Shown here: positions 1-47,638 of the stretch, in pieces
Position numbering within the stretch: the first letter of the stretch is position 1
Layout of the letters: every line of letters begins with the position of its first letter
Assembly: GCA_021782915.1 (NCBI GenBank)
Contig: JAJXUK010000013.1
Location: 1 to 47,638, forward strand
DNA length: 47,638 nucleotides
Origin: Actinomycetes bacterium
GTDB lineage: Bacteria > Actinomycetota > Acidimicrobiia > Acidimicrobiales > RAAP-2
Direction: 5' to 3'
Program-made: the position numbers and the translations under genes
The notes under the pieces: model-generated
The model's database searches: none
Seen by the model: only the letters and a program-made list of their open reading frames with translations
Told to the model about the DNA's origin: nothing

Positions 1-1035
1 GCCGCCGCCTCCGCCACCGAGACCTTGGCTCTCGGAGTGAACATGCCGGCACGTTCGGTTGCCCTGGAGCGCTTCAGCAAGTATTCCGACGCGGGTCGCA
101 AGTTCTTGACCAGTGGCGAGTACGCCCAGATGACGGGCCGCGCCGGTCGTCGCGGTCTGGATGACGAGGGCCACGCCGTCGTGTGCTTCGCACCGGAGCT
201 GAGCTTGAGCGACGTGGCACGCGTGGCCACCGCCGCGCCCTCGGACCTTCACTCGTCGTTCCGTCCGACCTACAACCTCACGGCGAACCTGATCAACAAC
301 TTCGACCGGGAGACGGCCCAGGCCATCGTGCAGCGCTCCTTCGCCCAGTTCGAGAGCGACCACCGGCCCCGCCCGGGTCGATCCCTCATTGAGCAGATGA
401 TGGCGCGTCAGCGCGTTCTCGAGCGCCTGGGCTACGTGCGCGACTGGTCCTTGACCGAGCGCGGCGACCTCTTGCGCTCGGTGTACCACGAGAGTGACCT
501 GCTCATCGTCGAGTCCGTCGCCGCCGGGGTACTAGACGAGCTGGAGCCCGCCGAGTTGGCGGGGGTGCTCTCGTGCTTCGTCTTCGAGTCCAAGCGAGCG
601 TCTCGGCCCGCTCACGCGGGCAAGCAGGTGCCCGCCAAGCGACGCCGGTCGCTCAATGACCGCCTCGGACCTCAGCGACGGGACCACATCGCCGAGCGCC
701 TGGGCGAGATTGCGGTGGAGGCGGCCACCCTGGCGCACCTGGAGGACGAGTTTTCCGTCGCCCACACCCGTGAGCCCGACGGGCGCTTCGCCACCGTCAT
801 CGCGGCCTGGGCGCGAGGCGCTTCCCTGGCTCAGGTCTTGGACCTGGCCGACGTCGAGTTGGGCCAGACGTCTCCCGGGGACTTCGTGCGCCAGGCCAAG
901 CAGGTAGCCGACCTGTGCGAGCAGGTGACTCGTCTGGCTCCGCGCTACGGGGTCGTCCAGGTCGCCCGTGAGGCTCGCGAGGCCATCATGCGCAGCGTGG
1001 TCGCGGGCAGCTTCACCGTCCACCAGGTCGGCTGA
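1..1035 (+). CDS. Ski2/Mtr4-like DEAD/DEAH-box RNA helicase, 3' part
   Basis: The reading frame is open from base 1 and ends at a TGA at 1033-1035, so only the C-terminal ~344 residues are present. The first residues hold superfamily 2 helicase motif V (ETLALGVNMPA) and motif VI (QMTGRAGRRGLDDEG), both needed for ATP hydrolysis coupled to RNA unwinding. The rest matches the Mtr4/Ski2 C-terminal (DSHCT) region, with a typical start at SSFRPTYNLTANLI and an all-helical tail. Family knowledge: actinobacterial members of this type (HelY-like) are large, about 900 residues, and presumed to remodel structured RNA in the cytoplasm. The gene lies 24 bp upstream of the ThyX-like gene on the same strand. 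The exact RNA substrate cannot be inferred. Confidence 0.9.
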   Translation, partial: AAASATETLALGVNMPARSVALERFSKYSDAGRKFLTSGEYAQMTGRAGRRGLDDEGHAVVCFAPELSLSDVARVATAAPSDLHSSFRPTYNLTANLINNFDRETAQAIVQRSFAQFESDHRPRPGRSLIEQMMARQRVLERLGYVRDWSLTERGDLLRSVYHESDLLIVESVAAGVLDELEPAELAGVLSCFVFESKRASRPAHAGKQVPAKRRRSLNDRLGPQRRDHIAERLGEIAVEAATLAHLEDEFSVAHTREPDGRFATVIAAWARGASLAQVLDLADVELGQTSPGDFVRQAKQVADLCEQVTRLAPRYGVVQVAREAREAIMRSVVAGSFTVHQVG

Positions 1036-1044
1036 GCAACGGCA

Positions 1045-1050
1045 TAGTCT
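1045..1050 (+). promoter_or_regulatory. -10 box (TAGTCT) of the ThyX-like gene
   Basis: TAGTCT ends 9 nt before the ATG at 1060 and no Shine-Dalgarno sequence lies between, so a leaderless or near-leaderless transcript is likely. No convincing -35 was seen. Confidence 0.5.
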
Positions 1051-1059
1051 CGATTACCC

Positions 1060-2667
1060 ATGCACCCCTACGTCGCCGAGGAGTTCAGCGCCGGCGAGCG
1101 CGAGATCCTGCGACGGTACTTCACGAACCTGGACGGGCCCGTCTTCGCCCTGGTCAACCTGCCTGAAGTCGTCAAGGGTGCACTGTTCGCGCGCTACTCT
1201 CGCTCCTCAAAGAGCCTGCGGCGCCTCTTTCTGGACGAGTTCGCCGGGGACTTGGATCTGAGTGGAGACGTGACGATCGACGCCACGGCCGGCATGCGGC
1301 GCGCCGACGAGCTCTACCAGCGAATCTTCATCGAGTACGGCGACGACTCGGTCGCCCAGCTCGGCGGTGTGCACCTGGCCTGCGAGCAGGCGAGCAACGT
1401 GTTGACCAAGGTCCTGGAGCGCGGGCGCCTAGCCAGCTATCTCGAGCAGTCCACTCGCTACATCGCCTACGACCGTCGCCTGCCCAACGGCCATTACCGC
1501 TTCTACCGTGACCGTGAAATCCTGGAGTCGAGGCTCGGGGCGCGCTACGTGGGCGAGATGGACCGCATGTTCGACACGTACGCCGAGGTGTTGCGACGAC
1601 TCACGGAGTGGAACGCTCGACGCTTCCCGAAGACGCCCGAGGACACTGACTTCGTCTATCGCCAGGCCATTCGCGCCAAGGCCCTCGACGCCTCTCGGGG
1701 TCTGTTGCCCGCGAGCGCCCTCTCGAACCTGGGCATCTACGCCTCGGGCCAGGCCTACGAGGCCCTCCTGTTGCGCATGAGGGCTCACCCGCTCGAAGAG
1801 GTTCGCGAGTACGCCGGGCTCATTCATACCGAACTGGCCAAGGTCATACCGTCGTTTCTCAAGCGCCTCGACGTGCCCGCCCGGGGAGGGGAGTGGACGC
1901 GCTATCTCGCCGACACGGCCCAGCGATCCCGCAGCGCCGCCGACCAGCTGCTCGACTCGGCTCCGAAGGGAGCGCCCACGCGCGAGGTCGCCCTGGTCGG
2001 CTTCGACCCTCAGGGCGAGTCGCGAGTGCTCGAGGCGATCCTCTTCGAATCCGGCGACGTGTCCGACGAGCGCAGCCGGGCTCGCGTGAGCTCCATGACG
2101 TCTGGTGAGCGCGAGCGGCTCTTGGCCGCCTACGTGGGCGATCGGACCAATCGGCGCCACCGGCCCGGACGAGCCTTCGAGCGCACGGACTACCGGTTCG
2201 AGCTCGTGACCGACTACGGGGCCTTTCGCGACCTGCAACGTCATCGCATCCTGACGGTCGCCTGGCAGCCGCTCACCGTTGATCTGGGATACGACGTGCC
2301 CGAGGTCGTCTGTGAGGCGGGTCTTGAGGAGACCTACCGAGCCTCCCTGGAGCGGGCCGCCGAGCTCTACCACGACCTGGCCGACGAGGTGCCCGGGTCG
2401 GCCCAGTACGCGGTCGCGCTCGCCTTTCGCATCCGCTACAGCTTCCAAATGAACGCGCGCGAGGCCATGCACCTGATCGAACTGCGCTCGAGCCCTCAGG
2501 GACACCCCAGCTATCGCCGCGTCGCCCAGCGCATGTTCGAGCTCATTCGAGATGAGGCCGGTCACACCGGCATAGCGAGCGCGATGAAATTCGTCGACTT
2601 CGGTGACGTGGATCTGGAGCGCCTCGAGGCTGAGCGACGCGCCGAGCGCCGCCGCCACGATATTTGA
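1060..2667 (+). CDS. tandem-domain ThyX-like (FAD-dependent thymidylate synthase family) protein
   Basis: This 535-residue protein is about twice the usual ThyX length (~220-250) and looks like two ThyX folds in tandem. The ThyX signature is RHR-x7-S-x-R. In the first half it appears as RGRLASYLEQSTR at residues 121-133, keeping both arginines, the serine and the last arginine but replacing the central His by Gly. In the second half RHR is kept at residues 394-396 (RHRILTVAWQPLT) but the distal Ser and Arg are lost. True ThyX methylates dUMP using FAD, NADPH and methylene-tetrahydrofolate. With both motifs altered, it may be a divergent enzyme, a two-half active site or a non-catalytic relative. 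The start at ATG 1060 fits the -10 box just upstream. The family call is good; activity is uncertain. Confidence 0.75.
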   Translation: MHPYVAEEFSAGEREILRRYFTNLDGPVFALVNLPEVVKGALFARYSRSSKSLRRLFLDEFAGDLDLSGDVTIDATAGMRRADELYQRIFIEYGDDSVAQLGGVHLACEQASNVLTKVLERGRLASYLEQSTRYIAYDRRLPNGHYRFYRDREILESRLGARYVGEMDRMFDTYAEVLRRLTEWNARRFPKTPEDTDFVYRQAIRAKALDASRGLLPASALSNLGIYASGQAYEALLLRMRAHPLEEVREYAGLIHTELAKVIPSFLKRLDVPARGGEWTRYLADTAQRSRSAADQLLDSAPKGAPTREVALVGFDPQGESRVLEAILFESGDVSDERSRARVSSMTSGERERLLAAYVGDRTNRRHRPGRAFERTDYRFELVTDYGAFRDLQRHRILTVAWQPLTVDLGYDVPEVVCEAGLEETYRASLERAAELYHDLADEVPGSAQYAVALAFRIRYSFQMNAREAMHLIELRSSPQGHPSYRRVAQRMFELIRDEAGHTGIASAMKFVDFGDVDLERLEAERRAERRRHDI

Positions 2668-2727
2668 GCACTGCTCAGTTTTTCCCAGTCAGGGCCACCG
2701 TGGTCGCACGGGGGCGTCAAAAGGCTC

Positions 2728-2733
2728 TACACT
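2728..2733 (+). promoter_or_regulatory. -10 box (TACACT) of the DUF4193 gene
   Basis: TACACT lies 25 nt before the ATG at 2759. A Shine-Dalgarno stretch (AGAAGGAAGGG, 2743-2753) follows, so this gene has a short conventional leader, unlike many neighbours. Confidence 0.4.
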
Positions 2734-2758
2734 GCCTGCGCCAGAAGGAAGGGTAACG

Positions 2759-3229
2759 ATGGCCACCGACAACGAAGATGAGGTTTTCGACGAGGAGGAG
2801 TTGTCCGAGGGCTTCGACGAGGAGCTCGTGGACGCCGACTTGGACGATGGCGATGTCGTCGATGTCGACGATCTGACCGAAGACGAAGACGAGGAGGTCG
2901 TTGGCGACCTAGAGGTCGACGACGAGGTCGGACTCGATGAGGACGAGGAGGTGCCCGTCGCCGCTGTGGTTGCCGACGACGAGGAGGATCTCACCGACGA
3001 CGCCGACGTCGAACTCGCCCTCGATGAGGTGCTCGCTGAGACCATTCGGCGCACCACGGTCACCGAGGATGACGAGGACCTGGTCGGAGAGGTCGACACG
3101 AGCGCCGAGCTCGCCGAGGTCATTCTGCCCAAGCAGGACGACGAATTCCGCTGCAGCTCGTGCCGATTGTTGAAGAAGACCAGCCAGCTGGCCGATGAAT
3201 CGCGCATGCTCTGTCGCGACTGCGTCTGA
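2759..3229 (+). CDS. DUF4193 acidic protein with C-terminal zinc-ribbon-like motif
   Basis: 156 residues. About 120 residues at the N-terminus are almost entirely Asp, Glu and Val (very acidic, probably disordered). The C-terminal ~25 residues carry two CxxC pairs (CSSCRLLKK then CRDC), as expected for a zinc ribbon. This layout is that of the actinobacterial DUF4193 family, whose function is unknown. The start is ATG 2759 because it has a strong Shine-Dalgarno sequence 5 nt upstream; the open frame extends further upstream but without a comparable signal. It lies 9 bp before the GNAT gene, so the two are probably co-transcribed. The family resemblance is strong; no role is assigned. Confidence 0.8.
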   Translation: MATDNEDEVFDEEELSEGFDEELVDADLDDGDVVDVDDLTEDEDEEVVGDLEVDDEVGLDEDEEVPVAAVVADDEEDLTDDADVELALDEVLAETIRRTTVTEDDEDLVGEVDTSAELAEVILPKQDDEFRCSSCRLLKKTSQLADESRMLCRDCV

Positions 3230-3238
3230 GTCGGTGAG

Positions 3239-3631
3239 GTGAGCCGCCTCATCGTTCAGCCCCACGTGGTCGATGAGGCACTCGCCGGGCTCTGGGCCGA
3301 GGCGTGGGGGCCGCCAGGACGCGTCCGGGGCCTGAGCGAGATCGCCGAGCAGCTCGAGGGCGTGGAGGCCTACGTCGAGCGTCTGGCGGCCTACGCGGTG
3401 CTCGAGGACGTCGGCACGGTCGCCCTGGGCATCGTGGAAGAGCGGATCATCAAGTTTCTGTACGTGACGCCGAGCCAGCGGCGCCGGGGCCTCGCCCGCG
3501 AGCTCGTGGGGCACCTGGTCTTGGTCGGCGGGGCTCGCGACGCGTGGGCGTTGCCGGGGGACCGGGCGAGCAAATCCCTCTACGAGTCGCTGGGCTGGCG
3601 GGCCCGGCTGCTTACGATGCGGGGCGAGTAG
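3239..3631 (+). CDS. GNAT-family acetyltransferase, short
   Basis: 130 residues starting at a GTG. The core FLYVTPSQRRRGLARELVGHLV is GNAT motif A, the acetyl-CoA pyrophosphate-binding loop (R-R-x-G-x-A). The end (KSLYESLGWRARLLTM) is the usual motif B, in which the Tyr often acts as general acid. The N-terminal part is shorter than in typical 150-170 residue members, so it is a minimal domain. The acceptor substrate cannot be told. It follows the DUF4193 gene by 9 bp, and its last 20 bp overlap the convergent gene 3612-4937. Confidence 0.75.
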   Translation: MSRLIVQPHVVDEALAGLWAEAWGPPGRVRGLSEIAEQLEGVEAYVERLAAYAVLEDVGTVALGIVEERIIKFLYVTPSQRRRGLARELVGHLVLVGGARDAWALPGDRASKSLYESLGWRARLLTMRGE

Positions 3632-4937
3632 ACACTCGGCGAGTCGGACGCGCCAGAGGCGGCGGCGGCGGGACCTTCACCCCTAGGAGCTTGGCCAGCT
3701 CCGGGATCGCACCCGCGCTCTTGAGCGCGAGGGCGCGGCTCTCGTCGTCCTCGGGGATGCCAACGGGCTTGATGTTGCGCCGGATAGTGGTCTCGACCGC
3801 CAGGCCCACGATGTCGCGCCAGCGAGCCGGGTCCTGGTCCGCGTTGAGGGCCTGGGAGACCAGGGAGACCACACGCACGGCCATCTCGGCACTCACGCGC
3901 GTGGAGAGATCGGGTGGGCTCGCCACGAGTCGCAGAGCGTCTTCCACGCGCTCTGCACCCACGGCCGTCTCCAGACGCTCATTCCACTGCGTGCGCAGGG
4001 CCTCTACACGTGCGTTCAGCGCCGCCTGCAACTCCTTGAGCTGCGCACGCGACTCGTCGTCGTGTGAGATCGTCTTGGCCGAGGTCACCACGGCGCGCAA
4101 GTCGCGCAGTCGAATCTCGCGTCCGGCGCTGATCGCCCCGGCGGCACGGTCCTTCCAGACCGCCAAGTTGGTCCGACCCAGGAGGTCTTCGGCGATTCGC
4201 TCGATCGTGACGGGGTCCACGGTGGGACGGCCCTGGGCGGTGGCGTTCTTGTTCTGCTCGGCGATGGCCGCGCGGACCGCCGGAATGCCGCCGCGCAGCA
4301 GCTGCTCGGCCACCGGGAGCTCCTGAGGGCTCAATGTGGCCAGCAGGGCGTTTCGGTGCACCGTTGACACGGGCGGCGTGCCGGGAACGGGCCGGCGGCC
4401 CGTGTGCGTCGCGCCCCGACCCGGGCGCTCGCGGCGCGGCCGCTCAACCCTCTCACCGTCGGCTCGCGGTGTGCGAGGGGTACGGCGCTGGTCGCGGTCC
4501 TCGCGGCGCTCTGGACTCTCAGGACGCTCTGGGCGCTCCGAACGCTCCGTGCGTGCGGGGCGCGCAGGGCGCTCGCCACGGCGCTCGGGGCGTGGGCCGC
4601 GGCGCTCGCCCCGCGACTCTCGATCCTCGCGGCGCGGGCCGCGCCCCTTGGGCGCGTAGGTCACGATCACGTCGGGCCCGGACTTCTGGGTGGGAATCAG
4701 CTGCAGGCGCTCGTTGCGCGGATCGATGGGGGAGGCCGCCTTTGGCTCCATCAAGGAGAGCACTTCCATGCCCTCCATGTACTGCTCCACGTCGGCGCGA
4801 TACACGTGCCCCACCACGACGCCACCGGGGACGAGATTGGCATCCAGTACGCCTTTGGGGAGCTTGGCGCCTGCGGCACGCCACGTCGCCACGTCGCCCT
4901 GTCGGCTGGTGATTTCGATCTCAATGCGGCGAGACAT
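3612..4937 (-). CDS. unrecognised protein with Arg/Glu/Pro-rich central linker
   Basis: 441 residues of unknown function. About 95 N-terminal residues form a compact domain (IEIEITSRQGDVATW ... VVVGHVYRADVEQYMEG). Residues ~95-185 are a low-complexity Arg/Glu/Pro linker with GERRGPRPERRGERP-like repeats. The remaining ~250 residues are mostly alpha-helical and end in a Pro-rich tail (VPPPPPLARPTRR). The basic linker could bind RNA or another polyanion, but no known domain was recognised. The start at ATG 4937 is preceded at 8 nt by TAGATT, which suggests a leaderless transcript. It is divergent from the HtrA gene and convergent with the GNAT gene. A second Arg-rich protein lies at 27695-29689; the two are not obviously homologous. 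Confidence 0.7.
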   Translation of the reverse strand: MSRRIEIEITSRQGDVATWRAAGAKLPKGVLDANLVPGGVVVGHVYRADVEQYMEGMEVLSLMEPKAASPIDPRNERLQLIPTQKSGPDVIVTYAPKGRGPRREDRESRGERRGPRPERRGERPARPARTERSERPERPESPERREDRDQRRTPRTPRADGERVERPRRERPGRGATHTGRRPVPGTPPVSTVHRNALLATLSPQELPVAEQLLRGGIPAVRAAIAEQNKNATAQGRPTVDPVTIERIAEDLLGRTNLAVWKDRAAGAISAGREIRLRDLRAVVTSAKTISHDDESRAQLKELQAALNARVEALRTQWNERLETAVGAERVEDALRLVASPPDLSTRVSAEMAVRVVSLVSQALNADQDPARWRDIVGLAVETTIRRNIKPVGIPEDDESRALALKSAGAIPELAKLLGVKVPPPPPLARPTRRVSTRPAS

Positions 4938-4945
4938 AGGGTTCC

Positions 4946-4951
4946 AATCTA
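4946..4951 (-). promoter_or_regulatory. -10 box (TAGATT) of gene 3612-4937
   Basis: On the minus strand TAGATT ends 8 nt before the ATG at 4937. No Shine-Dalgarno sequence lies between, so this is a probable leaderless promoter. Confidence 0.5.
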
Positions 4952-5011
4952 GTCGCTACGCCACGGCGAAAGTTTTCCGGACCTTTTAGATCAATTTTAG
5001 GCACTGGTGTC

Positions 5012-5017
5012 TACCAT
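5012..5017 (+). promoter_or_regulatory. -10 box (TACCAT) of the HtrA gene
   Basis: TACCAT ends exactly 6 nt before the GTG at 5024, placing the transcription start at or next to the start codon. It supports the GTG start and a leaderless transcript. Confidence 0.5.
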
Positions 5018-5023
5018 GGCCCC

Positions 5024-6394
5024 GTGAGCGACTTCGAGACACCCCCCGCCGAACAGCCCGCCGACGAGTTCCGCACGCCTGAGGTCCCCGCGCCGGACCA
5101 GCCGGTCGATGCCGCCGCGAGTCAGGTGCCGGCGTCTGAGACCCCCGAGGTCAGCGCCGCCGGGCTCGGCGAAAGCGTCACCACGAACGAGCCCACCGAC
5201 GCCACCTCCAGCTGGAGTCCGGAGACCGAAGACGTGGCCCGGCCCGCCCCCGAGGCCGCACTGAGCGCCATGGCCCTCTCCTCGCAGGCCAAGGCGCGTT
5301 CTCCCTGGTCCATGCGGATCTCCCTGCTCCTGGTCGCCGCGCTCGTCGGTGGACTTGCCGGGCACTTCGCGGCGCCGTCCTCAACCGGTGGCGGCGTGCT
5401 CAGCACGACAAACGCCCCGGCCACCGGTGCCGTGCTGCCGAGCGGGATGACCATTCCGACACTGGTCGACAGGGTGCTGCCGTCGGTGGTGTCCATCGAC
5501 GTCAAGGGTCAGGGCAGCGAGGACCAGGGCACGGGAATGATCGTCTCCTCCAACGGGCTCGTGGTGACGAACAACCACGTCATCGCCGCGGCCGTCGGTG
5601 GCGGCACGATCACGGTGACGCGCTCTGGTTCCACCAAGGCCCTGCCGGCCACTCTGATCGGAACCAACCCGATGGACGACGTGGCCCTCATCCGCATTAA
5701 CGGCGCCTCTGGTCTGCCGTCGGTGACCTTCGGCAATTCGAACTCGCTCGTGGTCGGTGACGCGGTGGTGGCCATCGGCAACGCGCTCGGCCTGGCGGCG
5801 GGGACCCCGACCGTGACCCAGGGAATCGTCTCAGCCCTGGGGCGCACGGTGACGGCCGGCTCCGGCTCGAGTTCCGAGACCCTGTCCAACATGATCCAGA
5901 CGGACGCAGCCATCAACCCGGGCAACTCGGGCGGACCACTCCTGGACGCACACGGTGACGTGGTCGGGATGAACACGGCTGTGGCGGGCACCCTGCCCGA
6001 CGGCACGAACGCCCAGAACATCGGTTTCGCCATCCCGGCCGCGACGATCAAGTCGCTCTTTAAGTCTCTGCTCGCGGGCGAGAGCGTCGTCAACCACGGC
6101 GCCTTCATGGGCGTGGAGATCATGTCGATGAATCCGAGCCTGCAGCTGCAGTACAACTTCAGCGTTTCCAGTGGGGCAGTGGTGATGAGCGTGATCCCCA
6201 ACACCGGGGCGGCTCACGCGGGCATCAAGCAGGGCGACGTGATCGTCGGCATCAACTCCACGACGATCAACAGCGCCCAGGACATCACGAGCGTATTGAG
6301 CTCACTGCATCCCGGAGATGTGGTGACCGTCAAGATCGTTCGCGGATCCCACCACCTCACCCTCAAGGTGACCCTGGGCACTCAGCCCCACTAG
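5024..6394 (+). CDS. HtrA/DegP-like membrane-anchored serine protease with PDZ domain
   Basis: 456 residues. The first ~95 residues are an acidic, Pro/Ala-rich cytoplasmic segment. One transmembrane helix at about 97-117 (MRISLLLVAALVGGLAG) anchors the protein with the rest outside. The trypsin-like S1C domain shows the triad His ~185 (TNNHVIAA), Asp ~219 (DDVALI) and Ser ~302 (NPGNSGGPLL). A single PDZ domain spans roughly 365-450. Such proteins degrade or refold damaged envelope proteins, with the PDZ sensing unfolded C-termini. The length and layout match actinobacterial HtrA/PepD proteins. The gene stands alone, divergent from 3612-4937. No two-component partner is adjacent, so regulation is not evident beyond the leaderless promoter. 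Confidence 0.93.
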   Translation: MSDFETPPAEQPADEFRTPEVPAPDQPVDAAASQVPASETPEVSAAGLGESVTTNEPTDATSSWSPETEDVARPAPEAALSAMALSSQAKARSPWSMRISLLLVAALVGGLAGHFAAPSSTGGGVLSTTNAPATGAVLPSGMTIPTLVDRVLPSVVSIDVKGQGSEDQGTGMIVSSNGLVVTNNHVIAAAVGGGTITVTRSGSTKALPATLIGTNPMDDVALIRINGASGLPSVTFGNSNSLVVGDAVVAIGNALGLAAGTPTVTQGIVSALGRTVTAGSGSSSETLSNMIQTDAAINPGNSGGPLLDAHGDVVGMNTAVAGTLPDGTNAQNIGFAIPAATIKSLFKSLLAGESVVNHGAFMGVEIMSMNPSLQLQYNFSVSSGAVVMSVIPNTGAAHAGIKQGDVIVGINSTTINSAQDITSVLSSLHPGDVVTVKIVRGSHHLTLKVTLGTQPH

Positions 6395-6397
6395 GCC

Positions 6398-7165
6398 TCA
6401 GGCGAGGGTCGCGATACCCCCGTCAACCGGCAGAATCGCGCCGGTCACGTAGCTGGCCGCGGGCGAGGCGAGGAAGATTGCCGCTCCCGCCATGTCCGAG
6501 GGGCGTCCAATTCGCTTCATCGGGGCGCCCTGGGCGATCTGCTCGCCGAAGGCGTCGAGCGTGGCGCGCATCATCTTGGACTCGAAGGGCCCCGGCGCGA
6601 TCGCATTGACCGTCACCAACGGGGCCAGGGCCTTGGCCAGGTGCCGAGTCAACTGGTGGACGGCGGCCTTGGACGCCGAGTACGCGTAGGTCTCCATGTC
6701 CGGTACGTGCAGTCCATCGATGGAGCCGATGTTGATAACCCGCGCGGGAGCCTCGGCACTGGCGCGGGCCTCGAGTGTCGCGCGCAAGAACTTCGTCAGG
6801 TGAAAGACGCCCTTGACGTTCAGGGCGAGAACGCGCTCGAAGGCCGCCTCGTCGTACTCGGCCATCGGCGCACCCCACGTGGCTCCAGCATTGTTGACCA
6901 GGACATCTAGATGGTCCTCTCGTTCCATGATCGACTGAGCCAAGCCTCGGCAGCCGTCCTCGGTCGACAGATTCGCCGGGATCGAGATGCAGGTGCCGAC
7001 CTGGGAGAGCTCCGCGGCCAGCGCGTCGCACGCCTCGACCTTGCGCGACGAGATGTACACCGTCGCGCCCGCGTCCACGAAGCCCCGCGCGATCATCTCG
7101 CCGATGCCGCGGCTGCCCCCGGTGACCAGGACCACCTTGTCCGAGACGTCAAACAGGCTGTTCAT
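6398..7165 (-). CDS. short-chain dehydrogenase/reductase (classical SDR)
   Basis: 255 residues, the normal length for classical SDRs. Visible motifs are the nucleotide-binding TGGSRGIG near residue 15, the structural NNAG, the catalytic Ser (NIGSIDG) and YSASK, and the post-active-site PG turn. An Arg after strand 2 (ISSRK) suggests NADP(H) preference, by analogy. The C-terminal VTGAILPVDGG is typical of FabG-like oxidoreductases. The substrate is not identifiable. The gene is convergent with htrA (3 bp between stops). Its ATG is preceded at 6 nt by TAGGCT, a likely leaderless promoter. Confidence 0.88.
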   Translation of the reverse strand: MNSLFDVSDKVVLVTGGSRGIGEMIARGFVDAGATVYISSRKVEACDALAAELSQVGTCISIPANLSTEDGCRGLAQSIMEREDHLDVLVNNAGATWGAPMAEYDEAAFERVLALNVKGVFHLTKFLRATLEARASAEAPARVINIGSIDGLHVPDMETYAYSASKAAVHQLTRHLAKALAPLVTVNAIAPGPFESKMMRATLDAFGEQIAQGAPMKRIGRPSDMAGAAIFLASPAASYVTGAILPVDGGIATLA

Positions 7166-7171
7166 GAGCGC

Positions 7172-7177
7172 AGCCTA
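7172..7177 (-). promoter_or_regulatory. -10 box (TAGGCT) of the SDR gene
   Basis: TAGGCT on the minus strand ends 6 nt before the ATG at 7165. The same hexamer with the same spacing precedes the DUF151 and aldolase genes. Confidence 0.55.
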
Positions 7178-7206
7178 CGTCAGGGCCGCGAAGATCGCGG
7201 AAGCGA

Positions 7207-7599
7207 CTAGTTGCCGACGCGAATGTTGGTCACGGCGCTCGAGGAGACGTCGTTGCCAATCGCCGTCACGTACTGGGCCTTGATGGTCCAGGTGCCGGGT
7301 GCAGAGAAGTTGAAGTTGCAGCTGACCAGGCTGTGGTCAATCGCCTGAAAGCGACAGACCATGTTGTTCGATCCGGAGTCCTGCGGCGCCAGGGCCACCA
7401 CACGCACGAAACCCCCGGCGCGCTCGGGCAGCACGTCGACATCGATCTCGAAGCTCGGTCCGCTGGCCGACGGCGGCGCAGCGTTGGCGCTGAAGTCGAA
7501 GCTGAGGCTGACCTTGGAACCCGAGTCGGCCAGGGCCGGCAGGCCGAAGAGACCCACACTGGAACCCACCAGAAGGGCGGCCACCATCATCCGACGCAT
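7207..7599 (-). CDS. small secreted protein of unknown function
   Basis: 130 residues. The N-terminus is a signal peptide (two Arg, a hydrophobic stretch of ~15 residues, then a likely cleavage after PALADS). The mature part is beta-rich, rich in Ser, Phe and Val, with two cysteines (CRFQ and SCNF) that could form one disulphide, and no catalytic motif. An Ig-like or beta-sandwich fold is possible but unproven. The start is ATG 7599 because TATACT, near the consensus -10, ends 6 nt upstream. It is divergent from the crcB pair. Confidence 0.7.
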   Translation of the reverse strand: MRRMMVAALLVGSSVGLFGLPALADSGSKVSLSFDFSANAAPPSASGPSFEIDVDVLPERAGGFVRVVALAPQDSGSNNMVCRFQAIDHSLVSCNFNFSAPGTWTIKAQYVTAIGNDVSSSAVTNIRVGN

Positions 7600-7605
7600 A
7601 GTGCC

Positions 7606-7611
7606 AGTATA
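7606..7611 (-). promoter_or_regulatory. -10 box (TATACT) of the secreted-protein gene
   Basis: TATACT on the minus strand ends 6 nt before the ATG at 7599; it is one of the closest to the TATAAT consensus among the leaderless promoters here. Confidence 0.55.
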
Positions 7612-7651
7612 TCAGCGCTCAGTTCCTCCATCGCCGATAATGGTCGTTATG

Positions 7652-7657
7652 TAAACT
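7652..7657 (+). promoter_or_regulatory. -10 box (TAAACT) of the crcB pair
   Basis: TAAACT lies 53 nt before the ATG at 7711, giving an expected ~45 nt leader. This is unusual here, because most nearby genes have no leader. The leader contains the hairpin at 7673-7704. Confidence 0.4.
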
Positions 7658-7672
7658 AAATGAGCCGGCGTC

Positions 7673-7704
7673 CCGAAAGTCCTGTGCCCACACGGTAACT
7701 TCGG
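7673..7704 (+). promoter_or_regulatory. structured leader hairpin upstream of crcB
   Basis: The arms CCGAAAGT and ACTTCGG pair with one bulged A. Inside them CCTGTG and CACGG form an inner helix with a CCCA loop. The hairpin ends 6 nt before the crcB start codon, where it could affect ribosome access. It does not match the known fluoride riboswitch consensus as far as I can see. Confidence 0.4.
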
Positions 7705-7710
7705 AATGCG

Positions 7711-8157
7711 ATGCCCACGAGACTCTCCCTCCCCCCGCGTCGCCTCGCGCTCAGCGCGGGAGGGGTGCTGCTGACCGGGGCGCTCGGCACGGCGTTGCGT
7801 GTCGGCTTGCTGAACCTGGCGTCGAGCCCGATACCTCGGGGTGTCGCGGTTTTCCACACCCAGAGCTGGACCAGTGACATCCCCTGGATGCTCCTGGGGA
7901 TCAACTTCACCGGTGTACTGGTCGCGGTCGTACTGCTGCGGGGAGCCCTGCGCCACCACGACCCCAACGATCTGCTGCGCCTGCTACTCATCACGGGCTT
8001 CCTGGGGGGATACACGTCGTATTCGAGCCTGTTCGTCTCACTCGCACAGATCTGGCACCAGTCGGTGACGGCGGGCGTGCTGGTGGGAGCCGGCGCCGTG
8101 GCCTCCGGCGTGCTCGCCGGCTGGCTCGGGCTGCGCCTAAGGCCGCGACACCCATGA
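7711..8157 (+). CDS. crcB: CrcB/Fluc fluoride channel subunit, first copy
   Basis: 148 residues with about four membrane helices. Fluc motifs are visible: GGVLLTGALGTALR at the start, GINFTG (the conserved Asn of helix 2) and ITGFLGGYTSYSSLF (the TGFxGGxTTFS family motif, with the Phe/Ser track). Fluc proteins are dual-topology channels that export fluoride. Bacteria with two adjacent genes form heterodimers, so this subunit probably pairs with the next one. It is somewhat long, with a ~15 residue N-terminal extension. It overlaps the second copy by 4 bp (ATGA), consistent with coupled translation at equal amounts. Confidence 0.9.
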   Translation: MPTRLSLPPRRLALSAGGVLLTGALGTALRVGLLNLASSPIPRGVAVFHTQSWTSDIPWMLLGINFTGVLVAVVLLRGALRHHDPNDLLRLLLITGFLGGYTSYSSLFVSLAQIWHQSVTAGVLVGAGAVASGVLAGWLGLRLRPRHP

Positions 8158-8516
8158 GCACTCTCGCGATCGCCGTCGCCGGGGGAGTCGGGGCCCTGGT
8201 GCGTTTCTTCGCGGAGTACGCGGTGCGCCGTCACCACCCCGCGCTGCGGCCCTGGGCCACCGTGGGCGTGAACGCCCTTGGCTGTCTCATCGCCGGCTGG
8301 ATCAGCTACCAGACGGTGTCCGCCCTGGCGACCTCGCTGCACGAGGTGCTGCTGACGGGTTTCTGCGGGGGCCTGACCACCTTTTCCTCCGCGTTCGCCA
8401 TTCCCGTCCTCTTGCAGCGCGAGCACCACTGGGGCTACGCGGCCGCCGTGGTGATCGCCACTCCCCTTCTGTGCGCGCTCGCCTTCGCCCTCGGTGCCTC
8501 CCTCGGGGGCGTCTAG
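8154..8516 (+). CDS. crcB: CrcB/Fluc fluoride channel subunit, second copy
   Basis: 120 residues, the usual Fluc length, with four hydrophobic helices. It shows GGVGALVRFFAEY at the start, GVNALGC with the conserved Asn, and LTGFCGGLTTFSSAF with the Thr/Phe/Ser fluoride track. It is expected to assemble antiparallel with the product of the preceding gene, which it overlaps by ATGA. Both copies keep the motif residues, so both should contribute to the pore. The heterodimer is inferred from the tandem arrangement. Confidence 0.92.
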   Translation: MSTLAIAVAGGVGALVRFFAEYAVRRHHPALRPWATVGVNALGCLIAGWISYQTVSALATSLHEVLLTGFCGGLTTFSSAFAIPVLLQREHHWGYAAAVVIATPLLCALAFALGASLGGV

Positions 8517-8550
8517 GTCTGCGCCACCATGACGAAGGGATAGCTCACTC

Positions 8551-9087
8551 ATGAGACGGCCACACGATCTCCGCCTGGGCCCGAGCACGCGCCTGATCGT
8601 CCTCATCGTCTTCGGTGTCGCCTTCGGCTTCGTGGAGGCCGCGGTCGTGTACGACCTGCGCAACCTCCTGGGCTTTCACGCCCACGTGCCGATCCCCCAC
8701 TACCACAGCGTTCTCAACCTCGGCTTCATCAACTTCGTGACCGCCAAGAAGTCACTTCTCGTCACCCGAGAGCTAACCCGCGTCGAAACCGTGCGCGAGG
8801 TCTGCACGATCGTCATGCTCGGCGCCGTAGCCCTGCTCAGCACGCGAACCTGGCTCGGTCGCCTCGGCGCGTTTCTCGTCGGCTTTAGCTGCTGGGACCT
8901 CGCCTACTACGGCTTCTTGCGCGTCATCGATCACTGGCCCCAGAGCCTGATGACCCGAGACGTCTTCTTCCTCATCCCCGTGATGTGGATCGGACCCGTC
9001 ATCACTCCCCTCGTCATCTTCACGCTCCTCCTCCTGCTCGGCGCCTGGCTGGTCCTGCGCCTCGACGAGCCCTGGACTCTCGAGTAG
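8551..9087 (+). CDS. conserved integral membrane protein, function unknown
   Basis: 178 residues with about four transmembrane helices (residues ~14-32, ~88-105, ~108-128 and ~150-172). Conserved-looking features include GFVEAAVVYDLR in helix 1, a loop ending KKSLLVTRELTRVETVREV, and the aromatic SCWDLAYYGFLRVI followed by WPQSLMTRDVFFLIPVMWIGPVITP. I recall similar hypothetical membrane proteins in many bacteria but no assigned role. The start ATG has a Shine-Dalgarno sequence (GAAGGGA) about 11 nt upstream. It follows crcB by 34 bp on the same strand and may share its transcript. Confidence 0.75.
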   Translation: MRRPHDLRLGPSTRLIVLIVFGVAFGFVEAAVVYDLRNLLGFHAHVPIPHYHSVLNLGFINFVTAKKSLLVTRELTRVETVREVCTIVMLGAVALLSTRTWLGRLGAFLVGFSCWDLAYYGFLRVIDHWPQSLMTRDVFFLIPVMWIGPVITPLVIFTLLLLLGAWLVLRLDEPWTLE

Positions 9088-9336
9088 GCCCCGCGACGGT
9101 CGGATCCTGATGGGCCTGGCTGAGACCAGGAAAGTCTGGGCTGCCTCGCGGTGGCGTGAGCATCATGGCCGCCGCGACCAGACGACGACGAGAGCACCGG
9201 CCACGGCCTCACGCGTACAGCGTCGGCGGGCCCACCTGACAGTCAGTCACCTCTTGACGGCACTGAGCAGTTCGCGAGCGCATCGCCTGGTGCGAGATCA
9301 GCAGAGCACGCCCTGAGCAGGTTCCGCCCTGACCTC
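9088..9336. other. intergenic region between convergent genes
   Basis: No convincing gene was seen. The only open frames are short and Arg/Ser-rich without start signals. A weak hairpin, CCTGG-N6-CCAGG at 9115-9130, lacks a T-run and is at best a poor terminator for the upstream gene. Confidence 0.5.
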
Positions 9337-9891
9337 TCACGGGAAGCGCGTGCCGAGCACGACACCCGAGGTGGTCGTGCTCGCGAGCTTCGTGCAGACG
9401 GCGTTGGTGCGCAGCGTGTAGTAGAGCGTGGCCCCACTCCGGAACGCCAGCCGCACTCGAGAGGCGTTGGCCGCAGAACACTTTGACCGAGGGAAGAAGT
9501 TGGCCGCCGTCTCGATGCCCACGGTAACGCTTGCGAGCGCTCCAGGCTTCACCACGATGGTCCTACCGCGACCCGCGTAGGTGATCTTCGTTGCCGCGGG
9601 GCCAACACCTCTGAAGACGACGAGCCCGCCCGAACGAACGAACTTGCCAAACTGGGTTGCGGGCGTCCCCGACAGCGTGCAGGCGTGTGACGAGTGATTC
9701 TTGATGAGGAGCGTCTCGTACGCGGTGCCTGCCGCCGCACTGCCGCGGCCCAGCGTGGGCGTGAGCGCCACGCTGGTACACGGCGCCACTGCAGAGGCAC
9801 CAGCGAACGGGACTGCTTGGGACGCACTGACCGGGATGGCGAGGGCCGCCGCGCCCAGCGCGCCACGAAGAAGTCTTCGCAATCCCGTCAA
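9337..9891 (-). CDS. secreted DUF4232-like protein
   Basis: Up to 184 residues. The N-terminus is a signal peptide (RRLLRGALGAAALAIPV, cleavage probably after an ASQA or GASA site). The mature domain begins with a Cys (APCTSVALTPTLG) and has the DUF4232 pattern: a long beta strand with LLIKNHSSHACTLSGTP, then a beta-rich body ending VCTKL. Four cysteines could make two disulphides. The function of DUF4232 is unknown; members are secreted or lipid-anchored in actinobacteria. The start is uncertain: a TTG at 9891 or a second TTG at 9884, which sits better behind AGGGAG. A second DUF4232-type gene lies at 22598-23197. Confidence 0.7.
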   Translation of the reverse strand: MTGLRRLLRGALGAAALAIPVSASQAVPFAGASAVAPCTSVALTPTLGRGSAAAGTAYETLLIKNHSSHACTLSGTPATQFGKFVRSGGLVVFRGVGPAATKITYAGRGRTIVVKPGALASVTVGIETAANFFPRSKCSAANASRVRLAFRSGATLYYTLRTNAVCTKLASTTTSGVVLGTRFP

Positions 9892-10039
9892 GTCTCCCTA
9901 CCGCCTCTCAGGGCTGTTGGCCCGGACATTTCTGAGTCTCGGTCCTCGCGCACCCTGAGTGCCAGTCACGACTTCGAATGGCTAATGAGCCACGTGCGAA
10001 ACCTCGACGACCTCGCGTCATGTGCCGCTCTACAGAGTC

Positions 10040-10765
10040 TCAAACTCGACGGAGCATCGCTTCGTGCACGAGCCACGAGAACGTCGCGTCGGGTTGGCCG
10101 AGCATCTCGGGATGCCACTGCACGCCGAGGATGAGACCATCGGGCGACTCCACTCCCTCGACGACGCCATCGGTGGCCACCGCACTGACGATCAGTCCCT
10201 CGCCCACCGTGGAAACCGTCTGGTGGTGCAGGGAGTTCACGGCCAGCAGCGGTGCGAGCAGCCCCGCCGTGCGTGTGCCCGGCAGGACACTGACCTGATG
10301 CGTGGGCTGGCGTCCGTCGACGTCCCACTGGGGGTGCCCGGCGCCATCGCTCAGCTCCACGTGCTGATTGAGTGTTCCACCCAGAGCCACGTTCAGCAAC
10401 TGAAAGCCACGGCAGATCGCCAGCACGGGCAGTCCCCGCCGTCGAGCCGTCTCGAGCAGGCGCAGCTCCCACTCATCTCGCTCGCGCTCGAGGGCGCCGA
10501 GATTCACGTCAGGCTCGGCTCCGTACAGGGCCGGATCCACGTCCGCTCCCCCGCTCATGACTAGGCCGTCGAGGCGCTCCACGAGCTCATCGACATCCGC
10601 GTCGCGCGCCAGCTCGACGGGAAGCCCGCCCGCGAGAGCCACCGAGCGCGGGTAGTCGGTGAAGTGAAGGTCGAAGTGCAACGTGCGCATGGCCAATGGC
10701 ACGAAGTCGCCCAGCGCGGTGGCGGGCCAGCGACGCCCGGAAATGCCGATCAGCGGTTTACCCAC
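10040..10765 (-). CDS. class I glutamine amidotransferase-like (gamma-glutamyl-gamma-aminobutyrate hydrolase type)
   Basis: 241 residues from the GTG at 10765, chosen because TATAGT ends 6 nt upstream. The class I GATase triad is visible: nucleophile Cys ~118 in LAICRGFQLLNV, and His and Glu in GVQWHPEML. SGGADVDPALYG near residue 71 and NSLHHQTV are typical of the PuuD-like hydrolases that split gamma-glutamyl-GABA in polyamine breakdown. No other putrescine-degradation gene is nearby, so the substrate is an inference. The enzyme is expected in the cytoplasm. It is divergent from the orphan gene start at 10795. Confidence 0.85.
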   Translation of the reverse strand: MGKPLIGISGRRWPATALGDFVPLAMRTLHFDLHFTDYPRSVALAGGLPVELARDADVDELVERLDGLVMSGGADVDPALYGAEPDVNLGALERERDEWELRLLETARRRGLPVLAICRGFQLLNVALGGTLNQHVELSDGAGHPQWDVDGRQPTHQVSVLPGTRTAGLLAPLLAVNSLHHQTVSTVGEGLIVSAVATDGVVEGVESPDGLILGVQWHPEMLGQPDATFSWLVHEAMLRRV

Positions 10766-10771
10766 GCGGTC

Positions 10772-10777
10772 ACTATA
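10772..10777 (-). promoter_or_regulatory. -10 box (TATAGT) of the GATase gene
   Basis: TATAGT on the minus strand ends 6 nt before the GTG at 10765. On the plus strand the adjoining bases form the Shine-Dalgarno sequence AGGAGGG of the remnant at 10795. Confidence 0.55.
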
Positions 10778-10794
10778 GGAGGGACGTCTACGGC

Positions 10795-10940
10795 ATGACC
10801 ACACCCTCACCAAAGGACATCCGCGGCACCGACACCGTGGACCGCCTCTACACCGGGGCGATTCCGACCACTCGACCGCCCACGACCCGTCCGACAGCAA
10901 CACCCGGGCTCTTGAACACATCGGCGCCTGAGCTGTCCGG
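10795..10940 (+). pseudogene. probable 5' remnant of a broken gene
   Basis: An ATG at 10795 sits behind a near-perfect Shine-Dalgarno sequence (AGGAGGG, 10777-10783), and its first ~25 codons look like real coding sequence (MTTPSPKDIRGTDTVDRLY). The frame then turns Thr/Pro-rich and runs on as an antisense frame through the AT-rich PLD-like gene, where it has no independent coding character. I infer that an original gene kept its start here and lost its body when the adjacent AT-rich segment arrived. The original product is not recognised, and no matching 3' end was found at 11890-12013. Confidence 0.35.
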
Positions 10941-10941
10941 G

Positions 10942-11889
10942 TTACACCTCAGTAGCAAGGCTTCGAATGAAGTCCCTCACCGAACTAGCCCGTCGCTGCC
11001 CACCCACTATTTCGTCCGCGGTCACAGCGCTCGAACTCGACCAACAGGAATCAAAGAACTTTTGAAACTTCACTACTTCTTCGGACGAGAAGACCAAGTC
11101 TCCCGTGAGTGTCTCTTCAGTGCTCTCGTTGGTAATGTAAACCATTCGATTGCCATAGATCCCAAAATCCAGCTCGGTCATGCTCGGCGAGATACCATGA
11201 GCCTGCAGACCGCGGAGATAGCGTGCCGCGTTGAATACCCGGGCCTCGTAGCCACTATTGAGATGGACGCTGAGGAAGTCTTGCATCTGAGCATTCATCT
11301 CGCTGTCCCGACCGGAAATCATCAGACGACGAACGTGAATACGCCCCCTCTGGACGTACTGATCGACGCGCTCAAGAAACTCCTGAAACGTTGCATTAGC
11401 CAGCACGTTGTCGCGATCGAGAAAATGCACTGCCCGGATCAAGCCGCCCTCTTCTTCTGCGAATGAGAGCATGACCTCCGCGTTCTCAATACTCTGCTCA
11501 ACGGTCATTCGACCGCGACTCAGGAGGTCCGTCAGCCTTGACTCGGCGATATTGAGGTCACGATCGATGAATCGCTTCACGACGGCAAAGAAGGACTCGG
11601 GCAATGCGTAGATGTCGTGCTGTATCGCCAGAAGCGTACGGTCCGTGTCTCGACGTAGCTCCAGCACATTGACATCATTGAGGAACCGATTCTTGAAAGA
11701 TCGAATGTCGATTGTCATCCCGATCAGGAGTCCAATAACCGAAATGAGAAGGCTAACGAAGAGTGAATTAACAAAGCCCCATTGATGGACAAAGAAGTGG
11801 GTGGCAATCGGAATCGCCACACCCACCGCGATGATCATGCCGAATCGTGCCGCGTACTCACCGGCACCCTTGGGTGGACTTCCGGCCAT
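10942..11889 (-). CDS. membrane-anchored protein with PLD-like cytoplasmic domain, probable accessory gene
   Basis: 315 residues. Two membrane helices lie near the N-terminus (about 15-33 and 38-60). A helical linker follows (IDIRSFKNRFL ... DLLSRGRMT). The last ~180 residues form an alpha/beta domain (RAVHFLDRDN, IHVRRLMISG, ELDFGIYGNRMVYIT) that resembles phospholipase D-like domains seen in signalling or conflict proteins, but no HxK catalytic motif is visible, so a non-catalytic or sensor role is possible. Base composition is much more AT-rich (some lines ~45% GC) than the flanks, and codon use differs, which suggests horizontal acquisition. A Shine-Dalgarno sequence (GAGGGG) precedes the ATG inside an inverted repeat. 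Function unknown. Confidence 0.65.
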   Translation of the reverse strand: MAGSPPKGAGEYAARFGMIIAVGVAIPIATHFFVHQWGFVNSLFVSLLISVIGLLIGMTIDIRSFKNRFLNDVNVLELRRDTDRTLLAIQHDIYALPESFFAVVKRFIDRDLNIAESRLTDLLSRGRMTVEQSIENAEVMLSFAEEEGGLIRAVHFLDRDNVLANATFQEFLERVDQYVQRGRIHVRRLMISGRDSEMNAQMQDFLSVHLNSGYEARVFNAARYLRGLQAHGISPSMTELDFGIYGNRMVYITNESTEETLTGDLVFSSEEVVKFQKFFDSCWSSSSAVTADEIVGGQRRASSVRDFIRSLATEV

Positions 11890-11890
11890 C

Positions 11891-11939
11891 TGGCTTCACC
11901 CCTCAGTCGTCACTGCGAAACAGGCTCCCCGTGAAGCCA
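11891..11939 (-). promoter_or_regulatory. inverted repeat that could fold over the ribosome site of the PLD-like gene
   Basis: TGGCTTCAC (11891-11899) and GTGAAGCCA (11931-11939) are perfect 9-base inverted copies with a 31-nt loop. On the minus strand the start-proximal arm abuts the GAGGGG ribosome site, so folding would hide part of it. Confidence 0.4.
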
Positions 11940-12013
11940 CGTGGTGTCCATCGTCCGATGTTCCCACCGGCCAAACATAGTGTGATCGCGAGGAGAAGGG
12001 CGCTATCGCGCAC

Positions 12014-13528
12014 TCACCTCAATGCCGCATCCTCGGTCGAGACGAGCTGGCGGGCCGCGCGAGCCTCGTCGACCCGCGAGACGGGCGTGTGATACGGAGC
12101 GTGCTGCAGGATCTGTGCGTCCTGACGTGCCTGGGCCACGATGCGCTCGAGGGCTTGGGCTAGGGCTTCGAGGGTCTGAGGGCTCTCGGTCTCGGTGGGC
12201 TCGAACATGAGGGCCTCGTCCACGATCAGCGGGAAGTAGACGGTGGGAGCGTGAAAGCCCTCATCGAGCAGGGCCTTGGCCACGTCGAGTCCCCTCGCGC
12301 CGGTCTCAGCCTTGAGCGAGCTCGCCGTCAGCACCGCCTCATGCATACAGGGCCGGTCGTACGCGGCGGGCAACACCTCGCGCAGGCGCTGGCGCAGCCA
12401 GTTCGCGTTGAGCACCGCGTGCTGGGCCACCCGCGGCAACCCGTCCGCGCCGTGCACGTCGATGTAGGCCAGGGCCCGGGCCAGCACCAGGGCGTTGCCG
12501 TGCCAGCCGTGCACACGGCCGATGCTGCGCGCCGGGCGACGCCACTCGAACGTGCCGTCCGCCGCGCGCGCCGCCTTGGGTCCCGGCAGGAAGTCGGCCA
12601 GGCGGGCCGACACGGCGACTGGTCCGGCCCCGGGCCCTCCCCCACCATGGGGAGTGGCGAAGGTCTTGTGCAGGTTCATGTGCACGATGTCAAAGCCCAT
12701 GTCACCGGGTCGCACGACGCCCACGATGGCGTTCAGGTTCGCACCGTCGTAGTACAGCAAGCCGCCGACCTCGTGCACGGCGGCAGCGATCTCTTCGATC
12801 TCCTCTTCGAACAGCCCGACGGTGTTCGGATTCGTCAACATGATGCCGGCCACGTCAGGACCGAGCGCCGCGCGCAGCGCGTCCAGGTCGACGAGACCTC
12901 GCTCATTGCTGGGCACCGTGGTGACCTCGTAGCCGCCGAGGGTGACCGACGCCGGATTCGTGCCGTGCGCGGAGTCCGGGATGATCACCCGGCGTCGCAC
13001 GTCAGAACGTGAGGCGTGATAGGCGCGCATCAACAGCAGTCCCGTCAACTCACCGGCCGCCCCGGCGGCGGGCTGCAGCGTGGCCGCCGCCATGCCCGTG
13101 ATGTCACAGAGCTTCTCCTCCAAACTCACCAGCAGTTCCAGCCACCCCTGGCTGAGGGCCGCGGGTGCACCGGGATGCACGCTGTTGAGTGCGGGGTCCC
13201 CCGCCACGGCGTCACAGAACTTCGGGTTGTACTTCATGGTGCACGAGCCGAGCGGATAGGCCCCCAGGTCCACCGAGAACTGGCGAGCGCTCAGGCGTGT
13301 GAAGTGCCCCACGAGGTCGCGCTCGGACAGGTTCGCGAGCACGACCGGCGTGTCGCGCAGATGCTCAGGGCCGAGAAACTCGCTCATCGGTCGCTCGGCG
13401 AGCCCGGTCGTGCGCAGCTGCACCGCGGAGCGTCCCGGCACGGAGAGCTCGAACATGGTCGGCTCGGTCTCGTGACCCATCAGGGGCGCCGACGCCGCGC
13501 GGCCCCCCGCGAATCCCTCGGACGTCAT
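12014..13528 (-). CDS. gcvPB: glycine dehydrogenase (decarboxylating) subunit 2
   Basis: 504 residues, the C-terminal half of P-protein as a separate subunit. It carries the PLP-binding lysine in NLHKTFATPHGGGGPG, with the Gly-rich loop after it, and conserved blocks SAHGTNPAS and MLTNPNTVGLFE. Together with GcvPA it decarboxylates glycine and passes the aminomethyl group to the lipoyl arm of GcvH. Start and upstream stop overlap as TGATG at 13528, so translation is coupled to gcvPA. It is the last gene of the unit gcvT-gcvPA-gcvPB. The split P-protein is common in some actinobacteria, Firmicutes and archaea; the length matches. Confidence 0.96.
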   Translation of the reverse strand: MTSEGFAGGRAASAPLMGHETEPTMFELSVPGRSAVQLRTTGLAERPMSEFLGPEHLRDTPVVLANLSERDLVGHFTRLSARQFSVDLGAYPLGSCTMKYNPKFCDAVAGDPALNSVHPGAPAALSQGWLELLVSLEEKLCDITGMAAATLQPAAGAAGELTGLLLMRAYHASRSDVRRRVIIPDSAHGTNPASVTLGGYEVTTVPSNERGLVDLDALRAALGPDVAGIMLTNPNTVGLFEEEIEEIAAAVHEVGGLLYYDGANLNAIVGVVRPGDMGFDIVHMNLHKTFATPHGGGGPGAGPVAVSARLADFLPGPKAARAADGTFEWRRPARSIGRVHGWHGNALVLARALAYIDVHGADGLPRVAQHAVLNANWLRQRLREVLPAAYDRPCMHEAVLTASSLKAETGARGLDVAKALLDEGFHAPTVYFPLIVDEALMFEPTETESPQTLEALAQALERIVAQARQDAQILQHAPYHTPVSRVDEARAARQLVSTEDAALR

Positions 13529-14889
13529 CAGGCCACCACCTTCCTCATCAACTCCACGTAGCGGTCCATCTCCTCGCGGGTGCGACGCTCGGTGACGGCC
13601 ACGAGCAGCACGCGCGACGGATCCTCCACGGACTCGTCGTCCGGCTCCACCAGCGCATCCAGTGCGACACCCGCGAGCACCCCGGAGCCGGCCATGTCCG
13701 CGATGACCTCAGCGGCCGGCCGGCGCAGGCGCAGCGCGAACTCGCGCAGGAAGGGCTGCGAGTTCGCCGCACTGACCCCGGGAATCTGCACCAGCTCTTC
13801 GAAGAGGTGGTGCGCACCGACGGCACCGCGTCGTGCGATCTCCGCGAGTCCGCTGGTACCTAGCCAGCCCAGCTGAATCGCCGCGGCAACCGCCATCAAC
13901 GTCTGGTTCGTGCAGACGTTGGACGTGGCCTTCTCGCGCCGAATGTCCTGTTCGCGAGCGCGAAGCGTGGTCACGAAGCTGCGTCGGCCGTTCAGGTCTA
14001 CCGTCTCGCCGACGATGCGCCCCGGCAGGCGGCGCACCTGTTCCAGGGTGCAGGCGAACAGACCCAGGTACGGCCCGCCAAAGGACAGTGGCGTGCCAAA
14101 AGCCTGACCCTCACCCACGAACACGTCAGCGCCCCAGTCTCCGGCGCTGCGCAGCACGCCCGCGCCGACGGGGTCACCGGCCACCACGAAGAGGGCTCCG
14201 GCCGCACGGGCCAGCTCTCGCGGCGCCCCGAGGTCCTCCACCACGCCCAGGTAGTTCGGGTACGCCACCACGACGGCGGCGGCGCTCGCTGCATCCAGAG
14301 CCGCCCAGTCCGTGACACCATCGCGCAGTGGGACTTCGATGATCTCGTGGCCCGTGCCGGCGGCGAAGGTGCGCGCCACGGCCCGCCAGTGCGGATGCAC
14401 GCCGCTGGAGACGAGAATGCGCGAGCGCTTCGTGGCGCCCGCGGCCATGTTGAGTGCCTCGACCAGCGCCGAGGCCCCGTCGTAGAGAGACGCGTTGGCG
14501 ATGGGCAGCCCGCTCAGCCGCGACACCAACGTCTGGTACTCGAAGATGGCCTGCAGCACCCCTTGGGCCACTTCGGGCTGGTACGGGGTGTAGGCCGTGA
14601 CAAACTCGGAGCGCGAGCTAAGCGCGCGCACGACGTTGGGCACCTCATGGTCGTAGGCGCCCGCGCCGGCGAAACAGGTCATCGTCGCCGCGCGCGCCGC
14701 GTTGGCCTCGCCGTAGCGCGCAAAGATCGCCGCGACGTCCGGCTCACTCGCGCCGACGGACATTCCGAGCCCGCCCGCCAAGCGCAGCGCCGGCGGGATG
14801 TGCGCGAAGAGGTCATCGAGGCTGCTCAGGCCCAGGAAGTCGAGCATCTCGGCCACTTCGGACTCGGTATGCGGCAGGTAGTCAGCCAT
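13528..14889 (-). CDS. gcvPA: glycine dehydrogenase (decarboxylating) subunit 1
   Basis: 453 residues from the ATG at 14889; a GTG one codon upstream (14892) is also possible. The ATG is preferred because it overlaps the gcvT stop as TGATG. Typical N-terminal subunit features are YLPHTESEVAEMLDFLG at the start, FAGAGAYDHEVPNVVRAL, and TAYTPYQPEVAQG (the substrate and PLP phosphate region). The lysine that binds PLP is in the partner GcvPB. The complex is cytoplasmic and works with GcvH and GcvT. GcvH is not in this unit but at 25031-25408. Confidence 0.95.
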   Translation of the reverse strand: MADYLPHTESEVAEMLDFLGLSSLDDLFAHIPPALRLAGGLGMSVGASEPDVAAIFARYGEANAARAATMTCFAGAGAYDHEVPNVVRALSSRSEFVTAYTPYQPEVAQGVLQAIFEYQTLVSRLSGLPIANASLYDGASALVEALNMAAGATKRSRILVSSGVHPHWRAVARTFAAGTGHEIIEVPLRDGVTDWAALDAASAAAVVVAYPNYLGVVEDLGAPRELARAAGALFVVAGDPVGAGVLRSAGDWGADVFVGEGQAFGTPLSFGGPYLGLFACTLEQVRRLPGRIVGETVDLNGRRSFVTTLRAREQDIRREKATSNVCTNQTLMAVAAAIQLGWLGTSGLAEIARRGAVGAHHLFEELVQIPGVSAANSQPFLREFALRLRRPAAEVIADMAGSGVLAGVALDALVEPDDESVEDPSRVLLVAVTERRTREEMDRYVELMRKVVA

Positions 14890-15941
14890 CACGTCGCCTT
14901 TCGCACAAAGGGCAGGCTCACGAGCCGCCCTGTCACCTCACGATCGCGCACCAGCATCGTCACCGGGGTCTCCGGCTCGAGCTCGCCGCTGAGCAGACCG
15001 AGACCGATCCCTCGCTCGAGCACCGGCGAGTAGTTGCCCGAGCTCAACAGACCGTGCGAGCGGCCGGCCACGAGGACCTCGGCGCCCTCGCGCAGCGGCT
15101 GACGAGTGTCGGAGACCACTCCGTGCAGGTGACGCCGCGGGCCCCGCTGGCGTTCGGCCTCCACGGGCCCCCGGCCACGGAACGTCTCCTTGTTCCAGCC
15201 CAGGACCCAGCCCAGTCCCGCCTCGAGAGTGGTGGACGTCGAGCTGAGCTCGTGACCGTACAGCGGCAGCGCGGCCTCCAGGCGCAAGGTGTCGCGCGCG
15301 CCCAAGCCCGCCGGCGTGACACCCGCGGCAACGATCTCGCCGAGCAGTTCCGCGGCGACCGCGTTGGGTGCGGCGATCTCGATGCCGGCCTCACCGGTGT
15401 AGCCGGTGCCGGCCACCCGCAGCTCAGCGCCTCGATACTGCAGCACCGTGACGTCATTACGGCGCACCTGGGCGAAACGCTCGTCCACCAGGCCCGCCTT
15501 CTCGCGCGCCTTGGGCCCCTGCACCGCGAGCACCACGCGCTCGGCGGTTACATCGACTCCGGGCAGAGCACTCAGCACCCCGGAGGTGTTCGAGGCGTTG
15601 GGCATGACGTCGAACTCCTCTGGCCCCACCCACCAGACGATGATGTCGTCGACCACGAAGCCCCGCGAGTCCAGAAGATGCGTGTACTGTGCCCGTCCGG
15701 GGCCAATCTTGGTCAGGTCATTGGTCAGCGTGGACTGCAGCGCATCAAAGGCCCCCACCCCCGTGCAGCGCACCGTGCCAAGGTGGCTCACGTCGAAGAC
15801 CACGGCGTCTCGCCGACACGCCAAGTGCTCGGCCAGGGTGCCGGTGGCGTACTGCAGGGGCATCTCCCAGCCGCCGAAGGGAACCATCTTGGCCCCGAGT
15901 TCAACGTGCTGCTCATAGAGGAAGGGGCGACGGTTGCTCAC
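14889..15941 (-). CDS. gcvT: aminomethyltransferase (glycine cleavage T-protein)
   Basis: 350 residues from GTG 15941. An upstream ATG in frame (15971) is rejected because TAGTGT ends 7 nt before the GTG and the usual T-protein N-terminus (LYEQHVELGAKMVPFGGWEMP) follows directly. Conserved features include VFDVSHLG near the N-terminus, LTND, and GYTGEAGIEI before LLGEIV. The enzyme moves the methylene from aminomethyl-lipoyl-GcvH to tetrahydrofolate and releases ammonia. It heads the coupled gcvT-gcvPA-gcvPB unit. Its -10 box overlaps the stop codon of the PD-(D/E)XK-like gene upstream, so it may have its own leaderless transcript as well as read-through from merR. Confidence 0.95.
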   Translation of the reverse strand: MSNRRPFLYEQHVELGAKMVPFGGWEMPLQYATGTLAEHLACRRDAVVFDVSHLGTVRCTGVGAFDALQSTLTNDLTKIGPGRAQYTHLLDSRGFVVDDIIVWWVGPEEFDVMPNASNTSGVLSALPGVDVTAERVVLAVQGPKAREKAGLVDERFAQVRRNDVTVLQYRGAELRVAGTGYTGEAGIEIAAPNAVAAELLGEIVAAGVTPAGLGARDTLRLEAALPLYGHELSSTSTTLEAGLGWVLGWNKETFRGRGPVEAERQRGPRRHLHGVVSDTRQPLREGAEVLVAGRSHGLLSSGNYSPVLERGIGLGLLSGELEPETPVTMLVRDREVTGRLVSLPFVRKAT

Positions 15942-15948
15942 GGCAGCC

Positions 15949-15954
15949 ACACTA
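15949..15954 (-). promoter_or_regulatory. -10 box (TAGTGT) of gcvT, overlapping an upstream stop codon
   Basis: TAGTGT ends 7 nt before the GTG at 15941. Its first three bases (15954-15952) are also the TAG stop of the upstream PD-(D/E)XK-like gene. Confidence 0.55.
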
Positions 15955-16347
15955 GGCTGCCGCGAAGTCATAGGACAGATGGTGCTCGGCCATCAGCTTC
16001 TCAAAGTCGCGCCGGTAGACGACCAGGATGGCCAGCTCAGGATAGAGGTGCCGGAACTCGCGAACCTTGCGGTTCTTGCGCGTCACGAGACGCTGCTCGG
16101 CGACGGTCAGTTCGATGAAGAGCCGCCGGCTGGGCACGTAGAAGTCCGGACGGAAGGCTCGGGTCACCTCTCCGCTGCGATCCCAGGCCAGCGGGAACTC
16201 CACCGGCTCGTAGACCCAGTCGAGCTCGTACAGGCTCAAGAGTCGGGCGAACATCTCCTCGCTGGGATGAGCGAAGCGCCCTCGGGTCGAGGCCGCCTCG
16301 CTGGGGTGCCGAGCGCGCGTCGCGCGCGTCGGCGCGTCGTGGTTCAC
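15952..16347 (-). CDS. small PD-(D/E)XK-superfamily-like protein
   Basis: 131 residues with a GTG start that overlaps the merR stop as GTGA, so translation is coupled. The core reads like a restriction-endonuclease fold: helix with Glu (SEEMFARLLSLYELDW), FRPDFYVPSRR giving the PD, then FIELTVAEQ giving a Glu in the ExK position but with Thr in place of Lys. A basic helix follows (TRKNRKVREFRHLYP) with a last strand LAILVVYRRDFEKL. Nearby Lys and Arg could replace the missing Lys, or the protein may have lost catalysis. Its place between a MerR regulator and gcvT is odd for a nuclease. The role is unknown; the superfamily call is an inference from pattern. Confidence 0.6.
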   Translation of the reverse strand: MNHDAPTRATRARHPSEAASTRGRFAHPSEEMFARLLSLYELDWVYEPVEFPLAWDRSGEVTRAFRPDFYVPSRRLFIELTVAEQRLVTRKNRKVREFRHLYPELAILVVYRRDFEKLMAEHHLSYDFAAA

Positions 16348-16799
16348 GCCGAGCGAGACTCCCTCTCCGACGTCGCGTTGATCCGCTGGAGCGAGCTCGA
16401 GAGTTCGGCGAGCACGCCGGCCAGGGGGAAGATATTGAACACGCCCTGGCCGCCGCGCAGGAGATCCACGAGCTCGCCATCACTGCGCGCCAGAACCGAG
16501 CCTCGGTCGCTGAGGACCAACGAGGAGGAGGCGAGGTTCCCGCCGAGGTCCTGACGCAAACACTCCACGGCCTGACGAGCGCGCTTCAGAGAGAGTCCCG
16601 AATCCAGAAGAGACTTGATGACCTTGACTTCGAGGACGTCGCGGTAGGAGTAGGCGCGCTTGGAGCCGCTGCCCTTGGCCGTGGCGATCGAGGGCGTCAC
16701 CAGACTGGTGCGCGCCCAGTAGTCCAACTGGCGATACGTCACGCCCGTCAGTCGACACACCATCGGTCCGCTGAATCCTGAGGTCTCTGCCACCACCAT
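16344..16799 (-). CDS. MerR-family transcription regulator
   Basis: 151 residues from the ATG at 16799 (GTG at 16802 is also in frame but too close to the GGGAGGA ribosome site). The N-terminal ~75 residues are a MerR winged helix: VCRLTGVTYRQLDYWARTSLV, then KRAYSYRDVLEVKVIKSLLDSGLSLKRARQAVE split by a basic segment. The C-terminal part is short and shows no Cys-metal or drug pocket. In mycobacteria a MerR gene of this kind (Rv1830) lies next to gcvB, so a link with glycine cleavage control is plausible but inferred. It starts the merR / PD-(D/E)XK / gcvT run. A palindrome at 16838-16853 upstream may be its operator. Confidence 0.82.
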   Translation of the reverse strand: MVVAETSGFSGPMVCRLTGVTYRQLDYWARTSLVTPSIATAKGSGSKRAYSYRDVLEVKVIKSLLDSGLSLKRARQAVECLRQDLGGNLASSSLVLSDRGSVLARSDGELVDLLRGGQGVFNIFPLAGVLAELSSSLQRINATSERESRSA

Positions 16800-16820
16800 C
16801 ACGTCCTCCCGACCGAGGGT

Positions 16821-16836
16821 CCCGGCACGCGCCGGG
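16821..16836 (-). promoter_or_regulatory. GC-rich hairpin in the merR leader
   Basis: CCCGGC-ACGC-GCCGGG folds into a 6-bp stem with a 4-nt loop, between the palindrome and the merR ribosome site. It could be a stabilising 5' hairpin; there is no T-run, so it is not a clear terminator. Confidence 0.35.
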
Positions 16837-16837
16837 G

Positions 16838-16853
16838 ACTACACCAGTGTAGT
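16838..16853 (-). promoter_or_regulatory. palindromic candidate operator upstream of merR
   Basis: ACTACAC-CA-GTGTAGT is a perfect 7-2-7 inverted repeat, and on the minus strand contains TACACT and TGTAGT, either of which could be the -10. A dimeric regulator bound here would cover the merR promoter. Confidence 0.45.
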
Positions 16854-16863
16854 TCTCCGCGCC

Positions 16864-17643
16864 CTACTGGGCCAGTAGGTCGGGACGTCCAATGCTGGAC
16901 GTGGACGCCTCGGCGTAGAGCCGCGGCGGGATGCGCCCGGCCCGACTCGCCTGGTACCCGGCGCGCACGCCGTCGCGCATCGCCGCGGCCATCAAAACCG
17001 GATCGAGGGCGCGATTGATGGCCGAGGACGCCAGAACCCCCGCACAGCCGAGCTCCATGGCCAGGGCGGCGTCCGAGGCCGTGCCCACGCCCGCGTCCAG
17101 TAGCACGGGAACCTCGAGGCGCTCGGCGATCAGGGCGATCGCGTGGGGATTGCGCACTCCGAGGCCCGAGCCAATGGGCGAGCCCAGCGGCATCACGGCC
17201 ACGCAGCCGACCTGCTCGAGGCGCAGGGCGACGATCAGGTCATCCGAGGTGTAGGCCCACACCTCAAAGCCCCTCGACACCAGCTCCTCGGCCGCCGCCA
17301 GGGTCTCGCTCGTGTCCGGCAGGAGTGTCAGGTCGTCGCCGATGACCTCGAGCTTGATCACGCTGGTCTCAAAGGCCTCTCGGGCCAGCTCGGCGACCTT
17401 GATGGCCTCGGCGGCGCTGTAACAGCCCGCCGTGTTGGGCAGCAGACTCACGCCGCAGCGCTGCAGGACGTCGTAGATCGACCCAGGCACCGTCGGGTCA
17501 ACGCGCCGCAGGGCCACGGTGGCGATGCTGGACTCCGAGGCGCGCAGCGTCTCCTCCAGGATCTCCAGCGAGCGCATGCCACCGGTGCCCATGATCAAGC
17601 GACTCGTCGAGCTCAGTGAACCGACCTGGAAGAGCTCATCCAC
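16864..17643 (-). CDS. thiG: thiazole synthase
   Basis: 259 residues with a GTG start. ThiG builds the thiazole phosphate of thiamin from deoxyxylulose phosphate, dehydroglycine or glycine imine, and ThiS-thiocarboxylate. The Schiff-base lysine is at about residue 97 in VIKLEVIGD. Other family blocks are MGTGGMRS at the start, [23 protein letters not shown] for phosphate binding, and [18 protein letters not shown]. ThiS and ThiF are not in the window. TACGCT ends 6 nt before the GTG, so the message is probably leaderless. It is divergent from thiD with only 47 bp between the two start codons. Confidence 0.96.
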
Positions 17644-17649
17644 GCCCCC

Positions 17650-17655
17650 AGCGTA
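17650..17655 (-). promoter_or_regulatory. -10 box (TACGCT) of thiG
   Basis: TACGCT on the minus strand ends 6 nt before the GTG at 17643. It is back to back with the thiD box, 22 bp away. Confidence 0.5.
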
Positions 17656-17677
17656 CTCAGGCTGTCGTGAGCCCCCC

Positions 17678-17683
17678 TACAGT
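17678..17683 (+). promoter_or_regulatory. -10 box (TACAGT) of thiD
   Basis: TACAGT ends 7 nt before the GTG at 17691. There is no room for a TPP riboswitch in either direction of this divergent promoter. Confidence 0.5.
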
Positions 17684-17690
17684 GGTCGGA

Positions 17691-18512
17691 GTGGAACCAC
17701 GCACGGCCCTCACGGTCGCGGGGTCCGACTCAGGGGGCGGGGCCGGCATCCAGGCTGATCTGCGCACATTCGCCGCCTTCGCACTGCACGGCACCTGCGC
17801 CATCACCGCGGTCACGGCGCAGAACACCCTCGGCGTCAGGGACGTTCTCTGCGTGGAGCCCTCCCTCGTGACCAGTCAGGTCCTCGCGGTGACTGACGAC
17901 TTCACGGTGCGAGCCACCAAGACGGGCATGTTGGGAGAGCCGCGCACCGTGCGCGAGGTGGCCCGCTTGGCCGCGGAGGGGCGCTTCGGCCCGCTCGTCG
18001 TCGATCCGGTGCTCGTCTCGACGTCGGGGCACGCGCTGATGGCCGAGGGCGGCGTCGAGGCGTACCGCGAACACCTGCTGGCCCACGCCAGCGTCGTGAC
18101 GCCCAATCTGGCCGAGACGGCCGTTCTGGCCGGCGTCGACGTCGCGTCATTGAGCGACGCGGACGCCATGGCGCGCGCGGGCGCAATCATCCTCACGATG
18201 GGTCCGGGCGCCGTTCTGGTCAAGGGTGGCCACGCCGCGAACTACGGATCGACGGCCGGACACTCGCCCGACATCCTCGTCAGCGCCCAGGGCGTCGTGG
18301 TCTTCGACGCGCCACGAGTGACGACGCTCAACGACCACGGCACGGGCTGCTCGCTCTCGGCAGCGATCTGTGCCGGTCTGGCCCTCGGGCGCGACCTGGC
18401 CGACGCCGTGCGTGACGCGAAGTCCTTCGTGCTGGCCGGTCTGAAGAGTGCGGCATCCTGGCGACTCGGCGCGGGCCACGGACCCATCGACCACTTCGGG
18501 TGGAACGAGTGA
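17691..18512 (+). CDS. thiD: hydroxymethylpyrimidine/phosphomethylpyrimidine kinase
   Basis: 273 residues from GTG 17691, chosen from the -10 box spacing and because [22 protein letters not shown] then sits at the very N-terminus as in ThiD. It phosphorylates HMP and HMP-P for thiamin synthesis. Visible ribokinase-fold features are [13 protein letters not shown] (substrate binding), the VTPNLAE segment, VLVKGGH, and the anion-hole loop [15 protein letters not shown] with the catalytic Asp equivalent in a TLNDHGTGC context. Its stop overlaps the next gene by GTGA. With thiG across the shared promoter it makes a small thiamin locus. Confidence 0.95.
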
Positions 18513-19063
18513 GCGAGCCCCGCCCCCCCCTCACGACGACCACGAGCATCCTGCCGGCCATGCTGGTGGTCGGGGTGGCCCTGGGCACGCTCGTGATCTT
18601 CCTCATCATCGACCTCGTCACGTCGCCACGGGTCACACCGAGCTCACCGCGCGTGGCCATCGTGGGCGGGCTGGGTCTCGATGCGCACAATGCGGGCCTG
18701 AGGGCCTGTCAGTCCCCCGGCACGCCTCCGAGCAATATTTCCGGGGCCCTCGTTCTGCCCGTGAGCACGCACTCCCAGGGCGCGGCCGTGCACGCGAATT
18801 CGGGCGCGGGTGACTACGACTGCCTGCGCCACTTCACCACCCGCACCAGTGCCGGGGCGCTGCTGGGCTTCTACGAGGCTCACCTGGAGTCACAGGGCTG
18901 GTCGCTCTTCTCGACGGGCACGTCGCACGCCCTAGCCCAGATGCTCTTCCAGAAGGCCGGCAGCGACACTTTCTACTGGGTCGCCGGGGTCACCGTGAAC
19001 TCCTCGAGCAACGGCCGGCTCAGCTGGACGTTCCGGATCTACCAGAACTCCTCGACCATCTAG
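18509..19063 (+). CDS. single-span membrane protein with extracellular domain, unknown function
   Basis: 184 residues from GTG 18509, which overlaps the thiD stop as GTGA (a GTG at 18500 is the alternative). A transmembrane helix spans about residues 12-37 (ILPAMLVVGVALGTLVIFLII). The outside domain has two cysteines (LRACQS and YDCLRHF) and a segment (ALLGFYEAHLESQGWSLFS) that resembles alpha-beta units found in small secreted actinobacterial proteins. No enzyme motif is visible. It converges on the GT87-like gene, and the two stop codons share the single tetranucleotide CTAG at 19060-19063. Confidence 0.7.
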   Translation: MSEPRPPLTTTTSILPAMLVVGVALGTLVIFLIIDLVTSPRVTPSSPRVAIVGGLGLDAHNAGLRACQSPGTPPSNISGALVLPVSTHSQGAAVHANSGAGDYDCLRHFTTRTSAGALLGFYEAHLESQGWSLFSTGTSHALAQMLFQKAGSDTFYWVAGVTVNSSSNGRLSWTFRIYQNSSTI

Positions 19064-20331
19064 ACCAGCTCGGGCACGCGCTGAGAGACCGGCACCAGCA
19101 CGCGCGACCACAGAAAGAAGTTGAGCGGATACACCACGTAGCCGATCCGCGTGGCCGATGCGCTCAGGATCATCACGCTGAAGGCCACTCCCAACAGCAC
19201 CAGCATCTGGGAAAGGTCGATGGGCCAGTGACGACGCAGGTAGCGCGCGCCGAAGATGCCCAGACCGAGCAGCGCGAGCGGGGCCAGGACGTGACCCAAC
19301 GGCGCCCAGAGGGTGGTGAGAATGTGCCCGGGCAGCGCACTCGCCGCCGGTGAGCGCACCCCCGCGAGCCCGAGCGGGAAGGAGAAGACGTTGGCGATGA
19401 AGGAGCCCGGATTCTTCAGGGCGAATGGGATGACCGTCACCGCGACGATGGCAGTCACGAGCGCCGCGATGCGTCGCGCGCCGCTGCGACCCTGGGAGTT
19501 GCGCGCCACGAGTAGAGCCCCCGCCGCGACGGGCCACGCGGTCAGCTTCATTGCCGAGGCGAGGCCCAAACTGATGCCGGCAACGTAGTTGGAGCGCCGC
19601 TGCAGCGCCGCCACCCCCAACAAGCTCAGGGCGAGGATGGGCATGTCGTCGCCACCCGTGGACAGAAAGAGCGCCCCGGTCGGCAGGGCGATGAGGATCT
19701 GGGCCACGCGCAGCTTGCGGTCCCGCTCGAGACGCAGCAGGCCCAGAGCCAGTGCGCTGGTGGCCAGGGTCATCAGTGACATCACGATGCGCGCGTCGGT
19801 CAAGCCGCCGCTGCGATGCGTCTCGGCGGAGGGCAGGCCGAACACACCCATTAGGGGAAAGTACGGGAAGAACGACTCGAAGGGCGGCACGCCCTTCACG
19901 GCGTCGACGAGGTGCCCGTTGTGCACGTAGGCCCGGTACGGGTCCTTGCCCTGGCTGAGGTTCGAGCCCGCCCGCTCGATGACGGACACCTCTGGCTGGG
20001 CGAAGGACGCTCCGGGGTCCAAGTGCCGCCAGCGCGCTTCCAGGCCCAGGGGAATGGCCACGGCGCCGAGAATGACCAGGCCCAGCAGCAGACCTCGCCC
20101 GAGCAGGCCCGCTCGCGCACGCCGAGCCAGCAGCAGGGCCAGGACCGCGCCTGTCACGTACGCGGGCACGGCCAGTAGACCCCAGCGCGCCTGTGCGGGC
20201 TCGCGCGAGAAGAGTCCGAGACCCAGAGCGAAGAGCCCGGAGGCGCCGTAGAGGAGTGCGTCACTTCGCGGACCGCTCAACGCGCCCCAGCGAGCCGCGG
20301 CCCTGGTCCCCAACGTGCGGAGCCGCCCCAT
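19060..20331 (-). CDS. polytopic membrane glycosyltransferase-like protein (GT87/DUF2029 type)
   Basis: 423 residues with roughly ten membrane helices. After helix 3 the first large outside loop contains NLSQGKDPYRAYVHNG and SFFPYFPLMG, a pattern typical of GT-C fold polyprenyl-phosphate-mannose transferases of the GT87/DUF2029 group. Such enzymes add mannose or arabinose residues to lipid-linked glycans outside the membrane. The usual acidic catalytic residue would be an Asp in an early loop; candidates are present but I cannot choose one. The gene stands between converging and tandem neighbours. Its -10 box TAAACT includes the TAA stop of the hydrolase upstream. Confidence 0.7.
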   Translation of the reverse strand: MGRLRTLGTRAAARWGALSGPRSDALLYGASGLFALGLGLFSREPAQARWGLLAVPAYVTGAVLALLLARRARAGLLGRGLLLGLVILGAVAIPLGLEARWRHLDPGASFAQPEVSVIERAGSNLSQGKDPYRAYVHNGHLVDAVKGVPPFESFFPYFPLMGVFGLPSAETHRSGGLTDARIVMSLMTLATSALALGLLRLERDRKLRVAQILIALPTGALFLSTGGDDMPILALSLLGVAALQRRSNYVAGISLGLASAMKLTAWPVAAGALLVARNSQGRSGARRIAALVTAIVAVTVIPFALKNPGSFIANVFSFPLGLAGVRSPAASALPGHILTTLWAPLGHVLAPLALLGLGIFGARYLRRHWPIDLSQMLVLLGVAFSVMILSASATRIGYVVYPLNFFLWSRVLVPVSQRVPELV

Positions 20332-20338
20332 CAGAGCC

Positions 20339-20344
20339 AGTTTA
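20339..20344 (-). promoter_or_regulatory. -10 box (TAAACT) of the GT87-like gene, overlapping an upstream stop codon
   Basis: TAAACT ends 7 nt before the ATG at 20331. Its first three bases (20344-20342) are the TAA stop of the alpha/beta hydrolase gene. Confidence 0.55.
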
Positions 20345-21145
20345 CCCGGTGCCCACTTCTGGGCTTCGGCGCGACGCTCCCGCGCGGCGAATCGGGTACA
20401 GAGTTCGCGGGGGCAGCTCTTCGAGCAGGAAGTGGCGGATTATGCGGGTGCTGAGCCCGGGGTGCTCCTTGAGCAGGGCGTGCGAGCTCGCCGGCAGCAC
20501 GGCGAGCTGACCCTGGGCAAGCGCGCGATAGAGCGCTACCGTGTGCTCGAGCCTCGCCACGTCGTCGTCGCCCGAGACGACCAGCACCGGTCGCGTGATG
20601 CGGGCCAGGTCACGTTCCTTGAGGGTCGGCTCACGCGCCGTGAGCTCGAGGGACTTGCGCCAGATCTCGCTCGCGGCCGCGCGATCCCCGACTCCCCCGG
20701 CGACGTAACCCGCGGCGAACTCCTCGAACTCGGGCCCGTCGAGGGCCAGCTCGGGCATCGCGACGAGGCCGCGGTGATGGAAGTTGGTGCCGATGAGCAC
20801 CACTCGATCAATGAGATCGGGCCGGTCCAGGGCCACGTGCAAGGCCACGACACCACCGTCGCTATGGCCCACGAGGTGGCTCGGGCGCCCCAGATACTCC
20901 AGGAACGCGATCGTCTCCTTGGCCATGTCCGCGTAGTGAAACGCCTCGCCGGGCCGGTCGGCGGTCCGGCCGTGGCCCCGGCGATCGAAGGCGGCTAGGT
21001 CGAAGTCCTTCGAGAGCCGTCCACGAAATCGTCGCAGCATCGAGGCGCTCGAACTCAGCCCTCCGTGCAGCAGGGTCACCACCTCCCGGCGCGCGCGCGG
21101 CACGTGAACCCACGTGGGATGACCATTGAGCTTCACCGTCGCCAC
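20342..21145 (-). CDS. alpha/beta-hydrolase
   Basis: 267 residues with a GTG start. The fold's landmarks are all present: oxyanion loop LLHGGLSS, the FDRRGHGRTADRP strand and loop, nucleophile elbow GHSDGGV (Ser), the acid in VVSGDDDVA (Asp) and the base in LPASSHALL (His). It is close to small esterases and lactonases such as 3-oxoadipate enol-lactonase-like proteins, but that group is broad, so the substrate is open. TAGCAT ends 6 nt before the GTG. It is divergent from the AcuI-type reductase, and followed by the GT87-like gene. Confidence 0.85.
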   Translation of the reverse strand: MATVKLNGHPTWVHVPRARREVVTLLHGGLSSSASMLRRFRGRLSKDFDLAAFDRRGHGRTADRPGEAFHYADMAKETIAFLEYLGRPSHLVGHSDGGVVALHVALDRPDLIDRVVLIGTNFHHRGLVAMPELALDGPEFEEFAAGYVAGGVGDRAAASEIWRKSLELTAREPTLKERDLARITRPVLVVSGDDDVARLEHTVALYRALAQGQLAVLPASSHALLKEHPGLSTRIIRHFLLEELPPRTLYPIRRAGASRRSPEVGTG

Positions 21146-21151
21146 GTCCGC

Positions 21152-21157
21152 ATGCTA
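21152..21157 (-). promoter_or_regulatory. -10 box (TAGCAT) of the hydrolase gene
   Basis: TAGCAT on the minus strand ends 6 nt before the GTG at 21145 and faces away from the box at 21171. Confidence 0.5.
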
Positions 21158-21170
21158 CGGTTCCTCGTCC

Positions 21171-21176
21171 TAGTCT
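21171..21176 (+). promoter_or_regulatory. -10 box (TAGTCT) of the AcuI-type reductase gene
   Basis: TAGTCT ends exactly 6 nt before the ATG at 21183, with no Shine-Dalgarno sequence between. Confidence 0.55.
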
Positions 21177-21182
21177 GAGCCC

Positions 21183-22169
21183 ATGCGAGCCTTTGAGATC
21201 TCCCTGGTGGACACGGTGGTGCACACGCGCGTGTGTGAGCTGGAGCCCGCGCCGGCGGCGCCCGAGGACATCCTGGTGCGCGTCGAGCACAGCGGGGTGA
21301 ACTTCAAGGACGCCATGGTGGCCGACGCCACCTCGCGCGTGCGCCGCTCGGCCCGCCTCATCGGGGGCGTGGACGCCGCCGGCGTCGTGCTCGAGTCGAC
21401 GCACGAACGCTTCCCCGCGGGCACACGCGTCGCCGTGCACGGCGGGGACCTCGGTGTCGCGCGTGACGGGGGTTTCGCCGAGCTCGTCTACGCCCCCGCG
21501 CGCCTGCTCAGCGTGCTGCCCGAGGCGCTGAGCACACGCCAGGCCATGATCGCCGGAACGGCGGGACTCTCGGCGATGGCCAGCGTGCTCGCCCTCGAGG
21601 ATCACGGCCTCGAACCGGGACCGGTGCTGGTCACGGGAGCGACGGGTGGCGTGGGTTCCTTCGCGGTGGCCCTCCTCAGCGCTCGCGGCCACAGCGTGAG
21701 CGCCTCAACGGGCACTGCGCAGGCGGCTGACTGGCTGGGCGGCCTCGGCGCCGCCGAGGTGATCGGTCGACACGACATTGCGGATCGCCCGGAACGAGTC
21801 CTGGCCAGCGAGCGATGGGGCGGCGCGATCGACTGCGTCGGGGGCGACACCCTCGCCCAGGTCATCCGCTCGCTGCGCTACGGCGCCGCGGTGGCCGCGA
21901 GTGGCCTCGTGGCCGGTGCGGATCTCACCACGACCGTCTACCCGTTCATCACGCGCGCCGTGGCGTTGCTGGGCATTGACGTCGTGGACATGCGCGCCGA
22001 GGACCGAGATCGCACCTGGCTCGCCCTGGGGGCCAGCTCGGCACGCCTGGACTTCGAGACGTTGCTCGATCGCGAGATCGGCCTCGACGGGCTCAGCGAC
22101 GCCCTCGAGGACATTCGCCGGGGGGCCACCCGGGGCCGGATCCTGGTGACGCCGGCCCCGGGGGCCTGA
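21183..22169 (+). CDS. medium-chain dehydrogenase/reductase, AcuI/YhdH type (putative acryloyl-CoA reductase)
   Basis: 328 residues, the usual length for this zinc-free MDR subgroup. The N-terminal catalytic part has the typical VEHSGVNFKDAMV segment and GGVDAAGVV. The Rossmann half begins with VLVTGATGGVGSFAVALL, an NADPH-binding AxGGVG motif, followed by STGTAQAADWLGGLGAAEVI. YhdH/AcuI enzymes reduce acryloyl-CoA to propionyl-CoA with NADPH in the cytoplasm. No acrylate or DMSP gene is nearby, so the substrate remains likely rather than shown. The start agrees with the TAGTCT box. Confidence 0.85.
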   Translation: MRAFEISLVDTVVHTRVCELEPAPAAPEDILVRVEHSGVNFKDAMVADATSRVRRSARLIGGVDAAGVVLESTHERFPAGTRVAVHGGDLGVARDGGFAELVYAPARLLSVLPEALSTRQAMIAGTAGLSAMASVLALEDHGLEPGPVLVTGATGGVGSFAVALLSARGHSVSASTGTAQAADWLGGLGAAEVIGRHDIADRPERVLASERWGGAIDCVGGDTLAQVIRSLRYGAAVAASGLVAGADLTTTVYPFITRAVALLGIDVVDMRAEDRDRTWLALGASSARLDFETLLDREIGLDGLSDALEDIRRGATRGRILVTPAPGA

Positions 22170-22170
22170 G

Positions 22171-22509
22171 CTACTCGTCCGCGACGATGGAGCCCACGCG
22201 CTCGCTTAGTCCCGGGTCGCGCGCGACCAACACCACCGCGTAGACCAGCGCGAGCACGAGAACGACCAGCGCCGCGTAGGGGAACCAGTCGTAGGGCGTG
22301 GGCTGGCCCGGCTTGGTCAGGTAGTACATCGGAATCCCGATGCCCACAAAGCCCAACAGGGGCAGCAGCACGTGGCGCAAGGCGTTGAAGCGATCCCGGT
22401 GGTTTCGGCAGTGGCAAAAGGACAGAGTCAGATTCGACAGCGCGTAGACCACCAGCACCAGAATCGTGCTGAAGGTCGAGGACTCGAAGGAGAAGTTCGG
22501 CGCGCTCAT
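22171..22509 (-). CDS. stand-alone C-terminal fragment of an APC amino acid permease
   Basis: 112 residues with three hydrophobic helices (about 12-32, 45-62 and 76-97). The sequence between them, HRDRFNALRHVLLPLLG followed by LTKPGQPTPYDWFPY and ending RDPGLSERVGSIVADE, is that of the last quarter of APC-superfamily amino acid permeases, which are normally 450-520 residues. The N-terminal ten helices are missing, and no remnant was found at 22510-22597. It could be a decayed permease, a subunit of a split transporter, or a small regulator of one. The start ATG lacks both a clear Shine-Dalgarno and a leaderless box, which favours decay. Confidence 0.6.
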   Translation of the reverse strand: MSAPNFSFESSTFSTILVLVVYALSNLTLSFCHCRNHRDRFNALRHVLLPLLGFVGIGIPMYYLTKPGQPTPYDWFPYAALVVLVLALVYAVVLVARDPGLSERVGSIVADE

Positions 22510-22597
22510 CGAGCCCGAAGCCGCGTGGCCCCCGACCTATGAGGAGAGACGGTACTGGCCGCGCGGGCCCGCGCGGTGACTCACGCTGAGTACAAAG

Positions 22598-23197
22598 TCA
22601 CGACGCGGCGGGATTGGCAAAGTACGGGCTCACCCAGATGGCACCGCTGTTGCACGGCTGGGGAGGGTAGGCCGGCGTCACCGAGACCACGCCGCCGCCC
22701 TTCTTCAACTGCACGCTGATGGTCTGCACTGACGGGCACGTCTGCGTGCCGGTGGGCACGTTCGAATAGGCCAGGTCGAAGCGCACCAGCGCACCGTCGG
22801 CCAACGTCAGGCTCGCCGGGGCGTGATTGGCCGCGGTGTCCGGGAACTGGATGGGCGAATTGGACGTCGGCAGGTCGATGGTCGAGGAGCTCAGGATCGC
22901 GCCCGTTCGGTCCTGCAGGGTCAGCGTGGGCCAGCCTCGAAGCGTGCAGAGGGGCCCGGACACCTTGGTCAGAGTGATCGAGGCGTAGACCGTGCCCGTG
23001 GCACCCTGGGCCAGGTTGTAGGTCCCGCGGAAGTCCTGGGCCAGACAGGCCGGAGTGCCTGGTGCGCTGGAGGTGCTCGTCGTGGCCACACTGGCCGTGG
23101 TCGTCGTGCTGGTGCCGTGAGGAATCGCGTGGCGGCTCAGGGTGAAGATCACCACGAAGGCGACGAAGAGTCCCAGTGACTTGAGCGCACGCCTCAC
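22598..23197 (-). CDS. membrane-anchored or secreted DUF4232-type protein
   Basis: 199 residues. A hydrophobic N-terminal helix (LKSLGLFVAFVVIFTLS) is a signal anchor or signal peptide. A Thr/Ser-rich spacer (TTTTASVATTSTSSA) follows, then a DUF4232-like domain starting at PACLAQDF and containing GPLCTLRGWPTLTLQD, a common signature of the family. Four cysteines are present. The function is unknown. The GTG start overlaps the stop of the DUF151 gene (GTGA at 23194-23197), so it is translationally coupled to it. A second DUF4232-type protein is at 9337-9891. Confidence 0.75.
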   Translation of the reverse strand: MRRALKSLGLFVAFVVIFTLSRHAIPHGTSTTTTASVATTSTSSAPGTPACLAQDFRGTYNLAQGATGTVYASITLTKVSGPLCTLRGWPTLTLQDRTGAILSSSTIDLPTSNSPIQFPDTAANHAPASLTLADGALVRFDLAYSNVPTGTQTCPSVQTISVQLKKGGGVVSVTPAYPPQPCNSGAIWVSPYFANPAAS

Positions 23198-23712
23198 TGA
23201 TTGAAGTCCTCGGGGCGAATGGTGTCGAGGAACTCGCGCAACTCGGCCACCAACTCTGCCTCCGACGGCTCGGGCTCGGACGCCTCGGACCCCTCGGCCT
23301 CGTCGTCCTCTAAGTGGATCACGCGGCCCTGCTCGTCCATCAGGTCGTCGTTCACCAGGATGGGCGCCCCAGCGCGCAGGGCCAGGGCCACCGCGTCACT
23401 CGGCCGCGCGCTCACGACGACTTCCTTGCCCTCGCGCAAGATGCGCAGGTTCGCGTAGAACGTGTTGTCCACCAGCTCGGTGATCTCGACGGTGAAGAGC
23501 TTGCCACCGAGGGCCGCGATGATCGTGCTCATCAAGTCGTGCGACATCGGACGTGGCGTCGTCAGGTTCTGCAGCGCGTAGGCGATCGCGGTGGCCTCGG
23601 GGGCGCCGATGAAGATCGGCAGCACCCTCTCGCCACCTAGTTCCTCGAGCAGCAGAAGTGGCGTCGAGGAGCCCACGTCCACGCGAACCGCGCGCAGCAC
23701 CACTTCGATCAT
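23194..23712 (-). CDS. bifunctional nuclease domain (DUF151) protein
   Basis: 172 residues. The first ~130 match DUF151: MIEVVLRAVRVD, VLPIFIGAPEATAIAYAL, RPMSHDLM and the ARPSDAVALALR block with conserved Ser-Asp. In plants and in Mycobacterium (Rv1829) the same domain is called bifunctional nuclease, though its biochemical role in bacteria is poorly known. The C-terminal ~40 residues are acidic and helical. Gene order (FHA, MerR, DUF151) is the same as in mycobacteria. TAGGCT ends 6 nt before the ATG, indicating its own leaderless transcript. Confidence 0.92.
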   Translation of the reverse strand: MIEVVLRAVRVDVGSSTPLLLLEELGGERVLPIFIGAPEATAIAYALQNLTTPRPMSHDLMSTIIAALGGKLFTVEITELVDNTFYANLRILREGKEVVVSARPSDAVALALRAGAPILVNDDLMDEQGRVIHLEDDEAEGSEASEPEPSEAELVAELREFLDTIRPEDFNQ

Positions 23713-23718
23713 GTATCC

Positions 23719-23724
23719 AGCCTA
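23719..23724 (-). promoter_or_regulatory. -10 box (TAGGCT) of the DUF151 gene
   Basis: TAGGCT ends 6 nt before the ATG at 23712, in the 40-bp gap after the MerR gene. Confidence 0.55.
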
Positions 23725-23752
23725 GACCGCGGCCCTCGGGATAGTCCGGGCG

Positions 23753-24529
23753 CTACTCACTGATGGCGCGCACGGCCCGCTCGTGGAGAACGCTGCGCAG
23801 CACGGAAACCTCGGCGGCCACCTCGGACGTCACGGTGCGGACCTCCTCGGGGCTCAAGTTCGACGGCGCCTGGCGCAGCGAGAGTGTGAGGTCCTCGACC
23901 ACGCCCATCTCGCGCTCGACGACCCGGCGCAGCGCGCCGAGCAGACGCAGGTCCGCCTCTCGCTCCACCAGCGGCAGCACCGCCAGGCCCACGCGCACGT
24001 CCAGGCTCGAGAACTGGGCAGCACCGGATCCGCCACCCGGGCTCAGCAGCCCGAGGGCGACCAGTTGGTTGACCACGTCCGGCTCCAGCAGCGTCAACTC
24101 GAGGAACTCGCCCGTGGAGTAGCGGCGCTCATCGGCGAGCCCGTGCGCGTCGCGATCCTCGGCGTCGGGCACCACGCTCATGCGCGCGCGTGACGGCGCA
24201 GCCGGCGCCGTGGCCACCACCGGGCCCGCGATGGCCCGCGCCGCCTCGCGGCGCACCGCGTTGGACTCCTCTTCGAGCAAGCCTTGCTCGATGAGGCGCA
24301 GGCGCACGACGCGCAAGGGCACAAACTCCTCCTGGGCCAGGCGGATCGCCTCGCGCAGACAGACCACGTCGCGCTCGGAATACAGGCGATATCCCTTGCG
24401 ACTGCGATCGGGCCTGACCAGTCCCTTGTCCTCGTAGTAGCGAATCTTGGACAACTCGATATCGGGAAAGTCGTGGCGCAGGAGGCTGTGCACCTCACCA
24501 ATGCGCATCTTCGTCGCCGGGACGTTCAT
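23753..24529 (-). CDS. ftsR: FtsR-type MerR transcription regulator
   Basis: 258 residues. The N-terminal HTH (MRIGEVHSLLRHDFPDIELS, KIRYYEDKGLVRP, GYRLYSERDVVCLR) is MerR-like. The long C-terminal part contains a second, degenerate helical block (FLELTLLEPDVVNQLVALGLL). This size and layout match Rv1828/FtsR, which in Corynebacterium activates ftsZ. Its genomic place after the FHA gene is the same as in mycobacteria. The ATG overlaps the FHA stop as ATGA, so both proteins are made together. Whether it controls ftsZ here cannot be read from this window. Confidence 0.85.
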   Translation of the reverse strand: MNVPATKMRIGEVHSLLRHDFPDIELSKIRYYEDKGLVRPDRSRKGYRLYSERDVVCLREAIRLAQEEFVPLRVVRLRLIEQGLLEEESNAVRREAARAIAGPVVATAPAAPSRARMSVVPDAEDRDAHGLADERRYSTGEFLELTLLEPDVVNQLVALGLLSPGGGSGAAQFSSLDVRVGLAVLPLVEREADLRLLGALRRVVEREMGVVEDLTLSLRQAPSNLSPEEVRTVTSEVAAEVSVLRSVLHERAVRAISE

Positions 24530-24987
24530 TGGGTCGCCTCCCAGAAGACCAGCTTGAACTTTCCGATCTGCACCTCGTCGGCCGAGTGTAGAGCCGTCTC
24601 TTCAACACGGGCGCCATTGACGTACGTGCCGTTGAGAGAATTCAGGTCGCGCACCGTGATGCGTCCACTGGCCGTGCGCGTGAACACCGCGTGATGACGA
24701 GAAACAGACACGTCGTCGAGCAGCAGTGCGCTGTTCTCGTGCCGGCCCACCGACGTCGTCTCCTCAGTGAGCTCGAAGTGGGTTCCCGCCGTTTGACCGG
24801 TGACGATGACGAGCTCGTCGCCATGACTGATTGGACCGCTCGCGGTCTGCGCATTCGCGACGTCGTAGCTGCCCACCACGGGCACCGCGATCGTCTCGGG
24901 AGAGGTCGCCGCGTGCTGCGGGGCCCCGCACGACCAGCAGAAGTTGGCGTTCGCGTTCAGGATCTCGCCACAACGCCGACAGTTCAC
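24526..24987 (-). CDS. FHA-domain protein with N-terminal zinc ribbon (GarA-position homologue)
   Basis: 153 residues from GTG 24987, chosen over a GTG at 24996 because TAGGGT ends 7 nt upstream. The first ~25 residues are a zinc ribbon (CRRCGEILNANANFCWSCG). Residues ~55-150 are an FHA domain with the pThr-binding residues SVGRHENS, VSVSRHHA and LNSLNGTYVNG, ending EVQIGKFKLVFW. That ending and the gene order match mycobacterial GarA, a PknB/PknG-controlled switch of glutamate metabolism. But GarA's N-terminal phospho-acceptor ETTS segment is absent as such, replaced by the zinc ribbon. It may read phospho-proteins differently. Confidence 0.87.
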   Translation of the reverse strand: MNCRRCGEILNANANFCWSCGAPQHAATSPETIAVPVVGSYDVANAQTASGPISHGDELVIVTGQTAGTHFELTEETTSVGRHENSALLLDDVSVSRHHAVFTRTASGRITVRDLNSLNGTYVNGARVEETALHSADEVQIGKFKLVFWEATQ

Positions 24988-24994
24988 GCTGGAC

Positions 24995-25000
24995 ACCCTA
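24995..25000 (-). promoter_or_regulatory. -10 box (TAGGGT) of the FHA gene
   Basis: TAGGGT on the minus strand ends 7 nt before the GTG at 24987 and supports that start over the GTG at 24996. Confidence 0.45.
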
Positions 25001-25030
25001 GTGAAGGCGCTCGGCGCGTGCCGGGGCCGC

Positions 25031-25408
25031 TCAAGACGTCAGGGCGCGGTAGCCGTCGGCGTCCAGCAAAGACTCGAATGCCTCGAGAGTCGCCACCGTG
25101 ATCTCACAGATCCAGCCCCCGTCGTAGGGCTCGGCGTTCACCAACTCCGGCGAGCTCGTCAAGGCGTCGTTCACCGCGCTCACGGTTCCCGAGACCGGCG
25201 CGTAAATCTCCGAGACGGACTTGGTCGATTCGACCTCGCCCAGGCTGGCGCCGGCCTCGAGCGCGGAGCCCACCTGGGGCAGGGACACGTACACCACGTC
25301 GCCCAGGGCGTCCTGAGCGTAGTCGGTGATGCCCACGCGCACCACGTCGCCGGTGGCGCGGGCCCACTCGTGGTCCTGGGAGTAGCGAAGGTCGGTGGGA
25401 ATCTGCAT
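25031..25408 (-). CDS. gcvH: glycine cleavage system H protein
   Basis: 125 residues from ATG 25408; a TTG three codons upstream is less likely because TAGATT ends 7 nt before the ATG. The lipoylated lysine is Lys ~63 in VESTKSVSEIYAP. Other typical features are YSQDHEWAR at the start, GITDYAQDALGDVVYVSLP and the closing LVNAEPYDGGWICEI. GcvH carries the aminomethyl group between GcvPA/GcvPB and GcvT, which are encoded 9-16 kb away on the same strand. It sits next to the FHA gene as in mycobacteria (gcvH-garA). No lipoate ligase or octanoyltransferase is in the window. Confidence 0.96.
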   Translation of the reverse strand: MQIPTDLRYSQDHEWARATGDVVRVGITDYAQDALGDVVYVSLPQVGSALEAGASLGEVESTKSVSEIYAPVSGTVSAVNDALTSSPELVNAEPYDGGWICEITVATLEAFESLLDADGYRALTS

Positions 25409-25415
25409 ACGGCGC

Positions 25416-25421
25416 AATCTA
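25416..25421 (-). promoter_or_regulatory. -10 box (TAGATT) of gcvH, overlapping an upstream stop codon
   Basis: TAGATT ends 7 nt before the ATG at 25408. Bases 25421-25419 are also the TAG stop codon of pgsA. Confidence 0.55.
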
Positions 25422-26018
25422 CAAGATCTGGCCCGTCGAGCGCCCCCGACGCAGGGCCTCGCGCGCCGGGCCCAGGTAGGCCACCAGCACGACCCAGGCG
25501 AGGATCAGGCCGGCGCTGCCAACGCTCCAGCAGATGCCACGCCCCACGACCTGCCAGGTCGCCAGCGCCGCGTGGTGAGCATTGCTGGTGAGCAGGAAGA
25601 GCGGAAACGTCGTCATCAGCGCGAACGTCGAGACCTTGCCCCACCAGAGAACGTCGATGCGCGCCGCGCCCAGGGCCGCCAGCACGAGGGTCATCAGCGA
25701 GACGATCAGCTCACGCACCAGGGTCAGCAGCGCGAACCACCACGGCACTCCCCCCGCGGCCGCGACGCCGAGCAGGCCGCTCATCACGAGGAGGCGGTCG
25801 GCCACCGGGTCGAGGACCTTGCCGATGGCCGAGACCTGATTCAGCCGGCGCGCGAGAAAGCCGTCCACCCAATCCGTCGCGCCGAGCGCACCGAGCAGCC
25901 ACGCCGCCACCGCGCGATGACCAGTGCCAAAGAGGAGCCAGAGAAACACCGGGATCATTCCCAGGCGCACGACGGTCACCAGGTTGGCCCAGGTGAGCAG
26001 GCCCCGCTCCGCGGACAC
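25419..26018 (-). CDS. pgsA: CDP-alcohol phosphatidyltransferase, probably phosphatidylglycerophosphate synthase
   Basis: 199 residues from GTG 26018, one nucleotide after the aldolase stop; the open frame continues 21 codons upstream inside the aldolase gene but is Arg/Ser-rich there. The family signature D-x2-D-G-x2-A-R-x8-G-x3-D-x3-D is complete at residues ~49-74 (DWVDGFLAR to DPVAD). About six membrane helices surround it. The LTWANLVTVVRLGMIPVFL start is typical of PgsA, which joins CDP-diacylglycerol and glycerol-3-phosphate in the membrane to begin phosphatidylglycerol and cardiolipin. Another CDP-alcohol acceptor cannot be excluded. Confidence 0.85.
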   Translation of the reverse strand: MSAERGLLTWANLVTVVRLGMIPVFLWLLFGTGHRAVAAWLLGALGATDWVDGFLARRLNQVSAIGKVLDPVADRLLVMSGLLGVAAAGGVPWWFALLTLVRELIVSLMTLVLAALGAARIDVLWWGKVSTFALMTTFPLFLLTSNAHHAALATWQVVGRGICWSVGSAGLILAWVVLVAYLGPAREALRRGRSTGQIL

Positions 26019-26019
26019 G

Positions 26020-27069
<1,050 letters not shown>

Positions 27070-27075
27070 GGCCGC

Positions 27076-27081
27076 AGCCTA
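27076..27081 (-). promoter_or_regulatory. -10 box (TAGGCT) of the aldolase gene
   Basis: TAGGCT on the minus strand ends 6 nt before the ATG at 27069. Confidence 0.55.
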
Positions 27082-27119
27082 CCGGAGCCCTCCCCTGGCC
27101 CCCGGACGCCACCGCGAGC

Positions 27120-27125
27120 CAGACT
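27120..27125 (+). promoter_or_regulatory. weak -10 box (CAGACT) of the DinB-like gene
   Basis: CAGACT differs from TANNNT in its first base but ends exactly 6 nt before the GTG at 27132, the common spacing here. Confidence 0.35.
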
Positions 27126-27131
27126 GGACGC

Positions 27132-27698
27132 GTGACGCCGAGCTACGCCGACTCCCTGGCGCGCCGCCTGCGTGCGGCGCACTCGCTGTATCACGACGCC
27201 ATGCACAGCATGAGCCTCGAGCAGGTCAACGCCGTGGTTCACCCGCGCGCACTGCCGATTGCCTTCAGCCTGGTGCACCAGGTCCTGATCGAGGACGCCA
27301 GTCGGGCCCTCGTGGGGGGCCCCGCGGCCCTGTTCAATGCGACCTGGGCCGACCGGCTGGGCCTGGGCGTGGCCGAGGACGGCAAGGCGCGTTCGGTCGA
27401 AGAGATGATGGACCAGCGCATCGGCGACGTGGCGGCCATGCGCGAGTTCCAGGGCCAGGTCTTTGCGCTCACCGAGGAGTACGTGGCCGGTCTGGCAACG
27501 CCGAGCCTGAGCGAGATCGTCGTGGCCCACCCGCTGCCCGAAGTGCTGGCGCACACCTTCAGCGCACGCGTAGCCGGCCCCGAGGGGCTCACGCGCGCCG
27601 ACGCGATCGAGTGCTGGATCTACCAGCACGCTCTTAGGCACCTGGGTGAGATCGAGCACGCCCGGGCCCTGGTGGGCCTGGGCGGGATGACGTCCTAG
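27132..27698 (+). CDS. DinB/DUF664-like four-helix-bundle protein
   Basis: 188 residues, all helical, with a GTG start. It has the feel of the DinB/YfiT superfamily: a first helix with His (HSLYHDAMHSMSLEQVN), a middle helix FSLVHQVLIEDASRALV, and a last helix WIYQHALRHLGEIEHARALVGL. The HALRHLGEIEHAR end is common in DUF664/DinB members, where three His bind a metal in thiol-transferase or hydrolase relatives. Which thiol cofactor would be used is unknown. It converges on the Arg-rich/TPR gene, and the two stop codons share CTAG at 27695-27698. Confidence 0.65.
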   Translation: MTPSYADSLARRLRAAHSLYHDAMHSMSLEQVNAVVHPRALPIAFSLVHQVLIEDASRALVGGPAALFNATWADRLGLGVAEDGKARSVEEMMDQRIGDVAAMREFQGQVFALTEEYVAGLATPSLSEIVVAHPLPEVLAHTFSARVAGPEGLTRADAIECWIYQHALRHLGEIEHARALVGLGGMTS

Positions 27699-29689
27699 GG
27701 CTGGAACTTCTTCTTCGACACGGGCGTCGAGCGGCGCGGCCGGTTCTTCGGCGAACGCAGTGGTCCGAGTTCAGCCAAACGAGCCGCGGCGTCGTAGGCC
27801 TCCGGCTCGGCCAGCACCACCCGCGCGAAGAGCTCACGCGCCGATCCCACGTCGCCGGCCCGGTCGTAGACGTCCCCGAGGGCGTACCAGAGCCGGATGT
27901 GGCGAAATGAGGGGTTGCGCAGCACCTTGGCCCCGCCCGCACGAGTGAGCAGCTCGATGGCCTCCGCGTATTTTCCCTGGTCCGCGAGGCTCGCTCCCAT
28001 CACGATGCGTCCCTCGGCCAGCTCATCCGCGCCGGCCTCGGCGTCCTCGAGCTCCTCGAAGGTCGTGGCGACGGCCCGGAAGCGTCGGTGGGCGCGATCA
28101 CAGTCCATGACCTTGGCCAGATGCTCAGGATCCCCGGTGATCGCGAAGTGGGCCCGCAGATTCGCCTTGGCCAGGTTCCAGCGCTCGGCCCGATACGCGG
28201 CGAGCCCCAGAAGCTCCCGAGCGGCGGCCACGCCTGGCACCGCGTCCACGACGCCGCGCGCCAGACGCAGAGCCTCTTCGTAGCGGTGACGGTCGTAGGC
28301 CTCCGCAGCCCGAGTCATCGTCTCGACGAGCTTTTCGCGCGCGTGCGCGGTGCCCACGAAGGCCCGGCGCAACTCCGCGGCCACGTCGCCCGGCAACACG
28401 TAGGGCGCCCGCGTACGTTCGACGTCGCGTCGCGGCGTGCCCGGCACCTCGAGGCGCTCCTCAATCCACTCCTCGATGGGCTCCGGAGCCCGCGAGGGAC
28501 GATTCTTCTCCTCGAGCTCACCACGGGTGCTCGAGATGTGCACCGCCCCCCGACGCGCGACGCCACCCCAGCCCCGATCCCGACCGTGCTCAACGGCGCG
28601 CTGACGCTCCAGCTCCTCGGGACTCAGCGCAGGCTCGACGCGACGGGCCCGACTCCGCGGCGCACTCTCCGACCCACGGGTCCCGCGAACGTAGGGCGCT
28701 CCGGCTCGACTGGGTCGAGCAGAACGGGCCCCGGCGCTCCGGGCGGCACCGTCGGGGCGCGCTCGTGCACGTGAGTCACCCTCGGCTCGATCGGTCCACT
28801 CGGGGCGAGGTGAGCGCGCGGGAGCCGGGCGCGGGGCACGGAACTGTCCCGTGCCGCGAGAGCCCGCGCCGGCGCCCGAGCGCCGGGGTGGGCCCGAACG
28901 GCCCGTCGCGCCGCGCTCTTCGGGGCCGCGAGAACGAGGCCGGTCCTCGTCGGGGCGGGCACGTCGATAGTCTCCCTGGCCGCGTGCGGGACCGCGTTCG
29001 GACCACTCAGCTCGGGGCGCGCGTCCCGCGCCCGGTCGCGGAGCACGAGTGCTACCAGCGGGGCGATCGTAGGGCGCCGCGGATCGGCCGGGTCGAGGTG
29101 AACGGGGCCCGGCACTGCGAGCGGAGCCCTCGGGGCGGGCACGTCGATAGTCACCCTCGGCTCGATCGGTCCACTCGGGGCGAGGTGAGCGAGCTGGACC
29201 CGGGCGCGGGGCACGGAACTGTCCCGTGCCCCGAGAGCCCGCGCCGGCGCTGCGCGCGGAGCCGTCAGGACGACCTCGTCGATAGTCACCCTCGGCTCGA
29301 TCGGTCCACTCGGGGCGAGGTGAGCGAGCTGGACCCGGGCGCGGGGCACGGAACTGTCCTGCGCCGCGAGAGCCCGCGCCGGCGCCCGAGCGCCGGGGTG
29401 GGCCCGAACGGCCCGGCGCGCCGCGCTCCTCGGTGCTGCGAGAGCGCGCTCGATCCTCGACGCCGCGAGAACGGGGACGATCCTCGTCGGGGCGCGTACG
29501 TCGGTCGTCACCCTGGCCGCGCGCGGGACCCATCCGCGGCGAGCGTGACCGGTCGGCCTCACGAGGTTGCGACGCGGAATTCGTACTGCGCGGAGCGCCC
29601 GACTCTCGACGGGGCCCGCCCCGAGAGCTCCCTCCGGCGCCCGAGCCGCCGCGCGGCGGGCGTGCTGATGAGGAAGAAGAGGAAGCCAC
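27695..29689 (-). CDS. large Arg/Gly-rich repeat protein with C-terminal TPR-like domain
   Basis: 664 residues in two parts. Residues 1-~360 are low-complexity Arg/Pro/Ser/Gly with repeats; SRGTGQFRAPRPGPARSP and PEWTDRAEGDYRRARP recur three times, and a RPDEDRPRSRG unit recurs too. Such tracts are usually disordered and may bind RNA or phase separate. Residues ~430-640 are a helical repeat domain resembling TPRs (AAEAYDRHRYEEALRLAR, LLGLAAYRAERWNLAKANL, ALGDVYDRAGDVGSARELFARVV). The start GTG is preceded at 6 nt by TAGGAT. A chance low-complexity tail is possible but the TPR part is clearly conserved-looking. The role is unknown. Confidence 0.72.
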   Translation of the reverse strand: MASSSSSSARPPRGGSGAGGSSRGGPRRESGAPRSTNSASQPREADRSRSPRMGPARGQGDDRRTRPDEDRPRSRGVEDRARSRSTEERGAPGRSGPPRRSGAGAGSRGAGQFRAPRPGPARSPRPEWTDRAEGDYRRGRPDGSARSAGAGSRGTGQFRAPRPGPARSPRPEWTDRAEGDYRRARPEGSARSAGPRSPRPGRSAAPYDRPAGSTRAPRPGAGRAPRAEWSERGPARGQGDYRRARPDEDRPRSRGPEERGATGRSGPPRRSGAGAGSRGTGQFRAPRPAPARSPRPEWTDRAEGDSRARARPDGAARSAGARSARPSRAGAPYVRGTRGSESAPRSRARRVEPALSPEELERQRAVEHGRDRGWGGVARRGAVHISSTRGELEEKNRPSRAPEPIEEWIEERLEVPGTPRRDVERTRAPYVLPGDVAAELRRAFVGTAHAREKLVETMTRAAEAYDRHRYEEALRLARGVVDAVPGVAAARELLGLAAYRAERWNLAKANLRAHFAITGDPEHLAKVMDCDRAHRRFRAVATTFEELEDAEAGADELAEGRIVMGASLADQGKYAEAIELLTRAGGAKVLRNPSFRHIRLWYALGDVYDRAGDVGSARELFARVVLAEPEAYDAAARLAELGPLRSPKNRPRRSTPVSKKKFQP
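28775..28875 (-). repeat. 101-bp imperfect direct repeat, copy 1 (inside the Arg-rich gene)
   Basis: Starts GTCACCCTCGGCTCG on the plus strand. Copies 1 and 3 share similarity well beyond the unit on the downstream side. Confidence 0.8.
29150..29250 (-). repeat. 101-bp imperfect direct repeat, copy 2
   Basis: Same unit as 28775-28875 with a few substitutions; the reading frame is kept across it. Confidence 0.8.
29285..29385 (-). repeat. 101-bp imperfect direct repeat, copy 3
   Basis: Same unit; it begins 135 bp (a multiple of three) after copy 2, so gain or loss of units keeps the frame. Confidence 0.8.
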
Positions 29690-29695
29690 CGAGCA

Positions 29696-29701
29696 ATCCT
29701 A
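29696..29701 (-). promoter_or_regulatory. -10 box (TAGGAT) of the Arg-rich/TPR gene
   Basis: TAGGAT ends 6 nt before the GTG at 29689, in the short gap after livM. Confidence 0.5.
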
Positions 29702-29727
29702 CCGGGCCTCATCGCCCCGGCTCTCGG

Positions 29728-30744
29728 CTACTTCGCTGAGCGTCTCTCGCGCACCCAGTGGCCCACTGGCAGCAGCTCGACGTGGAACCGGTCGCGCAGC
29801 GCACCCCACAGCCCGCGTGGCTGCCAGATGGCGATGCCCACGGCCAGGCTGCCAAAGACGATGAAGTACCAGGCGCCGTACTGGCCCAGCCACTGGAACA
29901 GGACGAAGTAGACGACCGAGCCAATGATGGGGCCCTCGATCGTGCCCAGCCCCCCGATCATGGAGGCGAAGAGCATCTCGGCCGTCCAGCTCATCGAAAA
30001 CTCGTTGCCCGGCTGGACGAACGGCTGGCTGATGGCCAGCACCGCGCCCGCCGCGCCGCAGCCGGCCGCTGCCACGATGAAGACGATGCGGCGCGCCGAG
30101 GTCACGTGCGCGCCGGCGCTGCGCGCGGCGACCTCGTTGTCGCGCATCGAAGCCAGCACGAGGCCCAGTCGGCTTCGCAGCAGGACGTACGTGCCGATCA
30201 CGACCACGAGCGCCACACTCCAGCTGGCCAGGTACTGCACGTGAGTCAGGCTCACCGGATCGAAGTTGGACAGCCCCGGCAAGTAGTGCCCGGTCCCCCC
30301 GCCCAGGTAGGCCACGGTGCCAATGATGATCATCGCGGTGTCGGCCACGACCCACGTGGCAATGGAGAAGTACCCACCACGCAGTCGAAACAGCAGGTAC
30401 GTCACGGGCAGGGCGATCACCCCGCAGGCCAGCGCGGCCAGCGGGATGGCGGCCAGGGGGCTCATGCCCTTGATCGCAAAGAAGAGGGTGGCGTAGGCCC
30501 CGAGCCCGACGAAGGCCTGCTGACCGATGGAGACCATGCCCGAGTAGCCGGCCAGCAAGTTCCACATCGTGGCCATGATCACCAGGATGAAGAAGTTCAT
30601 GAGGATCGAGGCGAACCACGCCGGCACAATCCACGGCGCGACGCTGAAGAGGCTCACCAGCACCACTGAGCCGACCAGCGTGATCAGCGGCGAGTGCGTC
30701 GAGCGACGCACGTCGAGTGATGAGAGGCTCTCGCGCGTGCTCAC
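29728..30744 (-). CDS. livM: branched-chain-type ABC importer permease, LivM
   Basis: 338 residues from GTG 30744, overlapping livH as GTGA. About eight to ten membrane helices with the LivM/BraE pattern: NLLAGYSGMVSIGQQAFVGLGAY, RLRGGYFSIATWVVADT, and the EAA-like loop SRLGLVLASMRDNEVAARSAG that touches the ATPase, then MIGGLGTIEGPIIGS. It is the last gene of the transporter run Rieske-livK-livG-livF-livH-livM. In this setting the importer probably carries an aromatic acid rather than Leu/Ile/Val. Confidence 0.93.
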   Translation of the reverse strand: MSTRESLSSLDVRRSTHSPLITLVGSVVLVSLFSVAPWIVPAWFASILMNFFILVIMATMWNLLAGYSGMVSIGQQAFVGLGAYATLFFAIKGMSPLAAIPLAALACGVIALPVTYLLFRLRGGYFSIATWVVADTAMIIIGTVAYLGGGTGHYLPGLSNFDPVSLTHVQYLASWSVALVVVIGTYVLLRSRLGLVLASMRDNEVAARSAGAHVTSARRIVFIVAAAGCGAAGAVLAISQPFVQPGNEFSMSWTAEMLFASMIGGLGTIEGPIIGSVVYFVLFQWLGQYGAWYFIVFGSLAVGIAIWQPRGLWGALRDRFHVELLPVGHWVRERRSAK

Positions 30745-31613
30745 GACGGGGCCGTCTTCTTGCCAAAGAGACCGTTCGGGCGCACCGCCAAGACCACGAG
30801 GAAGAGCAGGTTCCCGGCGAGGACCTGGTACTCGGGATTGATGTGCTCGCCGAGCTGCTGGGCGATGCCGATGGCGATACCGCCGACCAACGTGCCCCAC
30901 AGCGAACCGATCCCGCCTACGACCACGGCCTCGAAGGCGTAGATCAGATTGGTCACTCCCGAGGACGGCGCGAACTCCGTCGTCATGCCGTAGGCGATGC
31001 CCGCCAGGGCCACGGTGGCAAACGCGATGCCGGCCGCGATGCCGAAGATGTGCCGGTAGTTGGCGCCACTGAGCTGGGCGGCCTCGCGATCATCCGACAC
31101 GGCGCGGATGAGGCGCCCGGTCTTGGTGTGGCCCAGGAAGATCTGCAGGGCGCCCAGGACCGCGACGGCGACGCCGAGCACGACCAGGGAGACGTACGAG
31201 ATGTAGATGGTGCTCGAGAGCTGGAACGAGCTGCCGATAAGCGAACCGATGTTGATGGACTGGCCGTTGGCGGTGTAGACCTCCAGCAGCAGGTTCTCGA
31301 TCAGCACCGACAGGCCAAAGGTCACCAGCAGCGTCGTGAAGGGGTCCCGATCGATGCTCTTCTGAATGAGCGTGCGCTGGACCACATAGCCGAGCAGTGC
31401 GAAGACGGGCACCACGACCACGAAGGACCACAGGGGCGACACGCCGAACTTCGGCGCCAGGAAGACCGCGGTGTAGCCCGCCACGACGGCGACGTCGCCG
31501 TGGGCGAGGTTGATCACCTTCATCACCCCGAACATCAGAGAGAGCCCGCAGGCGAAGAGGGCGTAGAAGCCCCCGACCAGCGCACCCTGGATGACGATGT
31601 TGAGCCAGGTCAC
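30741..31613 (-). CDS. livH: branched-chain-type ABC importer permease, LivH
   Basis: 290 residues, GTG start overlapping livF as GTGA. Typical LivH features: GGFYALFACGLSLMFGVMKVINLAHGD near the N-terminus, the coupling loop HTKTGRLIRAVSDDREAAQLSG, and AVVVGGIGSLWGTLVGG near the end. It pairs with LivM to make the membrane channel. The tetranucleotide overlaps through the whole set suggest fixed stoichiometry. Confidence 0.93.
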   Translation of the reverse strand: MTWLNIVIQGALVGGFYALFACGLSLMFGVMKVINLAHGDVAVVAGYTAVFLAPKFGVSPLWSFVVVVPVFALLGYVVQRTLIQKSIDRDPFTTLLVTFGLSVLIENLLLEVYTANGQSINIGSLIGSSFQLSSTIYISYVSLVVLGVAVAVLGALQIFLGHTKTGRLIRAVSDDREAAQLSGANYRHIFGIAAGIAFATVALAGIAYGMTTEFAPSSGVTNLIYAFEAVVVGGIGSLWGTLVGGIAIGIAQQLGEHINPEYQVLAGNLLFLVVLAVRPNGLFGKKTAPS

Positions 31614-32374
31614 GCCCCACCCCCGGCTCGGCGCTCGCTGTCGTGCAGCGATGCGCCAAAGTAGGCGCGCTCGATGTCGGCGTCGCTGAGCTCACCGGGC
31701 ACGCCGGTGAGCGAGGTGCGTCCCTCGAGCAGGCAGTGAACCCGAGTGGCGACCTTGAGTCCCTGGCCGACGTCCTGCTCCACGATGAGCACCGTCACTC
31801 CCTCGGCCACGATGCGCGGAATGACGTCGTAGATTCTCTCGATCACGATGGGCGCCAGGCCGAGGGATACCTCGTCGAGCAGCAGCAGACGCGGATTGGC
31901 GACCAGGGCCCGTCCGATGGCCACGGCCTGCTGTTCACCCCCGGAGAACTGCCAGACGCGCGAGCGGCGCCGCTCGCGCATCCAGGGGAAGAGCTCGTAG
32001 ATCGCCTCGATCGTGAAGGTACCCCGCGCGCCCTTGGTGGTGCCCACGAGGAGGTTCTCCTCCAGGGTCATCGACGAGAAGAGCCGCCGACCCTCCGGGA
32101 CCAGGGAGATCCCACGCGCGAAGCGCCGGTGAGGCGCCAGGCGCGAGATGTCGGCGCCCTCGAAGCTGATCGAGCCGCCGCTGGGCGTGTGCAGGCCCGC
32201 GATCGTGCGCAAGAGTGTCGACTTGCCCGCCCCGTTGGCCCCGATCATGGCGAGGACCTCACCACGGCTCACGCTGAACGAGACGTCCTCAACCGCACAG
32301 AGCTGTCCGTGATGCACCGAGAGGCCCGAGACCTCCAGGACCACGCTCGACTCGCCGGTGGGTGCATCGCTCAC
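31610..32374 (-). CDS. livF: ABC importer ATPase, LivF
   Basis: 254 residues, GTG start overlapping livG as GTGA. Walker A is GANGAGKST, the signature is FSGGEQQAVAIGRAL, Walker B is LLLLDEVSLGLAP, and the H-loop position is replaced in the usual LivF way by VLIVEQDVGQ. The PEGRRLFSSMTLEENLLVG segment identifies LivF rather than LivG. It hydrolyses ATP in the cytoplasm for uptake. Confidence 0.94.
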   Translation of the reverse strand: MSDAPTGESSVVLEVSGLSVHHGQLCAVEDVSFSVSRGEVLAMIGANGAGKSTLLRTIAGLHTPSGGSISFEGADISRLAPHRRFARGISLVPEGRRLFSSMTLEENLLVGTTKGARGTFTIEAIYELFPWMRERRRSRVWQFSGGEQQAVAIGRALVANPRLLLLDEVSLGLAPIVIERIYDVIPRIVAEGVTVLIVEQDVGQGLKVATRVHCLLEGRTSLTGVPGELSDADIERAYFGASLHDSERRAGGGA

Positions 32375-33111
32375 GAGTCCATCGCCTCGTTCAAGATGCG
32401 ATCACCGAGGTAGACGCGTCGCACCGCCTCCGAGGCCAAGACCGCGCGAGGCTCTCCGTCAGCCACCAGGGCTCCGCTCGCCAGACACAGCAGTCGGTCC
32501 ACCGTGGACAGCAGGGCGCGCACCACGTGCTCGATCCACAGGATCGTGACGCCCTCGGCGTTGATCGAGCGAATGATGCCCGTCAGTTCGGTCACCTCGA
32601 GGTCCGTCAGGCCGCCGGCGATCTCGTCCAGCAGCAGCAGGCGGGGCTGGGTCGCCAGTGCACGAGCCAGCTCGAGGCGCTTGCGCTGCATCAGCGTGAG
32701 GCTGCCCGCTGCACGGTTGGCCAACGACGACAGACCCGTGCGTTCCAGGGCCGAGAAGGCGGCTTCGTGGCTCTTGCGTCCGCGCAGGACCGCTCCCTGC
32801 TGGGAGCCGACGAGCGTGTTCTCGAAGACCGTCATGTTCTCGAAGGGGCGTGGCACCTGGTACGTGCGACCGATCCCGCTGCGACAGCGAACGGAGGGGT
32901 GCATCCGCTCCAGCGCCTGGCCGACGAAGTGGATCTGGCCACCGTAGAGACGAACGTCACCCGAGATGATGCCGAACAGTGACGTCTTGCCGGCTCCGTT
33001 GGGACCGACGATGCCCACTGCCTCGCCCTCCTCCAACTCGAAGTTGATGTCGTCGGCCACGACGACCTGGCCGAACTTCTTCGACACGTGCTCGAGCTGG
33101 AGGAGGGGCAT
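32371..33111 (-). CDS. livG: ABC importer ATPase, LivG
   Basis: 246 residues. Walker A GPNGAGKTSLFGIISG, Walker B LLLLDEIAGGLTD and H-loop position WIEHVVRAL are clear; the signature is the degenerate LTLMQRKRLELARAL, as usual in LivG where the LSGGQ is weak. RTYQVPRPFENMTVFENTLVG is typical LivG. It lies 16 bp after the binding-protein gene. Confidence 0.93.
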   Translation of the reverse strand: MPLLQLEHVSKKFGQVVVADDINFELEEGEAVGIVGPNGAGKTSLFGIISGDVRLYGGQIHFVGQALERMHPSVRCRSGIGRTYQVPRPFENMTVFENTLVGSQQGAVLRGRKSHEAAFSALERTGLSSLANRAAGSLTLMQRKRLELARALATQPRLLLLDEIAGGLTDLEVTELTGIIRSINAEGVTILWIEHVVRALLSTVDRLLCLASGALVADGEPRAVLASEAVRRVYLGDRILNEAMDS

Positions 33112-33127
33112 GGCGGCTGAGGCGGAA

Positions 33128-34537
33128 CTACTTGTTGGTCGGGCGCAGCACGCCCGTCAACGGCACCTGCTTGTTCAGGGTGTTGTCCACGACGTACGGC
33201 GACCACGGCCAGACCTTGCCACCCACGTTGGCCTTCGAGCCAGGCTTCCACTGGATGCCCACCGGCGGAATGATCGCCACACCCGGGGCCGGGCTCGTCT
33301 TGGCGTTGAAGTTCATCGGTCCCGAGATGCCGGTGTAGTTCACGTGGTGCAGTGCGTTGGCCACCGCCGAGCGGTCGTGCGGATTCTTGACCTTCTTCAG
33401 GGCCTCGATGACAACCTCGAAGAGCGAGTAGGTCGAGCCCATCGACTGGACCCACTGCTGACCGGTGAACTGCTGGTAGCCAATCGCGAACTGCTTGGCC
33501 GTCATGCCCGTCAATGAGGACTTGTAGGGCGCGTACGGCGTCCACCAGGCGTCTGTGGCGACGTTGTTGGACAGGCTGCCCAGTGCGTACACGTCCGTCG
33601 GAAAGAGCATCACCTTGGCCACGGTCGCGAGCTTGGGGCGCCACTGCTGCTGGGAGGCCTGCTTCCAGAAGGTGTTGAAGTCCGGCGGCAGCGGCGCGTT
33701 GACGAAGAACTCGGCCCCGCCCGACTTGAAGGTCTGGATCATCGACGTGTAGTTCGTTGACAAGTCCTGGTAGGCGCCGCCATCGATGAACTTCCACGCG
33801 TTCTTGGTCTCCGCGGCCACGATCGGCGGGAACGCCGCGCGGAAGGCGTTGCCGTCCGCGTCGTTCGGGAACATGCCGGCGTAGATCTTGGCGGCGTGGG
33901 TCTGCTTCTGGACGCGGTTCCACATCGGCAGGAAGCAGTTCACGAACTCGGGAACGCCGAAGAAGAACGTCGTGCAGTACTTGAAGGCCCCCGACTGGGC
34001 GGCGCCGGTGGCCGAGAGCGTGCCGCCCAGGCCCACGTACCACGCCTCCCACGGACAGACCGTCGAGACGCAGGGGATGCCCGCCTGCTCGCACACGGTC
34101 GACACGGGCACCGTCGTCTCCGGAGCCGAGCTGGTGACGATGATGTCCACGCCCTGGGCCTGGATCAACTGAGTGGTCACCTGGGCCGCGGTCGTCGGAC
34201 TCGACTGGGAGTCCGCGACGATGATCTGAATCTTGTAGGTCGTCGCGCCGACCTTGATGCCCTTGGCGAAGTACTGCGAGGCCTTCACGAGCTTGAGCAC
34301 GTAGTTGTCAGGGCCCGCGAAGGACGCGAGCGCGCCCGTCTGGGGCGTGACGTAGCCAATCTTGATCACGTTGCTGCCGCTGGCTGCGTAGCTGGCCGCG
34401 GACTGGCTCAACGCGCCCGCTCCCCCGGCCGCCGCCGCCACGCCCAGAGCCTTCAGGCCCATCCGTCGGCTGAACTCGAGGCTGCCCCAGCCCGGAATGC
34501 TTTCCGGTATCTGGCTCGCGCCCGTCTCCTGATTCAT
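33128..34537 (-). CDS. periplasmic-type substrate-binding protein (LivK/aromatic-acid type), Tat signal
   Basis: 469 residues, longer than LivK (~370). The N-terminus has a twin-arginine export signal (SRRMGLKALGVAAAAGGAGALS) after a 22-residue lead, so the protein is probably exported folded. The mature part is a type I periplasmic-binding fold: VIKIGYVTPQTGALASFAG, VTTQLIQAQGVDIIVTSSAP, TVCPWEAW, then FKYCTTFFFGVPEF. Size and place next to aromatic genes suggest an aromatic-acid ligand, inferred only. The ATG has a strong GAGGGGGGA site 4-5 nt upstream. Three Cys in the mature part are unusual. Confidence 0.85.
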   Translation of the reverse strand: MNQETGASQIPESIPGWGSLEFSRRMGLKALGVAAAAGGAGALSQSAASYAASGSNVIKIGYVTPQTGALASFAGPDNYVLKLVKASQYFAKGIKVGATTYKIQIIVADSQSSPTTAAQVTTQLIQAQGVDIIVTSSAPETTVPVSTVCEQAGIPCVSTVCPWEAWYVGLGGTLSATGAAQSGAFKYCTTFFFGVPEFVNCFLPMWNRVQKQTHAAKIYAGMFPNDADGNAFRAAFPPIVAAETKNAWKFIDGGAYQDLSTNYTSMIQTFKSGGAEFFVNAPLPPDFNTFWKQASQQQWRPKLATVAKVMLFPTDVYALGSLSNNVATDAWWTPYAPYKSSLTGMTAKQFAIGYQQFTGQQWVQSMGSTYSLFEVVIEALKKVKNPHDRSAVANALHHVNYTGISGPMNFNAKTSPAPGVAIIPPVGIQWKPGSKANVGGKVWPWSPYVVDNTLNKQVPLTGVLRPTNK

Positions 34538-34572
34538 TGGTCCCCCCTCATTTTTGGTTGATGTTGTCTAGC

Positions 34573-34586
34573 ACACGACGTTGTGT
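34573..34586 (-). promoter_or_regulatory. near-palindrome in the binding-protein leader/promoter
   Basis: ACACGACGTTGTGT is symmetric at 12 of 14 positions and lies 36 bp before the start codon. It is a possible regulator site. Confidence 0.3.
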
Positions 34587-34601
34587 CCGAGAGCTCATTG
34601 T

Positions 34602-34617
34602 CTGATGTTTTCATCAG
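34602..34617 (-). promoter_or_regulatory. inverted repeat CTGATG-N4-CATCAG
   Basis: A perfect 6-4-6 inverted repeat (loop TTTT on the plus strand) between the Rieske and binding-protein genes. It could be a GntR-type operator or an internal processing hairpin; no T-run follows. Confidence 0.35.
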
Positions 34618-34656
34618 TCTGTCGAAGAATTCTCCAGCTTTCCCTGATCGGGCCGT

Positions 34657-35673
34657 CTAGGCGTGCGCCATCTCGGCCAGCATCCGGCGCGCGGCGAGTC
34701 CGCCGCGGTCGATCTTGATGCTCACCTCGGTCATCTCAGGCGACGACCCGAGACGTCGCTGCAGCACGTTGAGCGCGTCCACGTCCTCCTGGACCACGCC
34801 GGCCTGCATCTTGGACAAGAACAGATCGACCTCGCCGTCTCCGACACAGAAGTCCCGGGCCAGGGCCCAGAAGTCCCACACCGAGTCCTCGGTGCGGGGC
34901 GTGAGGCCGTAGAAGATCTTCATGTGAAAGGCGTGCTCGTCACTGCCGTCGGGCCGCGGTGGCTGGCCCACCGGCGCGATGCCCGAGTTGAGCTGGTAGA
35001 AGCCCGGTGGGTAGTAGTCGATGTCCTGCCAGCGATCCACCTGACCGGTCAGGCCAGTCGTGCGCGAGTAGAACGGTGGGCACTGCACGGCGTTCATGTG
35101 CCGATAGACGTGCACGACGCGACGCTCCTGGTCGGTCTCGACCTCGATGGGTGTCTCGGCCACCTCCGGCGTGCCGATGGAGCCGTGGTGCAGGAAGGTC
35201 TCGTGCGACAGGTCCAGCAGGTTGTCCACCAGGAGGGAGAACCCGCCGTCGATCTTGACCGCACCGCAGACCACTGACCAGTTCGTCGCGTCCTCGAGCC
35301 ACGGTGTCGCGGGCAGGGTGCCGGCGTCGGGCTCGCCGTGGCCCATCCAGATCCACACCCAGCACCCACGCTCCACCAGCGGGTAGTGCCGAACGCTCAA
35401 CTTGGAGGGAATCCGCTCCTGACCAGGTACCGCCACGCACGCGCCCGAGCAGTCAAACGTGAAGCCGTGATAGCCGCACACGAGCCGGTCCTCGACCAAT
35501 CGGCCGAGTGAGAGCGGGTAACCGCGATGCGGGCAGCGATCCGCCAGCGCGACGACCGTGCCGTGCGAATCCCGGAACATCACCACGTGCTCGCCCAGGA
35601 TCGTGCGCGACATCGGCTGCTCTGACAGCTCGCTGGACAGCGCGGCGACGTACCAGTGCTGACGTAGAAACAT
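34657..35673 (-). CDS. VanA-like Rieske non-haem iron oxygenase, terminal subunit
   Basis: 338 residues from ATG 35673, which has GAGGGGGG 4 nt upstream (the frame also opens at a GTG 12 nt earlier). The Rieske [2Fe-2S] ligands are Cys ~47, His ~49, Cys ~66 and His ~69 (CPHRGYPLS ... CGYHG). The mononuclear iron site is in NLLDLSHETFLHHGS (two His, with a later Asp). The size and motif set match VanA-type O-demethylases and related aromatic-acid oxygenases. Vanillate to protocatechuate is the likely reaction given the neighbours. It needs an electron donor (VanB), and none is encoded nearby. The gene heads the importer run and is divergent from the aldehyde dehydrogenase. Confidence 0.85.
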   Translation of the reverse strand: MFLRQHWYVAALSSELSEQPMSRTILGEHVVMFRDSHGTVVALADRCPHRGYPLSLGRLVEDRLVCGYHGFTFDCSGACVAVPGQERIPSKLSVRHYPLVERGCWVWIWMGHGEPDAGTLPATPWLEDATNWSVVCGAVKIDGGFSLLVDNLLDLSHETFLHHGSIGTPEVAETPIEVETDQERRVVHVYRHMNAVQCPPFYSRTTGLTGQVDRWQDIDYYPPGFYQLNSGIAPVGQPPRPDGSDEHAFHMKIFYGLTPRTEDSVWDFWALARDFCVGDGEVDLFLSKMQAGVVQEDVDALNVLQRRLGSSPEMTEVSIKIDRGGLAARRMLAEMAHA

Positions 35674-35772
35674 GGCCCCCCTCACTGCGCCACGCCACGC
35701 TGCGTACGACGCTGGCAGCGTAGTCCCGATGTGCTAAGCAAGCAACCACACCACGAGCGGGGGGACGTGATC

Positions 35773-37230
35773 ATGGGCTTTCTCGACGCTGCCCACTGGC
35801 AGTCGAACATCTTTCTGAAGGGCTGGCGCCCTGGTAGCGCCGGTGATGCGCCAGTCGTGGAGCCGGCCACGGGCAAGGAGTTGGCCCGCACCGGACGCGC
35901 CAGCGTGGCCGACGTCGCGGAAGCCGCCGCCGTGGCCGCCGCGGCCCAGCGCGCCTGGGCCGCTCTGCCCTTCACCCAGCGCAGCACCGTCATGCGCAGA
36001 GCCGGCCAGCTCCTGGTCGATCACGCCGAGGAGTTCAACGAGTGGATCATGCGCGAGACGGGCGGCATCGCCCCGAAGGCGCAGCTGGAGACCCACGTGG
36101 CCTCCGAGGAGTGCTTCGAGGCCGCCGCGCTCGCCTCGCACCCGACCGGCGACATCCTGCGCAGCGAGATGCCCCGGCTGAGCTTTTCACGCCGCGTGCC
36201 GGCGGGCGTGGTCGGCGTGATCGCGCCCTTCAACGTGCCGCTCATCCTCTCGATCCGCTCCGTGGCTCCGGCCCTCGCTCTGGGCAACGCGGTCATCCTC
36301 AAGCCCGACCCGCGCACGGCGGTCAGCGGCGGCGTGCTCCTGGCGCGGGTCTTCGAAGAGGCCGGCGTGCCCGAGGGCGTCTTCTCCGTGCTGCCCGGCG
36401 GGGGCGACGTCGGCGAGGCCCTGGTCATCGAGCCTCGGGTGCGCGTCATCGCCTTCACCGGCTCGACCCAAGTCGGACGCAGCGTTGGCGCCCTGGCCGC
36501 CCAACATCTCAAGCGGGCCCACCTGGAACTGGGCGGCAACTCGGCGTTGATCGTCCTGCACGACGTCGATCTGCAGAAGGCCGCCTCGGTGGGCGCCTTC
36601 GGCTCCTTCTTGCACCAGGGCCAGATCTGCATGACGACGGGGCGCCACCTCGTCGATGCGCGCATCGCCGAGGACTACGCGGCGATCCTGGCCGAGAAGG
36701 CCAACCACCTGCCAGTCGGTGATCCGATGTCCGGCACCGTGGCGATGGGACCGCTGATTGACGCCAAGCAGCGCGACAAGGTTCACCGCATGGTGACCGA
36801 GACCGTGGACGCCGGCGCCACCCTGGCCGCCGGGGGCACCTACGAAGACCTCTTCTACCGGCCCACCGTACTGACCAACGTCTCTGTCAAGGCCTCGGCC
36901 TACTGCGAGGAGGTCTTCGGACCTGTCGCACCGATCGTGCCCTTCCACTCGCTGGACGAGGCCGTGGCCCTGGCCTCGGACTCGCCCTACGGGCTCAGTC
37001 TGGGCATCCTCTCGAGCGACGGGCTGCGCGCCCTCGAGCTGGCCGAGCGCATCCCCACCGGGGCCATCCACATCAACGACCAGACCGTGCACGATGAGGC
37101 GGTCATCCCCTTTGGCGGCGTCGGCCACTCGGGCAACGGCTCACGCATGGGCGGCATGGCCAACCTCGAGGCCTACACGGAGACCCAGTGGGTCACCGCC
37201 CAGGCCGACATGCCCGACTACCCGTTCTGA
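35773..37230 (+). CDS. aromatic aldehyde dehydrogenase (vanillin/benzaldehyde dehydrogenase type)
   Basis: 485 residues from ATG 35773, which has GGGGGGA about 9 nt upstream. NAD-linked ALDH features are VVGVIAPFNVPLILSIRS, FTGSTQVGRSV, catalytic-base Glu ~252 in LELGGNSA and nucleophile Cys ~286 in GQICMTTGR. FLDAAHWQSNIFLKGWRP at the N-terminus is characteristic of the vanillin/benzaldehyde branch. It would oxidise an aromatic aldehyde to the acid that the Rieske enzyme uses. Convergent with pobA, divergent from the Rieske gene. Confidence 0.88.
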   Translation: MGFLDAAHWQSNIFLKGWRPGSAGDAPVVEPATGKELARTGRASVADVAEAAAVAAAAQRAWAALPFTQRSTVMRRAGQLLVDHAEEFNEWIMRETGGIAPKAQLETHVASEECFEAAALASHPTGDILRSEMPRLSFSRRVPAGVVGVIAPFNVPLILSIRSVAPALALGNAVILKPDPRTAVSGGVLLARVFEEAGVPEGVFSVLPGGGDVGEALVIEPRVRVIAFTGSTQVGRSVGALAAQHLKRAHLELGGNSALIVLHDVDLQKAASVGAFGSFLHQGQICMTTGRHLVDARIAEDYAAILAEKANHLPVGDPMSGTVAMGPLIDAKQRDKVHRMVTETVDAGATLAAGGTYEDLFYRPTVLTNVSVKASAYCEEVFGPVAPIVPFHSLDEAVALASDSPYGLSLGILSSDGLRALELAERIPTGAIHINDQTVHDEAVIPFGGVGHSGNGSRMGGMANLEAYTETQWVTAQADMPDYPF

Positions 37231-37291
37231 GCCCGCCCCGCGCGAGCCTCGCGGCACCGGCGTCGCGCACGTCGTGGGCTTCCACGTAGCC

Positions 37292-38476
37292 CTAGAGGCT
37301 GCACGCGTCCACGTAGTGTCGCGCCAGGGCCCGCGCCGTGGGCTCGGACTCGACCACCTGGCGCAGGCGCGCGAGCTGGACGCGATTCTCGAACTCGTCG
37401 TGGGGATTCGGGTGCAGCATCTGAGTCATGTAGGTCGAGAACTCCTCGGCGCGCCAGACGTGGCGCAGGCACGTGTCGCTGTAGGCGTCCAGCAGACGAG
37501 TGTCGTTCTCACGCAACGCGGCCACCAGGGCCGGCACGAGGACACGCACGTCGGCCAACGCGAGGTTCATCCCCTTGGCGCCCGTCGGCGGAACGATGTG
37601 CGCAGCGTCACCGGCCAGCACGAGTCGCCCGTGGCGCAGCGGCTCTAGGACGATGTTGCGCATGGCCGTGATGCCGCGCTCGAGGATGGGCCCGGTCTGG
37701 AGCTGGCCGTGAGCTCCCTCACCCAGGCGCGTCGCGAGCTCGTCCCAGATGCGCTCGTCGGACCAGTCCGCCAGATTCTCGTCGGGGGCCACACCCAAAT
37801 ACAGACGCACGAGCTCGGGCGAGCGCATCGAGTACAGGGCGAAGCCGCGCTCGTGACGGCTGTAGATCAACTCGTCATTGACCGGCGCGGCCTGGGCCAG
37901 GATGCCCAGCCAGGCGAAGGGATAGACCCTCTCGAAGCGACGGCGCACCAGCGCGGGCACGGACTGGCCGGTCACGCCGTGCGTACCGTCACAACCGGCA
38001 ACGTAGGCGGCGTGGATGCGAAGTGGCCCCTCGGGCGTGTTCGCGTCCACGAAGGGTCGCTCGGTGTCAATGCCCTCGATTGCGCGGACCTCAGACTCGA
38101 AGTGAAGGGCCGCGCCGTGGAAGTTGAGCCGCAGGCCGATCAGGTCCTTGACCACCTCCTGCTGGCCGTAGACGGTGATGGCCCGTCCGTCGGCCAACTC
38201 GAGGAAGTTGATACGGTGCGCGCCGTTCTCAAATCGCAGTTGAATGCCGTGGTGTGCCAGGCCCTCGCGGCGCATGCGCTCACCGACACCCGCCTCGGCC
38301 AGCATCTCGGTGATTCCGTACTCGAGAACACCCGCACGCTGACGATGCTCGACGTAGTCCCGGGTGCGACGCTCGAGCACGATGTTGTCCACACCCTGCA
38401 GGTGCAGCAGGTGCCCGAGGACCAGGCCCGCGGGGCCCGCGCCCACGATGACCACCTGCGTGCGAACCTCGCGCAT
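37292..38476 (-). CDS. pobA: 4-hydroxybenzoate 3-monooxygenase
   Basis: 394 residues, the usual PobA length. FAD-binding motifs: GAGPAGL at residues 12-18, CDGTHGVTG (the DG motif) and LVLAGDAAHIVPPTGAKGMNLA (the GD motif). The substrate-side signatures RQRAGVLEYG and LYLGVAPDE match PobA. It converts 4-hydroxybenzoate to protocatechuate with NAD(P)H and oxygen, feeding the lig operon. The ATG has a GGGGAG site 3-4 nt upstream. It is divergent from ligK across a 140-bp shared promoter region. Confidence 0.94.
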   Translation of the reverse strand: MREVRTQVVIVGAGPAGLVLGHLLHLQGVDNIVLERRTRDYVEHRQRAGVLEYGITEMLAEAGVGERMRREGLAHHGIQLRFENGAHRINFLELADGRAITVYGQQEVVKDLIGLRLNFHGAALHFESEVRAIEGIDTERPFVDANTPEGPLRIHAAYVAGCDGTHGVTGQSVPALVRRRFERVYPFAWLGILAQAAPVNDELIYSRHERGFALYSMRSPELVRLYLGVAPDENLADWSDERIWDELATRLGEGAHGQLQTGPILERGITAMRNIVLEPLRHGRLVLAGDAAHIVPPTGAKGMNLALADVRVLVPALVAALRENDTRLLDAYSDTCLRHVWRAEEFSTYMTQMLHPNPHDEFENRVQLARLRQVVESEPTARALARHYVDACSL

Positions 38477-38502
38477 GACTCCCCTTCACTAGATGGAACC
38501 GC

Positions 38503-38522
38503 GGACCGAAGTGTAGTGGTCC
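38503..38522 (-). promoter_or_regulatory. possible operator between pobA and ligK
   Basis: GGACC-N10-GGTCC surrounds TACACT (minus strand), a possible pobA -10. Arms are only 5 bp. Confidence 0.25.
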
Positions 38523-38574
38523 ACCGCACGAGCTCCTCAGCTGGCGGACGCGGACGACGTGCGAGACGGGCGTC

Positions 38575-38580
38575 TAGATT
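38575..38580 (+). promoter_or_regulatory. -10 box (TAGATT) of the lig operon
   Basis: TAGATT lies 36 nt before the ligK ATG. A GGGGGG Shine-Dalgarno (38605-38610) follows, so the lig operon has a leadered transcript. Confidence 0.45.
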
Positions 38581-38616
38581 CAGTAGCCGCAGCGCCAATG
38601 TGACGGGGGGTCGACC

Positions 38617-39300
38617 ATGGCCGTAGTGATGCGCAACACACCGCGCACGGACCTCGCGATCGTGGACGCCCTGGCGGGCTTCGGCGTGGCGACCCTGCAC
38701 GAGGCCCAGGGCCGCCGAGGACTGTTCGCCGCGCGCCTGCGCCCGATCTACCGACCGGTGCGTGTGGCCGGCACCGCACTGACCTGCGAGGTGGCCCCGG
38801 GGGACAACTGGTCCATCCACGTCGCGGTCGAAGTGGCACGACCCGGGGACATCCTGGTGGTCACTCCCACCAGTCCCTGCGAGGACGGCTACTTCGGCGA
38901 ACTGCTGGCAACCAGTCTGATCGCCCGCGGCGTGCGTGGCCTCGTCATTGACGCCGGGGTCCGCGACGTCGCCGAGCTGAGCGCCATGGGCTTTCCCGTG
39001 TGGTCCCGAGCGATCAACGCCCAAGGCACGATCAAGGAGACGCCCGGCAACGTCCAGACGCCGATCGTGTGCGCCGGAGCCTACGTCCAGCCCGGCGACG
39101 CCATCGTGGCCGACGACGACGGCGTCGTCGTCATCGCGCGCCACGAGGCGGGCGCGGTCCTGGCGCGAGCCGAGGAGCGTGAGAGCAACGAGGCCGACAA
39201 GCGCACGCGCCTCGCGGCCGGCGAGCTCGGCCTGGACATGTACGCTATGCGCGACAAGCTCGCCGAGAGGGGCCTCGTCTATCGGGACTTCGAAGGATGA
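38617..39300 (+). CDS. ligK: 4-carboxy-4-hydroxy-2-oxoadipate / 4-hydroxy-4-methyl-2-oxoglutarate aldolase
   Basis: 227 residues of the HMG/CHA aldolase (RraA-like) family. Features: [13 protein letters not shown] near the N-terminus, [28 protein letters not shown] carrying the Gly loop and the conserved Arg-Asp of the metal/pyruvate site, and [13 protein letters not shown]. It splits CHA into pyruvate and oxaloacetate, the last step of 4,5-cleavage, and may also decarboxylate oxaloacetate. It is the first gene of the operon, with a strong ribosome site, and overlaps the next gene by ATGA. Confidence 0.93.
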
Positions 39301-40391
39301 GGCCGACGGCGATACCGGCCGCGCTCATGCGTGGCGGCACGTCCAAGGGCCTGATGTTCCTCGCCACCGACCTGCCCGCGGAGCCGCGCGTGCGCGACGC
39401 GGTCCTGCTGGCGGCGATGGGCTCGCCGGACGCGCGCCAGATCGATGGCGTGGGCGGGGCCCATCCTCTGACCTCCAAGGTCGCCGTCGTGAGCGCCTCG
39501 CCACGCGCGGACGCCGACGTGGAGTACCTCTTCTTGCAAGTCTGGCCCGATCGAGCCGAGGTGTCGGACCAGCAGAACTGTGGCAACATGCTCGCCGCCG
39601 TCGGTCCCTTCGCCCTCGAGCGCGGGCTGCTGAGCCCACGCCACGAGCGCACACCAGTTCGCATCTGGATGCAGAACACCCAGAGCCTGGCCGTGGCCAC
39701 CGTCGAGACGCCCGACGGGCAGGTCACCTACGAGGGTGACGCCGCCATTGACGGCGTGCCCGGACACCACGCGCCGATTCCCATCGAGTTCCTGGACGTC
39801 GCCGGATCCAGTTGCGGCGCTCTGCTGCCCACGGGTCGTGTCGTCGACGAGATCGAGTCCACGAGGGTGACACTGATTGACAATGGCATGCCCGTCGTCT
39901 GCCTCGCCGCGCGCGACCTGGGACTCGAGGGATACGAGAGTCCCGCGCAGCTGGAGGCTGACTCGGGTCTGCGCGAGCGCCTCGAGGCGATTCGCGTGCG
40001 GGCCGGGCAACTGATGAACCTGGGCGACGTGCGCGGGGCCACCGTGCCCAAGATGAGCATCCTGTCCCCGGCGCGCCACGGGGGCCTCATCAACACGCGC
40101 ACCTTCATTCCGCACCGCGTCCACGAGGCCATCGGGGTCTTCGGGGCGGTCTCGGTCGCTACCGCCTGCCTGCTGCCCGGCTCGGTCGCGCACCAGATGA
40201 CGGGTGGTCCCGTGCGCGCCGGTCGACACGACGTGACCGTCGAGCACCCCAGCGGCTACTTCACCGTCTTTCTCGACGTGGTCGTCGAGGCCGACGACGT
40301 GCGCGTGGAACGCGCGGCCCTGCTGCGCACCGCTCGGCTGTTGATGGACGGTGCCGTCATGGTGCCCGCTCGAGTCTGGGAGAGACGGTGA
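39297..40391 (+). CDS. ligU: 4-oxalomesaconate tautomerase (GalD/LigU, PrpF family)
   Basis: 364 residues. PrpF-family features: [14 protein letters not shown] at the N-terminus, [15 protein letters not shown], and [15 protein letters not shown] carrying a conserved Cys. It moves the double bond between keto and enol forms of oxalomesaconate so that LigJ can hydrate it. Overlaps ligK by ATGA and ligJ by GTGA. The name ligU follows Sphingobium; galD is the Pseudomonas name. Confidence 0.9.
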
Positions 40392-41407
40392 TCATCGACT
40401 GCCACGGCCACTACACCACCGCCCCTGCGGCCCACACCACGTGGCGCGACGAGCAGCTCATCGCCTACGAGGCCGGTGTGGGCGCCCCCACGTATCCGCA
40501 CATCTCCGACGACGAGATCCGCGAGAGCATCGAGCAGAACCAGCTGCGCCTGATCCGCGAGCGCGGGGCCGACCTGACGATCTTCTCTCCGCGCGCCTCG
40601 GCGATGGCCCACCACCTCGGCGATGAGTCGGTGAGCATCGCGTGGACTCGCGCCTGCAATGACCTGATCGCCCGCGTGGTGGCTCTGTACCCGGAGAGCT
40701 TCGCGGGCGTCTGTCAGCTCCCCCAGTCCCCCGGGGCTCCCATCAGCAACTCCATCGGTGAACTCGAGCGATGCGTGAACGAGCTCGGCTTCGTGGGCTG
40801 CAACCTCAACCCTGATCCCTCCGGCGGGCGCTGGAACGGCCCACCGCTCACCGACCGGTCGTGGTACCCGTTCTACGAGGCGATGGTCGCCCTGGACGTG
40901 CCGGCCATGATCCACGTCTCCAGCAGCTGCAACGACAACTTCCACGCCACGGGCGCTCACTACCTCAATGCCGACACCACCGCGTTCATGCAGCTGCTCC
41001 AGGGTGAGCTGTTCGCCGACTTTCCCACGCTTCGCTTCATCATCCCGCACGGAGGCGGGGCCGTTCCCTACCACTGGGGCCGCTATCGCGGCCTGGCCGA
41101 CATGCTGCACAAGCCCGAGCCCGCCGAGCACGTCATGGGCAACGTCTACTTCGACACCTGCGTGTACCACCAGCCCGGGATCGACCTGCTCGTGCAGGTC
41201 ATCGATCACCAGAACATTCTCTTCGGCTCCGAAATGCTCGGTGCGGTGCGCGGGCTCGACCCGCGCAGCGGTCAGTACTACGACGACACCAAGCGCTACG
41301 TCGACGCCGCAGTGCTCAGTGAGTCCAGCCGCGCGCAGATCTACGAGGCCAACGCTCGACGAGTCTTCCCACGCCTTCACGCCCGCCTCGTCGGCCAGGG
41401 ACGCTAA
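40388..41407 (+). CDS. ligJ: 4-oxalomesaconate hydratase
   Basis: 339 residues, amidohydrolase fold, GTG start overlapping the tautomerase stop. Metal ligands: [10 protein letters not shown] at the N-terminus (H-x-H), MIHVSSSCND, and PHGGGAVPYH; NILFGSEMLGA near the end supplies the acid. It adds water to 4-oxalomesaconate, forming CHA for LigK. Shares one base (TAATG) with ligI. Confidence 0.93.
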   Translation: MIIDCHGHYTTAPAAHTTWRDEQLIAYEAGVGAPTYPHISDDEIRESIEQNQLRLIRERGADLTIFSPRASAMAHHLGDESVSIAWTRACNDLIARVVALYPESFAGVCQLPQSPGAPISNSIGELERCVNELGFVGCNLNPDPSGGRWNGPPLTDRSWYPFYEAMVALDVPAMIHVSSSCNDNFHATGAHYLNADTTAFMQLLQGELFADFPTLRFIIPHGGGAVPYHWGRYRGLADMLHKPEPAEHVMGNVYFDTCVYHQPGIDLLVQVIDHQNILFGSEMLGAVRGLDPRSGQYYDDTKRYVDAAVLSESSRAQIYEANARRVFPRLHARLVGQGR

Positions 41408-42299
41408 TGGGACGATTCACGATGGACGCGGACTGGCTCGTCTTCGATCCGACGCCCTCGAAACCCGCCTACGTGCTGCCCGCGGGCGCGGTGGACGCGC
41501 ACTGTCACGTCTTCGGGCCCGGCGACGAGTTCCCCTACGCGCCCGAGCGCAAGTACACGCCGTGCGACGCCGGCAAGGACGCCCTGTTCGCCCTGCGTGA
41601 CCACTTGGGCTTCAGTCGCAACGTCATCGTCCAGGCCACGTGTCACGGCGCCGACAACTCCGCGATGCTCGACGCCCTGCACGCCTCACACGGTGCGGCG
41701 CGCGGAGTGGCCACGGTGCGCGACGACATCACCGACGACGAGCTGGGGGACCTGCACCGCGCTGGAGTGCGCGGAGTGCGCTTCAACTACGTGCGCCGCC
41801 TCGTTGATCCCCGGCCCGACGAGTACTACCGGCGCATCGTCGAGCGCATCGGCCCACTGGGCTGGCACGTGGTCATCTACTTCGAGGCCGCCGACCTGGC
41901 TGAGCGCGCAGACTTCTTCCGCTCCCTGGACACCACGCTGATCGTGGATCACATGGCTCGACCCGACGTCACCAAGTCCGCGACGGGACCCGACTTCGAC
42001 GCCTTCGTGCGCTTCATGGAGGAGAACGAGAACGTCTGGACCAAGGTGACCTGCCCCGAGCGTCTCTCGGTGAGCGGCCCGCCCGGCTACGACGACGTCG
42101 TGCCCTTCGCGCGACGGATCGTCGATGAGTTCGAGGACCGCGTGCTGTGGGGCACGGACTGGCCCCACCCGAACCTCAAGGGCCATATGCCCGACGACGG
42201 GGCGCTCGTCGACTTCATCCCGCGCATCGCCACGAGCAGCGCGAAACGGGCCAAACTGCTGGTGGACAACCCCCACCAGCTCTATTGGGGGGAGGGCTG

Positions 42300-42300
<1 letters not shown>
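41407..42300 (+). CDS. ligI: 2-pyrone-4,6-dicarboxylate lactonase
   Basis: 297 residues, amidohydrolase fold. Features: AGAVDAHCHVFGPGDEFPY at residues ~27-45, VIVQATCHGADNSAML, LIVDHMARPD, TKVTCPERLS and the acid in WGTDWPHPN. It opens PDC, made by LigC, to 4-oxalomesaconate. The sequence has a 27-residue N-terminal stretch before the first motif, typical for LigI. Coupled to ligJ (TAATG) and ligA (TGATG). Confidence 0.94.
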
Positions 42301-43531
<1,231 letters not shown>

Positions 43532-43540
43532 GGAGACCGC

Positions 43541-44488
43541 ATGCGCATCGCACTCGCCGGTGCCGGAGCCTTCGGCATCAAGCATCTGGACGGGCTGCGC
43601 CGCATCGGCGGTGTCGAGGTCAGCGCCGTCGTCAGCCGCCGCCTTGATCAGGCACGAGACGTCGCTGCGCGCTACGGTGCGCACCTGGCGACAACGGAGC
43701 TCGATGAGGCTCTCGCGCGCGACGACGTGGACGCCGTCATCCTGTGCACGCCCACCCAGATGCACGCCGCCCAGGCCATCGCCACGATGCGTGCCGGAAA
43801 GCACGTCCAGGTGGAGATACCCCTGGCCGACTCATGGGCCGACGCGCTCGCCGTGCGAGACGTGCAACGCGAGACGGGCCTCGTGTGCATGGTGGGGCAC
43901 ACTCGGCGCTTCAACCCCTCACACCAGTGGATCCATCAGCGCGTGGTCGCTGGTGAGCTCCGCGTGCAGCAGATGGACGTGCAGACCTACTTCTTCCGAC
44001 GCACGAACACCAACGCCCTCGGTCAGCCCCGCAGCTGGACGGACAACCTGCTCTGGCACCACGCCGCGCACACGATTGACCTCTTCAGCTACCAGTGTGG
44101 CGAGCCGATCGTGCGAGCCAACGCCCTGCAGGGCCCGGTCCATCCCGTACTCGGGATCCCGATGGACATGTCGATCCAGCTGCTCAGCCAGTCAGGCGCC
44201 ATATGCACGTTGTCCTTGAGCTTCAACAACGACGGACCCCTCGGAACCTTCTTCCGCTATATCTGTGACAACGGCACCTTCATCGCGCGCTACGACGACT
44301 TGGTCAGCGGTCGCGACGAGCCGATTGACGTTTCGGGCGTCGCGGTTTCCATGGACGGCATCGAGCTGCAGGATCGCGAGTTCATCGCCGCGATTCAGGA
44401 GGGGCGCGAGCCGAACGCCGCCATTGACCAGGTACTCGAGTGCTACCAGGTCCTCGGCCAACTCGACGCGCAACTTTCGCACCACTAG
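43541..44488 (+). CDS. ligC: 4-carboxy-2-hydroxymuconate-6-semialdehyde dehydrogenase
   Basis: 315 residues, Gfo/Idh/MocA fold. ALAGAGAFGIKHLDGL is the NADP-binding Rossmann motif; CTPTQMHAAQAI and VQVEIPLADS are the usual next strands (EIP in place of EKP is typical of LigC); CMVGHTRRFNPSHQWIH and LLWHHAAHTIDLF hold the active site. It oxidises the hemiacetal of the ring-cleavage product to PDC. It has the best Shine-Dalgarno of the operon (AAGGAG) and a 9-bp gap after ligB, and is its last gene. Confidence 0.93.
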   Translation: MRIALAGAGAFGIKHLDGLRRIGGVEVSAVVSRRLDQARDVAARYGAHLATTELDEALARDDVDAVILCTPTQMHAAQAIATMRAGKHVQVEIPLADSWADALAVRDVQRETGLVCMVGHTRRFNPSHQWIHQRVVAGELRVQQMDVQTYFFRRTNTNALGQPRSWTDNLLWHHAAHTIDLFSYQCGEPIVRANALQGPVHPVLGIPMDMSIQLLSQSGAICTLSLSFNNDGPLGTFFRYICDNGTFIARYDDLVSGRDEPIDVSGVAVSMDGIELQDREFIAAIQEGREPNAAIDQVLECYQVLGQLDAQLSHH

Positions 44489-44787
44489 GGCGTTGGCCCA
44501 CTCAACTCGGTGACTGCGCGCGGCCCATCACGGACCAATGGCGGCTCGAACACGGGCGCAATTCGATCAAGTTGACCCGAAATTGGCTGCACGTTGTGAC
44601 TGTGTTGAGCCCTTCGCAACAGGATTGTGACACTCGTGAGCAAGTGTTCGCTCGCAGGAGCATCTCCGCCACGACGAATGTTGACATCTTCATCCCGAGG
44701 GCAGAATCCGATGACCAACGCATCCGTGAGCCAACACCGGGCGCGCGTCCTCACGCCCCGGCCCAGCCCGTGGAGCCGGGCCCGACG
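44489..44787 (+). promoter_or_regulatory. long regulatory region upstream of the GGDEF-EAL gene
   Basis: Contains two direct copies of TTGTGAC (44594-44600 and 44625-44631; 31 bp apart) flanking an inverted repeat TGTTG-N9-CAACA (44603-44621). A TTGACA (44681-44686) lies 15 bp before CAGAAT (44702-44707), a possible sigma-70 promoter. A short leader ORF starts at 44711. Confidence 0.4.
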
Positions 44788-44791
44788 ATGA
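44711..44791 (+). CDS. possible 26-residue leader peptide
   Basis: ATG 44711 follows a GAGGG site (44697-44701, 9-nt spacing). The frame encodes 26 mostly basic residues, starts MTNASVSQHRARVL, and ends at a TGA that overlaps the GGDEF-EAL start as ATGA (44788-44791). The downstream ATG has no good ribosome site of its own, so translation may be coupled. If instead the CAGAAT box is used, this ORF would not be on the transcript. Confidence 0.35.
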   Translation: MTNASVSQHRARVLTPRPSPWSRARR

Positions 44792-47151
44792 CCCCGGAGA
44801 ACGCGCTCGCCACGAGCCCAGCCCACGCCGCTCCGCGTCGCCCCGCCATCGCGTGGCTCGCCCTGGTCACCCAACTACTCGCGGGCCTCGCGATGATCCT
44901 GTTCACGGTACTCACCCTGATCCAGCTGCACGACTCGGCCCGGCACGACACGCTCTACCGGCTGATCGAGCAGATCGCCCTGGCCATCCCGTTCCTAGTG
45001 ATCATCGTGAATGCCCACACTCGCCTGAGTACCCGTCGGGCCTGGTGGACGATGGCGGCCGGCGTCATCCTCTTCGACGCCGCGCACGTCTTCGCCCAGT
45101 TCAGCCCCGTTGGCTGGGTCCTGCCCACCGGGCTCAGTCTCTCGGACGTGCTGTACGCACTGTCGTACCTCGCGGTCTCGGTGGGCGCCGCCCTGCTCAT
45201 GCAGCAGTCGTTCGGGGTGCGCATGAACAGCGTGCGCCTGGACGGGATCATCGCCGGCCTCGCGCTCGTCTCGCTCACCTCCATCTTCTGGTTCCACCAA
45301 GCCATCAAGATGGACGGGCACCCAATCATCGCGGAACTCAACATCTTCAACCCACCACTGGTGATCGTCGTGATCGTCCTGCTCTGCGCGGGGCTGGTGC
45401 CGCGACACTTTCGCACCGACGTGACGATGTCACTGCTCCTGCTCGGACTGGGCTCCTTCGCGATCGGTGACGTGCTCGCACTCAACCAGGCCGCGCTGGG
45501 CGCCTGGGGCCGTGGCGACCTGGTCGAGCTCTCCCGGGTGCTGGGCATCTATCTCTTCGGGGTAGCAGCCTGGCCGCGAGAGGACCGTCGCCGCGACGCT
45601 CCGACGCCGGGTATGCCCACGCGCGGGCTCATTCTGGTCCCGGTCATCTTCGGCACGCTCTCAACCGGCGTGCTGGCGTACTCACTCATTCGCCACATGT
45701 CAGATTCGACCCGCCTGATGGCTCTGGGCTCGCTCTCCCTCGTCATCCTGCGCATGGTCCTGACGCAGAACGAGGTGCGCGAGATCGGCCGGGCCAGCTT
45801 CATCGACGCGCGTACGGACAACGTCACCGGACTGGCGAACCGTCGCGCATTCCTCGAGGACGGCGAGAGCCGACTCAACGCCCTGCGCGCCGACGAGCGC
45901 CTCGGCATCGTCCTCATCGACCTCGACGGCTTCAAGGAGGTGAATGACTCTCTCGGCCACGCCCACGGTGACGAGCTCCTGCGCATCGTCGCCGAACGCT
46001 TCACCGAGCGCCTCGGGCGACGCGGCGTCGTCGCACGACTGGGTGGCGACGAATTCGCCTACACCTTCGTCATCGGCCCGGACGAGGATCCCCTGACGTC
46101 GGCGGCCGAGCTGCAACGCACGCTGAGTGCTCCGGTGTCGATCGACGGAACCAAGGTGCGGGTGTCCGCCTCCGTCGGCGTGGCCCTCTACCCCGATCAC
46201 GGCGACTCGCACGCGGCCCTGTTGCGCAGCGCGGACGTGGCGATGTACGAGTCCAAGCACCAGCGCAGCGGCGTGTGCCTCTACCGCGACGAGATCGACC
46301 TCAACAGTCGCGAACGCCTGGCACTGACCAACGAGTTGCGCACGGCCATCGATCGACACCGCCTCACGCTGCACTTCCAGCCCACGCACGCACTGGGCAC
46401 CATGTCCGTGCACGGAGTCGAGGCGCTCGTGCGCTGGGAGCACCCCGAGCGGGGCCTGCTGATGCCCGACGAGTTCATCCAGCTCGCCGAGCGCGTCGGC
46501 CTCATCCGCTCGCTGACTCGCACCGTGCTGGACATGGCGATCACCGAGCTCGCTCGGCTCGACCGCAACGGTCACTCCCTGCAGATGAACGTGAACATCT
46601 CGCAGTGGGACCTGATGGATGAGTCGCTGCCGGACTCCATCGGGCGCATCCTTGACTGGTTCGAGATCGAGCCGAGCCGCCTCGTGCTCGAGGTGACCGA
46701 GTCAGCCCTGAGCCAGGATGCCGAACGAGCGCACCACAACCTGACGCGTCTGCGCTCCACGGGCGTGCGCGTGTCAGTCGACGACTTCGGCGTGGGCTAC
46801 TCCTCGATGTCTCAACTCCTGGGCCTGCCCGTGGACGAGTTAAAGGTGGACAAGTCCTTCGTGCTGGCCATCGACGAGGACCCACGCGCCATCTCCCTCA
46901 TCCGATCCATGGTCGAGATGGCTCACGCCCTCGACCTCTCGGTGACCGCGGAGGGCGTCGAGAATGCTGAGAACTTCCAGACCCTGCGCGCCATCGGGGC
47001 CGACGTCGCCCAGGGCGAGTACTTCTCGCTCGCTTTGAGCTCGGCGGACCTGGACGAGTATCTCGCCCGGGCCGACGGCCGGATCGCCGACCTGGTGCCT
47101 GCTCCACTCGGACCCGCTCCCGAAACCCCCCGGCACCTTCGCCTGGTCTGA
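44788..47151 (+). CDS. membrane GGDEF-EAL protein (cyclic-di-GMP metabolism)
   Basis: 787 residues from ATG 44788 (the frame is open upstream but starts are unclear). About nine hydrophobic segments within the first ~330 residues form a membrane sensor domain. The GGDEF domain has an intact GGDEF at about 419-423 (RLGGDEFAYTF), preceded by the usual LANRRAFLEDG and LIDLDGFKEVNDSLGHAHGDELL. The EAL domain begins with EALVRW at ~545, with MNVNISQWDL, VLEVTESAL, DDFGVGYSSMSQLL and ELKVDKSFV; the late QGEYFS replaces the more common QGYxFS. Both synthesis and breakdown of c-di-GMP are possible. It lies between the aromatic island and the rRNA operon, with no obvious link to either. Confidence 0.92.
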   Translation: MTPENALATSPAHAAPRRPAIAWLALVTQLLAGLAMILFTVLTLIQLHDSARHDTLYRLIEQIALAIPFLVIIVNAHTRLSTRRAWWTMAAGVILFDAAHVFAQFSPVGWVLPTGLSLSDVLYALSYLAVSVGAALLMQQSFGVRMNSVRLDGIIAGLALVSLTSIFWFHQAIKMDGHPIIAELNIFNPPLVIVVIVLLCAGLVPRHFRTDVTMSLLLLGLGSFAIGDVLALNQAALGAWGRGDLVELSRVLGIYLFGVAAWPREDRRRDAPTPGMPTRGLILVPVIFGTLSTGVLAYSLIRHMSDSTRLMALGSLSLVILRMVLTQNEVREIGRASFIDARTDNVTGLANRRAFLEDGESRLNALRADERLGIVLIDLDGFKEVNDSLGHAHGDELLRIVAERFTERLGRRGVVARLGGDEFAYTFVIGPDEDPLTSAAELQRTLSAPVSIDGTKVRVSASVGVALYPDHGDSHAALLRSADVAMYESKHQRSGVCLYRDEIDLNSRERLALTNELRTAIDRHRLTLHFQPTHALGTMSVHGVEALVRWEHPERGLLMPDEFIQLAERVGLIRSLTRTVLDMAITELARLDRNGHSLQMNVNISQWDLMDESLPDSIGRILDWFEIEPSRLVLEVTESALSQDAERAHHNLTRLRSTGVRVSVDDFGVGYSSMSQLLGLPVDELKVDKSFVLAIDEDPRAISLIRSMVEMAHALDLSVTAEGVENAENFQTLRAIGADVAQGEYFSLALSSADLDEYLARADGRIADLVPAPLGPAPETPRHLRLV

Positions 47152-47355
47152 ATCCAGCGCACGGACTCGCCCAGACGGCGGCGTCGCTCGATCTGCCCAC
47201 ACGCTCGACCCCCTAGAGAGCCGGCCACGTCGGCTCCGGCACCCCTCGGCCGCCCCATCTCGCTAGCAGAACACCACGGAGCGAACCGGCCCCAGCCCCG
47301 CCAGACGTCCGGAGCACGCCCACGCGAGCACTCGGCGTGAGCCGCGCCACGACGC
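47152..47355. other. intergenic region between the GGDEF-EAL gene and the rRNA terminator
   Basis: No gene was seen. A weak hairpin, GAGCCG-N7-CGGCTC at 47218-47236, without a T-run, might help end the GGDEF-EAL transcript. Confidence 0.4.
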
Positions 47356-47387
47356 GAAGAGCCCCCACCGTGAGGTGGGGGCTCTTC
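47356..47387 (-). terminator. rRNA operon terminator
   Basis: A perfect 14-bp stem (GAAGAGCCCCCACC / GGTGGGGGCTCTTC) with loop GTGA, 6 bp after the 3' end of 5S on the minus strand. It has no long T-run but is very stable, and could work in both directions. Confidence 0.8.
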
Positions 47388-47393
47388 AAGAAA

Positions 47394-47508
47394 TCCGGCG
47401 GCGTCCTACTCTCCCAGGGGGGAACCCCCAAGTACCATCGGCGCTGGTGGGCTTGACTTCTGTGTTCGGTATGGGAACAGGTATATCTCCACCGCCATAA
47501 CCACCGGA
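47394..47508 (-). rRNA. rrf: 5S ribosomal RNA
   Basis: On the minus strand the RNA begins TTCCGGTGGTTATGGCGG and ends near ACGCCGCCGGAT. The universal CCATACCGAACACAG segment (loop B/C) and CGATGGTACTTGGGGG are present, and the two ends pair (TCCGGTGG with CCGCCGGA). Length ~115 nt; ends are accurate within a few bases. Confidence 0.95.
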
Positions 47509-47520
47509 AACTATGCGCTC

Positions 47521-47552
47521 GGACCACGTGGTCCGGGCGGCGATCGCCGCCC
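47521..47552 (-). repeat. two adjacent palindromes in the 23S-5S spacer
   Basis: GGACCACGTGGTCC (47521-47534) and GGGCGGCGATCGCCGCCC (47535-47552) are perfect palindromes touching end to end. In RNA they could form two small hairpins used in processing, or pair with other spacer copies. Confidence 0.6.
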
Positions 47553-47584
47553 TTGAGCGTCCTAGAACGAGCACGAACATCAAA

Positions 47585-47638
47585 CTCCAAGCCCTCGGCC
47601 GATTAGTACCGGTCAGCTGAATGCGTTACCGCACTTAC
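47585..47638 (-). rRNA. rrl: 23S ribosomal RNA, 3' end (partial)
   Basis: The minus strand reads GACCGGTACTAATCGGCC then GAGGGCTTGG, the well-conserved 3' end of bacterial 23S rRNA. The gene continues beyond the window. The 3' end is placed within about 5 nt. Confidence 0.9.

Follow-up and report, generated by a model that had tools for sequence, protein, structure and literature searches.

A protocatechuate 4,5-cleavage operon in an actinobacterial genus of the Acidimicrobiales

Described clusters and the Acidimicrobiales operon

The 4,5-cleavage route for protocatechuate is best known from Proteobacteria. Three of its enzymes, LigU, LigJ and LigK, also serve downstream of gallate cleavage. 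The solved structures of LigI, LigU and LigJ presumably come from Sphingobium sp. SYK-6 or its kin. The solved LigAB dioxygenase, 1b4u, is likewise that of strain SYK-6, according to the excerpted text of PMC8431788. The actinobacterial 4,5 route is on record for Arthrobacter sp. FB24 and Pseudarthrobacter/A. keyseri, and the literature also mentions 'other Actinobacteria'. The PMC8431788 excerpt gives SHxPA, NDHA, DHG and GxSH as motifs of the two-subunit class III extradiol protocatechuate 4,5-dioxygenase.

The window is the whole 47,638-nucleotide stretch of DNA that was analysed. On sequence grounds, it very probably comes from an actinobacterium of the Acidimicrobiales and holds an intact catabolic gene cluster, which would take lignin-type aromatics to pyruvate and oxaloacetate via the 4,5 route. 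The pathway is known and the system is not of a new kind; what is new is the lineage, for which no description of the 4,5 pathway was found in the literature searched.

The genes ligK, ligU, ligJ, ligI, ligA, ligB and ligC form a tightly packed single operon on the plus strand (38617–44488), and none of the seven contains an internal stop. LigK (38617–39300) is the 4-carboxy-4-hydroxy-2-oxoadipate aldolase of the last step, which yields pyruvate and oxaloacetate; it scores 326.4 bits against TIGR02798 (cut-off 304.5) and its best PDB match is 3noj (E 1.7e-86). LigU (39297–40391), the 4-oxalomesaconate tautomerase/Delta-isomerase, scores 520 bits against NF033377 (cut-off 440; best PDB match 6p3j, E 9.5e-126). 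LigJ (40388–41407), the 4-oxalomesaconate hydratase, starts with GTG, overlaps LigU by 4 bases, has an Amidohydro_2 domain and is closest in the PDB to 6dxq (E 8.1e-174), with no NCBIfam model matching it. LigI (41407–42300), the 2-pyrone-4,6-dicarboxylate hydrolase, best matches 4d8l (E 5.5e-102) and carries DAHCH, VDHM and GTDWPH, presumably its metal/catalytic sites. LigC (43541–44488), the 4-carboxy-2-hydroxymuconate-6-semialdehyde dehydrogenase, has PF19858 and GFO_IDH_MocA domains and is closest to PmdC (9azo, E 1.8e-153). The NCBIfam matches of LigI and LigC are to models of other enzymes only, far under cut-off, and no model of their own passed.

The dioxygenase is encoded as two proteins. 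The alpha subunit LigA (42300–42686), a protein of 128 aa with its own gene, belongs to PF07746 and scores 197.7 bits against TIGR02792 (cut-off 108.6). The catalytic beta subunit LigB (42686–43531) scores 500.5 bits against NF009903 (cut-off 317) and best matches 1b4u (E 9.3e-137). LigB has all four class III motifs and retains the His-His-Glu iron ligands H12, H59 and E240, which are the same in all 14 rows of the alignment, as well as H125 and H193; the loss of iron ligands that the preliminary description named as evidence against its reading is not seen. For each of the six large enzymes the top solved-structure match is the expected pathway enzyme, and LigA passes a curated model, so that the full Lig set (LigAB, C, I, U, J and K) is present and intact, as first described. 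The translational coupling proposed there fits the junctions, which are overlaps of 4, 4, 1, 1 and 1 bases followed by a 9-base gap between LigB and LigC.

The order K-U-J-I-A-B-C was also described as nearly the reverse of the reaction order. It is, but the arrangement is common to some Proteobacteria, which add one gene. Clusters of Alpha- and Gammaproteobacteria (for example Parvularcula, Hyphomonas and Halieaceae MAGs) read K-U-X-J-I-A-B-C, where X, placed after LigU and before LigJ, is a DUF1932 gene (PF09130). The order in the genus is the same save for X, and full identity of gene order was rejected because of this extra gene. The run K-U-X-J-I-A-B is found in nine proteobacterial loci, in three of which LigC is ahead of LigK or unseen, and K-U-J-I-A-B without X is found in none. 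A DUF1932 relative, which is not known to be needed by the pathway, precedes LigJ in 51 of the 60 LigJ-bearing proteobacterial loci. No such relative was detected at E values up to 1e-5 in the 40 LigB-positive genomes of the genus, including the present one, and the 4-base overlap leaves no room for it here. A pathway step may be missing along with the DUF1932 gene, since no role for this gene was found in the literature. The genus, in which the pathway genes stand together without it, offers a handle on that role.

In the proteobacterial loci L043, L065, L083 and L096, LigK, U, J, I, B and C are 62–75% identical to those of the window. Sphingobium sp. SYK-6 and other sphingomonads have the same enzymes, with separate LigA and LigB and the same iron ligands. 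However, in 38 of 69 proteobacterial loci, mostly of sphingomonads, U and K face away from X-J, whereas the genus has a single operon. Arthrobacter sp. FB24 has the order J-K-I-(AB)-C, a fused LigA-LigB and a place elsewhere in the tree of LigJ, LigB and LigC (J+B+C). Here the two subunits have separate genes with a 1-base overlap, unlike the one-chain dioxygenase of Arthrobacter.

Flanking genes and the proposed route

Divergent from ligK is PobA, a 4-hydroxybenzoate 3-monooxygenase (37292–38476, minus strand), with 536.4 bits against NF006091 (cut-off 351) and 1cj2 as best PDB match (E 1e-117); with the narrower TIGR02360 it scores 454 bits, under the cut-off of 538.7. An aromatic aldehyde dehydrogenase of the 4-hydroxybenzaldehyde/vanillin type (35773–37230, plus strand; PF00171) has the motifs ELGG and GQIC. 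It is closest to the 4-hydroxybenzaldehyde dehydrogenase 9jw2 (E 8.8e-99) and also matches the vanillin dehydrogenase 9ihb (E 6.8e-85); its top NCBIfam model, succinic semialdehyde dehydrogenase, is under cut-off. The earliest open start of this frame is a GTG at 35731.

A Rieske oxygenase with a VanA_C domain, as in the vanillate O-demethylase VanAB, is encoded at 34657–35685 on the minus strand. It has the motifs CxH-x16-CxxH and DLSHETFLH, and is a probable aryl O-demethylase. The preliminary description called it VanA-like, which holds at the family level (PF00355 and PF19112, both above cut-off); however, its best solved relative is dicamba O-demethylase (3gb4, E 1.4e-46), and no VanB-like reductase partner was recognised among the PF00970 and PF00111 matches of the genome. 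The single PF00970 match is a siderophore-interacting protein, and of the three PF00111 matches one is NuoG-like and two are untyped. The top NCBIfam match of the Rieske protein is a sterol monooxygenase, far under cut-off. Its plasmid relatives among the matches listed are at most 51% identical, and those with an annotation are named ring-hydroxylating dioxygenases only.

A Liv-type importer (29728–34537, minus strand) follows. It consists of a substrate-binding protein (33128–34537, PF13458), LivG-like and LivF-like ABC ATPases (32371–33111 and 31610–32374) and two BPD_transp_2 permeases, in the LivH position (30741–31613) and the LivM position (29728–30900). The start of the latter is uncertain, its longest frame overlapping its neighbour by 160 bases. 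The neighbours first listed, PobA, aldehyde dehydrogenase, oxygenase and importer, are thus all beside the operon, but the importer lies outside the range 34657–44488 to which it had been assigned. No Rieske-aldehyde dehydrogenase-importer block was seen beside the proteobacterial clusters, where the stretches covered extend no further than about 8 kb before LigB.

In the proposed route, lignin-type aromatic acids and aldehydes would enter through the Liv-type importer. The aldehyde dehydrogenase would oxidise 4-hydroxybenzaldehyde or vanillin, PobA would form protocatechuate by hydroxylating 4-hydroxybenzoate, and the Rieske enzyme would probably O-demethylate vanillate or a similar compound, which is the weakest step. 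LigAB would then open protocatechuate by 4,5 cleavage to CHMS, which LigC would oxidise to 2-pyrone-4,6-dicarboxylate and LigI would convert to oxalomesaconate by ring opening. After isomerisation by LigU and hydration by LigJ, LigK is predicted to release pyruvate and oxaloacetate.

Distribution, phylogeny and alternative origins

LigB is found in 40 of 99 genomes of the genus. The same gene order, for which the preliminary description proposed a search in related genomes, is complete in 19 of the 22 read (own included), and contig ends truncate the other three. In all 20 genomes that reach that point, LigK has a divergent PobA as its neighbour; the Rieske and aldehyde dehydrogenase genes then follow in 16 of the 22, and the importer is present, whole or partial, in 15.

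A phylogeny of LigB, LigJ and LigC had also been proposed. In the J+B+C tree the genus rows (n=19) form one clade (100/99), joined with four other actinobacterial MAGs (99/97) and apart from Arthrobacter and Streptomyces. Grouping all 27 actinobacterial rows into one clade is rejected by an AU test (p 2.87e-5). In this unrooted tree the actinobacterial clade joins an alphaproteobacterial group at 67/98, the group itself having support of 47/86. Nesting within the Alphaproteobacteria was rejected, the position being that of a sister. In the LigB-only tree the genus and the four MAGs are not joined. To judge from the combined tree, the operon belongs to an actinobacterial branch of lig genes distinct from the Arthrobacter/Streptomyces type. 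Actinobacterial cases, previously described as few, are more numerous and have at least two origins.

The RpoB set comprised 30 genomes; three without a match and three with RpoB in pieces only were dropped, as was G102, which had a very long branch and gave the same row when its frame was re-chosen. The tree built from the remaining 23 genomes of the genus has four subclades compatible with those seen for the operon.

Three alternative readings bear on these results. A contig of proteobacterial origin within an actinobacterial bin might be suspected from the draft state of the genome (84 contigs), from LigB identities of 66–75% to proteobacterial copies in the best 80 loci, and from a gene order largely common to some of those loci. 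Contamination is nevertheless extremely improbable and was rejected. The same operon recurs in other genus genomes, GC content is 67.7% for operon and window alike, the four subclades are compatible with RpoB, the closest LigB is that of a genus-mate (87%), and the DUF1932 gene of the proteobacterial clusters is missing from the genus version. A proteobacterial contig would have refuted the preliminary description by its own terms, but the contig is actinobacterial, because the genus-mates match named Acidimicrobiaceae/Acidimicrobiales MAGs. Repeated gain by separate species of the genus, rather than retention from a common ancestor, would fit the presence of LigB in a minority of genomes and the four changes its distribution requires on the RpoB tree; this is unlikely given the single clade of 19 rows, the RpoB-compatible subclades, and the PobA gene, often with the flanking block, that travels with the operon. 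The operon is probably old in the genus and mostly inherited.

The operon could instead act mainly on gallate or another catechol acid. LigU, LigJ and LigK are shared with the gallate route, and gallate dioxygenase is among the matches of LigB (E 5.7e-75). LigAB takes part in a 3-O-methylgallate route, according to the excerpted text of PMC8027834. However, LigB scores 458 bits with the protocatechuate enzyme and 255 bits with the gallate one, the operon also has LigC and LigI, and PobA, a maker of protocatechuate, adjoins it in all 20 genus genomes whose contigs extend that far. This makes a main role in the use of gallate or another such acid very unlikely.

Protocatechuate cleavage in the genus and its setting

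The preliminary description advised a search for pcaGH elsewhere in the genome, and neither PF00775 nor TIGR02422 (pcaH) has a match there, in an assembly 97.16% complete. None of the 99 genus genomes has a pcaH match above the cut-off of 296.4 bits, and 4,5 cleavage is therefore the only protocatechuate ring cleavage detected in the genus. Matches under the cut-off occur in 14 of the 99. Their PF00775 proteins were rejected as pcaGH, all 15 matches being at or below 55.4 bits; the three that were typed best fit catechol/chlorocatechol 1,2-dioxygenase models, though under those cut-offs. Among 395 genomes of the class, 21 have pcaH above cut-off, 14 have LigB and none has both, but this mutual exclusion was discarded as evidence because the overlap expected by chance is below one. 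Together with the family models, solved relatives and genus synteny, the lack of pcaH matches argues that an actinobacterium has the complete 4,5 route, as first proposed. A second PF02900 protein of the genome (C39, L032:8223-9305) was rejected as a further ring-cleavage enzyme at a family match of just 96.6 bits; it is presumably a YgiD/DOPA-dioxygenase-like protein.

On balance, it seems somewhat probable that the block of about 15 kb, from the importer through the O-demethylase, aldehyde dehydrogenase and PobA genes to the compact, DUF1932-free 4,5 operon, serves a small-genome peat and soil genus of Acidimicrobiales as its usual and sole route for protocatechuate. It would represent an unrecognised actinobacterial branch of lignin-aromatic breakdown, the result of an ancient acquisition separate from that of the Arthrobacter type. 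The genus copies would be misassigned wherever metagenome annotation takes lig genes as proteobacterial by default. The breakdown of plant phenolics in peat and permafrost bears on carbon release. The source organism is a small-genome actinobacterium, and the isolate names of its genus-mates (palsa, bog, Chersky, BOG) suggest an origin in peat and permafrost.

The lig operon and its flanking genes

The genes for LigK, LigU, LigJ, LigI, LigA, LigB and LigC lie in that order on the plus strand at 38617-44488, with overlaps of 4, 4, 1, 1 and 1 bases at successive junctions, then a 9-base gap. Curated models place LigK, LigU, LigA and LigB each above cut-off. No curated model of its own enzyme passed for LigJ, LigI or LigC, for which the closest solved structures are 4-oxalomesaconate hydratase, 2-pyrone-4,6-dicarboxylate hydrolase and PmdC, respectively. 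The match of LigB to 1b4u, the SYK-6 enzyme (PMC8431788), spans residues 1-280 of 281; LigB has SHxPA, NDHA, DHG and GxSH, the motif list given in the same paper. The iron-ligand positions H12, H59 and E240 are invariant among the 14 actinobacterial LigB sequences aligned, as are histidines 125 and 193. The claim of a real, intact lig operon in the preliminary description is borne out by gene content, models, solved relatives and motifs, and its reading of a 4,5-cleavage route in an actinobacterium is right in the main. The pathway and its enzymes are themselves already known. At 44440-47151 the plus strand also encodes a GGDEF-EAL (c-di-GMP) protein of 903 aa, whose longest frame begins within the 3' end of ligC.

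PobA (37292-38476, minus strand) is divergent from ligK and has 4-hydroxybenzoate hydroxylases as its closest solved structures; it passed model NF006091 and not the narrower TIGR02360. Next is an aldehyde dehydrogenase (35773-37230, plus strand); the solved dehydrogenases nearest to it are those for 4-hydroxybenzaldehyde, benzaldehyde, salicylaldehyde and vanillin, and its top NCBIfam model, under cut-off, is succinic semialdehyde dehydrogenase. The Rieske protein (34657-35685, minus strand) has a VanA_C domain, CxH-x16-CxxH and DLSHETFLH, and its nearest solved structure is dicamba O-demethylase. A search for a reductase partner gave a single PF00970 match, a siderophore-interacting protein, and three PF00111 matches, one of them NuoG-like. 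Beyond the Rieske gene are the five genes of a Liv-type importer (29728-34537, minus strand). No regulator beside the lig operon was found among the scanned ORFs, small ORFs being covered in part.

Gene content, intactness, motif conservation, gene order and co-occurrence are established directly. From established family knowledge, 4-hydroxybenzoate or vanillin-type molecules would be converted to protocatechuate, which would yield pyruvate and oxaloacetate by way of CHMS, PDC and oxalomesaconate.

The genome, of 2.15 Mb and 97% complete, is in 84 contigs, number 73 being the window; GC is 67.7% in the operon and in the whole window alike. Elsewhere in the window, the minus strand carries glycine cleavage genes at 12014-15971, a T-protein followed by a P-protein as two adjoining genes, and two stretches of a 535-aa protein at 1060-2667 match Thy1, the flavin-dependent thymidylate synthase family.

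Occurrence and gene order in the genus

LigB is present in 40 of the 99 genus genomes, a few times as fragments only; of the 59 good genomes, 24 have it. In the class sample (395 genomes, E up to 1e-30) it was found in 16, of which 14, own genome included, are at least 60% identical and two 33-34%. Five of 396 phylum-sample genomes have it, four (own included) at 65% or above and one at 40%. One phylum-sample genome (G442, family f69) has two LigB genes, loci L114 and L116, distant on one contig and 61-65% identical to that of the window.

A check for pcaGH elsewhere in the genome found no match to PF00775, the wider dioxygenase family. The pcaH model TIGR02422 was over cut-off in none of the 99 genus genomes and in 21 of 395 class genomes, at a strict cut-off that is exceeded in two of the four control genomes with matches. 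Matches under cut-off occur in 14 of 99 genus genomes, the top score being 55.4 against a cut-off of 296.4. PF00775 is also found in 14 of 99 (15 matches); the three matches that were typed are all catechol/chlorocatechol 1,2-dioxygenase-like, and pcaGH identity was rejected for them. In class-sample families f36 and f39, LigB is present in some genomes and pcaH over cut-off in others, with both in none sampled, numbers too small for a claim of mutual exclusion.

The same gene order was found in relatives. Gene order was read in 22 of the 40 genus genomes that have LigB, the window's own among them: K-U-J-I-A-B-C is whole in 19, and in the other three (G788, G831, G781) the operon runs off the contig end with the order retained in the visible part. 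The 19 include G756 (L052/L152), where LigU is spread over two frames by a frameshift or assembly error. PobA adjoins LigK in all 20 genomes whose contig extends there. Beyond PobA, 16 of 22 have the Rieske and aldehyde dehydrogenase genes, and 15 of 22 the importer, complete or partial. In G099 and G776, the 18-19 kb stretches read contain no Rieske-aldehyde dehydrogenase-importer block.

Comparison with proteobacterial clusters

The comparison set comprised 80 loci, 69 of them counted as proteobacterial by record title. LigJ is on the LigB strand in 60 of these 69. Immediately upstream of LigJ, 51 of these 60 loci have a DUF1932-type gene; the other nine include short contigs. Such dehydrogenase-like DUF1932 genes lie before LigJ at L083:4787-5671, L061:4783-5700 and L096:4778-5695, and Pfam confirmed PF09130 for three of the proteins, one actinobacterial. 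The proteobacterial loci have the order K-U-DUF1932-J-I-A-B in nine cases and K-U-J-I-A-B in none, and in 38 U and K face away from DUF1932-J. In the window's genus, however, LigU adjoins LigJ with nothing of this kind between them in 19 of 19 complete operons, and the two overlap in the window. Relatives of the DUF1932 protein are found in just two of 99 genus genomes, both LigB-negative, at 27-28% identity. Other actinobacterial MAGs differ among themselves: L051 and L061 have both the DUF1932 gene and PobA, L110 has U-J-I-A-B-C without the DUF1932 gene, and only J-I-A-B-C is visible in L038. Nothing was found in the literature on a role of DUF1932 in protocatechuate breakdown.

No description of the 4,5 route in Acidimicrobiales was found in titles and abstract openings, subscription papers and preprints lying mostly outside the search, and an earlier mention elsewhere is possible. 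The lig clusters discussed in PMC8027834, whose main text never mentions Acidimicrobi*, are proteobacterial; PMC13264449 names Acidimicrobiales and protocatechuate separately. To the known pathway the analysis adds the spread of the route through one actinobacterial genus, apparently in sole role there, a compact operon that lacks the DUF1932 gene, and a history distinct from the Arthrobacter type.

Descent of the operon

Of the 79 rows of the LigB tree, one is the window's, 20 come from the genus, 19 from other actinobacteria and 39 from Proteobacteria. The tree drew on 46 of the 80 loci, two duplicates being dropped and 32 omitted for thinning. The genus is split off by a branch at 89, with weak placement. 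In a LigJ, LigB and LigC tree of the 52 of 79 rows with all three genes, the genus is supported at 100/99 and clusters with four other actinobacterial MAGs at 99/97, not with Arthrobacter or Streptomyces. This actinobacterial clade has a mainly alphaproteobacterial group (47/86) as its sister, with 67/98 for the pair. A single clade of all 27 actinobacterial rows was rejected (AU test, p 2.87e-5). The 4,5 route of actinobacteria therefore goes back to at least two histories, that of the genus being separate from Arthrobacter and Streptomyces.

Within the genus, operon descent was probably mostly vertical, with loss or occasional gain. RpoB was queried in 30 genus genomes and matched in 27, with 24 in the first tree and 23 in the last. 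RpoB-compatible operon subclades are G771, G777 and G770; G250, G756 and G775; G760 and G099; and G787, G779, G763 and G354. The window itself has no resolved placement in either the RpoB or the operon tree. The presence of LigB on the RpoB tree (14 with, 9 without) requires four changes.
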